This document shows, in pieces, positions 1 to 41,190 of a DNA stretch of 41,190 bases (the first letter of the stretch is position 1; each line of letters starts with the position of its first letter). This stretch comes from a virus. A program made the translations under genes and the position numbers. The notes beneath the pieces are model-generated. The model was not told where the DNA came from, made no database searches, and saw only the letters and a list, made by a program, of their open reading frames with translations. The DNA is taken from positions 1 through 41,190 of IMG/VR virus record IMGVR_UViG_3300017783_000060. The stretch is one strand, 5' to 3'.

Positions 1-1
1 C

Positions 2-70
2 CCAGGTGCTGTAGTAGAAATACGCAGTATCACATCGCAGTCACTAGCGGGGTTAGGTTGTACGTATTAG
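2..70 (+). CDS. 3' end of an unidentified upstream gene (partial)
   Basis: An open frame enters from the left edge and ends at TAG 68-70. Only 22 residues are visible, ending in SLAGLGCTY. It is followed about 60 bases later by a terminator, which fits the last gene of an upstream transcription unit. In T4-like phages this position would normally hold a neck, baseplate or other structural gene, but the fragment is too short to name. Confidence 0.5.
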   Translation, partial: PGAVVEIRSITSQSLAGLGCTY

Positions 71-131
71 AATGGTATTCGGGTACGTGCTTGTAGGTGT
101 AACCAAGTCCTACCTATTTTGCTTATTTTTT

Positions 132-156
132 AAAAAGGCACTTCGGTGTCTTTTTT
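132..156 (+). terminator. Rho-independent terminator with UUCG tetraloop
   Basis: The arm AAAAAGGCAC and the arm GTGTCTTTTTT enclose a TTCG loop, with one G-U pair, and the downstream arm runs into a T tract. It lies between the partial upstream gene and the late-promoter-like site at 187. Because the A tract and T tract are symmetric it could also work on the opposite strand, but no minus-strand gene is credible here. Confidence 0.85.
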
Positions 157-186
157 CTTGACTAAATTTCCTTAATCTTATTAATT

Positions 187-194
187 GATAAATA
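187..194 (+). promoter_or_regulatory. T4-late-type promoter motif GATAAATA
   Basis: This octamer differs by one base from the T4 late promoter TATAAATA recognised by gp55-type sigma with gp33/gp45. It lies downstream of a terminator and about 100 bases upstream of the gene at 291. The same motif recurs before most transcription groups in this window, which supports it despite the AT-rich background. Confidence 0.6.
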
Positions 195-211
195 CTTGTG
201 TCAGATAGTGT

Positions 212-245
212 GCCGCAAGGCGGACTTATGCTGTACCCACAGCGT
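212..245 (+). promoter_or_regulatory. Folded 5' leader, two hairpins
   Basis: Within the roughly 95-base leader of the gene at 291, GCC-GCAA-GGC (212-221) forms a small GNRA-loop stem. GCTGT (230-234) pairs with ACAGC (239-243) around an ACCC loop and can be extended by two pairs. The Shine-Dalgarno AGGAG lies further downstream, outside the stems. The fold may affect mRNA stability or translation of an abundant structural gene. No known riboswitch consensus is recognised. Confidence 0.35.
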
Positions 246-290
246 AGCTCATAGAACGGGCATTGGACTACTTTTTATAGGAGAAAAAAA

Positions 291-752
291 ATGGGAAGAC
301 CACTTAATAAAAAATTGTTTGGTGTAGCAGGCGCAGGCCCTACAGCAGGCGGAAACGAAATCAAAGTAAACTTTCACAATGGCACAGCCGTTAAAGAAGG
401 TTTCATCGTAAAACAAAAAGCAACTAAAAAGTTTGTTGTAGAAGAAATTGGTACAGGTGGTGAATTTACTTGCACACTTGCAACTGGCAAATTACCAGCC
501 GCTTTAACAGCAGGCGAAATGTCAATTTCAGTACAAGGTTCAGATTCAGAAACTTATGGAGTAAGTAAAATTTCAGGGCGCAAAGTAACTTTAGCATCTC
601 CAAGTGCTACTGGGTCAAATGCATTAGCAGGAACATCGTTACAATACGCTCTAACAGGTTCAGCGGCGGCTGGCATTGTTAGAATGGAAGAAGCTGGTGA
701 TGATAACACATTATCAGGTACTGACGACGACGATTTCACAGAAGACGCATAA
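291..752 (+). CDS. Small virion structural protein (MGRPLNKK family)
   Basis: The 153-residue product opens with MGRPLNKK, a start I associate with small structural proteins of marine T4-like cyanophages and pelagiphages; the exact role is unknown. The sequence is rich in Gly, Ala, Thr and Ser, looks mostly beta, and ends in an acidic tail (DDDDFTEDA). There is no signal peptide or membrane segment. The start is supported by a strong AGGAG followed by an A-rich spacer. It is the first gene after a terminator and a late-promoter-like site, so it probably leads a late transcription unit and may be made in quantity. The structural role is inferred from family memory and context. Confidence 0.7.
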   Translation: MGRPLNKKLFGVAGAGPTAGGNEIKVNFHNGTAVKEGFIVKQKATKKFVVEEIGTGGEFTCTLATGKLPAALTAGEMSISVQGSDSETYGVSKISGRKVTLASPSATGSNALAGTSLQYALTGSAAAGIVRMEEAGDDNTLSGTDDDDFTEDA

Positions 753-806
753 TGAATTAATAGTGTAGGGGAGCAATCCCCTACATTGTTTGCTAAGGAA
801 ACATAA

Positions 807-1754
807 ATGTCAAAAATTTTAAACGTATCAGATAGTAACTATAAAATAAAAGTAGCAAGTGCTGGAACTATTACACTTGATACTGGTGCCACACTTGGTA
901 CAGTTATTCTAACAGGTAACTTACAAGTAAACGGTACACAAACAACTGTTTCATCTGCGGATTTAAATATTACAGACAATATTATTGTTGTAAACAGCGG
1001 AGAAACTGGAGCCGGTGTTACATTAAATACAGCAGGTATTCAAATTGATAGAGGCACATCAGACGATGCTTTTATGATATTTGACGAAAATACTACACAT
1101 AATGATCCAGTAAGTCAAACTAATAGAGGCGGAACGTTTGTTTTTAAAGACAACAGCAATTCTACAAGAGGCATTAAAACAAATTCAATCACAACGGGTG
1201 GTACCGACTTATATCTAATTAATGCTGGAAACAATGTTGTTAGTGTTAGTGGAACAAATGATTACGAAAATCAAGTTACTGACGATGATGATTTACCTAA
1301 TAAAAAATATGTAGACGATGCTATTACAACTGGTATTCAAACTATTACAATCCAAAGTATTCAGCGTGGAGACTCAGCTCTAAACTTATTAGATAGTAGT
1401 CTTGATGGCGGAGTAAGTGAATTTAAAGTTACAATTGACGGAGCAGTAGTAAGTTCGTTTAAATCAGATCAAATTACACTAGAGAGTGTAAAATTTCAAG
1501 ATAGCACAATTACTACAACAGCAGGAAACTTAACGCTATCAAGTGTTGGTAGTGCTTTTGTTGAATTAGATGGCATATTAAGAATGCCTTTACAAGACGA
1601 TAGTTCGGCTATTGCTAGTGATCCTAGTAAGATAGCATTATACGGCAAAGACCCAGACGTCGGAAATACAGGCGTTTGGTATAAAAATAAATATGACTAC
1701 GAAGATGAATTGATAAGTACTAATAGATCATTAATGTTCAGTATGTTATTTTAA
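807..1754 (+). CDS. Tail-fibre-like structural protein
   Basis: The 315-residue product contains the beta-repeat signature of phage tail fibres: LGTVILTGNLQVNGTQTTV followed by LNITDNIIVVNSGE, at about residues 30-70. This 'GNLxVxGTxTTVxS' pattern builds trimeric fibre shafts in many marine phages. A later segment (DDDDLPNKKYVDDAI, about residues 150-175) resembles the PxxKxYVD motif found near fibre attachment regions. The C-terminal part has short beta repeats (LTLSSVGSAFVELDGILRMP). AAGGA upstream serves as ribosome site. Nearby structural genes support a fibre or baseplate role. The exact fibre type cannot be named. Confidence 0.75.
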   Translation: MSKILNVSDSNYKIKVASAGTITLDTGATLGTVILTGNLQVNGTQTTVSSADLNITDNIIVVNSGETGAGVTLNTAGIQIDRGTSDDAFMIFDENTTHNDPVSQTNRGGTFVFKDNSNSTRGIKTNSITTGGTDLYLINAGNNVVSVSGTNDYENQVTDDDDLPNKKYVDDAITTGIQTITIQSIQRGDSALNLLDSSLDGGVSEFKVTIDGAVVSSFKSDQITLESVKFQDSTITTTAGNLTLSSVGSAFVELDGILRMPLQDDSSAIASDPSKIALYGKDPDVGNTGVWYKNKYDYEDELISTNRSLMFSMLF

Positions 1755-1766
1755 GGAAAGAAGCAA

Positions 1767-2111
1767 ATGGCAATAGTAAACAAGAAAATACAAACTTCAG
1801 ATACAACACTTTTAACAGTGCCAGGCGGTAAAAGATATGCTATTACAGCGTTAATGGTATGTAACACACAGCCTGAAGATACTGGTGGTAGTAATGATTC
1901 AATGTTTGATATGCACTTTGTACCAGCAGGACAAACAAGAGGTACAGACGATCCTAACGCTAACCAAATTGTTAATAATTTAAAAGTAGCGGGAGCAGAC
2001 ACTTTTTCTTTTGATACAGAAAAAGTAGTTTTAGAAGCTGGAGATAAGATTATTTTATCAGGACAAGCACCAACAAACTTAGTTTGTACTGTTAGTTATT
2101 TGGAAGTGTAA
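1767..2111 (+). CDS. Small beta-rich virion protein, paralogue of those at 10904 and 21479
   Basis: This 114-residue protein has the pattern TxLLTVPGGKRYAITALMVCN near its start. The pattern is echoed in the products at 10904 (VYTVPPATSTTVIGMNVAN) and 21479 (VYTVPADTYSVVTVSFCN), pointing to one family of small beta-sandwich proteins. There are no catalytic motifs, signal peptide or membrane segment. It sits 12 bases after the preceding fibre gene, has AAGGAAAG as ribosome site, and abuts the next gene directly. It could be a fibre-associated or decoration protein; this is inference from context and repetition. Confidence 0.6.
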   Translation: MAIVNKKIQTSDTTLLTVPGGKRYAITALMVCNTQPEDTGGSNDSMFDMHFVPAGQTRGTDDPNANQIVNNLKVAGADTFSFDTEKVVLEAGDKIILSGQAPTNLVCTVSYLEV

Positions 2112-2639
2112 ATGAGATTTTTAAAAGCACAAACAACATCCAGAGGAGTTAACGCAGATACTAAAGGTGTTAACGTTGATTCTTTAGGATTAATTGATAT
2201 GAACACAACAGGTGCTATGACGATTCCAAAAGGATCACAAGCACAAAGACCTTTTGTTCCAGGTGAAGGCATGTTACGTTATAATAACGATGTGTCAAAC
2301 TTTGAAGTTTATCAAAATGGTGCTTGGAAACCAATTAGATTTAAAGAACCTATTACTATTGTTCAACAAAATTTAGGTAATGGTGACGGAACAGAAACAG
2401 TATTTGGTCCGTTAAATTCAGGAGATAGTTTTTATCCTGTACCAATTTCACAAAATAATGTTCTAGTTACTATTGAGAACGTATTTCAACTAGCAACAAC
2501 AAACTATACAGTTCAACAAAGTTCAGGTGGTAATTTAGCTGGTCCTAATTCACCATACGCAGACGGTTATTACTTAGTATTTGGTAGTGCTGTGCCGACA
2601 GGTAAAGTTGTACAGGTACTACATAACTTCGACAAGTAA
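2112..2639 (+). CDS. Short tail-fibre/receptor-binding-type protein with AQRP module
   Basis: The 175-residue protein carries at about residues 35-80 the module TIPKGSQAQRPFVPG...GMLRYNND, ending in a FEVYxNGAWKPI strand. The same module recurs in genes 2671, 7181 and 21827, and I know it from marine phage tail fibres. The C-terminal half looks like a small beta domain (YTVQQSSGGNLAG, YYLVFGSAVPTGKVVQVL). The ATG follows the TAA of the preceding gene with no gap, and GGAAG within that gene is the only nearby ribosome site, so translational coupling is likely. The product may be a fibre tip or connector. Confidence 0.65.
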   Translation: MRFLKAQTTSRGVNADTKGVNVDSLGLIDMNTTGAMTIPKGSQAQRPFVPGEGMLRYNNDVSNFEVYQNGAWKPIRFKEPITIVQQNLGNGDGTETVFGPLNSGDSFYPVPISQNNVLVTIENVFQLATTNYTVQQSSGGNLAGPNSPYADGYYLVFGSAVPTGKVVQVLHNFDK

Positions 2640-2645
2640 TAAATA
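2638..2645 (+). promoter_or_regulatory. T4-late-type promoter motif AATAAATA
   Basis: The motif overlaps the stop codon of the preceding gene and lies 25 bases before the ATG of the large fibre gene at 2671. It has one mismatch to TATAAATA. The Shine-Dalgarno AGGGGA lies downstream, leaving a short leader. Confidence 0.55.
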
Positions 2646-2670
2646 CAAGTAGTAAACTTAGGGGAACTAC

Positions 2671-5600
2671 ATGGCACAAGTCGCTCGTATTAGTGGTCAG
2701 CTACTACAAGATAATCTACAAAGAGAATTAGCGGATCTTAAATTCGACACGGATCTCTTAGTTGTAAAAAGAGATAATACTCTTGGTATTAATACAACCA
2801 CTACTCCTAGAAATTTAACTATTAATGGTACACTACGTACAGCGTCAGGTAATACTGATCCTGACATTATTTTTCGTAATAGTTTAAAAGTTGGCGATTT
2901 TACTATTGCTACAACAGGTATTAGTACCGGTACAGGAGATGTTACACTTAAATCTACACATCCTGGAGGATTTATTACTACAAACGGTATTGGTAGTTAT
3001 AACTTTGCTGTTAAAGGAGATGGATTACAAGCACTAGGAACTAACGATAGTGTAGGTATTAAACCAGAAGTTTACGACGGACAAACAGCAGTTTGGAATT
3101 CACTTGGCAATTACGGAACATACTGGTATCCAGGTCCAATCAATGCTGTTGATTCTCCAGACAACGACTGTACAAGATTAGAAGCAGAAGCAAATGCTAT
3201 TAGATTAAGAGGAAATCCAACAGCATATGAATTAAGTGTTTTTGATTGGGATAGAGACGGTGATATCCAAGCTGATGATGTTTTAAAAACAGGAACACTA
3301 AACACATCATTTGGCGGCGGACAAGCATTTCCAGCATCAAGAACATTAGGAGATCATCCAGCTCCCGAAGTTTTAAAACAACATATAATTGATTACTATC
3401 CTAGAAGTGCTCCTAAAATATTAAGACTACAAACAGGTAGTACACTTACTGTAACAGGTAATGTACATGCTACAGGTAATATTACATATGGCGGAAGTTC
3501 AATTACTATTGGTGATGATAGTACTGACTCAGCAAGTTTCCTAGCAGAATTTAAAAATAATATTGAACCAGACTTAGACAATGTATACCATATAGGTAAA
3601 GATGACGATAGTACAGGTCCAGCAAAAGGATTTAGAATCAACGTTGATACACTTAACGCAGATACTGTAGATGCCAGTGGAATTATTTATAGAGGTATTG
3701 AACTTACAAAAGATGTGGGATTAATATTTGTTAGTAATGGTAACGGTAACGATACAAATGATGGACGTAATGTAGGTGGTCCATTTGCCACCATTACAAA
3801 AGCTCTTAGTGTAGCACAAGACGGAGATCTAATTTACATATATCCTGGATCTTATCAAGAAGAATTTCCAATGACTGTACCTAAAGGAGTAACAATCCAA
3901 GGTGACAGCATTAGAGGTGTTGAAATTTCTCCAACATCAGCTACTCAAAGTAATGATGCTTTTTTATTAAATGTAGATACTACAATCGAAAATCTTACAA
4001 TTAAAGATTTCTTTTATAACAGTGGTAGTGACACAGGTTATGCTTTTAAATTTGCTAACAATTATAACAATATAGTATTTGAACAAGAACCTGGCAGAAG
4101 TCCTTATATTAGAAATATTACTGTAATTACAAAAGGCACAACTACATCAGTCTCAGATCCAAGAGGTTACGATAGTGCTGACGCAGGACGTGGAGCATTA
4201 GTTGACGGAAACGTAGTAGCATCAACGAGTAGATCAGCAAGTATGCTATTTCATAGTGTTACTTTTATTACACCGGGTGTTACAGGCCTAGTACTTAAAA
4301 GCGGTGTACAAGTTGAATGGCTTAATAGTTTTACATACTTTGCTGAAACATCAATTAAACTAGAACAAGGAACTGGTAGAACATTACCAGGTGGCACAAC
4401 AGCATATGGTGCTGAGCTTAGAATGATTGCTAGTGCTAGTGTTTATGGAAACAAAGGCATTGTAGCAGACGGCGCTGATTGTTTAGCCTACGCAATTAAT
4501 CATAACTTTGCGTATATAGGTTCAGGAAAAAATGTTACTAACGATAATACACAGACAATACAAGCAAACGAAATTACAGAAACTAACAACGCAAAAATTT
4601 ACTTTACATCACAAGATCAAAGAGGAAATTTTAGAGTTGGAGATAAATTTTTAGTTGATCTCGAAAATGAAAGAACTAGTTTTGATGTTGAAAGTATTTT
4701 TGCTAGTAATACTAGAGTACAAATTAGAAACAACAATGATGTAGTAACATTAGAACCAGGACAAATATCATTAGCAAATATAGCAATAGCTGGAAATAAT
4801 ATAGAAACTACTGTTTCTAATTTAGATATAAATGCTGTTGGAAATATTAATTTTACAAGTAATGTAGTTGCTCCTCAAGTTGATATTTCTGGAAACTTTA
4901 CAGTAGGAGGATCATTAACAACATTAGGTGATGCGCCTACAGATACAGTAGACTTTGATACAAATGTAAGTCAAGACTTTGAACCAGGAAATAACGATGG
5001 AATACTAAAGTTATACGGTGATAAAAGTGATCCTAATTTTACATATCCAAAAACATATTCGCTTACAGCAAACGGAACCACGTACACATATAACGCAACA
5101 GGTGAAGATGAAAGAAATTACTTTGCAGGAATTGCCGCACTAAACGTTCCTGGACTTACTGTAGGTTGGCACAGCTTAAACGGATTAACAAATGCAATTC
5201 TAATTACGTATATTTCACAAGCAGTCGGAGATCAATTAGTTTTATTAGGTAACGCATCAGATGCTACAAATGGCTGGGTACATTTAGGACATCAACCCGG
5301 TACATATAAAGCAGACGGTTTAGACTTAGGATCATCAACATTAAGATGGAAAAATGTTTACGCTACAACAGCAAACTTTGATAGTGTAGATATTTCAAAT
5401 CAATCTATTGGGACAAATGTTTCTAACGAAAATTTAAATTTAGTTGCTCCTGACAAAATTAGATTTGAAAATTTAGAATTTAAAGATAATAAAATTATTA
5501 GTAAATTTAGTCCTGAAGGTGAATTTATTGTTGGAGATTCAACAAGTGATGGATACCCAGGAATATTTACAGGCTATCTTTCTTTAAGATCTATATTACC

Positions 5601-7041
5601 AAAGTACACTACTATTTTAGGAATTCCTGTACTAGGCACAGCAACAGTAACAGACGAAGCAGTACAACATGCCGCAAGTTTGTTAGGTAGTTACTTAGAT
5701 AATAACTTTGACGGAGTAGCAGATGATGCTACATTGTACGCTGAGTTCTCAGATGGATTAACAGCTATAATTGTATATGCTGACGCTAGTGAAGAATCAA
5801 CACTAGCATCAAGTTTAGGTGCGTTTGCTGTAAACAGATCATTTGCTGTTCATCAAGACGAAATGAATGGCTATCAATTAGACGGCGCAGGATCAAATAG
5901 AAACTTAGTACAAGAAAAGATTTTTAAAGATCTACTTGTACCAAAAATAACAACTATCTATCCAGATTTAAGTAAAACTAGAGTAAGTACACTTACTACT
6001 GCTATGGATGCCGCACGTGGCGGATACCAGGCAGGAGGACAAGCAGGATATAACTATCCTCCATTTGCTTGGTATACTGATGCTACAGGACTTTCTTATG
6101 ATAACTTAGTATATGAATATTTGTATCTAATTACAGCGGCAGTAGCAGGAAGTCTAGCCTGGCGTTCAGCAACTATAACATCATTGTTTGATCATTATAA
6201 TAGTTTGTTATTATCTAATAACGATACGGCAGGTTACGCTATTGCTACAAACGCAACTTATAAATTGCCAATTACTAATCAACCATCAATTGATTACTGG
6301 ACAAGTGTAACAAATAATTTAGGCGGCACAACTAGAGATATTGAATTCGCTCCTACGCATAATTTAGAGATAAGTTCTACAGGAACACTTTCGTTACCTA
6401 CAGGAACATCAGCTCAAAGACCAACTATATCAGGAGCGTTACGGTACAATACAGATTACGGAACATTTGAAGGTGTTGAAACTGCTGGTAGTGTTTCATT
6501 AGGTGGGATTTACGATACTGACAGAGACACATACTTAGACTTATCAAATAATCAGTTTAATTTTGTTACAGCAGGACAAACAAATCATACACTTAACGGA
6601 ACACTTTTAGAATCAAATGGATTTAGTAGTAATCATAAATTTAGTATCGACGGCAATGTAGTTAGTAATGATGTCCCAGGTGGAAACAGTATATTAAGAT
6701 CAAACGGAACTGGTAAAACTATTGTAGATGACGGATTCTTTGATTTTAAAGATAGTAACTTACATAATACAACTAATCAAATCTTTAAGTTTACACTTAC
6801 TAATGCGACTGGAAATGCGCTTCTAAAAATTGATAATGTAAGCGGTATGGTTGTTCCACAAGGTACAACTGCTCAACGTCCTTCATCACCAGAAGTTGGA
6901 CATACTAGATATAATTTAACACTAGAATATCTTGAAACTTGGAACGGATCTAACTGGATTAATGCAGCTGGTGAAGTTGAAAGTATTGCTACTAGTGATG
7001 TTGAAGAATTAGCGTACTTATTCAACCTTATACTAGACTAA
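2671..7041 (+). CDS. Large tail-fibre/baseplate-associated protein with beta-helix and inserted domain
   Basis: The 1456-residue protein begins with the module RISGQLLQDNLQRELADLKFDTDLL, matched by the protein at 7181. Short beta repeats (GNVHATGNITYGG) follow. A right-handed beta-helix of pectin-lyase type starts at about residue 350 with GNDTNDGRNVGGPFATI and PGSYQEEFPMTVPKGVTIQG. A module ending GNFRVGDKFLV lies near residues 640-665 and occurs in all four giant proteins of the window. Residues about 971-1220 form a foreign-looking insertion listed separately. Two AQRP/RYN modules and a YDTDRDTYLD motif follow, and the C terminus is acidic and helical. The chain probably forms an elongated trimeric fibre. 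No glycosidase catalytic residues could be assigned to the helix, so it may bind rather than cleave. Confidence 0.75.
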   Translation: MAQVARISGQLLQDNLQRELADLKFDTDLLVVKRDNTLGINTTTTPRNLTINGTLRTASGNTDPDIIFRNSLKVGDFTIATTGISTGTGDVTLKSTHPGGFITTNGIGSYNFAVKGDGLQALGTNDSVGIKPEVYDGQTAVWNSLGNYGTYWYPGPINAVDSPDNDCTRLEAEANAIRLRGNPTAYELSVFDWDRDGDIQADDVLKTGTLNTSFGGGQAFPASRTLGDHPAPEVLKQHIIDYYPRSAPKILRLQTGSTLTVTGNVHATGNITYGGSSITIGDDSTDSASFLAEFKNNIEPDLDNVYHIGKDDDSTGPAKGFRINVDTLNADTVDASGIIYRGIELTKDVGLIFVSNGNGNDTNDGRNVGGPFATITKALSVAQDGDLIYIYPGSYQEEFPMTVPKGVTIQGDSIRGVEISPTSATQSNDAFLLNVDTTIENLTIKDFFYNSGSDTGYAFKFANNYNNIVFEQEPGRSPYIRNITVITKGTTTSVSDPRGYDSADAGRGALVDGNVVASTSRSASMLFHSVTFITPGVTGLVLKSGVQVEWLNSFTYFAETSIKLEQGTGRTLPGGTTAYGAELRMIASASVYGNKGIVADGADCLAYAINHNFAYIGSGKNVTNDNTQTIQANEITETNNAKIYFTSQDQRGNFRVGDKFLVDLENERTSFDVESIFASNTRVQIRNNNDVVTLEPGQISLANIAIAGNNIETTVSNLDINAVGNINFTSNVVAPQVDISGNFTVGGSLTTLGDAPTDTVDFDTNVSQDFEPGNNDGILKLYGDKSDPNFTYPKTYSLTANGTTYTYNATGEDERNYFAGIAALNVPGLTVGWHSLNGLTNAILITYISQAVGDQLVLLGNASDATNGWVHLGHQPGTYKADGLDLGSSTLRWKNVYATTANFDSVDISNQSIGTNVSNENLNLVAPDKIRFENLEFKDNKIISKFSPEGEFIVGDSTSDGYPGIFTGYLSLRSILPKYTTILGIPVLGTATVTDEAVQHAASLLGSYLDNNFDGVADDATLYAEFSDGLTAIIVYADASEESTLASSLGAFAVNRSFAVHQDEMNGYQLDGAGSNRNLVQEKIFKDLLVPKITTIYPDLSKTRVSTLTTAMDAARGGYQAGGQAGYNYPPFAWYTDATGLSYDNLVYEYLYLITAAVAGSLAWRSATITSLFDHYNSLLLSNNDTAGYAIATNATYKLPITNQPSIDYWTSVTNNLGGTTRDIEFAPTHNLEISSTGTLSLPTGTSAQRPTISGALRYNTDYGTFEGVETAGSVSLGGIYDTDRDTYLDLSNNQFNFVTAGQTNHTLNGTLLESNGFSSNHKFSIDGNVVSNDVPGGNSILRSNGTGKTIVDDGFFDFKDSNLHNTTNQIFKFTLTNATGNALLKIDNVSGMVVPQGTTAQRPSSPEVGHTRYNLTLEYLETWNGSNWINAAGEVESIATSDVEELAYLFNLILD
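5581..6330 (+). other. Inserted globular domain inside the fibre gene at 2671
   Basis: About residues 971-1220 of the fibre break the low-complexity beta pattern with a mixed alpha/beta sequence: TDEAVQHAASLLGSYLDNNFDGVADD, then MDAARGG, YPPFAWYTD, and a helical YLYLITAAVAG stretch. I recall a family of standalone marine proteins with the order 'HAANVLAQYLDNDEDGxxD ... EExxHLIT ... AMDxARGG ... YPxxAWYTY ... TEYFYWALTS ... YKLP'. The order matches, but the EExxHLIT-type segment is replaced by QEKIFKDLLV, so any metal site there would be lost. The comparison is from memory. Confidence 0.5.
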
Positions 7042-7053
7042 TTTCTCTTTTCA

Positions 7054-7061
7054 GCTAAATA
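7054..7061 (+). promoter_or_regulatory. T4-late-type promoter motif GCTAAATA
   Basis: The motif has two mismatches to TATAAATA and is the same variant seen at 21453. It lies just after the stop of the large fibre gene and 120 bases before the next ATG, leaving a long leader like that of the gene at 291. Confidence 0.45.
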
Positions 7062-7069
7062 ATATTAAT

Positions 7070-7164
7070 GCATCAAAGAGGGTCGACCAACCCGATGCTG
7101 GACAAACTGTGGTTAGCCGGCAAAGAACAATATGTTGAAAATTAGGCTAGAGGGACAGGATCCC
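7070..7164 (+). promoter_or_regulatory. Structured 5' leader of the gene at 7181
   Basis: GCATC (7070-7074) pairs with GATGC (7094-7098), with a five-base bulge on one side only and an inner GGG/CCC stem (7080-7082 with 7091-7093). TAGCC (7114-7118) pairs with GGCTA (7145-7149). GGG (7152-7154) can pair with CCC (7162-7164) just before the AGGAG ribosome site at 7171. The stretch is more G+C-rich than its surroundings and has no open frame. It may be a stability or translation element, or a regulatory RNA fold; no known riboswitch is recognised. Confidence 0.4.
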
Positions 7165-7180
7165 CGTATTAGGAGAGAAG

Positions 7181-10100
7181 ATGGCAATTGGTCGCATATC
7201 GGGTCCTCTCTTAAAGGAAAACCTCCTACGTAATGGGACGGATTTAGCCTTTGAGACAGACTTATTATACTTAGATGTAACAAACCGTCGAATCGGTGTA
7301 AAAACCACTAGTCCTCAATACGCACTAGACATTGTTGGTCAAGCTAGAGTTACAGATCTAGAAATAACAAATAACATATTCAATATTGGTAATGTTACTA
7401 TTAACGGTGACACTGCTACTATTTCAACTACAGCACAAGAATTTAGTATAGCAACAGCAGATAATACTATTGTTGGTAACAGAGTTTTGGTTGGCGATTT
7501 AGAAATTAATAATAGTTTCTTAGAAAACACAAATACAAACAGCGACCTCTTTATTAGAGCAAACGGTACTGGTAATGTTAACATCCAAGGTAATACACAA
7601 GTTGATGGTAACTTACATGCAACTGGAAACATTAGTGCTGATGGTAATATTACAATTGGTGATAGTGACACAGATAATATCTTTATTAACGCAGATATTG
7701 CTAGTGATCTTATGCCAGATATCGACAACACTTATAATATTGGTGACGCAAATAAACGTTGGGCAACTGGTTATTTTGCTAACGTTACTACTAATACACT
7801 TACTACAAATGACCTAGACTTTGGTAGTATTGATCTTATTAGTATTCCAGGCAACATTGTCTATGTAGCATCAACAGGTTCAGATTCACAAACAGGAACT
7901 CATCCGCAAGATCCAGTAGCAACTATATCAAAAGCCTTACAACTTGCTGGTATGAATGATACAGTTTACATTTATCCGGGTCAATATCAAGAAGCATTTC
8001 CTTTAGTTGTTCCAGTAGGAGTAACTGTAAAAGGACATAGTTTAAGATCAGTAGAAATTAGTCCAACAAGCGGAACTCAAAGTAATGATGCTTTTCAATT
8101 AAACGGCGACACAACAGTTGAAGACATTACAATTAAAGACTTCTTTTATAATAGCGGTGCTGATACAGGATATGGATTTAGATTTGTAAATAACATGCGT
8201 GTTTACACAAGATCACCTTATATTAGAAATGTAAGTGTAATTACAAAAGGTACAACTACAAGTAACTTAGACCCAAGAGGTTTTGATAGCGGCGATGCTG
8301 GTCGTGGCGCATTGGTTGATGGTGAAGTCGCTGATAGTAATTCAAATGAAGCATCAATGTTGTTTCACAGTGTTACATTTATTACACCGGGTGTTAGTGG
8401 ACTAAAAGTTACTAACGGATCAAGAGTAGAATGGTTAAACTGTTTTACTTACTTTGCTGACAAAGGTATTGAAATACTAGAAGGAACAGCAGGATTAAAA
8501 GGTGACGGTAAGACAAGAATTAAATATAGCGGATTTACAGGTTCAGCTGTTGCGGCAGGACAAACAATTACACTTAACGACGCAGGCGGAACACAACTAG
8601 CACAATCTACTATCGAAAGCGTAGGAACAAACGAAGTTACTATTGACGGTAACGCAACCGGATTTATTACACCTTTAAGTAGAAGTAAAAAAACTGTTAC
8701 AGCAGTAGGAAATGCTCAAATAGCAACAAACATTAAAAAGTTTGGTACAGCGGCAGGGTTGTTCGACGGAGTTGGTGACAGATTTACATTAACAACGGCA
8801 ACTGATTTTGGATTTGGTACAGGTGATTTTAGTATAGAAGGTTGGATTTATATTTCCGACGATACTGGTACAGAAACTAAATTTGATATGAGAGCTGGAT
8901 CTGACACTGATAGTGCGTTACATTTTTACACAGTTGACAGACAACCTAAGGTTGCTATTGGAAATACAAATGTACTAGCGCCAGCTATTACGTTAATTAA
9001 TACTACTTGGTATCATATTATGATATCAAGAAAAGGAACAGCATTAACACTGTTTGTTGACGGAGCAGTACAAGCAACTACAACAAGCGCAGTAGATTTA
9101 GGAACAACTAAGCCATTATCATTAGGAGCAACTTACAGTACTTCACAAGCCTATGACGGAAGAATGGACGATGTTAGAATTAGAAAAGGCATAGGTGAAG
9201 ACACAGCATTTACAAAACCTAGTGCTGAATCAGTAGTTGATCAATATACAGTTTTAAAATTAGATTTTAATGGTGATAACGGATCACAAATTATTACTGA
9301 CGATGACACGTTTATTCAAGACATTATATTCAGTGGCGGCGGTACAGCAACAGCATTAACATTAATTGATACTAGTGATTTCGGCGGAGAAATTAGAAGT
9401 ATTGCTAGTGCTAGTGTTTACGGTAACTACGGAATTCACGGCACAGGTCCAGGATCAGTTGTTTACGCAATTGGAATGAACCTTGCGTATATTGGCACAG
9501 GTAAAGATGTTAGCAATGATCCTACAGCAGTAATTCAAGCAAACGAAGTAGTTGATAATAGTAATGCTAAAATTTATTTTAGTACAGTTGATCACAAAGG
9601 TGATTTTAGAGTAGGTGACTTATTTAGAATTAATCAAGAAACAGGCGAAGTAACATTTACTAACGCAGAGTTTTTGTTTAATAACAACCAAGGTATTACA
9701 TTTACAGACGGAACAAACACAACTATTATCGATGGTACAAAAGTTGAAAGCGGAAACATAAGAATTAGTGGAAACACAATTAGTAGTACAAGCGGTGATG
9801 TAAATATTAACTCTAGTGCTGGAGCAATTAATTTATTAGACAACGTTAACATTACTGGTAATTTAGATGTTACAGGAAATATAACAGTTGGCGGAAATAT
9901 TACATTAGGTGATGAAACTACAGATACTATTAGTATTAACGCAAGAATTGATAGTGATATTATACCTAGCATTGATAACACATATGATTTAGGAACAACT
10001 AGTTTAGCATGGGCTGAAATGAATGTTGGTAAAGCAATCATCGATGACATTGTTATTGATAACAATTCTATTATTACAAATACTAGTAACGGTAGCATTA

Positions 10101-10894
10101 ACTTTACAGCTAATGGTACTGGATCTATTGTAATTGACGACTTATCATTTAACAGCAATATAGTATCAAACAACAGTGGCGATATTAGTTTAGACCCAAG
10201 TAGTCAAAATGTTGTTGTAAATAGTACAGGTGCTATTAAGCTACCAAGAGGTACTACAGCACAAAGACCAGGATCACCAGTTACTGGTATGATTCGTTAC
10301 AATACTGATTCAAACGTATTTGAAGCATACGACGGAAATTGGGTCCAACTAGGCGGTGTGTATGACGATGATCGTGATACATACATTACAGCTGAGAATA
10401 CTCCGGGTGCTGATGATGATACACTAAGATTTTATGCTGGTGGGTCATTAGTAGCGGATGTTACAGCTAATAGGTTTGATATTAACAGACTAGAAGTAGA
10501 TGATATTGCTATTAGTGGCAATACACTAGAAACTATTACTACTAATGAAAACCTAAATTTAAGAGCAAACGGTAGTGGTTTTGTTAGTATTGAAAACTTT
10601 AGTTTCAACGGAAATACGATAACTAATACTGTAGAAGGTGCTGTCACTACATTAAAGCAAGACGGTACTGGTTACTTTAAAGTTGAAGGCAATGGTGGAT
10701 TTGTTATTCCAGTTGGTAATAACGCAAATAGACATCCTAGTCCAGAAACTGGAATGATGAGATATAACAGCGTTGAAGATAGAGTTGAAATTTACGATAT
10801 CTCAAATAACTGGGTATCAGTAGCTGGAGCAACAGGTGCTGTTACGTTTAATGACGCAGAGGAAATTGCTATTAAATTAGCACTGACAATATAG
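7181..10894 (+). CDS. Large tail-fibre-like protein with beta-helix and LamG-like insertion
   Basis: The 1237-residue protein is a paralogue of the gene at 2671. It has the same N-terminal module (RISGPLLKENLLRNGTDLAFETDLLYLD), GN-hATGNI beta repeats, the beta-helix opening at about residue 226 (VYVASTGSDSQTGTHPQDP, then YPGQYQEAFPLVVPVGVTVKG), and the GDFRVGDLFRI module at about residue 810. A block of roughly 300 residues holding a LamG-like domain interrupts the helix and is listed separately. The C-terminal half has two AQRP-like/RYN modules and a YDDDRDTYI motif. AGGAG at 7171 supports the ATG. The gene follows a structured leader. The role is most likely an elongated host-contact fibre; ligand binding by the LamG domain is inferred. 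Confidence 0.75.
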   Translation: MAIGRISGPLLKENLLRNGTDLAFETDLLYLDVTNRRIGVKTTSPQYALDIVGQARVTDLEITNNIFNIGNVTINGDTATISTTAQEFSIATADNTIVGNRVLVGDLEINNSFLENTNTNSDLFIRANGTGNVNIQGNTQVDGNLHATGNISADGNITIGDSDTDNIFINADIASDLMPDIDNTYNIGDANKRWATGYFANVTTNTLTTNDLDFGSIDLISIPGNIVYVASTGSDSQTGTHPQDPVATISKALQLAGMNDTVYIYPGQYQEAFPLVVPVGVTVKGHSLRSVEISPTSGTQSNDAFQLNGDTTVEDITIKDFFYNSGADTGYGFRFVNNMRVYTRSPYIRNVSVITKGTTTSNLDPRGFDSGDAGRGALVDGEVADSNSNEASMLFHSVTFITPGVSGLKVTNGSRVEWLNCFTYFADKGIEILEGTAGLKGDGKTRIKYSGFTGSAVAAGQTITLNDAGGTQLAQSTIESVGTNEVTIDGNATGFITPLSRSKKTVTAVGNAQIATNIKKFGTAAGLFDGVGDRFTLTTATDFGFGTGDFSIEGWIYISDDTGTETKFDMRAGSDTDSALHFYTVDRQPKVAIGNTNVLAPAITLINTTWYHIMISRKGTALTLFVDGAVQATTTSAVDLGTTKPLSLGATYSTSQAYDGRMDDVRIRKGIGEDTAFTKPSAESVVDQYTVLKLDFNGDNGSQIITDDDTFIQDIIFSGGGTATALTLIDTSDFGGEIRSIASASVYGNYGIHGTGPGSVVYAIGMNLAYIGTGKDVSNDPTAVIQANEVVDNSNAKIYFSTVDHKGDFRVGDLFRINQETGEVTFTNAEFLFNNNQGITFTDGTNTTIIDGTKVESGNIRISGNTISSTSGDVNINSSAGAINLLDNVNITGNLDVTGNITVGGNITLGDETTDTISINARIDSDIIPSIDNTYDLGTTSLAWAEMNVGKAIIDDIVIDNNSIITNTSNGSINFTANGTGSIVIDDLSFNSNIVSNNSGDISLDPSSQNVVVNSTGAIKLPRGTTAQRPGSPVTGMIRYNTDSNVFEAYDGNWVQLGGVYDDDRDTYITAENTPGADDDTLRFYAGGSLVADVTANRFDINRLEVDDIAISGNTLETITTNENLNLRANGSGFVSIENFSFNGNTITNTVEGAVTTLKQDGTGYFKVEGNGGFVIPVGNNANRHPSPETGMMRYNSVEDRVEIYDISNNWVSVAGATGAVTFNDAEEIAIKLALTI
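8494..9384 (+). other. LamG-like (concanavalin-type) domain inserted in the beta-helix of gene 7181
   Basis: Compared with the paralogue at 2671, about 300 residues are inserted between EILEGT and the GGEIRSIASASVYGN strand. The core, about residues 519-702, shows the LamG order: FDGVGDRFTL, FSIEGWIYISDD, TWYHIMISRKGTALTLFVDG, and YDGRMDDVRIRKG. LamG-like jelly rolls commonly bind carbohydrate, so a receptor-binding role is plausible. Confidence 0.75.
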
Positions 10895-10903
10895 GAAAAA
10901 AGA

Positions 10904-11233
10904 ATGGCAACTAATTTTAAAAATATTATAGGTAAACAAATTGGAACAGAAAGAGTTGCTGTATACACAGTACCACCGGCAACAAGTACAACTGTTATAG
11001 GAATGAACGTAGCTAACTTAACTGAAGGTATGGTAGGGTGTACTATTGAAATTGGTGACGAAGCAAGTAGTATTGGAACAATGGTAAAAGGAATGCCAAT
11101 TGCTCCTGGATCAAGTTTAAAACCAATCGGAAAAGGTGAAAAAATTGTTTTGGACGCAACTAACGTATTATACGTTACAGCAGACCAAACTGATTCCTTA
11201 GACGTAATTGTAAGTATAGTGGAGATTGTATAA
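10904..11233 (+). CDS. Small beta-rich virion protein, paralogue of 1767 and 21479
   Basis: The 109-residue protein has the family pattern AVYTVPPATSTTVIGMNVANLTEG near residues 15-40, followed by an alternating hydrophobic beta pattern (VLYVTADQTDSLDVIVSIVEIV) at the C terminus. No catalytic or membrane features are seen. It lies nine bases after the large fibre gene with GGAAAA as ribosome site, and its TAA overlaps the next ATG by one base (TAATG), indicating translational coupling. Its placement after a giant fibre gene resembles that of 21479. A fibre-associated or connector role is inferred. Confidence 0.6.
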   Translation: MATNFKNIIGKQIGTERVAVYTVPPATSTTVIGMNVANLTEGMVGCTIEIGDEASSIGTMVKGMPIAPGSSLKPIGKGEKIVLDATNVLYVTADQTDSLDVIVSIVEIV

Positions 11234-11592
11234 TGAGTGATGGTAGTTTAGGACAAAGTGTTGCTGACATGGTCAGCCAAACTGACGCAAGATATTTTTA
11301 TGGATTGCGTAGAACAGACGATGGCGAATTGTACATTGCTAAAATGGATCAATTAAAAACCGGTGATAGTATTACTATTAACAAAGAAGGCGATCCAGCA
11401 CAAAATTATGAAGACTTTGAACAGGGTGAAGACTTTTTTGAAGGTAGAAATGTTAACCATGAAAAAGAATATTTAAATTTAAACTACGAACAATTTAAAT
11501 GGGATAATAGAAACATTAACTATTACGTTGATGATAGCGGTAACTTAGTGGCAAGGATTAACGAAGGTTATACCTACCCAACAGGAGTGTAA
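11233..11592 (+). CDS. Small acidic hypothetical structural protein
   Basis: The 119-residue protein begins MSDGSLGQSVADMVSQTDARYFYGLRR and is acidic and Asn/Tyr-rich (QNYEDFEQGEDFFEGRN; NINYYVDDSGNLVARI). I recall similar short proteins in the structural clusters of marine T4-like phages but cannot assign a function. It is translationally coupled to the preceding gene through a TAATG overlap. Its stop codon overlaps the late-promoter-like motif that precedes the next giant gene. There is no signal peptide, membrane helix or metal motif. Confidence 0.6.
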   Translation: MSDGSLGQSVADMVSQTDARYFYGLRRTDDGELYIAKMDQLKTGDSITINKEGDPAQNYEDFEQGEDFFEGRNVNHEKEYLNLNYEQFKWDNRNINYYVDDSGNLVARINEGYTYPTGV

Positions 11593-11598
11593 TAAATA
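11591..11598 (+). promoter_or_regulatory. T4-late-type promoter motif AATAAATA
   Basis: The motif overlaps the stop of the preceding gene and ends 17 bases before the ATG at 11616. A short leader containing AAAGG would remain. It is the same arrangement as at 2638. Confidence 0.55.
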
Positions 11599-11615
11599 CA
11601 TAAAAGGTTGAAACA

Positions 11616-14600
11616 ATGGCAGAATTTAAACTAAGCAGAATAAGATTTAATTGGAAAGGCTCTTGGGCCGGAGGTACAGATTATGTCGTAGATGACATGA
11701 TTGAGTACCTTGGTTATACATATGTATGTTTACGTCCACACAGCGCAGGATCATTTACTAATGATCTAAACGGTACAGATGTTACACCAGCAAGACCAAA
11801 ATGGAAAAAACAAAGTGAAGGTGTTACTTGGACAGGAATTTGGACAATAAGCACAGCCTACGGTGTAGGTAACATTGTAAAATATGGAGCTAGTATCTAC
11901 CAATGTACTGAAGGACACACTTCTGCCTCTACATTTAGTTCAGGTACAGACGGTCTAGTTGCTGATATTGGAAAATGGAAAATTGTTGCTGTATCATCAG
12001 CAGATTGGAAATACAACTGGACAATTAATACACTTTATAGAATTAACGATCTAGTTAGATATAACGGTAAAGTTTACAAAGCAACAGCACAGCACGTTTC
12101 AGCTGCAAATTCAAATTTAGGACTAGAAGCTAACCAATCAGATTGGGAAGTGTTATCAGATGGTGATACTTGGAAATCAGAATGGGCAATTGGTACACGT
12201 TATCGTGTAAACGATATTGTTAGATATGGTGCTACTGTTTACAGATGTATAACAGGACATACATCTGCAGATAACTTTACACTTGGTCTAGAAGAAGACC
12301 AATCTAAATGGGAACAGCATTATGTTGGAGTTGAGTTTGTTACAAAAACAGATGAAGAGTCTGGCTTAACATCCGGCGAATGGCAAGAGAACTATCGCTA
12401 CAGAGTAAGTGATATTGTTAAACGTGGCGGAAACTTAATGAGATGTATTTTAGGACATACATCAAGTACTGACGCTTCTGGATTTAATACAGATTACAAC
12501 GCAAACAAATGGGAAATATGGTTACCAGGTTCCGAGTATGATCAGGCTTGGGCAGAAGATGTATACTACCAGCCAAATGATTTAGTATTATATGGTGGTT
12601 ATGTTTATAAATCATTAACATTTAACTTTGCTTCAGCACCAGGTTTAAATCAAGGTACAGATTGGAATTTAACATTCGAAGGTTATAATTTTAGATATGA
12701 CTGGAATAATCCTGGAGCAGGCGACGGTAGTACAATTACTCCTTATAAAACAGGTGATGTAGTAAGACTATCCGGTAGCTTATATATTTGTATACAAGAC
12801 AACACAGATTTACAACCAGATAATTGGCCTGCGTATTGGGAAAAAGTTATCGACGGCAGACAATTCAGAAATACTTGGGAAGATAATATTGAATACTACG
12901 AAGGCGATATTGTAGTATGGCAAGGTACATCATATGTATGTACAGCGAATCATTATTCAAGTGAATCTGCTTCAAGACCAGATCAAGATGTAGAACAACC
13001 AGATCAAAATTATTGGAAAATAATGATCCTTGGTACACGTACTAATAAACTAGCAAGACTAGGTGATTTAAAAACTTTTGAAGATCAAGATTCAACAGCA
13101 ATTGATACACAACGTTTAGCAATTGGTACTACTGGACAAGCATTAAGAGCAACTTCAGGATTACCAACTTGGGACAGTTTAGATTTACAAGCAAATGTTT
13201 ATTATGTTTCACGTAACGGAATCGACGAAGCGGCCGCAGGTGGTTCGTTAAACGCTCCATTTAGAACTGTAAGATTTGCTATGAATTATCTTTTACAAGA
13301 TGAACCAAATAGAGTCGGCGCTGGCGCAACTGTTAAAGTTATGGGCGGCGAATTTGCTGAAATACTTCCAATTAGTATTCCTGCTAAAGTAGCATTAGTT
13401 GGCTCAGAATTAAGATCAACAACAATACGTCCGGCTGTACAAGGAACTGATGTTGTATTAGGAGAAAGAATTAACCTACACGGCATCCTTCAACCACAGG
13501 AACCATTAACAGTTCCAAATGATAATGCTAGACTTGATATGTTTAGAGTTAGAAACGGTTGTGGAATTAGAAATTTAACACTTAGAGGTCTACAAGGTGG
13601 TGCGTTATCAGGAGATAACGATTATGGTACACAAAGACCAATTCCAGGAAACTCATTTGTATCACTTGATCCGGGCGCAGGTCCAGATGATCAAAGTGTA
13701 TGGATTAATAATAAATCAACATATGTACAAGGTGTTACTACAATCGGTAACAAATGTGTTGGTATGAAAATCGACGGATCGTTACACAATGGCGGTAATA
13801 GATCAATTGTTGCTAACGACTTCACACAAGTTATTAGTGATGGTATTGGCTATTGGGCTACGAACAGAGGACGTTCAGAGCTAGTTAGTGTGTTTACATA
13901 TTATTGTCACATTGGATACCTAGCTGAAAACGGTGGTATCTTACGTGCTACTAACGGTAACAATTCATATGGTAAATTTGGTAGTGTGTCAGAAGGATTT
14001 GATACTACAGAAACACCACAATCAGCTACAGTAGATAACCAGTCAGGTGAAGCAACAGTAGACGAAGTGTTTGCTGATGGTAATCAAATATTAGCACTAG
14101 CATTTAAAAATACTGGACAAACATATACAGGTGCTACAACATCTATTTCACAGGCATCAGGTACTGATTTAGATATAAGATTTGATGAAATTAGACAGGG
14201 TGCTATTTCAAAAATTGATTTAGCATTACCAGATGGTAGTACAAACGTAGGTGGTAGAGGATTTAAAAGTTTCTCAAACACAGCACAAGGCGGTGATTTG
14301 TCAACTATTATTTTAGCGGCATCAGAAGTAAGAACTACAGCTCAACTAATAGGAATGCGACTTGTAATTAAAGAAGGTGCTGGTACAGGACAATATGGTT
14401 ACATTGCTGGATATAACGAAAGTACAAAAGTAGCAACTATATACAGAGATACTGATGGACAACCTGGATGGGATAATATTGTTCCAGGTAAAGACAACGT
14501 GTTAGTACTAAACGGAACAACAGTTTATGATTACGAGCCAAGAGTTACAGTTGATGCTCCAACATTTACAAAAGCAAATAGAAATATACAATCGGGTGCA

Positions 14601-16556
14601 GCAGACATTGGTTATAGTGAAGCATTAGGAATGTGGTATTATGCTCCAACTGGTACTAACGACTGGTATACTTCGTTAGATACAAGTGTATGGACACAGC
14701 ATGAAACATCATATGCTAGATCATATGTAAGTTTTGCTAAAACAGGATCATTACTATTAGGATTATCAGATGGTTCAGATCAGTTGGTATATTCAAATGA
14801 TGGTTCAACATACGATCATTCAACATTGCCATTAAGTACAACTTGGAAAAAAGTAGCAGTTGGCGGTCCATTAGGAGACACAATTATTTGTCTTGCTACA
14901 GGAAACGGCAATGCTTATGTACAACAAACAGAAACAGCAAGTGATTCTACAGTAATTGCTAGTGATGCTTGGACAGTTGCAGCAACTGGAGCATCTGATA
15001 CTAATTGGGTAGGACTAGCATACGGAGCAGGTAAATGGATAGCAATATCACAAGATGGTACTACAGTTACTTCAACTGATAATGGTCTAAATTGGACAAC
15101 AGGCGCCGCAGTTACTCCACAATCACCAGAAGTGTATAATGATATTGCTTTTGGTAATAATGCTTGGGTAGCTACAATGGCACAATCAGATAGAGTCATA
15201 TACAGTCATAACGGCACAACATGGAGTGATTCACAAGTAGTTGGTGACTCTGGTAGAGAAAATTGGGTAGTTGGTTATACAGGCGGATTATTCCACTTAG
15301 CAAGTTCACAAGGAACAACAGCGTCAAGTGACAACGCAAAATATTGGGTAGTTAGAGAAGCTAACGCAGGGATGACAAGTATTGCTGGTGGTTACTTAAC
15401 TAATAAACCATCATTTGTTACACTAAACGTAGCATCAACCACAGCACACGTTTATACAGGCGGAGCAAGAGCTTGGGCAAGAGCAGAAGTTGCTAATGGC
15501 AAGCTATCATTAATTAAAATTTATGAGCCAGGTAGTGGATATATTATAACACCAACAGTATCAGTTACAGATCCTGAAGCATACGACGAGTCATACTTTG
15601 CTGTAGATATTAACAACGGTGTTTTACCACAACCAATATTCTATAACAGAGGTACTGGATATCAAAGTGCCCTTGTTAAAATTAACGGCGATGGATTTGG
15701 AGAAGAATTACAAATTGGTAATACAATGAAGATTAACGGAATTGGTGTTGTACCAGGACCAGGAGCAAACGTTGTGTTTGCTGGCAATCCTACAGTATAT
15801 AGACTTGTTAAAGTTAATTCACAATCAGGAGTATCACCAAATATTACTATTACATTCCAAATATCACCAACACTAAGTAGATCAACAGCACCATTACATA
15901 ACGTAGGAGTTACTTTACGTGAACGTTATAGTAGTTGTAGACTTACAGGACACGACTTCCTAGACATTGGTACTGGTAACTTTGATGAAACAAATTATCC
16001 AGCACTTTATGTACAAGGACAGACATCTGAAAACGATACAGTACAAGCAAACGAAGTTGTTGAATCAAATGGAGGACGAGTGTTCTACACAAGTACAGAC
16101 CAAGACGGTAACTTTAGAGTTGGAGAACTATTTAGAGTATCACAGGCACAAGGTGGTGTTACATTAAGTGCTGACTTCTTTGACTTAGAAGGACTAGATG
16201 AAATTAGACTAGGTGGTATTAGAGTAGGTGGTACACAAGCTGTTATTAGAGAATTTAGTACTGATAACACTTTTGTTGCTAACTCAGACAATATTATTCC
16301 AACAGAAAGAGCACTGAAGGCATATATCGAGAATAGATTCACAGGTGGTGGATCTAACTTGTTTACCAACAAACTAACAGCAGGTCAGCTTGTATTTGAA
16401 GAAAATACATGGTCAAACACAGCTGGAACAAACAATCCAGATGCAATGGCGTCTGTAGACACTGACTTTACAATTAACGGACCACTAGGCGGTGGCTTAG
16501 CAGGATTGAATTTATTCCTGTCATCCCGAACTGAACGAGATGACTTTAACGGATAA
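11616..16556 (+). CDS. Giant structural protein: CBM-like repeats, beta-helix and BNR-like propeller
   Basis: The 1646-residue protein has, in order: eight CBM5/12-like repeats of about 50-60 residues (about 10-450); a linker (IDTQRLAIGTTGQALRATSG); a beta-helix opening with VYYVSRNGIDEAAAGGSLNAPFRT at about 525 and a strongly conserved stretch around HNGGNRSIVANDFTQ and HIGYLAENGG; a BNR/sialidase-like insertion at about 980-1290; and a C-terminal region with RLTGHDFLDIGTGNF, YTSTDQDGNFRVGELF and a PTERALKAYIE motif. It is a paralogue of the following gene. The likely role is a large host-contact fibre or baseplate appendage with sugar-binding surfaces. AAAGG upstream serves as ribosome site. 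No catalytic residues were assigned. Confidence 0.75.
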   Translation: MAEFKLSRIRFNWKGSWAGGTDYVVDDMIEYLGYTYVCLRPHSAGSFTNDLNGTDVTPARPKWKKQSEGVTWTGIWTISTAYGVGNIVKYGASIYQCTEGHTSASTFSSGTDGLVADIGKWKIVAVSSADWKYNWTINTLYRINDLVRYNGKVYKATAQHVSAANSNLGLEANQSDWEVLSDGDTWKSEWAIGTRYRVNDIVRYGATVYRCITGHTSADNFTLGLEEDQSKWEQHYVGVEFVTKTDEESGLTSGEWQENYRYRVSDIVKRGGNLMRCILGHTSSTDASGFNTDYNANKWEIWLPGSEYDQAWAEDVYYQPNDLVLYGGYVYKSLTFNFASAPGLNQGTDWNLTFEGYNFRYDWNNPGAGDGSTITPYKTGDVVRLSGSLYICIQDNTDLQPDNWPAYWEKVIDGRQFRNTWEDNIEYYEGDIVVWQGTSYVCTANHYSSESASRPDQDVEQPDQNYWKIMILGTRTNKLARLGDLKTFEDQDSTAIDTQRLAIGTTGQALRATSGLPTWDSLDLQANVYYVSRNGIDEAAAGGSLNAPFRTVRFAMNYLLQDEPNRVGAGATVKVMGGEFAEILPISIPAKVALVGSELRSTTIRPAVQGTDVVLGERINLHGILQPQEPLTVPNDNARLDMFRVRNGCGIRNLTLRGLQGGALSGDNDYGTQRPIPGNSFVSLDPGAGPDDQSVWINNKSTYVQGVTTIGNKCVGMKIDGSLHNGGNRSIVANDFTQVISDGIGYWATNRGRSELVSVFTYYCHIGYLAENGGILRATNGNNSYGKFGSVSEGFDTTETPQSATVDNQSGEATVDEVFADGNQILALAFKNTGQTYTGATTSISQASGTDLDIRFDEIRQGAISKIDLALPDGSTNVGGRGFKSFSNTAQGGDLSTIILAASEVRTTAQLIGMRLVIKEGAGTGQYGYIAGYNESTKVATIYRDTDGQPGWDNIVPGKDNVLVLNGTTVYDYEPRVTVDAPTFTKANRNIQSGAADIGYSEALGMWYYAPTGTNDWYTSLDTSVWTQHETSYARSYVSFAKTGSLLLGLSDGSDQLVYSNDGSTYDHSTLPLSTTWKKVAVGGPLGDTIICLATGNGNAYVQQTETASDSTVIASDAWTVAATGASDTNWVGLAYGAGKWIAISQDGTTVTSTDNGLNWTTGAAVTPQSPEVYNDIAFGNNAWVATMAQSDRVIYSHNGTTWSDSQVVGDSGRENWVVGYTGGLFHLASSQGTTASSDNAKYWVVREANAGMTSIAGGYLTNKPSFVTLNVASTTAHVYTGGARAWARAEVANGKLSLIKIYEPGSGYIITPTVSVTDPEAYDESYFAVDINNGVLPQPIFYNRGTGYQSALVKINGDGFGEELQIGNTMKINGIGVVPGPGANVVFAGNPTVYRLVKVNSQSGVSPNITITFQISPTLSRSTAPLHNVGVTLRERYSSCRLTGHDFLDIGTGNFDETNYPALYVQGQTSENDTVQANEVVESNGGRVFYTSTDQDGNFRVGELFRVSQAQGGVTLSADFFDLEGLDEIRLGGIRVGGTQAVIREFSTDNTFVANSDNIIPTERALKAYIENRFTGGGSNLFTNKLTAGQLVFEENTWSNTAGTNNPDAMASVDTDFTINGPLGGGLAGLNLFLSSRTERDDFNG
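11650..13040 (+). repeat. Eight CBM5/12-like tandem protein repeats in gene 11616
   Basis: Eight diverged copies follow the pattern W-x(5-7)-Y-x(2)-x-D-x-V-x-Y-G-x-x-Y-x-C/A-x(2)-x-H, for example the segment YRVNDIVRYGATVYRC. The spaced Trp and Tyr resemble chitin-binding modules of family 5/12, where they stack on sugar rings. Sugar binding is inferred from the pattern. Confidence 0.7.
14550..15485 (+). other. BNR/sialidase-like beta-propeller insertion in gene 11616
   Basis: About residues 980-1290 contain repeated SxDGxxW-type blades: VYSNDGSTYDHS, TSTDNGLNWTTG, YSHNGTTWSDS and SSDNAKYWVV, alternating with strands such as WVGLAYGAGKWIAIS and DIAFGNNAWVATM. The paralogue at 16593 has only a short GGGGSGAIIRAKV stretch here, so the propeller is a clean gain or loss. 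I saw no set of sialidase catalytic residues. Confidence 0.7.
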
Positions 16557-16557
16557 T

Positions 16558-16565
16558 GATAAATA
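16558..16565 (+). promoter_or_regulatory. T4-late-type promoter motif GATAAATA
   Basis: The motif lies immediately after the stop of the giant gene at 11616 and 27 bases before the next ATG. It is identical to the octamers at 187, 24836 and 34201. Confidence 0.6.
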
Positions 16566-16592
16566 TGTATAATACCAAGAACGGAGCAAAAA

Positions 16593-19500
16593 ATGGCAGA
16601 AATTAAACTCGGTAGAATTAGATTTATTTGGAAAGATGCATGGACAGCATCCGCTGAATATCTAAAAGATGATGTAATTAGATATGGCGGTAGAACCTAT
16701 GTATGTATAACCGGACATACAGCTACTACTAATTTCTATGACGACTTAGTAAACTGGAATAAGTTTAGTGATGGTACAGACTGGAAAGCAGACTGGACAC
16801 AAGCAACTTTTTACAAAATAAATGACATCGTAAGATATGGTGGTATTATTTACATTTGTAATACAGGACATACAGCACAAGCAACACTAGAAGCTGATCA
16901 ATCAAAATGGGATCAGTTTGCTACTTCAATTGACTGGAAAGATAATTGGACAGCTGCAACTGTTTACAAAGCAAATGACTTGGTAAAATATGGTGGTAAC
17001 ATTTACTTGTGTAACACTGGTCACACTGCCGCGGCTAGTAACGCACTTGGACTTGAGCAAGATATTTTAAAATGGGACTTGTTCTCAGAAGGTCAAGATT
17101 GGAAACAAAATTGGGCAATTAACTCACGTTACAAAATCAACGATATGGTTAAGTACGGTGGTACTGTTTACATTTGTAATACAGGACATACATCAGCCGC
17201 TACATTAACATTAGGTTTAGAAGACGATCAATCAAAATGGGATTACTTAAACAAAGGTATTGACTACAAAGGTGAATGGACTAACTCAACACGTTATAAA
17301 GTTAACGATGTTGTATTATTTGGTGCTACACTTTGGATTGTTACAACTGAACACACATCAGTTGCTACTAATCCTGATTCGCAGTTAGGTACACTACAAG
17401 CTGATATTGCTAACTGGGATAAATTTGTTCCAGGAATGGAATTTGAAAACACATGGTCAGGATATGAAAGATATCAACCAGGTGACTTTGTAACTTACGG
17501 TGGTAACCAATATGTTGCTAACGATAACGTTTACGCAGAAGTTCCGTCAAGTAGTGCTAAATGGGATCTAGTTACAACAGGATTTCATCTTAGAGGATCT
17601 TGGGGTGATGACTCTACAAACACAGAATACAAAATTGGTGATGTTGTAAGATTAGGTGGCTACACATATGTTGCTATAGCTGATCATCAAAATCAACGTC
17701 CACCAAACACTACATATTGGGCAAGATTAAACCAAGGTATTGAATGGAAAGATACTTGGTCTAATGCTACACTTTATGACGCAGGAGATGCTGTACGTGA
17801 AGGTTTAATTAGTTATGTTTGTATTCTTGCACATACATCAAGCGGTACTAATAAACCATCAGCAGATTCATTAGGAACATACTGGAATAACGTAGCATCG
17901 GGTGCTGAGGAAAGTGCTTTAACAACTGAAGGTGATATACTTTATTACAGTGGTTCAGGTCCAGCAAGATTACCAATTGGTACAGAAGGTCAAGTATTAA
18001 GTGTTGCTGGTACAGGCGTTCCAGAATGGAAAGACTTCGCAACAACACCAGATGTATATTATGTTGCTACTAACGGTGTAAATAATCCGTATCCAACAAA
18101 CGGCGGAACACTAGATCGTCCTTGGAAATCAATTCGTTACGCATGTGAAGAAATTGAAAAAGGTCCACGTAATCCAAACGCGGTAACATTGTTAGAAGAA
18201 AACAGAATGTTCATAGCATTTGAAACTGCTAAATGGGCTAAAAGACAAATCATTACACAAACATCACCATTCTTTATTGGTTTTGCTTTTGATGAAGCTA
18301 AGTTCCAAAGACTAGCAGGAATTGTACTTGATTACGCTTTAAGAGATCTAAGACAAGGCGGAAATAAACATATCAGAGACTTAGCTACTTTAATTAAAGC
18401 TCAAACAGATGGCGATTACTTTACGTCAGGTTCTGAAACACAAAATACTGCGGCGTTAGACTTTGTAGTTGATCTAGTAGAAGACGTACTAGATAGTGCT
18501 ACACCTCCAGCAGATTATCAAGATTTAGATAGTGTTGCTTCATCTGATAGATACTTACAAATCAAAGACGCTACAAGAGTTGAAGAGCCAAATGCGCTTG
18601 CAGCAATTACAGCATCAGTTGCTATTGCTAAAAGTACTATTTCATTAATGGGTGGTTACACAATCCCAGCATTAGTAAAAACACACAAAGTTGTATTTGT
18701 AAAAACAGGTACATACACTGAAGTACTTCCAATTAGAGTTCCAGAAAGAACAGCAGTTGTAGGTGACGAACTACGTTCAACAAGAGTTGAACCAGCAGGA
18801 AGTGTAACAAACTCAAATGATACAACTTATTCACTAGCTGGTATTTTACATATGAAGAGTATTTTAAGTGCTATTTGTCAAGGTACAGATATTACTGAGC
18901 AATCAGGTAACAACTTAACTCAGAATATATCTAAACCATTAAGTACATCAACAGTGGGTACTATTGTTTCTAATTTAGCACAAGAACTATATGACAAAAT
19001 TGACTATGACATTAACGGAGCATCAGGAGACTCTACAGCACCAGTGTTTAGAGGAACTAATACGTTTGTTGATGATCAAGACAAGTTTGCGGCAATGCGT
19101 TTGTTAAAATTAAACAAATCATATATTGCTAGAGATGTAACAAAATATATTAACGCAAACTATCCTTCATATACATTTGATGAACCAGCATGTGAAGCAG
19201 ATGTAAAACATTACATTGACGCATTTATATATGACTTAGAACAAAGTTATACAGGTGGCGGCACAGAAGGTAGTAACTATGCTACATTAATAGCAGGTCA
19301 AATGTATTCAAATAGTGTTAACGGAAGTACAAAAGAAAATATGTACTTGCTACGTGATGCTACTGGTGTTAGAAATCAATCACTAGGCGGATTAAGCGGA
19401 ACATTAGGTAGTGCAAATGCGTATGGAACTAAGCGTCCAGACACAGGAGCATACTGTGCTCTTGATCCAGGTTGGGGTCCAGATGATGATCGTGTATGGA

Positions 19501-21449
19501 TTAGTACACGTTCTCCATATGTACAAGGTGTATCAAACTTTGGTACAGCGTGTGTTGGACTTAAAGTTGATGGAGATTTACATAACGGTGGTAACGACTC
19601 GATTGTTGCTAACGACTTTACACAAATTTTAAGTGATGGTATTGGTGCGTGGGTAACTAACCTAGGTAGAGCAGAACTTGTTAGTATCTTCTCATACTAC
19701 GGACATATTGGTTACCTAGCTGAAAACGGCGGTAAGATACGTGGTACTAATGGTAACTGTTCATACGGTGATCATGGTGCGGTATCAGAAGGCGTTGACG
19801 CAACAGAGATTCCAATTACAGGAACTGTCAACAACAGAAAACTAGAAGCACAGATTGGTAGAGCATTAACAGACGGTAGTGAAATTATTCACTTTGAATA
19901 CACTAACGCAGGTAATAACTACACAAGCGGAACTTATACAATTAGTGGTAATGGTTACGGTGCTGTTATTGATAATGCTAATGTTGTAAACAATGGTATT
20001 TTTGAAGTAAGATTAAAAAATCCAGATGACGGATCAACATTTAGTGAAACTGATCTTGATGGTGATGGAACATTAAATGACGCAGACACAGTAGGTGGAC
20101 GCGGATATTCAACAAGTTCTAACACAGCACAGGCTGGTAGTACAACTACTATTACATTGTCAAACACTGAAACAGCAAACAATACAAAATACGTTGGTAT
20201 GAGAATTGTTATTACAGCTGGTGTTGGCGCTGGACAGTATGGTATTATTACAGCATACAATTCAGGTACTAAAATTGCTAACATTGCTAAAGAATCAGAT
20301 AGTACAGCAGGTTGGGATAACTTCCACCATAGTAACGCTGTAGAATCAACACTTGATGCTACAACAGCATACACTATTGAGCCAAGAGTAAGAATTACAG
20401 GCGGCGGTGGTAGTGGCGCTATTATTAGAGCTAAAGTTGCTACTGGAAGAATTACACAGTTCTTTATTGTTAATCCAGGTAGTGGATATACATCTACTCC
20501 AACATTAACAATTACAGATCCAAGTGAAACACTACTATGTCCAACAGAAGTTAGAGTTGGAAGTGGTGTATTAACTCAACCTACATTTAGTGCTAGAGGT
20601 ACAGACTTTGAAACAGCTGGCGCTACAGTAGTAGGCGATGGGTACGCAGATATCTTCCAATCAGTTAACTTCTTAAATGTTGAAGGATTATCAGATGTAC
20701 CAACAGAAGGTGCTAATTTACAAATTGCTGGCGATAGTAGATACTTTAAAATTGTGTTTGTAAGAGAACTATTAGGAAGCGCAGGCAACTATAGTTGTAA
20801 CTTACAAATATCACCAGACACAGGTATTGAAAGCGCACCAGCACATGGTACATCAGTTACAATGCGCAGACGTTATTCACAAGTACGATTAACAGGACAC
20901 GATTTCCTAGATATTGGTACTGGTAACTTAACAGAAACAAATTATCCAAACACACCAACTTATCCAAATGATCCAAATGATGAAGTTAAAGAATTTGGCG
21001 GAGGCAGAGTGTTCTACACAAGTACTGACCAAGATGGTAACTTTAGAGTTGGACGTTTGTTTAATGTGGAGCAATCAACAGGTAGTGCGAGCTTGAATAC
21101 AAGTGCATTTAGTTTAGCAGGTCTACAAGAACTGTCACTAGGCGCAGTTGGTTTAGGACAAGGTGGCGCTACAATTAACGAATTTAGTACTGATGGAACT
21201 ATGAGTGCTAATAGTGATAACGTTGTACCAACACAAAGAGCAATTATTACATACATCAATTCACAGATTGGTGGAGGTAGTAGCTCTCTTAATGTTAACG
21301 CTGTTACAGCAGGTAAAATAAATATCACTGGAAATACAATTTCAACTACGGATAATTCACCAATTACGGTCACAACAGGTATGAACTTTAATGGCGGTGT
21401 AAGTGGAAGTCCAGTAGCAATGAGTTATTTCTTAACAAGTAAAACTTAA
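16593..21449 (+). CDS. Giant structural protein: CBM-like repeats, beta-helix and two helical insertions
   Basis: The 1618-residue protein is a paralogue of gene 11616. It has eight CBM5/12-like repeats (about residues 10-435), a linker (GDILYYSGSGPARLPIGTEGQ), a beta-helix opening with VYYVATNGVNNPYPTNGGTLDRPW at about 490, and conserved HNGGNDSIVANDFTQ and HIGYLAENGG stretches. It ends with RLTGHDFLDIGTGNL, YTSTDQDGNFRVGRLF and VPTQRAIITYI. It lacks the propeller of its paralogue but has two helical insertions, listed separately. AACGGAG 16578-16584 supports the start. The role is probably a fibre or baseplate appendage with carbohydrate-binding surfaces. Two such giants side by side suggest duplication, followed by swapping of inserted domains. 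Confidence 0.75.
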   Translation: MAEIKLGRIRFIWKDAWTASAEYLKDDVIRYGGRTYVCITGHTATTNFYDDLVNWNKFSDGTDWKADWTQATFYKINDIVRYGGIIYICNTGHTAQATLEADQSKWDQFATSIDWKDNWTAATVYKANDLVKYGGNIYLCNTGHTAAASNALGLEQDILKWDLFSEGQDWKQNWAINSRYKINDMVKYGGTVYICNTGHTSAATLTLGLEDDQSKWDYLNKGIDYKGEWTNSTRYKVNDVVLFGATLWIVTTEHTSVATNPDSQLGTLQADIANWDKFVPGMEFENTWSGYERYQPGDFVTYGGNQYVANDNVYAEVPSSSAKWDLVTTGFHLRGSWGDDSTNTEYKIGDVVRLGGYTYVAIADHQNQRPPNTTYWARLNQGIEWKDTWSNATLYDAGDAVREGLISYVCILAHTSSGTNKPSADSLGTYWNNVASGAEESALTTEGDILYYSGSGPARLPIGTEGQVLSVAGTGVPEWKDFATTPDVYYVATNGVNNPYPTNGGTLDRPWKSIRYACEEIEKGPRNPNAVTLLEENRMFIAFETAKWAKRQIITQTSPFFIGFAFDEAKFQRLAGIVLDYALRDLRQGGNKHIRDLATLIKAQTDGDYFTSGSETQNTAALDFVVDLVEDVLDSATPPADYQDLDSVASSDRYLQIKDATRVEEPNALAAITASVAIAKSTISLMGGYTIPALVKTHKVVFVKTGTYTEVLPIRVPERTAVVGDELRSTRVEPAGSVTNSNDTTYSLAGILHMKSILSAICQGTDITEQSGNNLTQNISKPLSTSTVGTIVSNLAQELYDKIDYDINGASGDSTAPVFRGTNTFVDDQDKFAAMRLLKLNKSYIARDVTKYINANYPSYTFDEPACEADVKHYIDAFIYDLEQSYTGGGTEGSNYATLIAGQMYSNSVNGSTKENMYLLRDATGVRNQSLGGLSGTLGSANAYGTKRPDTGAYCALDPGWGPDDDRVWISTRSPYVQGVSNFGTACVGLKVDGDLHNGGNDSIVANDFTQILSDGIGAWVTNLGRAELVSIFSYYGHIGYLAENGGKIRGTNGNCSYGDHGAVSEGVDATEIPITGTVNNRKLEAQIGRALTDGSEIIHFEYTNAGNNYTSGTYTISGNGYGAVIDNANVVNNGIFEVRLKNPDDGSTFSETDLDGDGTLNDADTVGGRGYSTSSNTAQAGSTTTITLSNTETANNTKYVGMRIVITAGVGAGQYGIITAYNSGTKIANIAKESDSTAGWDNFHHSNAVESTLDATTAYTIEPRVRITGGGGSGAIIRAKVATGRITQFFIVNPGSGYTSTPTLTITDPSETLLCPTEVRVGSGVLTQPTFSARGTDFETAGATVVGDGYADIFQSVNFLNVEGLSDVPTEGANLQIAGDSRYFKIVFVRELLGSAGNYSCNLQISPDTGIESAPAHGTSVTMRRRYSQVRLTGHDFLDIGTGNLTETNYPNTPTYPNDPNDEVKEFGGGRVFYTSTDQDGNFRVGRLFNVEQSTGSASLNTSAFSLAGLQELSLGAVGLGQGGATINEFSTDGTMSANSDNVVPTQRAIITYINSQIGGGSSSLNVNAVTAGKINITGNTISTTDNSPITVTTGMNFNGGVSGSPVAMSYFLTSKT
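16626..17905 (+). repeat. Eight CBM5/12-like tandem protein repeats in gene 16593
   Basis: Eight copies of the same pattern as in gene 11616 are present, more uniform in the first four, each containing a YKxNDxVxYGGxxYxCNTGH-like core. The near-identical early copies suggest recent expansion or gene conversion. Confidence 0.7.
18187..18680 (+). other. First helical insertion in gene 16593
   Basis: About residues 532-696 interrupt the beta-helix with helical sequence: ENRMFIAFETAKWAKRQI, FAFDEAKFQRLAGIVLDYAL, RDLRQGGNKHIRDL. The order N-x-x-FIA-x-E ... D-E ... D-x-x-L-x-x-GG matches the second insertion and a helical module I recall from cyanophage tail proteins. Confidence 0.55.
18850..19365 (+). 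other. Second helical insertion in gene 16593
   Basis: About residues 753-925 contain LLKLNKSYIARDVTKYINAN, YPSYTFDEPACEADVKHYID, and AFIYDLEQSYTGG. This is the 'NKxFIxxEVxxYxxxxYPxxxYDxxxCxxDxxxxIDA' helical module I associate with marine myovirus structural proteins. It is a diverged second copy of the first insertion. Confidence 0.6.
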
Positions 21450-21452
21450 TGG

Positions 21453-21460
21453 CTAAATAC
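21453..21460 (+). promoter_or_regulatory. T4-late-type promoter motif GCTAAATA
   Basis: The motif is four bases after the stop of the giant gene and 18 bases before the ATG at 21479. TATAGGAG between them supplies the ribosome site. It is the same variant as at 7054. Confidence 0.5.
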
Positions 21461-21478
21461 TATATAGGAGTGTAAAAA

Positions 21479-21805
21479 ATGGCATCAGGAATTTTAGGAT
21501 CAGTAGATCTAGGAGCAAACAGCGATTCAAGCGTATACACTGTTCCTGCCGATACTTACAGCGTTGTTACTGTATCTTTTTGTAATAGAGGATCATCAAC
21601 AGCAAGTGTAAGATTAGCAGTAGCAGGTTCTGCGTCACCAGGAGCAAATGAATATCTCGAGTATGAGACATCAATTGGACCAAACGGTGTACTTGAAAGA
21701 ACAGGTATTGTTGCGCAGGCAAGCAAGATTATTGTTTGTAGATCATCTGCAACATCTGTAACTGCGATGGTTATGGGTATTGAGACAGCCGTACCAGCGG
21801 CATAA
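21479..21805 (+). CDS. Small beta-rich virion protein, paralogue of 1767 and 10904
   Basis: The 108-residue protein carries SSVYTVPADTYSVVTVSFCN at about residues 18-38, then alternating strands (ASVRLAVAGSASPG, IIVCRSSATSVTAMVMGIE). The VYTVPA...V..N pattern ties it to the genes at 1767 and 10904. Like the latter, it directly follows a giant fibre gene. TAGGAG 21466-21471 supports the start, and a late-promoter-like motif is just upstream. No enzyme motif is visible. A small fibre-associated or decoration protein is the simplest reading. Confidence 0.65.
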   Translation: MASGILGSVDLGANSDSSVYTVPADTYSVVTVSFCNRGSSTASVRLAVAGSASPGANEYLEYETSIGPNGVLERTGIVAQASKIIVCRSSATSVTAMVMGIETAVPAA

Positions 21806-21826
21806 ACATAAGGATAGGATAAAGAC

Positions 21827-22276
21827 ATGGGTAGAAGAATTTCAATAGGTTCACCAGGCTTAACAGTTCCTTTCGGTAATACAGCACAGCGAACCGCAGA
21901 TGCTGGGCAAGGTGCAATTAGATTCAACACAGAGATTGGTGTTTTAGAATTATATAATGGCACAGCTTGGATACCTGTGGGAGTCCTAAACGGCAGAATG
22001 GTAACAGGTACCACTACTGCTGCATCAGGAGAACAGTTGTTCGTAGACACTAACGGTGGAGGTTATACAATTAATCTTCCAGGTTCACCTACAATGGGTG
22101 ATATTGTAAGATTTTATGACATTCGTAAAACGTTTGATAGTAATAACCTTACAATTGGTAGAAACAGCAAACTTATCCAAGGTGATAGTGCAAATATGAC
22201 AGTTAATACCGAAGGCGCGGCATTTGACCTGGTTTATTCAGGCGACACATACGGTTGGCGTGTATTCACTGTATAA
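21827..22276 (+). CDS. Short tail-fibre-type protein with AQR module
   Basis: The 149-residue protein starts MGRRISIGSPGLTVPFGNTAQR and continues GAIRFNTEIGVLELYNGTAWIPVG, the same fibre module as in genes 2112, 2671 and 7181. The C-terminal half (TINLPGSPTMGDIVRFYDIR, GAAFDLVYSGDTYGWRVFTV) resembles a beta-sandwich seen in marine phage fibre proteins. There is no signal peptide or membrane segment. AGGATAGGATAAAG precedes the ATG. It sits between a small structural gene and the Cys-rich fibre trio, so it may be a connector or adaptor for those fibres; this is inference. Confidence 0.65.
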   Translation: MGRRISIGSPGLTVPFGNTAQRTADAGQGAIRFNTEIGVLELYNGTAWIPVGVLNGRMVTGTTTAASGEQLFVDTNGGGYTINLPGSPTMGDIVRFYDIRKTFDSNNLTIGRNSKLIQGDSANMTVNTEGAAFDLVYSGDTYGWRVFTV

Positions 22277-22295
22277 CGATTGAGGAAACAAGATA

Positions 22296-23135
22296 ATGGC
22301 ATCGTATGCAAGTTATAAAAAAGTCACATCAGATAGTATCCCATCGGGCGCAATAACAGCGGCAAAATTACAAGCCGGTGCTGGAGCGTGTCGTAAGGTA
22401 CAATGGATTTACAACGAACGAGGTTTACGTTGTCACCAGTGTGCTAGAGAGTCAGGCTGTTGTGAACAAGCAAACGGTAAGTGCTGTTATTGGTGTGTTC
22501 CAGACAACGTATATAAAGTAACATTTGAAATTTGGAGTGGCGGCGGCGGAGGCCCAGGTCACACATGTTGTAATTGTTGTTCATTTTCAATTGGTGGATT
22601 CGGCGGTAACTACGCAACTAAAACAATTGATACTAATCCAGGATGTCAGTATAGTGTATGTGCAGGAGGCAGTTGGCCTTGTGGTAAATCACACACATGT
22701 ACAGCAGGTATGGGATGTAGAAGTTATGTAAACGGACATAACCTAAGTAATTATTGTACAGACGGCGGATGTCCAGGTTGGATGTGTAACGGAGATGCGT
22801 GGGGTCAAAGACACGCTGTAACTAGTTGTGCTAACTGTAGAATTTGTGGTATCTTTGGAGCTGATTTTGGCTTTTCAGGAGATGCTGGTATTAAAGCAGG
22901 TACAACAACTTGTAGATGTCATGGACAAACAAGTTGGACAGGATCTGGTGCTGGTATGGGCATGTATATGGCTACTATGACAAACGAAGCATGGTGTGCT
23001 TGTGGATGTCATATTCCGTGGCCAGCAGGCGGAGGTACATCAGGAACATCAAGTTATTGTAATAACTGGGCAAAATGTTGTGCGGGTGGTTCAGGCCAAG
23101 GCGCATCAGGCATAGTAAAGATTACATTTGTATAA
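22296..23135 (+). CDS. Cys/Gly/Trp-rich tail-fibre protein, copy 1
   Basis: The 279-residue protein opens like a phage fibre (SYASYKKVTSDSIPSGAITAAKL). A glycine-rich tip-type domain follows, bounded by VTFEIWSGGGGGPG and GASGIVKITFV. I count 31 Cys (11%), many paired: CHQC, CCEQANGKCCYWC, CCNCC, CPGWMC, CANCRIC, CACGC, KCC. About ten Trp are also present. Gly-rich fibre domains are common in phages, but this Cys content is unusual. The residues could form disulphides in the virion or bind metal. GAGGAAAC precedes the start. Two close paralogues follow at 10-12 base spacing. Receptor binding is inferred from fibre-like ends and location. Confidence 0.7.
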   Translation: MASYASYKKVTSDSIPSGAITAAKLQAGAGACRKVQWIYNERGLRCHQCARESGCCEQANGKCCYWCVPDNVYKVTFEIWSGGGGGPGHTCCNCCSFSIGGFGGNYATKTIDTNPGCQYSVCAGGSWPCGKSHTCTAGMGCRSYVNGHNLSNYCTDGGCPGWMCNGDAWGQRHAVTSCANCRICGIFGADFGFSGDAGIKAGTTTCRCHGQTSWTGSGAGMGMYMATMTNEAWCACGCHIPWPAGGGTSGTSSYCNNWAKCCAGGSGQGASGIVKITFV

Positions 23136-23144
23136 GGAAAAAGA

Positions 23145-23981
23145 ATGGCAACGTATTCAAGTTATAAAACATTAACAGCAGACAACTTCGAAGATAATAG
23201 TATTACGGCGGCTAAACTAGGCGCTCAAGCTGGTAACAAATATGACTCATTTTATGTTTATAACGAGCGTGGAATGGCATGTCAACACTGTGCTGATAAC
23301 GGAAACTGTTGCCAACAAGCAAATGGTAAATGTTGTTACTGGACAGCTCCAGCAAATGTTTCTAGAGTAACATTTGAAATTTGGAGTGGCGGTGGAGCAG
23401 GAGCAGGCGGCACATGCTGTAACTGTTGTATGCACTCAGCAGGTGGATCAGGTGGTAACTACGCAGTAAAAAGTATTAGTACGTGTCCTGGCTGTCAATA
23501 TTCAATTTGTGCTGGCGGTACATGGCCATGTTCAAAATCACATACTTGTACAGCAGGTATGGGATGTAAGAGTTATGTAAATGGATATAACCTAAGTAAT
23601 TTTTGTGCTACAGGTGGTTGCCCAGGATGGATGTGTAATGGAGACGCATGGGGTCCTAGACACACACAAACATGTGGTAACTGTAATATATGCGGAATTT
23701 TTGGAGCAGACTTTGGAATTATGGGATCAACCGGAGTAACAGGCGGACACGGTGGATGTCAATGTAAATCAGGAGACTGGGGCATGACAGGATCAGCACC
23801 TTTTGTAGGTAAAAGATTTGCTGGTTCAAACGCAGAAGCATGGTGTAACTGTGCTTGTTATACGAACTGGCCTGCAGGTGGCGGACAAACAGGACAAAGT
23901 TCATATTGTGGTAACTGGGCAAAATGTTGCGCAGGCGGTAATATGGGTGGCTCAGGATTAGTTAAGGTAACATTCGCTTAA
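23145..23981 (+). CDS. Cys/Gly/Trp-rich tail-fibre protein, copy 2
   Basis: The 278-residue paralogue has the same fibre-like start (TADNFEDNSITAAKLGAQ), the VTFEIWSGGG and GSGLVKVTFA boundaries, and 30 Cys by my count in nearly the same positions. It differs from copies 1 and 3 by CCYWT instead of CCYWC, an extra Cys in STCPGC, and its own sequence between GIFGADFG and the final AWCNCAC block. Conservation of Cys positions with variable intervening residues suggests a constrained scaffold and a variable binding surface. AAGGAAAAAG precedes the start. Confidence 0.7.
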   Translation: MATYSSYKTLTADNFEDNSITAAKLGAQAGNKYDSFYVYNERGMACQHCADNGNCCQQANGKCCYWTAPANVSRVTFEIWSGGGAGAGGTCCNCCMHSAGGSGGNYAVKSISTCPGCQYSICAGGTWPCSKSHTCTAGMGCKSYVNGYNLSNFCATGGCPGWMCNGDAWGPRHTQTCGNCNICGIFGADFGIMGSTGVTGGHGGCQCKSGDWGMTGSAPFVGKRFAGSNAEAWCNCACYTNWPAGGGQTGQSSYCGNWAKCCAGGNMGGSGLVKVTFA

Positions 23982-23993
23982 GGAAAGATAAAA

Positions 23994-24830
23994 ATGGCAA
24001 CATACGCAAGTTATAAAAAAGTACCAGGTGAATCAATTGTAGACGGTAGTATTACAAGTGATGATATTGCCCACGGTAACGGTAACAACTACGGAGTACA
24101 ATGGATTTACAATTCTCGTGGCATGGTTTGCCATGCTTGTGCTAGACAAAGTGGTTGTTGCGAACAAGCAAATGGTAAATGTTGTTACTGGTGTGTTCCA
24201 AATGGAGCAAGTACAGTAACATTTGAAATTTGGTCAGGTGGAGGCGGCGCTCCAGGCATGACTTGTTGTAACTGTTGTTCTTTCTCAATTGGTGGAGCAG
24301 GTGGTAGTTATGCTACTAAAACAATTAGTACATCTCCAGGATGTCAATACAGTGTATGCGCAGGTGGCTCATGGCCATGTGGTAAAGCACATACTTGTGT
24401 AGCAGGAATGGGTTGTAAATCATACATTAACGGACATAATTTGTCAAACTTCTGTGTAGAAGGTGGCTGTCCGGGTTGGATGTGTAATGGTGATGCTTGG
24501 GGACCAAGACATACACATACATGTTCTAACTGTAGAGTATGTGGAATATTTGGCGCAGATTTTGGAATGATGGGAACAAGTGGTACAGAACCAGGACATG
24601 GTGGCTGTCACTGCTGGTATACTTATTCATTCTCAGGTTCAGCACCGATGATCGGTAAACAGCAAGTAGGCGTTACTAACGTTTCTTGGTGTTCATGTGG
24701 TTGTCATATTGATTGGCCAGCAGGCGGTGGACAATCGGGTGTTAGTTCATATTGTGGAAACTGGGCCAAGTGTTGTGGTGGCGGATCAGGTCAAGGCGGA
24801 TCTGGTGTAGTCAGAATAACATTTATGTAG
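23994..24830 (+). CDS. Cys/Gly/Trp-rich tail-fibre protein, copy 3
   Basis: The 278-residue third paralogue has the fibre start VPGESIVDGSITSDDI and the blocks CHAC, CCEQANGKCCYWC, CCNCC, CPGWMC, CSNCRVC, CSCGC and KCC, with 30 Cys by my count. It ends GGSGVVRITFM. It is closer to copy 1 in the first half and to copy 2 in the GTSGTEPGHGGCHC/GSAPMIGK stretch, which hints at exchange between copies. AAGGAAAG precedes the start. It is the last of the trio and is followed by a late-promoter-like site and the chaperone gene. Confidence 0.7.
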   Translation: MATYASYKKVPGESIVDGSITSDDIAHGNGNNYGVQWIYNSRGMVCHACARQSGCCEQANGKCCYWCVPNGASTVTFEIWSGGGGAPGMTCCNCCSFSIGGAGGSYATKTISTSPGCQYSVCAGGSWPCGKAHTCVAGMGCKSYINGHNLSNFCVEGGCPGWMCNGDAWGPRHTHTCSNCRVCGIFGADFGMMGTSGTEPGHGGCHCWYTYSFSGSAPMIGKQQVGVTNVSWCSCGCHIDWPAGGGQSGVSSYCGNWAKCCGGGSGQGGSGVVRITFM

Positions 24831-24835
24831 ATAAT

Positions 24836-24843
24836 GATAAATA
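24836..24843 (+). promoter_or_regulatory. T4-late-type promoter motif GATAAATA
   Basis: The motif follows the stop of the third Cys-rich gene by five bases and precedes the chaperone ATG by 19. TTAGGAG lies between as ribosome site. Confidence 0.6.
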
Positions 24844-24862
24844 CTTTTAGGAGTTATATAAA

Positions 24863-25651
24863 ATGAGAATGATTAGTAAAACATTTACTTACCCAGTATG
24901 GGATGCCTGGAGAACAAATAGTTTCGCCGAAGGACGTACAGATACATTTACGTACAACGGTCCGGAATTTTTAACTTTTGAAGTAAGCAATGATCCAAAC
25001 GATCCTGACTACGGAAAAGAAACTGGTTGGTGTTTATGGTTAAAACAAGACCTTGAACGTCCATCAGGCGCTGACGTTACAAGAATAACAGTTGATTGTA
25101 AAGAACAACCTTTACTATGTGAAATTGGTAACGATTGTGGTCGTGATGACATGATCCAAAAACGTAGACAAAGAGAATGGTTAGTACTATGGGACGCTCC
25201 TGAAGGGCACCAAGACGTAGAATACACAAATGACTTAGAACCAAGAGACATTTATAACGATAATGATATCACATATGATTTTGATACAGAAACGTTTAAT
25301 ATTGGCGTAAGAGATTGGGCCGCAACAGGTACAAAAATGGATCTTACATGGCAAGATCTTAGAGATGTAAGAGACCAAGACTTAAATGATACAGATGCTA
25401 AAGTTGGACAAACAGATGCTCCACAAGCAATTCAAGATGCTTGGATAGCTTACAGACAGCGTTTAAGAGATTTGCCAGCATGGGCACAAGCACAAGGTTA
25501 CGAACCATGGCAAGCAGTTCAAATGTGGCCAGTTATGCCAAAAGATATGCGTGATCCAGATGCGGCATCAGATCCAGAAGATCCGTATAGAGATGGAGCC
25601 TTTGCTGTAGACGTAGCAGTTGCTGCACTTAAAGTAGCCGGCAAAAGATAA
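24863..25651 (+). CDS. Probable tail-fibre assembly chaperone
   Basis: The 262-residue protein has a C-terminal half with LTWQDLRDVRDQDL and AWIAYRQRLRDLPAWAQ. This matches the 'RxxRDxxL...W..YRQxLRDLP' signature of the phage tail assembly chaperone family (Pfam Phage_tail_APC type). Such proteins are usually encoded next to fibre genes and help them fold or trimerise. The N-terminal half (about residues 1-140) is acidic and not recognised; it includes CEIGNDCG. Position directly after three fibre genes supports the role, and they are its likely clients. TTAGGAG gives the start. A strong terminator follows. Confidence 0.7.
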   Translation: MRMISKTFTYPVWDAWRTNSFAEGRTDTFTYNGPEFLTFEVSNDPNDPDYGKETGWCLWLKQDLERPSGADVTRITVDCKEQPLLCEIGNDCGRDDMIQKRRQREWLVLWDAPEGHQDVEYTNDLEPRDIYNDNDITYDFDTETFNIGVRDWAATGTKMDLTWQDLRDVRDQDLNDTDAKVGQTDAPQAIQDAWIAYRQRLRDLPAWAQAQGYEPWQAVQMWPVMPKDMRDPDAASDPEDPYRDGAFAVDVAVAALKVAGKR

Positions 25652-25672
25652 ACTTAAAAAAATTTAAATTAT

Positions 25673-25705
25673 AAAAACCCTTACATTAACGTGTAAGGGT
25701 TTTTT
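25673..25705 (+). terminator. Strong Rho-independent terminator
   Basis: ACCCTTACA (25677-25685) pairs with TGTAAGGGT (25692-25700) around a six-base loop, flanked by an A tract and a T tract that extend the stem. It closes the structural block and separates it from the enzyme cassette. Confidence 0.9.
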
Positions 25706-25741
25706 CTTATGCCACATATGGCTTTCCTAAAACTTTTCTTG

Positions 25742-25749
25742 TGTAAATA
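25742..25749 (+). promoter_or_regulatory. Possible late-type promoter TGTAAATA
   Basis: The motif has one mismatch to TATAAATA, at position 2. It lies after the terminator and 21 bases before the TTG start of the cassette's first gene. A perfect TATAAT at 25754 is also present but runs into the Shine-Dalgarno, so the late-type motif is the better candidate. Confidence 0.4.
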
Positions 25750-25770
25750 TTTCTATAATAGGAGAAAACA

Positions 25771-26829
25771 TTGGAACGCAAAAAAGCATATTTTATCAAC
25801 GGTGGAGCAGGCAGGGTTGTCGCAAGTATTCCAGCGTTTGAAAAACTGTACGAAGAAGATCAAGACTTTATTATTGTTTGTGAAGGCGGAATGGACTTTT
25901 ACAAAGGACATCCACAACTACATGAACTAGCATATGACAATTGGCATAAAAATTTATTTAAAGATTATCTTAAAGATAGAGATATTATTTCGCCAGAGCC
26001 GTATAGAGTCTGGGAATATTATAATCAAAAATGTAGTTTAGCACAAGCATTTGATATTGCTATTAATAACAAAGGTGTTAGAAAATTACAAGATCCAACT
26101 ATACATATGAACAAGCATGAACTTGTACAAGGGTATAAAGTTGTTGAAGAAATTAAAGCAGTAACTGGCAAAGACAAAGTAGTAGTGTTCCAACCATTTG
26201 GTCGTACAGCCGAAAATATGGGTGACTTTGTAATTGACGGAACTTCAAGAAGTTTTCACTTAAATGATGTTATACGTGTTTGTAAAGATTTGCGTGACGA
26301 CTATGCTGTGATTGTAATGAGCGAGTTTCCTGTAACTATTGAAGAAAAGCCAACAGTTCCTATTGCTGTTCCACAAATTCCAGATGTAAGAGTTTGGTCT
26401 AGTGTAATTCAAATTGCTGATCACTTTATTGGATGTGATAGTTTAGGACAACATATGGCAAAAGCATTAGGTACTACATGTACTAGTGTTATTGGTAGTA
26501 CATATCCTATTAATATTTCTTATCCAGACTCACCAGATTTTGATATTATTGATTTAGGTGAAGGCAAACGTAAGTTTAGTCCTATTAGACTTACTATGGA
26601 AGATGAAATCGAAAGATTTAATGACGAAGTTATGGAGTTAAATGATGAAAGTTTTAAAAAGATTATTTCAAGTGCTCGCAAGCGTTTGGGTAAGCCGAGA
26701 AGTTACAGCGGAAACTACAAACCGCAACAAGAGCAAGGGGAGGTCTGCCCAACTCATGGAGTAGTACATTCAGACGGAGTAACACATGCTAAACAACCTG
26801 CTCAAATATTAGGAAGAACAGGAAAATAA
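25771..26829 (+). CDS. GT9/heptosyltransferase-like glycosyltransferase
   Basis: The 352-residue protein resembles GT-B enzymes of family GT9, which move ADP-heptose-type sugars onto LPS core. The N terminus shows FINGGAGRVVASIPAFEKLYE, the nucleotide-fold start. The C-terminal half has VVVFQPFGRTAENMG and IQIADHFIGCDSLGQHMAKALG (D223, S224, H228), followed by SVIGSTYP, the donor-binding pattern of the family. A tail of about 45 residues after the GT fold (CPTHGVVHSDGVTH) is unexplained. The start is TTG, with AGGAG 25760-25764 at good spacing. It opens the modification cassette; a GmhB-like phosphatase nine genes on fits heptose chemistry. Acceptor unknown. Confidence 0.65.
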   Translation: MERKKAYFINGGAGRVVASIPAFEKLYEEDQDFIIVCEGGMDFYKGHPQLHELAYDNWHKNLFKDYLKDRDIISPEPYRVWEYYNQKCSLAQAFDIAINNKGVRKLQDPTIHMNKHELVQGYKVVEEIKAVTGKDKVVVFQPFGRTAENMGDFVIDGTSRSFHLNDVIRVCKDLRDDYAVIVMSEFPVTIEEKPTVPIAVPQIPDVRVWSSVIQIADHFIGCDSLGQHMAKALGTTCTSVIGSTYPINISYPDSPDFDIIDLGEGKRKFSPIRLTMEDEIERFNDEVMELNDESFKKIISSARKRLGKPRSYSGNYKPQQEQGEVCPTHGVVHSDGVTHAKQPAQILGRTGK

Positions 26830-26830
26830 A

Positions 26831-27529
26831 TTGGCTGAAGAATTTGATCATAGAGCTTTAGATGCTAGAATGGAACACGAGTGGCAAAAGAATGTTAAGC
26901 CGCAAGTAAAAGCCTCGCAAAGTTTAGAGACTTGGGTCATTACAGATAACTTTTACCCCGGATGGAAAAGGTTTGAAAAGTTATTTGACGATACAATATA
27001 CGATACTAAAAAAGATAAACTTATGCCTTATGTATTTTATACACAAGGTGAAATGAATTACCCAGACACAGTTGATCCTGAACTAGACTTTCAAGAATTT
27101 ATTAAAAAATGTTTACTTCAAAGTAGTTTACCAATTACTATGGGTAAATGTTTAAAAGCATGGGGATTAAAATATCCTCCGGGTTCGTACAGTGGTATGC
27201 ATTGTCATCAACCAGGCAAACAATTATCGGTTGTAATGTTTTTAGACGATGTAGAAACAACAGAACTATATCCATTAGCAGGATCACTAGTTACACTACA
27301 GCCGTTTGAACATGACATTAATCACGTTCGTATAAAACCAACGCCGGGTGGTGTTGTTATTATGGACGGAAGAGTATTTCACGGAACATATCCTACATTA
27401 AATGATCGTAGAGTATTTGTTGCTGATTTTGAATACGAAACATTTGAAACATTATCAACTCAAGCAGGTACATCTTTAATGTATCAACAAACAACTTTAC
27501 CTATGCCAAATCAGAACGATCTTGACTGA
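26831..27529 (+). CDS. 2OG-Fe(II)-oxygenase-like protein 1
   Basis: The 232-residue protein has a double-stranded beta-helix pattern: YPPGSYSGMHCHQPGKQLSV with H124 and H126, PGGVVIMDGRVFHGTYP with H184, and the paired Arg 193-194 in NDRRVFVADF. In 2-oxoglutarate oxygenases one proximal His plus an acidic residue and a distal His bind iron, and a distal Arg binds 2OG. Here HxH stands where HxD usually is, as in some marine phage members. The start is TTG one base after the preceding stop, with AGGA about eight bases upstream. Hydroxylation of a cassette substrate is inferred; a cupin of other function is possible. Confidence 0.6.
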   Translation: MAEEFDHRALDARMEHEWQKNVKPQVKASQSLETWVITDNFYPGWKRFEKLFDDTIYDTKKDKLMPYVFYTQGEMNYPDTVDPELDFQEFIKKCLLQSSLPITMGKCLKAWGLKYPPGSYSGMHCHQPGKQLSVVMFLDDVETTELYPLAGSLVTLQPFEHDINHVRIKPTPGGVVIMDGRVFHGTYPTLNDRRVFVADFEYETFETLSTQAGTSLMYQQTTLPMPNQNDLD

Positions 27530-27550
27530 TTTTATAGGTACATATAGTAT
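27522..27550 (+). promoter_or_regulatory. Possible sigma70-type promoter
   Basis: TTGACT (27522-27527) and TAGTAT (27545-27550) are separated by 17 bases in the only sizeable gap within the cassette, before the carbamoyltransferase gene. The -35 has five of six consensus bases and the -10 four of six. In this AT-rich sequence chance is a real alternative. Confidence 0.3.
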
Positions 27551-27575
27551 AACAACTTATTAAGGAAGAAAACGT

Positions 27576-29402
27576 ATGACACAGTGGATTGGCGCAATCA
27601 CAAGAGGACACAATGGAGGAGCAGTTCTCCTTAAAGATGGCGAAATTGTTTTTGCTATTGAAGAAGAACGCTTAACACGTAAAAAGTATGATGGCGGACC
27701 TCTTGCCGCAATGATCAAATTTTTAGAATATACAGATAAATTAGATTATCTAGTAGTAGCACATACACAACCTTTAGCAGATTCAAGTAGAATTGACTTT
27801 AGTGGCGGAGATATGTACACTGGACTAGCAAGAAAGTTAGGACTTATTGATAGAGCGGAAAATGCTTTTGGTTCAAACTTTGATCATAGACAAGTAATTG
27901 ACCTAAGTCATATACATCACAAGTTACATGCTAGTTGTGCGTTTTATAGATCAGGATTTGAAAGTGCTACAGCAGTAATTGTAGACGGTGCTGGTACATT
28001 TATTCCGATGAATATTAATGCTGGTCAGTTCCAAGAAGAATTTATGACTTGGGAATGTGAAACTATTTTTAATTGTTCATATCCTGATAACTTTAAAACT
28101 GTATTCAAACATCAAGGCGGCAACGGTCCTTTCCCAGGAGCAAAAGTTGATTATATTCCTTCTGAAAGAGAAGGTGAAGAAGGATATCACCAATTAATTT
28201 TAGATGATACTGCTGGCATTGTTAAAGCATACGAAGCAGTAACACAATACTGTGGATTTCAACCAATTGAAGCAGGTAAAACTATGGGATTAGCACCTTA
28301 TGGAAAGCCTAACCCTAATGTACCTCAAATTTATACTAACGGTGGCGGCGGCAAATGGACTAGCAGTGATAGAAATGTAATTGTACCTACATATCCTAAT
28401 GCGGCTGTGGTAAACGAAAGCAAATATGAGTTTTTAGAAACGTCTGAAGACTTACATGACAGTAATGTTGATCTTACAACATTAGAAAATCGAAGAGATT
28501 TAGCATATGCTGTACAAGCAGGATCCCAACAACAAGTTTTAGACTTAATTTTTCAATCTGTAGAAACTACAGGTAATAAAAATGTTGTACTTAGCGGAGG
28601 ATACGCATTAAATTGTGTTGCTAACTATTGGTATTTAGATAAATTGGCTAAAGAAGGTATTAATTTATATGTAGAGCCTGTTTCAAGTGACGCAGGTACA
28701 GCAATTGGTGCCGCTTTGTTAGTTTATCATCAAACAACTAAAGATAAAAAAGTAAGAGATTACGCAGAAACTATTTACGAAGGATTTAGTTATACATATA
28801 CTGACAAAGAGATTAATGATACTGCTGAGAAGTATAATGCTACAGTAGTTGATTGTCCTACTAACGATAAAGTTATAGAACTTATTAAAAACAATACTAT
28901 TGTAACTATGTTTCAAGGACGTTCTGAAAATGGACCAAGAGCATTAGGTAATAGAAGTATTTTATACAATCCAACAGACCCAGACGGAAAAGATCACGTT
29001 AATAAAGTCAAACGTAGAGAATATTTCCGTCCATTTGCCGGCACAATCTTAGCAGAACACGCACATGAATGGTTTGATATGAAAGGACTAGAAGAAAGTC
29101 CGCATATGATGTACGCAATGGATTGTAAAGACGGAGTTGCTGAAAAGATTCCAAGTATTATTCATGTAGACGGTACTTGTAGAATACAAACAGTTACCGA
29201 AAAACAAAATAAACATTACTATGACATTATTAATGCGTTTTATAAAGAAACAGGAGTTCCGATTATTTTTAATACTAGTTTTAATCTAGGCGGCGAACCT
29301 TTAGTAGAAACACTAGATGATGCTGTACGTACACTGTACAATAGTGAAATGGAGTATTGTTATTTGCCAGAATACGGCAAACTAATTGAAATGCGGAACT
29401 AA
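27576..29402 (+). CDS. Carbamoyltransferase (NodU/CmcH/TobZ family)
   Basis: The 608-residue protein is of typical family length and should transfer a carbamoyl group from carbamoyl phosphate, via carbamoyl-AMP, to a hydroxyl. The N-terminal domain has ITRGHNGGAVLLKDG, FAIEEERLTRKK, and HHKLHASCAF with H114, H115 and H118. The ASKHA-like core has VIVDGAGTF, GKTMGLAPYGKP, and LSGGYALNCVANY from residue 339. The C-terminal YrdC-like domain has FQGRSENGPRALGNRSIL, EYFRPFAGTI and FNTSFNLGGEPLV. Motifs look intact, so activity is likely. AAGGAAG precedes the ATG and the stop overlaps the next ATG (TAATG). The acceptor may be a sugar or natural-product-like molecule. This family is known in marine phages. 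Confidence 0.9.
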   Translation: MTQWIGAITRGHNGGAVLLKDGEIVFAIEEERLTRKKYDGGPLAAMIKFLEYTDKLDYLVVAHTQPLADSSRIDFSGGDMYTGLARKLGLIDRAENAFGSNFDHRQVIDLSHIHHKLHASCAFYRSGFESATAVIVDGAGTFIPMNINAGQFQEEFMTWECETIFNCSYPDNFKTVFKHQGGNGPFPGAKVDYIPSEREGEEGYHQLILDDTAGIVKAYEAVTQYCGFQPIEAGKTMGLAPYGKPNPNVPQIYTNGGGGKWTSSDRNVIVPTYPNAAVVNESKYEFLETSEDLHDSNVDLTTLENRRDLAYAVQAGSQQQVLDLIFQSVETTGNKNVVLSGGYALNCVANYWYLDKLAKEGINLYVEPVSSDAGTAIGAALLVYHQTTKDKKVRDYAETIYEGFSYTYTDKEINDTAEKYNATVVDCPTNDKVIELIKNNTIVTMFQGRSENGPRALGNRSILYNPTDPDGKDHVNKVKRREYFRPFAGTILAEHAHEWFDMKGLEESPHMMYAMDCKDGVAEKIPSIIHVDGTCRIQTVTEKQNKHYYDIINAFYKETGVPIIFNTSFNLGGEPLVETLDDAVRTLYNSEMEYCYLPEYGKLIEMRN

Positions 29403-30001
29403 TGAGCATACATTTATTTGGTATACCAGTATATAAAACGTTATTAAAAGAGCATAGTTTAGTTCAAGAAGACTTTAAAGAAATTCTTAACGATGATTCT
29501 AATTTTGCTAAAGTACCTACTTGGTATAGTAACGTTGATACTACTTACGGAAATAAAAAAGCTAACGAATTACCATTTAAACGATTTATTAGATCAGCTA
29601 TCGAAGGATTAAATGAATATTTAGAAGTATTTGACGTAGATGTTTCGTTAGATTACCAAATTGAATGTTGGGTTAATAGATATAAGCCAGGACAGTTCCA
29701 AGAAGTTCATAATCATGCTGGCCCTGCTCAGATTAGTTGTGCTTACATGCTTAAGACTCCTCCTAGTAGTGGAAATTTTGTGTTTCATAACAATACATAT
29801 GACTATTTTCATCAGTCAGGCTTACCTAGTTTGTCATCTAAAGATTTCAAATACAACAATAGAATAACACCTCCTTGTGAAGAAGGAGATATTATATATT
29901 TTCCAAGTAACCTTGGACATTATGTATCAGACAACCAAAGTAGTAATACCAGAGCAACTATAAGTGCTAATTTTGTTATAAGAGAGAAACACAATGGATA
30001 A
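29402..30001 (+). CDS. 2OG-Fe(II)-oxygenase-like protein 2
   Basis: The 199-residue protein resembles the small 2OG-Fe(II) oxygenase family frequent in marine phages (Pfam 2OG-FeII_Oxy_5 type). It starts IHLFGIPVYKT, has WVNRYKPGQFQEVHNHAGPA with H103 and H105, FVFHNNTY, and then IIYFPSNLGHYV with distal H173 and R184 in SNTRATISANF. The proximal motif is HNH where HxD would be expected; this is common in the family as I recall it. It is coupled to the carbamoyltransferase by a one-base overlap and to the next gene by eight bases. The substrate is unknown. Confidence 0.75.
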   Translation: MSIHLFGIPVYKTLLKEHSLVQEDFKEILNDDSNFAKVPTWYSNVDTTYGNKKANELPFKRFIRSAIEGLNEYLEVFDVDVSLDYQIECWVNRYKPGQFQEVHNHAGPAQISCAYMLKTPPSSGNFVFHNNTYDYFHQSGLPSLSSKDFKYNNRITPPCEEGDIIYFPSNLGHYVSDNQSSNTRATISANFVIREKHNG

Positions 30002-30692
30002 AAATGTAATTGATGAGGACGAAGTATTTGCCGTTAATCCTGATTGGTCCATTTCAGTACAAAAATTTAATGATGTTAAAGTAGTTATTGTTGATGACTT
30101 TTACAAAGATCCTTGGGCAGTAAGAAAACTAGCATTAGATATCCCTGCCTCGTATAATAAACGTATCAGAGGTGGCAATCCTGCTTTAAGAGTTAATGCG
30201 TTTTATGAATTATCTAATTTAGGATGGGCTTTCGATCAATTAATTAGTACATACTTTGATGATGTGTACTATGAGCATCCTTTGGGCTGGGTACAAGAAA
30301 GTTTAATGAGAGCTACCTTTATGGTAAATGTAATGCAAACAGACAATCTACCTCCGATTGCTCCACATCAGGATAATCCTAGTAAAATTAATATAGCATC
30401 TACAATATATCTTAATACACCTAACGAATGTGCTGGTGGTACAAGTTTTTATACATACAATGATAAAACAACATATGACGAACCTGGGAATAAAACATTA
30501 GACGTTGCTGGAAAGCATCCTATAACACAATATATTACAGATAGTATTGGTGATTTTAAAATGATCGGTATGGTTCCGATGATATTTAATAGGATGGTTT
30601 TGTATAATCAATCAAAACTACATACAGCATATGTAAAACCAGAAATGTTTACTGGTAATCTTTACAGATTAAACCAACAATTTTTTATATAG
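29994..30692 (+). CDS. 2OG-Fe(II)-oxygenase-like protein 3 (DUF6445-like)
   Basis: The 232-residue protein has VVIVDDFYKDPWAVRKLAL near its start, then IAPHQDNPSKINIASTIYLN with an intact H125-x-D127, GGTSFYTYN, a distal H210 in SKLHTAYV and R225 in LYRLNQQFF. This is a full HxD...H...R set for iron and 2-oxoglutarate. I associate this sequence type with a family often encoded next to tryptophan-halogenase-like genes in marine bacteria, which agrees with the halogenase two genes away. It overlaps the preceding gene by eight bases. It may act on the same substrate as the halogenase; this is inference. Confidence 0.65.
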   Translation: MDKNVIDEDEVFAVNPDWSISVQKFNDVKVVIVDDFYKDPWAVRKLALDIPASYNKRIRGGNPALRVNAFYELSNLGWAFDQLISTYFDDVYYEHPLGWVQESLMRATFMVNVMQTDNLPPIAPHQDNPSKINIASTIYLNTPNECAGGTSFYTYNDKTTYDEPGNKTLDVAGKHPITQYITDSIGDFKMIGMVPMIFNRMVLYNQSKLHTAYVKPEMFTGNLYRLNQQFFI

Positions 30693-30701
30693 GAGAAAAT
30701 A

Positions 30702-31277
30702 ATGGATGGTAATTTTGACGGAGTTGAAGAATACCCAAATGCTTTTCCGATTGACTGGTGTAAGCAAGTTATAAAACGCTTTGAGGAAATGTCAGCTAAT
30801 AATTTAACAAATTTACAAAGTAGTACAAAGAATCAAGACGAACGTGTATACATGGACTGGGCAAATCATAATAGTAGGTATCATGCCGACGATGATCTTT
30901 GCCATTTCTTTTATAGTACCCTTAATAAAATTTATACAGAGAAGTATCGAGGCAAATACGAAAGTTTAGGTAACGTTTTACAACATTCGCCTAAAGGAAT
31001 GAGTATACAAAAGACTAAACCGCACCAAGGATATCATGCTTGGCACTGTGAGAATGCAGATTTAAGTTCATCGTCACGTATACTTGCTTATACTGTCTAC
31101 TTAAACGCTGTTGAAGAAGGCGGCGAAACAGAATTTTTGTATCAAGGTATAAAGTGTAAGCCTGAACCTGGTAAACTTTGTATTTTTCCTACATCTTTTA
31201 CACATCCACATCGAGGTAATCCTATATATAAAGGAGTTAAGTATATTGTAACTGGATGGTACACATTAGATGAATAA
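30702..31277 (+). CDS. Prolyl-4-hydroxylase-like 2OG-Fe(II) oxygenase 4
   Basis: The 191-residue protein shows the P4H-type order GYHAWHCEN, then RILAYTVYLNAVEEGGETEF, GKLCIFPTSFTHPHRGN and GVKYIVTGWYT. Metal ligands would be H115 with E117 (HxE in place of HxD) and H168 or H170, with the Lys of VKYIVTGWY facing 2OG. Similar proteins are common in cyanophages. The HxE variant could alter activity. It starts with an ATG nine bases after the preceding stop, behind TATAGGAG, and its end overlaps the halogenase start by eight bases. The substrate is unknown. Confidence 0.75.
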   Translation: MDGNFDGVEEYPNAFPIDWCKQVIKRFEEMSANNLTNLQSSTKNQDERVYMDWANHNSRYHADDDLCHFFYSTLNKIYTEKYRGKYESLGNVLQHSPKGMSIQKTKPHQGYHAWHCENADLSSSSRILAYTVYLNAVEEGGETEFLYQGIKCKPEPGKLCIFPTSFTHPHRGNPIYKGVKYIVTGWYTLDE

Positions 31278-32751
31278 AAGTATGAACATAGCAGTAGTTG
31301 GAGGTGGCACAGCAGGATTTGTGTCAGCACTAATTATAAAAGCAACCTTTCCTAAAATGAAAATTGATATGATCCGATCAAGTAAGATTGGAACTATAGG
31401 TGTTGGCGAAGGATCTACTGAACATTGGTCAAAGTTTATGGACTATGTAGGTATTACTGCTGGCAAACTTATAAAAGAATGTGATTCTACATTTAAAGCA
31501 GGCATTATGTTTGAAGACTGGACTAAAGATCCATATTTACAAAACGTACATGACCCGGTAGTAGCTGATCATATGGGATTTCCTATGGTACTAGCTAAAT
31601 TGATCGGTGAGAAGGTTCCAGTTGAAGAGTTCGTAGGAACTTATCTCTGGAAAAACGAAACACCGTTTATGAAATTTATTGAGGAACAACCAAACGAAAC
31701 GGGAGTAGCCCAATATCATTTCAATACACAAAAATTAAATGACTTTCTAACTAATTTTTCAATTAGCAAAGGTATAAACATTATTGACGATGAAATTACA
31801 AAAGTAAATGTAACTGATCAAAACGTAATAGAATCAATTGAAGGCGAAAAACAAACATACAACTATGATTTTTATATTGACTGTACAGGATTTAGTCGAT
31901 TATTAATTAAAGAGCTCGGTGCCGAATGGCAAAGTTATAGTAAGCATCTTAAAATGAAAGAAGCTATTGTATTCCCTACAGAATATACTAATACAATTGA
32001 TCCTAGAGGCAATGAAATACCAATGTGGACACTAGCAAAGGCTATGGATGCCGGTTGGATGTTTCGTATACCAGTATGGAACAGAAAAGGTAATGGATAT
32101 ATTTTTGACAGTGACTTTATTACTGCCGAACAAGCCCAACGTGAGGTAGAAGCATACCTTGGACACGGAATTGAGGTAGCCAAGCACATTAAATTTGATC
32201 CTGGCGCACTTGATAAACCGTGGATAGGTAATGTATGTGCTACTGGACTTAGTGCTAGTTTTGTAGAGCCTTTAGAAGCAAGTAGTATTGGTACTACTAT
32301 ACAACAAACATTTTTATTAGTTAAACGTTTAATTAATTATAATAATCAAAGTATAGAAAAATATAACAATGAAGTAAATGATATTACAGACAACATTAGA
32401 GACTTTATTGCTTTACATTACATTACACCTAGACGTGATACTCCTTTCTGGAAAGCAGTAGCAGATACTCCTTTACCAGAATCATTAAAACAAAATTTAG
32501 AAATGTGGAAGACACGTATTCCTATAGACGATGATATGGCTCCTAACGTATTGTTTAATGAATATAATTTTTCTATCGTTATGTATGCGTTAGGATTGTT
32601 TAACACTGATAAAATATTAGAACAATATAATCAAATACCTCCCGAAGCCCAAGAACATGCTGAAAGAAGATGCCAAGAAAAAATTGACTTTGATCAAATA
32701 AAATCTATTCCGCATAAAATGATGTTAGGACTTTTGCGGAGTCTAGTATGA
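31270..32751 (+). CDS. Flavin-dependent tryptophan-halogenase-family protein
   Basis: The 493-residue protein has the FAD-binding start IAVVGGGTAGFVSALI (GxGxxG). GVGEGSTEHW and TFKAGIMFEDW follow, with K76 at the position of the catalytic Lys of PrnA/RebH, and FVEPLEASSIG with E336 at the position of the catalytic Glu. The WxWxIP hallmark is present as WMFRIP (263-268), Phe replacing the second Trp. It therefore looks competent to form hypohalous acid, but substrate and halide are open. A marine cyanophage member of this family, VirX1, is known to iodinate varied substrates. A flavin reductase is needed and none is seen here. The start overlaps the previous gene; M5 at 31282 is a possible alternative. 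Confidence 0.85.
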   Translation: MNKSMNIAVVGGGTAGFVSALIIKATFPKMKIDMIRSSKIGTIGVGEGSTEHWSKFMDYVGITAGKLIKECDSTFKAGIMFEDWTKDPYLQNVHDPVVADHMGFPMVLAKLIGEKVPVEEFVGTYLWKNETPFMKFIEEQPNETGVAQYHFNTQKLNDFLTNFSISKGINIIDDEITKVNVTDQNVIESIEGEKQTYNYDFYIDCTGFSRLLIKELGAEWQSYSKHLKMKEAIVFPTEYTNTIDPRGNEIPMWTLAKAMDAGWMFRIPVWNRKGNGYIFDSDFITAEQAQREVEAYLGHGIEVAKHIKFDPGALDKPWIGNVCATGLSASFVEPLEASSIGTTIQQTFLLVKRLINYNNQSIEKYNNEVNDITDNIRDFIALHYITPRRDTPFWKAVADTPLPESLKQNLEMWKTRIPIDDDMAPNVLFNEYNFSIVMYALGLFNTDKILEQYNQIPPEAQEHAERRCQEKIDFDQIKSIPHKMMLGLLRSLV

Positions 32752-33608
32752 GGATATTTGCTTTTGGATGTAGCCTAACACAATATTTTTATCCAACGTG
32801 GGCAGACATACTACTATACCAATATAAAAATAAAGGGTATGAAACATCTAACTGGGCAAAAAGTGGCGCAGGTAATATGTATATCAATATGCGTCTATGG
32901 GAAGCTAATTCTATACACAAGTTTAATAAAGATGATATAATTTTACTACAATGGTCAAGTATGTTTCGTGAAGACCGATACCATATGGGACACGGTTGGT
33001 GGACACCAGGAAACTTTCATCAAAGTCATATGGATGATGGGAAATTTGAACTTAACAATTATCAATATACTAATAAATGGCAATGGGCTGATATGATACA
33101 TTGTACTATGAGAGATTGTAGTCTTATATCGTCAACTCATAAAGCATTAAAAGCAATTGGATGTAAAGTTGTTACAACTAACTTTCGAGATCCAATTGAA
33201 GGTTGGGAAGAACAATCACTTACATTTAATCAAGATAATAAAAAATTAGAATTAGAAGATGTAAGATCAATCCTTGAAATTTATAAAGATGATATAGCAA
33301 CTAGCGTACCTCCTATACTAAATGCTTTAGGGTTTGGAACAAACGAAGAATTTTTTAATTCTAGACCAAAGAGTGTTCCAAGTAGAAAGCCTGAACATCA
33401 GTATATGCTTAATCCGGAAGTACATCCTTTAACACACGAAGCGGCTGAATTTATCGAAACACATATAGAAAAGTTAGATACAAAGACAAAAGAATTTGTA
33501 GATAGTTGGAAACAAAAATTAATTAATAATGATCCTATATACCTAGAAGATTTACAATGGGTTAATCCAAATAAGGTAGGATGGTCAGATGATAGATGGA
33601 GACCTTAA
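32748..33608 (+). CDS. SGNH/GDSL-like hydrolase
   Basis: The 286-residue protein begins MRIFAFGCSLTQYFYPTWAD, which resembles block I of SGNH hydrolases with GCS in place of GDS (nucleophile S9). NWAKSGAGN (G40, N43) would be block II, and NPEVHPLTHEAA near the C terminus gives H226 as candidate catalytic His, though the usual Asp three before it is replaced. Family members hydrolyse esters or remove acyl groups from sugars. The middle is long and Trp/His-rich (YHMGHGWWTPGNFHQSH). The ATGA overlap with the halogenase indicates coupling. It may deacylate the sugar being decorated, or could be a non-enzymatic relative. Confidence 0.6.
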   Translation: MRIFAFGCSLTQYFYPTWADILLYQYKNKGYETSNWAKSGAGNMYINMRLWEANSIHKFNKDDIILLQWSSMFREDRYHMGHGWWTPGNFHQSHMDDGKFELNNYQYTNKWQWADMIHCTMRDCSLISSTHKALKAIGCKVVTTNFRDPIEGWEEQSLTFNQDNKKLELEDVRSILEIYKDDIATSVPPILNALGFGTNEEFFNSRPKSVPSRKPEHQYMLNPEVHPLTHEAAEFIETHIEKLDTKTKEFVDSWKQKLINNDPIYLEDLQWVNPNKVGWSDDRWRP

Positions 33609-34171
33609 TGAGTACACCGGTAATAGGATTAGATAGAGACGGAACTATAAATGAGGATATTGGTACATATGTAACAAAGCCTGAAGATTTCAAACCTATC
33701 GAAGGAAGTTTAGAAGCAGTTAAAATAATTAGAGATAAAGGTTACGATGTAGTAATTTTAACTAATCAAGCAGGCATTATGAAAGGTATTATGGACGCAG
33801 TTGATGTAGACCTTGTTCATAATTATATGCTAGAATTATTAGGAAATATTGGATGTAAAAGCATTAACGGATTATATTATTCTACAACTAATTTAAAAGA
33901 TGACATATATGCTAAACCAAATACAGGAATGTTTAAAAGAGCATCAGCTGAAATTGGTGTAAATTGGAAAAACGGATTGTATGTTGGGGATAAAATTAGT
34001 GATCTAAAAGCCGCTGTAAAGGCTAAAGCAAAGCCTGTATTAGTACGTACAGGATACGGGATTGAAACTTCCAAGAAGCTAAACACGTTTTCTAACAAAG
34101 ATATAAAGAAACAAACGGATATATTTGATAATTTATACCAGTTTGCCCATAGCTTAACAGACTTATCTTAA
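33608..34171 (+). CDS. HAD phosphatase, GmhB-like (heptose-bisphosphatase type)
   Basis: The product has the HAD motif I LDRDGTIN (D9, D11 from this start), YVTKPEDFKPIEG, motif II VVILTNQAGI, AKPNTGMFKRA, and motif IV YVGDKISDLKAA. This order is typical of GmhB and histidinol-phosphatase-type enzymes that dephosphorylate sugar bisphosphates. The zinc-binding Cys cluster usual before RKPxPGM in GmhB is absent. I chose ATG 33608 over 33596: it makes a TAATG overlap with the preceding stop, as at 29402, and GGAG 33598-33601 lies six bases upstream. With the GT9-like gene it suggests heptose-like sugar metabolism. Confidence 0.75.
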   Translation: MSTPVIGLDRDGTINEDIGTYVTKPEDFKPIEGSLEAVKIIRDKGYDVVILTNQAGIMKGIMDAVDVDLVHNYMLELLGNIGCKSINGLYYSTTNLKDDIYAKPNTGMFKRASAEIGVNWKNGLYVGDKISDLKAAVKAKAKPVLVRTGYGIETSKKLNTFSNKDIKKQTDIFDNLYQFAHSLTDLS

Positions 34172-34200
34172 TATACTAACTATCCATATATGTTCTAAAC

Positions 34201-34208
34201 GATAAATA
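34201..34208 (+). promoter_or_regulatory. T4-late-type promoter motif GATAAATA
   Basis: The motif follows the cassette and precedes the next structural gene by 18 bases, with ATGGAG between as ribosome site. It marks the return to structural genes. Confidence 0.6.
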
Positions 34209-34226
34209 CAATATGGAGCATGAATC

Positions 34227-34739
34227 ATGAACAAACTTTTATCTAGTCTCTTTTCCAAGGGTGCGAACAAAACAATATCATTACCAGACAGGTCAAGTTT
34301 CAGTTACAAAGGTAACTGGATAGGCATACAGTTTGGAACTATAATGGATGAATTTCATCTAGGTGATTTTAGTAGCGCAATCTACCAGATAACTGTTGAA
34401 CACGATTCAAACGAAAAAGAAATTATGCAACTTAGTGTAGTTGCTAGACCAGATAGAGCAGTAGCAAGTATTTTTGGCAGATCAAGTATTAACCAGGAGT
34501 TAATTAATATTTCAGTAACAGTTGACGAAAGTAGAGTACAGATTAAAGCTGATCCTACAAGCAACGTGTATGCTGGTGCTAAACTAATATTTCATGCTAC
34601 ATATGCTAAAACTATTCATCAACTTACTCCGCCAGCATTTGTCGCGGATGTATCTACAGAAGTGTCAGATGGTATAAATACATTTGATAGTATAGAAACA
34701 ACGATGGATACTACAACAATAACATTTGATAAGGTGTAA
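34227..34739 (+). CDS. Hypothetical virion structural protein
   Basis: The 170-residue protein starts MNKLLSSLFSKGANKTISLPD, then WIGIQFGTIMDEFHLGDFSSAIYQITVEHDSNEKEIMQLSVV in alternating beta pattern, and AGAKLIFHATYAKTIHQLTPP. I recall similar proteins in structural clusters of marine T4-like phages but know no function. There is no signal peptide, membrane helix or catalytic motif. A late-promoter-like motif and GGAG lie just upstream, and the next ATG follows its stop by two bases, so the two are likely co-translated. Confidence 0.6.
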   Translation: MNKLLSSLFSKGANKTISLPDRSSFSYKGNWIGIQFGTIMDEFHLGDFSSAIYQITVEHDSNEKEIMQLSVVARPDRAVASIFGRSSINQELINISVTVDESRVQIKADPTSNVYAGAKLIFHATYAKTIHQLTPPAFVADVSTEVSDGINTFDSIETTMDTTTITFDKV

Positions 34740-34741
34740 AA

Positions 34742-36226
34742 ATGGCAAAATCAACGATTAATATAGGTGGTGCAGCAAACGACGGAACAGGTGATTCGCT
34801 TCGTGGCGCAGGTACAAAACTAAATGCTAATACAGATGAACTGTATAACGCACTAGGTGACGGAACAAGTTTAAAAGATATTATTAACTCAAACATGGAA
34901 CTTGATGTTCCAAATGATGATTCTAAAGTTAATAAAATAGCATTCCACGTTGCTAGTACTAATGCGTTAAACCAAGTCAGTGCAAGCACTTATCACGGCG
35001 CACAGCTACATAATCATCAAACAGGTACAGTACACGTAGCACACGCAGGCGCTTGGCATAAACTGCTTTTAGACGCAAGCGGCGGAGCAATTACAAATTA
35101 TACTGATCCATTATCTGCTGTTGCTTACACCGGCAACATTAACTCGTTGACAGATGTTGATACGGTATCACAAGCACCTCAAGCTGGTAACGTTTTAAAA
35201 TGGGACGGAGCAAAATGGGCACCAGGAACTGACTCAACATCAGGTGGCGGCGGAACAGACGCTGACACACTAGACGGATTTGATAGTTCATATTTTACAA
35301 ATTATAATAACTTAAACAACAAGCCATCTATTCCATCACTACTAACAGATTTAAGTATAGTAGATGGTTCAAGTGGGCAAGTACTAACAGCGGCTGGCGA
35401 CGGAACATTTAGTTTCGCAACAGTGTCAGCAGGTAGTACACAAAGTTTATTTGAAACATTTACAGCAGACACAGGATCAACAACTGCTAATAGCGCAACT
35501 GATACATTAACTGTAGCAGGTGGAACTAATATTTCAACATCGATGGTTGGTGACACAGTTACAATTAACTATGTTGGATCGCCAAACTCAGGTGAAGCTA
35601 ACCAAAATGCTTTCTCGAATGTACAAGGAGACAGCGGATTAGCAGAAGCAGACAATACAACAGATACTTTAACAATCGCTGGCGGAACAGGTATTACTAC
35701 ATCAGTAGCAGGCGATACAATTACAATTGCATCATCAGGCGGCGCATTAGGCGACAATTCAGATGTTACAATAACTTCACCAAGTACTGGAACAGTAATT
35801 GTTTGGAATGGCACTGCTTGGGTTGACACACAAACATCAATTGATAGAATGGCATATCCTGCTATTACTACACTTGTAGTGTCAGCTGATAACAGTAACG
35901 GATATAAGTTTGATGCTTACGGATCAACTGAAGATCCAACTATATTTGCTCTTAATGGTGCTACAATAGCATTTGATTTAAACGATTCGTCAATGGGAAT
36001 GCATCCATTTCAAATTGAAACAGGAGCAGGAGCACAGTACAACACAGGACTTACACATGTATCAACCGCAGGCGTAGTATCTACAGGTAGTAACGCACAA
36101 GGTCAAACAGGTGGAACACTATATTGGAAAATTCCAGCAAACATTAGTGGGAACTACGCATACCAGTGTACTTCACACTCAGCAATGCGTGGAACTATTA
36201 CAATTAAACAGATTAGCGCAATATAA
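34742..36226 (+). CDS. Tail-fibre-like protein with C-terminal cupredoxin-like domain
   Basis: The 494-residue protein begins with INIGGAANDGTGDSLRGAGTKLNANTDELY, the ANDGTGD module of many marine phage fibre or baseplate proteins. Shaft-like repeats follow, including NSATDTLTVAGGTNISTSMVGDTVTI and NTTDTLTIAGGTGITTSVAGDTITI, which are two clear copies of a 26-residue-type unit near residues 250 and 300. The last 125 residues form the cupredoxin-like domain listed separately. The ribosome site, AAGGTG, lies in the previous gene's end. A fibre exposing a copper-protein fold at its tip is an unusual arrangement. Confidence 0.75.
   Translation: MAKSTINIGGAANDGTGDSLRGAGTKLNANTDELYNALGDGTSLKDIINSNMELDVPNDDSKVNKIAFHVASTNALNQVSASTYHGAQLHNHQTGTVHVAHAGAWHKLLLDASGGAITNYTDPLSAVAYTGNINSLTDVDTVSQAPQAGNVLKWDGAKWAPGTDSTSGGGGTDADTLDGFDSSYFTNYNNLNNKPSIPSLLTDLSIVDGSSGQVLTAAGDGTFSFATVSAGSTQSLFETFTADTGSTTANSATDTLTVAGGTNISTSMVGDTVTINYVGSPNSGEANQNAFSNVQGDSGLAEADNTTDTLTIAGGTGITTSVAGDTITIASSGGALGDNSDVTITSPSTGTVIVWNGTAWVDTQTSIDRMAYPAITTLVVSADNSNGYKFDAYGSTEDPTIFALNGATIAFDLNDSSMGMHPFQIETGAGAQYNTGLTHVSTAGVVSTGSNAQGQTGGTLYWKIPANISGNYAYQCTSHSAMRGTITIKQISAI
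35851..36220 (+). other. Cupredoxin-like domain with type-1 copper ligand set
   Basis: About residues 370-493 follow the plastocyanin-like order: YKFDAYG, DPTIFALNGATIAFDLND, MHPFQIETGAG, LYWKIPANISGNYAYQC and CTSHSAMRGTITI. Candidate ligands are H421, C476, H479 and M482, with spacing C-x2-H-x2-M as in type-1 copper sites. All four are present, so copper binding is plausible. Electron transfer or a purely structural role cannot be told apart. Confidence 0.7.
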
Positions 36227-36234
36227 GGTAGAAC

Positions 36235-36792
36235 ATGGCAACAGTAATCAACGATAAATTCCAAGCACAAAATGGATTTGAAAGTCCAAACTTTACAGTT
36301 GATGCTACAGGAAGATTAACAACTCCTGTTATTAACGTTCAAAGTATTTTGCTTAATGGAACTCCGTTTGTGGCATATGTGCCACCGGAAGAACAACCGG
36401 GTGACGATACAGGTGTACAGGTTACAAACAGTTTTGAAAGTCTTGCTGTAACCGGCGGAATTTTTAAAGTTAACTACTTAACTAATACAACACTATCTGT
36501 TATTGACGGTAGAGTTGCTTTAAATAGTTATGGACCTATACCAGGTACAGTAGACAATGTAGACATTGGATATAACACACCAGGACAAGTAATGGCATAT
36601 ACAATTGATATGACAACTGCTCCTGATAGTACAGCTAGTAACATCAATCTTAATGGTGCTAACCTTAACGGTGATGTAAATATAGTTAACAATGTTGTAT
36701 TACAAAATGACCCTACACAGACAACACACGCAACAAGAAAAGGATATGTTGACGCAACGGCAACAGCCCTTGCAGTAGCATTTGGAGCATAA
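36235..36792 (+). CDS. Short tail-fibre-type structural protein
   Basis: The 185-residue protein starts with FQAQNGFESPNFTVDATGRLTTP, a shaft-like repeat, followed by a Pro-rich linker (YVPPEEQPGDD) and beta segments. It ends with NDPTQTTHATRKGYVDATATALAVAFGA, close to the 'PxxxxHAxTKxYVD' ending found on many marine phage fibre proteins, often followed by a short amphipathic helix. AAGG lies upstream of the ATG. GGAG within its last codons serves the next gene, so these two are probably translated together. Confidence 0.7.
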   Translation: MATVINDKFQAQNGFESPNFTVDATGRLTTPVINVQSILLNGTPFVAYVPPEEQPGDDTGVQVTNSFESLAVTGGIFKVNYLTNTTLSVIDGRVALNSYGPIPGTVDNVDIGYNTPGQVMAYTIDMTTAPDSTASNINLNGANLNGDVNIVNNVVLQNDPTQTTHATRKGYVDATATALAVAFGA

Positions 36793-36795
36793 AGA

Positions 36796-39700
36796 ATGGC
36801 TAAGAAAAAGATTTACGACTATAAGTTTTATCCAGGGTTAGGGTTAGATGATAATTTATATCCTAATGCTTACGCACTGCTATCACTTAACAAAGAATTT
36901 ATTAAAAAAGAAGTAGCGGCTTGGATACAATATCAAGTTAACGCAGGAACAACAGGGTTTGTAGGTTATACTTATAACGACTCCAAGTGTGAAAGAGATA
37001 CAGGTTATAATCTTGATGCTTACGCATTTGACATGCGCTACGGCGGAAACGAAGAAACTACAAGAATTTCAAATACATATTGGGAACAAGACGTTGCCCA
37101 AGTTGACGGCGACAGACAAGCAGAAATCTTAGCTAAAGGCTTTACTAGAGACTTAATTGTTAATCACGTCTTTACTAACAGTCCACAATCAACTCCATTC
37201 CAAGGAAACGTAGCACAAGTAACAAATGGTACAAATTCTGAAGTACCAGCAGGAGCACGTATTAACGGACTAGTAGGAATAGTTATTGATGTATTAACAA
37301 CAGGAACTAGTGCTTTACCAACATTTGAGCGTAAAGGCTTAGGACATGTTAGATTTGTAGGAAACTATGACTCAAGCGACTTACTTATTGTTACTAACAC
37401 AACAGACGCAACAGTAATTTATAACTTTACTGACGAATTAAAAGGCGGTATTGTAACACGTAAAGATGATGTAACACCTAGAGATAGTAGTGGCTATGTT
37501 GAAAAATATGATTCAGTTAATGCTAACGAAAACGCAGATGCTGACTTTCCAAAATATTTACAAGTAACAGATAGTATTACTGTATTAGATTTAAAATTTA
37601 ATACATCAACAATGAGTACTGAAGACGAATTACAAATCTTTGTAGATTCTCCAGTACAAACAACAAGACCATTTGATTTTGGTACTGATGCTATTGAACG
37701 TATGCGTGTAGCGCCTCCATTAAGTATGCTTGATGCTGACTTTGAATACGGACTACAGCCTACTAAATGGTCAGCTATTGGTATGATGCGTGGTTATCCA
37801 AGTGTTTACGAATTACCAGGTACTGATACACAGGTATTAAGTGTTACTACAGATGCTTCTGTAGGATCAGAAGGCATTGGTGCTAGTTTAATTACAGTAA
37901 CAACATTAGGTGCTCACGGCTTTGAACCGGGCACTCCGATTACAATTAAAGCACTTGAAGATGCTGTTGTTGGAGCGGCAAGAGCTGAAGGTTCATTTAT
38001 TATTACAACAATTCCAACAAATAACACATTTACATTTTATGCTAAAGCAAAAGTTGGTACAGCAAGCGGACAAGTACTATCAACAACGTATACACAGTTA
38101 CGTAAAGGTGCTTTCTACACTGGAGCAAGTGTAGGACAGCCACAGTTTTTTGTATACAGTAACGGTACAGCAGGTACTATGACTTTGGCACTTGCGGCAC
38201 AGCAAAGTGAAAACAGATTAGCGTTTACAGGTGATGTACCAGAAATTGGTGCTCCGATTGATGACCCAGCTTTCCCAACAGGAACACAGGTAACTGGTAT
38301 TGCTAGTACACCTGATGGTAACGCATTAGGAATGCAATTATCAAGTGATATTGGTATTGGTAACACAAATTTTACAGTTGGTAATACTACAGGAATTGTT
38401 CCAGGACTAGCGGCTGATAACGGTAGCGGAGATGCTATTTTTGTTAATACTGTTGTAGGTAGTACAGTAACAATGAGTGGTAGTTTTACTCAAGCTATTA
38501 CTAGAAACACAGAAACATATACAGCAGTATCAGGAAACATTCCTAGTCCAGTAGGTAGTAATGGACAGTTTAATATTAATAGAAACGGAATAAATTATAC
38601 TGTATCATCAATAGCACAATCAGGATCAGGGTATGTTGCTGGTGACGCAATTACAATTACAGGTGATAATTTAGGCGGCGCAACTCCGGCAAATGATGCT
38701 TTAGTAATTGTTACAACAGTTAATGGCACAGGCGGCATTACAGCGGCAAGTGTAACAGGAACAGCATTAAGCGGAAGTATTTCATACAATAGTGTTACTG
38801 AAACATATAACAATGGCTCAGGTAGCATTGGAACAACAAACTTTGATATCTTATATGAAAATAACGGATTTACAACAGTTGATATTAACTCACCAAACGA
38901 TTCAACAGGATATGCTATAAACGATAGATTGAAGATAGCAGGAAGTTCACTGCTAGGTGGAACAGGCCAAGACGGTAATCAAGCTAATAGCGGTAATGAC
39001 TTTATTGGTAAAGTTACAGCAGTTGGTGCCGGTGGATCAATCACAACACTAGCACCAGATACAGGCTGGAGTATTGGTACTCCTCCAAGTCAAACTAGAA
39101 ATTATAGCTTTGGCGGTGGAAACTTAACGTTTACAGGTGGTTCAGGATCAAACTTTGAATTTAGTATTAATGTAAATGGAACTACATACAGTATTCAATA
39201 CGGAGGCTCGGCAGGTACAGGGTACAATACAGCAGATACACTTGTTTGTGCTGGTACAGATATGGGCGGAGCAAGTCCAGCAAATGATTTATATTTAAGA
39301 GTTGTTTCGGTTGATGCCGTAGGTGGAATTACTGATGTAAGACTAGAAGGCGCAGATGTGTCGTCAGTACCATCAGCATTCAACGGCGGATCATTTGAAA
39401 GTAAAACACTAGCAAACTTATCTGGAACAGGCGCTGACTTTAATATTACTAACGACGGTAGTAATTACAGTGTTGCTATAGCAACAGCAGGTACAGATTA
39501 TCATATAGATCAAACATTTACAGTAGCAGGCGACACTATTGGTGGATCAACACCAGGCAATGATGCTACAATAACTATTAGTGCTGTTGGCGGAACTGAC
39601 GGTTCAATTAGCACAGTATCAATAGCAGGATCGGCACCATCATTACCAACAGACTTCACAGCAGTATCAGGTGTTAATCAAGCACATGCTGGAGCAGGCG

Positions 39701-41190
39701 GAACATTTAATATTACTAGAACTTCAGGTGTATATAGTGTTGCTATTAACGCAAATGGAGCAGATTATCAAGTTGGTAACAACATTGTTGTTGTTGGAAC
39801 AAATTTAGGCGGAGACAATCCGGGAAACAACGCTACATTAGTTGTTGACTCAGTCGACGGCAGTGGAGGAATAGCAACAGTTAGCATTACTGGAACAGGT
39901 GCTGGCGGCGGATCATTAAACTTAGTAAACGCAGTAACACTTACAGACTTTTCGACTACTAGTATTACTTCAGGAAGTAGTGTAGATTTTGAAGCGTTAG
40001 CAACAATTGAAATTATTTGGCCATACTCACATGGTATTGTTCCAGGTGATACATTTATTATTGACGTAGCATCAGATGATGGCACTAACAATCACACACT
40101 AGCATCAGGATCATTTATTGCTACTCAAATTCCTACAACTAAAATTGTAAGATATAACGCAAGAGCTCCTGGAGCGATTGCTGAATTTACAGGAGACAGT
40201 ACTGAAGATAGAATTCAAGGTAACGTGTATCTAAGACCAGACTCGTTCTTTGTTCACAGACCATATGACGGCGGTGTTCAGTTAGGAACAGGCGGACCAC
40301 AACACGGTGCTCAAGCAATTAGACAGAGTAAAAAGTACATTAGATATCAGTCAGGTAAAGGTATTATGTATACAACTGGTGCCTTGTTTGCTCCAAGTTA
40401 TGATGTGAGAAGTATTACATCATCAAGTGTAGAACTAGGTGCTACAATTACTATTGTTACTGATGACAACGACCACGGAGCACAAGTAGGCGGCAAAGTC
40501 AGAATTATTGGTGCTGAGACAGCAGGCTATAATGGCGAATATACAGTTACGCAAGTAGTTGACGAACGTACTATTAAATGTTTAGGCGGTAGACGTTTAG
40601 GATCTACATCAGCAGTACTAGGTTTTGCAGCGCAGATGACAGTTGTTGGTTGGCACGGAGCAACAGTACGCTCAGGTATCTTTGATGACCAAAACGGAAT
40701 TTATTGGGAATATGATGGAACTAATTTAAGTGTAGCACAACGTACAAGTACGAAACAAATTGCTGGTACTATTGCTATTAACAGAGATAGTAACTTAGTT
40801 GTAGGCACGAATACAAGATTTAGAGATCAACTTAGAGCAGGGGATAGAATTGTTCTTAAAGGAATGACACATGTTGTTGCTCACGTTGATTCACAAACAC
40901 AAATAACAGTAACACCAGACTTTAGAGGTGTAACAAATATTGCGGCAGCCAAAGTAAACTTAATATCAGATAAGCGTGTACTACAAAGCGAATTTAACTT
41001 AGACAGAATGGACGGCACTGGCAAGAGTGGATACAATATGGATGTTAGATACATGCAGATGATTGGGATTCAATACAGTTGGTATGGTGCTGGTTTTATT
41101 GACTGGATGGCACGTGGTGCTGATGGTAACTTTGTATTCTGTCACAGAATGCGTAACTCAAACGTAAACACAGAAGCGTTTATGCGTTCA
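36796..41190 (+). CDS. Very large tail-fibre/structural protein, 3' end beyond the window
   Basis: An ATG at 36796, behind GGAG 36784-36787, opens a frame that stays open to the last base (1465 codons). The N terminus (KKKIYDYKFYPGLGLDD) is followed at about residue 291 by a block containing ERMRVAPPLSMLDADFEYG, LQPTKWSAIGMMRGYPSVYE, and HGFEPGTPITIKAL. I recall this block from very large structural proteins of marine T4-like phages. Five beta repeats occupy about residues 586-1037. The last 60 visible residues (GTGKSGYNMDVRYMQMIGIQ, YSWYGAGFIDWM, CHRMRNSNVNTEAFMR) belong to another conserved block. A fibre or baseplate component is most likely. Confidence 0.7.
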   Translation, partial: MAKKKIYDYKFYPGLGLDDNLYPNAYALLSLNKEFIKKEVAAWIQYQVNAGTTGFVGYTYNDSKCERDTGYNLDAYAFDMRYGGNEETTRISNTYWEQDVAQVDGDRQAEILAKGFTRDLIVNHVFTNSPQSTPFQGNVAQVTNGTNSEVPAGARINGLVGIVIDVLTTGTSALPTFERKGLGHVRFVGNYDSSDLLIVTNTTDATVIYNFTDELKGGIVTRKDDVTPRDSSGYVEKYDSVNANENADADFPKYLQVTDSITVLDLKFNTSTMSTEDELQIFVDSPVQTTRPFDFGTDAIERMRVAPPLSMLDADFEYGLQPTKWSAIGMMRGYPSVYELPGTDTQVLSVTTDASVGSEGIGASLITVTTLGAHGFEPGTPITIKALEDAVVGAARAEGSFIITTIPTNNTFTFYAKAKVGTASGQVLSTTYTQLRKGAFYTGASVGQPQFFVYSNGTAGTMTLALAAQQSENRLAFTGDVPEIGAPIDDPAFPTGTQVTGIASTPDGNALGMQLSSDIGIGNTNFTVGNTTGIVPGLAADNGSGDAIFVNTVVGSTVTMSGSFTQAITRNTETYTAVSGNIPSPVGSNGQFNINRNGINYTVSSIAQSGSGYVAGDAITITGDNLGGATPANDALVIVTTVNGTGGITAASVTGTALSGSISYNSVTETYNNGSGSIGTTNFDILYENNGFTTVDINSPNDSTGYAINDRLKIAGSSLLGGTGQDGNQANSGNDFIGKVTAVGAGGSITTLAPDTGWSIGTPPSQTRNYSFGGGNLTFTGGSGSNFEFSINVNGTTYSIQYGGSAGTGYNTADTLVCAGTDMGGASPANDLYLRVVSVDAVGGITDVRLEGADVSSVPSAFNGGSFESKTLANLSGTGADFNITNDGSNYSVAIATAGTDYHIDQTFTVAGDTIGGSTPGNDATITISAVGGTDGSISTVSIAGSAPSLPTDFTAVSGVNQAHAGAGGTFNITRTSGVYSVAINANGADYQVGNNIVVVGTNLGGDNPGNNATLVVDSVDGSGGIATVSITGTGAGGGSLNLVNAVTLTDFSTTSITSGSSVDFEALATIEIIWPYSHGIVPGDTFIIDVASDDGTNNHTLASGSFIATQIPTTKIVRYNARAPGAIAEFTGDSTEDRIQGNVYLRPDSFFVHRPYDGGVQLGTGGPQHGAQAIRQSKKYIRYQSGKGIMYTTGALFAPSYDVRSITSSSVELGATITIVTDDNDHGAQVGGKVRIIGAETAGYNGEYTVTQVVDERTIKCLGGRRLGSTSAVLGFAAQMTVVGWHGATVRSGIFDDQNGIYWEYDGTNLSVAQRTSTKQIAGTIAINRDSNLVVGTNTRFRDQLRAGDRIVLKGMTHVVAHVDSQTQITVTPDFRGVTNIAAAKVNLISDKRVLQSEFNLDRMDGTGKSGYNMDVRYMQMIGIQYSWYGAGFIDWMARGADGNFVFCHRMRNSNVNTEAFMRS
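38551..39905 (+). repeat. Five diverged ~70-90-residue repeats in the giant fibre
   Basis: Copies begin near 38565, 38840, 39159, 39430 and 39705. Each runs FNI/FEF-x-G-x-Y-x-V, G-x-x-Y, D-x-I-x-V-x-G-x-x-x-GG-x-x-P-x-ND, and V-x-G-x-GGI-x-x-x-x-I-x-G. The second copy is the most diverged. They probably stack as beta units of a fibre shaft. Confidence 0.65.

Follow-up and report, generated by a model that had tools for sequence, protein, structure and literature searches.

A conserved nine-gene cassette beside cysteine-rich fiber genes of a marine phage and its probable role in fiber decoration

Cassette architecture and genomic context

The stretch of viral DNA analyzed here (the window; 41,190 nucleotides) comes from a large marine phage and carries a gene cassette that adjoins tail-fiber genes. 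Nine open reading frames, all intact and on the + strand, occupy positions 25771–34171 (Table 1). Five of the eight junctions between them overlap and the remaining three are gaps of 1, 46, and 9 nt, confirming the tight, mostly overlapping nine-gene array described in an earlier note. The same note bounded the cassette by a terminator and a late-type promoter, and this was borne out by the fold of the upstream hairpin and by conservation of the promoter motif. A hairpin and T stretch resembling the cassette terminator occur in many relatives. The element immediately 5' of g1 is ATAAATATTT in most relatives and TGTAAATATTT in the window phage. Because the exact TATAAATA consensus shows no enrichment when counted within the window and does not single out late promoters, the promoter assignment is based on conservation. 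The gene for the chaperone-like g0 sits between the F0 fiber genes and g1 in every close relative.

Table 1. Features of the cassette and its flanks, in window coordinates
Feature	Position	Strand	Evidence
Three tandem Cys/Gly-rich fiber proteins (F0 family), proposed acceptors	22296..24830	+	phrog_4205
g0, tail assembly chaperone-like	24863..25651	+	PF16778 E 9e-6, just under cut-off; PHROG tail fiber assembly
Intrinsic terminator, upstream side of cassette	25673..25704	+	Fold -21.4 kcal/mol, z = -3.5
Late-type promoter element before g1	25742..25749	+	TGTAAATA here, ATAAATA in most relatives; positional conservation
g1, GT9-like (heptosyltransferase-type) glycosyltransferase	25771..26829	+	TTG start; phrog_8954
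g2, 2OG-Fe(II) oxygenase-like	26831..27529	+	phrog_81 E 9e-12; hhalign to g4 E 2e-5
g3, NodU/TobZ-type O-carbamoyltransferase	27576..29402	+	PF16861 200 bits, PF02543 92 bits
g4, 2OG-Fe(II) oxygenase	29402..30001	+	PF13759 59 bits, above Pfam cut-off
g5, DUF6445, 2OG-like	29994..30692	+	DUF6445 67 bits; HxD..H..R invariant 42/42
g6, prolyl-4-hydroxylase-like 2OG oxygenase	30702..31277	+	PF13640 50 bits, above Pfam cut-off
g7, flavin-dependent (tryptophan-type) halogenase	31270..32751	+	PF04820 307 bits
g8, SGNH/GDSL-like hydrolase	32748..33608	+	Fold search; motif FGCS...E-x-H
g9, GmhB-like HAD phosphatase	33596..34171	+	TIGR00213 88 bits; PRK08942 132 bits (cut-off 178)
Late-type promoter GATAAATA ahead of next structural gene	34201..34208	+	Conserved in 25/25 groups
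T4 gp9/gp10-like structural protein, cassette flank	34742..36226	+	PF07880 33.8 bits
Giant fiber gene, runs off window end	36796..41190	+	

Predicted enzymes

HMM searches strongly supported the earlier family calls for the carbamoyltransferase, the halogenase, g4, g6, and the GmhB-like phosphatase. The GT9-like, SGNH-like, and two other 2OG-like calls are weaker and draw on fold searches (GT9 and SGNH) and invariant motifs. In g3, which shares both the Kae1-like and YrdC-like domains and the metal-site residues of NodU/TobZ carbamoyltransferases, PF02543 and PF16861 each scored above cut-off. The residues equivalent to the H, H, D, and D metal ligands of TobZ, which we take to be H114, H118, D137, and D338 in TobZ numbering, are invariant (42 of 42). 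The g7 alignment (n = 47) retains the FAD motif in nearly all sequences, the catalytic Lys in all 47, and the catalytic Glu in 44; the Trp and Pro of Wx(W/F)xIP are likewise present in all 47, with WxFxIP in the window version.

Positions of the 2OG motif, HxD/E (or HxH) ... H ... R/K, are conserved in the g2, g4, g5, and g6 families, and the HxH..H..R form in g2 is invariant (40/40). The 2OG calls for g2 and g5 come from PHROG, DUF6445, and hhalign matches. The HAD motifs of g9 (D-x-D, T, K, and D) are intact and conserved in 33–34 of 34 sequences, and the loop corresponding to the GmhB Zn site (C-x-H ... C-x-C) has no Cys or His. HMM searches with g8 gave no match and its profile found nothing useful among PDB sequences. 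The best 25 Foldseek matches to g8 were all SGNH/GDSL-type enzymes, none below an E value of 0.001. Its Ser, Gly, Asn, and E-x-H residues are conserved, and the canonical SGNH block III Asn was not identified. A search of phage records for a g8 homolog found none.

For g1, the sequence had no Pfam match, its profile found nothing convincing among PDB sequences, and the match to RfaQ was marginal (E 6e-4, 18.7 bits; cut-off 467). Foldseek ranked the GT9 structures 3tov, 1psw (WaaF), 2gt1 (WaaC), and 4rb4 (TibC) highest, a ranking that depends on a low-confidence model (pLDDT 59). As modeled, the GT-B fold of g1 appears to resemble GT9 structures, with an assignment that is weak by sequence. Aligned g1 sequences share just two invariant Cys (C36 and C87), and g1 is therefore not a BAHT of the four-Cys iron finger type.

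Conservation across relatives

Across 27 close contig groups the genes keep a nearly fixed order and almost invariant catalytic residues, with dN/dS of 0.03–0.15 for all nine genes. The cassette keeps its order between the fiber genes and the neck region, and g3 always adjoins g1 in the window clade. The synteny survey proposed earlier thus recovered a bounded unit beside fiber genes that is conserved together in the close clade, where the genes neither assort independently nor carry degraded active sites. Distant loci share a smaller core of Cys-rich fiber, GT9-like, and carbamoyltransferase genes (53 of 56), often with HldE, HldD, and cupin genes, and vary in whether they have halogenase, 2OG, and SGNH genes. 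The proposal that all nine genes act as one pathway is only partly supported: the close clade conserves them together, whereas across distant phages just the GT9-like and carbamoyltransferase genes consistently accompany a Cys-rich fiber gene. A cyanophage origin of the relatives is unlikely, as psbA was absent in nine records and the terminase is nearest to those of jumbo PA5oct-like phages.

In relatives, the sequence just past the window end holds a convergent operon, absent from the earlier note, with genes for a cupin, HldE, HldD, and two further halogenases. Six relatives, drawn from three lineages, have the HldE/HldD/cupin operon ~9 kb beyond g9, and the cupin gene follows the giant fiber gene in all 14 distinct contigs with further sequence. 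Because the operon lies outside the window, we infer its presence in the window phage from these relatives. The HldE and HldD matches fall below curated cut-offs, and GmhA was sought in ten records and not found. Judged from sequence, GmhB, the GT9-like enzyme, HldE, and HldD would provide most of an ADP-heptose pathway, short of the full GmhA/HldE/GmhB/HldD set; lacking GmhA, the pathway would need the host or the cupin to provide that step. The label 'phosphoheptose isomerase' on cyanophage F25 proteins looks wrong, and these proteins weakly match a HAD capsule-phosphatase model.

Association of g1 with cysteine-rich fibers

The strongest clue to the substrate is the tandem set of F0 fiber proteins, which was missed in the earlier note. 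These proteins are 278–279 aa long, with ~11% Cys, 18% Gly, and 3.5% Trp, and 14 Cys columns of their alignment are at least 90% conserved. A Cys-rich fiber protein adjoins g1 in 29 of 29 cassettes. Among 56 distant g1 loci found after these cassettes, one adjoins the g1-like gene in 50; the association, here as in the cassettes, is uncorrected for phylogeny. The paired genes are on the same strand in 49 of the 50 and at most 1.5 kb apart in 45. In the other six of the 56 loci no Cys-rich ORF is seen, and in two of these upstream sequence is nearly absent. Neither the halogenase nor the carbamoyltransferase tracks these fibers: Cys-rich fibers were found at none of 40 VirX1-like-halogenase loci without g1, and at none of nine carbamoyltransferase loci without g1, though Gly-rich fibers were present at the latter.

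Comparison with known systems

Clusters in the cyanophages P-SSM2, S-SSM7, and S-CAM1 (T4-GC 302–308) have the same GT9-like gene (GC302) and carbamoyltransferase gene (GC303), adjacent to each other, after Cys/Gly-rich fiber genes. They share HldE-N, HldE-C, HldD, and cupin genes, and S-SSM7 has a halogenase inside its cluster, whereas homologs of the GmhB-like g9 and the SGNH-like g8 are absent from these clusters. When described in 2010, they were treated solely as LPS genes or as stuffer candidates (PMC3037559). Phage glycans on virion proteins, as proposed here, also occur in mycobacteriophages, there on the capsid and tail tube, and no heptose, carbamoyl, or halogen gene set was found described for them (PMC12619734 and work cited therein).

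VirX1 (CPUG_00131), the iodinating halogenase of cyanophage Syn10, belongs to the same superfamily as g7 (6qgm, 155 bits). Its gene adjoins fiber genes, a second halogenase gene, and a run of 2OG-like ORFs, but the Syn10 locus lacks both a g1-like gene and a Cys-rich fiber. VirX1 shows that viral flavin halogenases use aromatics other than free tryptophan (PMC8407142).

Proposed function and alternatives

The cassette is probably expressed late and serves to decorate the adjacent fiber proteins of the phage itself, which would be heptosylated and carbamoylated and, optionally, hydroxylated and halogenated. Together with HldE and HldD of the neighboring operon, g9 would help make ADP-heptose, which g1 would use to move heptose onto the three fiber proteins encoded just upstream, and g3 would carbamoylate the attached sugar. 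Hydroxylation by the 2OG enzymes, halogenation by the halogenase, and trimming or deacylation by the SGNH-like hydrolase may follow, on the sugar or on residues near it. The outcome would be a chemically diversified fiber tip, which might serve receptor binding, adhesin stability, or shielding.

Because g1 associates with cysteine-rich, and not merely glycine-rich, fibers, a more specific possibility can be put forward tentatively, namely that the g1 family are cysteine S-glycosyltransferases capping many of the ~30 conserved thiols per fiber protein with (carbamoylated) heptose. A densely S-glycosylated, sometimes halogenated fiber tip would then be built in the reducing cytoplasm, and S-glycosylation by g1 would be a new and widespread viral protein modification.

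It is unlikely that the enzymes instead remodel host LPS or capsule during infection, whether to change the receptor or to exclude superinfection. In bacteria, genes of the HldE/HldD/GmhB type belong to the LPS core set, and the 2010 cyanophage survey treats the co-occurring genes as LPS genes to which no use could be assigned (PMC3037559). Late-type promoters, the fixed place between fiber and neck genes, and the covariation of g1 with Cys-rich fiber proteins argue against this role. So does TibC, found among the g1 fold matches: TibC/AAH (BAHT) is a precedent for a GT9-type ADP-heptose enzyme acting on adhesin proteins (PMC4358343), although the acceptor proposed for g1 is a phage Cys-rich fiber and not an autotransporter.

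Tailoring of a small-molecule natural product that acts on the host or competitors is less probable still. The combination of glycosyl transfer, carbamoylation, halogenation, and hydroxylation does recall the tailoring of antibiotics (TobZ, GdmN, and novobiocin-type carbamoyltransferases; tryptophan halogenases), and VirX1 takes many small aromatics (PMC8407142). Neither the nine genes nor the neighboring operon includes a scaffold-building enzyme, the cassette is tied to fiber genes wherever upstream sequence is available, and the halogenase and SGNH genes are not always present among relatives. We give very little weight to DNA base hypermodification by a 2OG oxygenase and a glycosyltransferase: phages do glycosylate bases and g2 matches Tet_JBP marginally (E 0.09), but the oxygenases are members of PF13759, PF13640, and DUF6445, and the late-type promoters and fiber synteny also count against it. 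Functionless packaging stuffer, raised in 2010 for the cyanophage LPS clusters (PMC3037559), is hardly tenable, being contradicted by the low dN/dS of all nine genes and their near-invariant catalytic residues.

We found no published description of virus-surface chemistry of the kind favored here, with heptose on Cys-rich fibers. To our knowledge, lists of marine phage genes have for fifteen years placed the halogenases, carbamoyltransferases, and 2OG enzymes among auxiliary or stuffer genes, with no substrate. With a conserved core tied to Cys-rich fiber proteins, their role becomes a matter of virion chemistry that can be tested, and fiber decoration may bear on the native role of VirX1-type halogenases, which likewise lie beside fiber genes. 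The core is present in the cultured isolates S-SSM7, S-CAM1, and P-SSM2.

Organization of the cassette

The ORF survey found nine ORFs in the cassette (g1 to g9), with five of the eight junctions overlapping by 1–13 nt and gaps of 1, 46, and 9 nt at the remaining three. A hairpin-U terminator lies upstream, and a GATAAATA element is found 3' of the cassette in 25/25 relatives, in agreement with the tight, mostly overlapping array between a terminator and a late-type promoter described in the earlier note. Most relatives carry ATAAATATTT immediately 5' of g1, where the window has TGTAAATATTT. Counts within the window show no excess of the exact consensus TATAAATA over chance, and the elements are considered late-type promoters because of positional conservation, not consensus frequency. 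These signals suggest that the cassette is a late transcription unit with defined boundaries.

Table. Coordinates of features in the window and in related loci
Feature	Record	Position (strand)	Remarks
Freshwater-2 cis-regulatory RNA motif (RF02980)	Window	209–293 (+)	68.6 bits, E 1.5e-8; end meets start codon of 291–752 ORF
Protein with laminin-G-like lectin domain	Window	7181–10894	
Fibre protein	Window	16593–21449	Four CBM_5_12 carbohydrate-binding module repeats
Three tandem Cys-rich fibre proteins	Window	22296–24830	
Tail assembly chaperone-like gene	Window	24863–25651	
Hairpin-U terminator	Window	25673–25704	z −3.5 (RNA fold); between chaperone gene and cassette
Nine-gene cassette	Window	25771–34171 (+)	
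g5 (phrog_1644)	Window	29994–30692	DUF6445, HxD..H..R motif
gp9/gp10-like protein	Window	34742–36226	
'Phosphoheptose isomerase'	S-SSM7 (L002)	21468–21803	
Heptose operon of relatives	L232	10754–16661	Two further divergent halogenases
Heptose operon of relatives	L233	8299–13741	Two further divergent halogenases
VirX1 neighbourhood	Syn10 (L240)	7476–17655	
Distant g1-like locus	Aeromonas phage HJ05 (L241)	7306–9921	Gene beside tail protein with Cys-rich segments
Distant g1-like locus	N4-like Schitoviridae Vibrio phage SBP1 (L242)	8998–12519	Gene adjoins tail protein with Cys-rich segments

Enzyme families

HMM checks upheld most family assignments made earlier from motifs. The NodU/TobZ-type carbamoyltransferase (g3) and the flavin-dependent tryptophan-type halogenase (g7) score far over Pfam cut-offs and have many relatives with solved structures. 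Pfam also identified g4 and g6 as 2OG-Fe(II) oxygenases; g2 and g5 were assigned using PHROG, DUF6445, hhalign, and motif evidence; and g9 has a GmhB-like HMM match and no GmhB zinc site. The phrog_1644 protein (g5), annotated as 'minor coat protein', is probably an oxygenase by its motif. For the GT9-like and SGNH-like calls, fold matches agree, but the sequence match of g1 to heptosyltransferase is weak and the E-values for g8 are modest. Top matches were all SGNH/GDSL-type enzymes for g8 and, for a low-confidence model of g1, GT9 enzymes (3tov, WaaF, WaaC, and the protein heptosyltransferase TibC), making GT9-type a soft, structural call. Active sites, whose possible degradation had been raised, are intact in alignments: catalytic residues are invariant or almost so across every cassette family and dN/dS medians are 0.03 to 0.15, and the genes are therefore in use.

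Conservation across relatives

Viral contigs scanned with g1, g7, g8, and g9 yielded 39 distinct cassettes after dereplication. All of the 27 closest groups have g3, g4, g5, g7, g8, and g9. The g1 gene is seen in 26 (contig L099, the remaining one, is cut off at the g1 end), g6 in 24, and g2 in 22, with extra gene families F15 and F19 variably present. Relatives of the window are large T4-like phages with a terminase nearest to PA5oct-type jumbo phages, and psbA was not found in the nine records searched. More distant cassettes have the same families in shuffled and sometimes inverted order, several with two or three halogenases. Cyanophages P-SSM2, S-SSM7, S-CAM1, and Sf-FS3 carry GT9-like and carbamoyltransferase genes at the equivalent site behind fibre genes, in S-SSM7 and Sf-FS3 immediately 5' of neck genes.

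A scan with divergent g1 sequences recovered 56 distinct loci (about 26%–36% identity). Carbamoyltransferase occurs in 53, HldE, HldD, and cupin in about 30 each, 2OG in 12, halogenase in three, and SGNH in two. The proposal that the nine genes are one conserved set beside fibres thus describes the closest groups, which are nearly complete, but not the distant loci, where halogenase, SGNH, and 2OG genes are mostly absent.

Cysteine-rich fibre proteins accompany g1

The three tandem fibre proteins directly upstream of g1, which are followed by the chaperone-like gene, have ~11% Cys and ~18% Gly. At least one upstream protein with 8% or more Cys occurs in 29/29 cassettes, the count covering every cassette with enough upstream sequence. 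No Cys-rich fibre was found at halogenase or carbamoyltransferase loci without g1 (Syn10, S-H38, HTVC008M, S-CAM8, and several contigs), where top local Cys is 2.7%–6.7%. The association was then checked on new loci found after the first set, and local Cys was 10%–17% in all additional g1-like loci (single-cell marine viruses, a Vibrio phage, and MAG contigs).

A Cys-rich ORF is present in 50 of the 56 divergent g1 loci (median peak Cys across all 56, 13.7%), on the same strand as g1 in 49/50, upstream in 48/50, and within 1.5 kb in 45/50. None occurs in 40 VirX1-like halogenase loci without g1, and the only such halogenase locus with g1 (n = 1) does have one. The comparison of 50/56 with 0/40 gives a Fisher P value of 5e-21, uncorrected for relatedness, the loci having been collected by homology and not being phylogenetically independent. 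Fibres at nine carbamoyltransferase loci without g1 are 30%–35% Gly, yet have ≤4.7% Cys. Distant g1-like genes in HJ05 and SBP1 have no carbamoyltransferase annotation nearby.

Heptose genes

Cyanophages and divergent relatives have HldE (kinase and adenylyltransferase), HldD, and cupin inside the GT9-like/carbamoyltransferase cluster. In the window's clade, these three sit on the opposite strand in a separate operon, together with two additional halogenases and a NUDIX gene; in relatives it lies about 9 kb beyond g9 and directly ahead of neck genes. With these, phages of at least three lineages have three halogenases each. The window stops within the giant fibre gene, so we infer the operon for its own phage from relatives; cupin comes next in 14/14 distinct contigs extending beyond that gene. 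No GmhA turned up in the ten records searched, and this step may come from the host or be replaced by the cupin. The 'phosphoheptose isomerase' proteins of S-SSM7 and relatives have weak matches to a HAD capsule-phosphatase model rather than to SIS-type GmhA.

Putative fibre modification

The simplest reading is that g1 would modify the Cys-rich fibre proteins with heptose, usually followed by carbamoylation by g3, and that the oxygenases, halogenase, and SGNH enzyme would be lineage-specific additions. TibC is the best functional precedent for g1: this ADP-heptose transferase of the GT9 type hyperglycosylates an adhesin (PMC4358343), although its iron finger is missing in g1. Fourteen Cys columns are ≥90% conserved in the fibre alignment. 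This positional conservation fits site-specific modification but also disulfides or metal binding, and S-linkage of the sugar to fibre Cys is therefore offered as a hypothesis.

No description of the coupling of g1 with Cys-rich fibres was found in the open-access literature. In 2010, a survey of cyanophages reported LPS genes that occur together and left as a question whether they are functional or stuffer (PMC3037559), and halogenases are listed among abundant cyanophage auxiliary genes (PMC10452541). VirX1, characterised in vitro (PMC8407142), was identified here as CPUG_00131 of Syn10. The gene lies near fibre genes in a neighbourhood that may point to the native setting of VirX1. A second halogenase gene adjoins it, and of some ten ORFs of ~600 bp there, at least seven match 2OG-like families of the cassette.

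The C-terminal end of the window's gp9/gp10-like protein resembles a cupredoxin, CTSHSAM being a possible type-1 copper site; no such domain was reported by Pfam.
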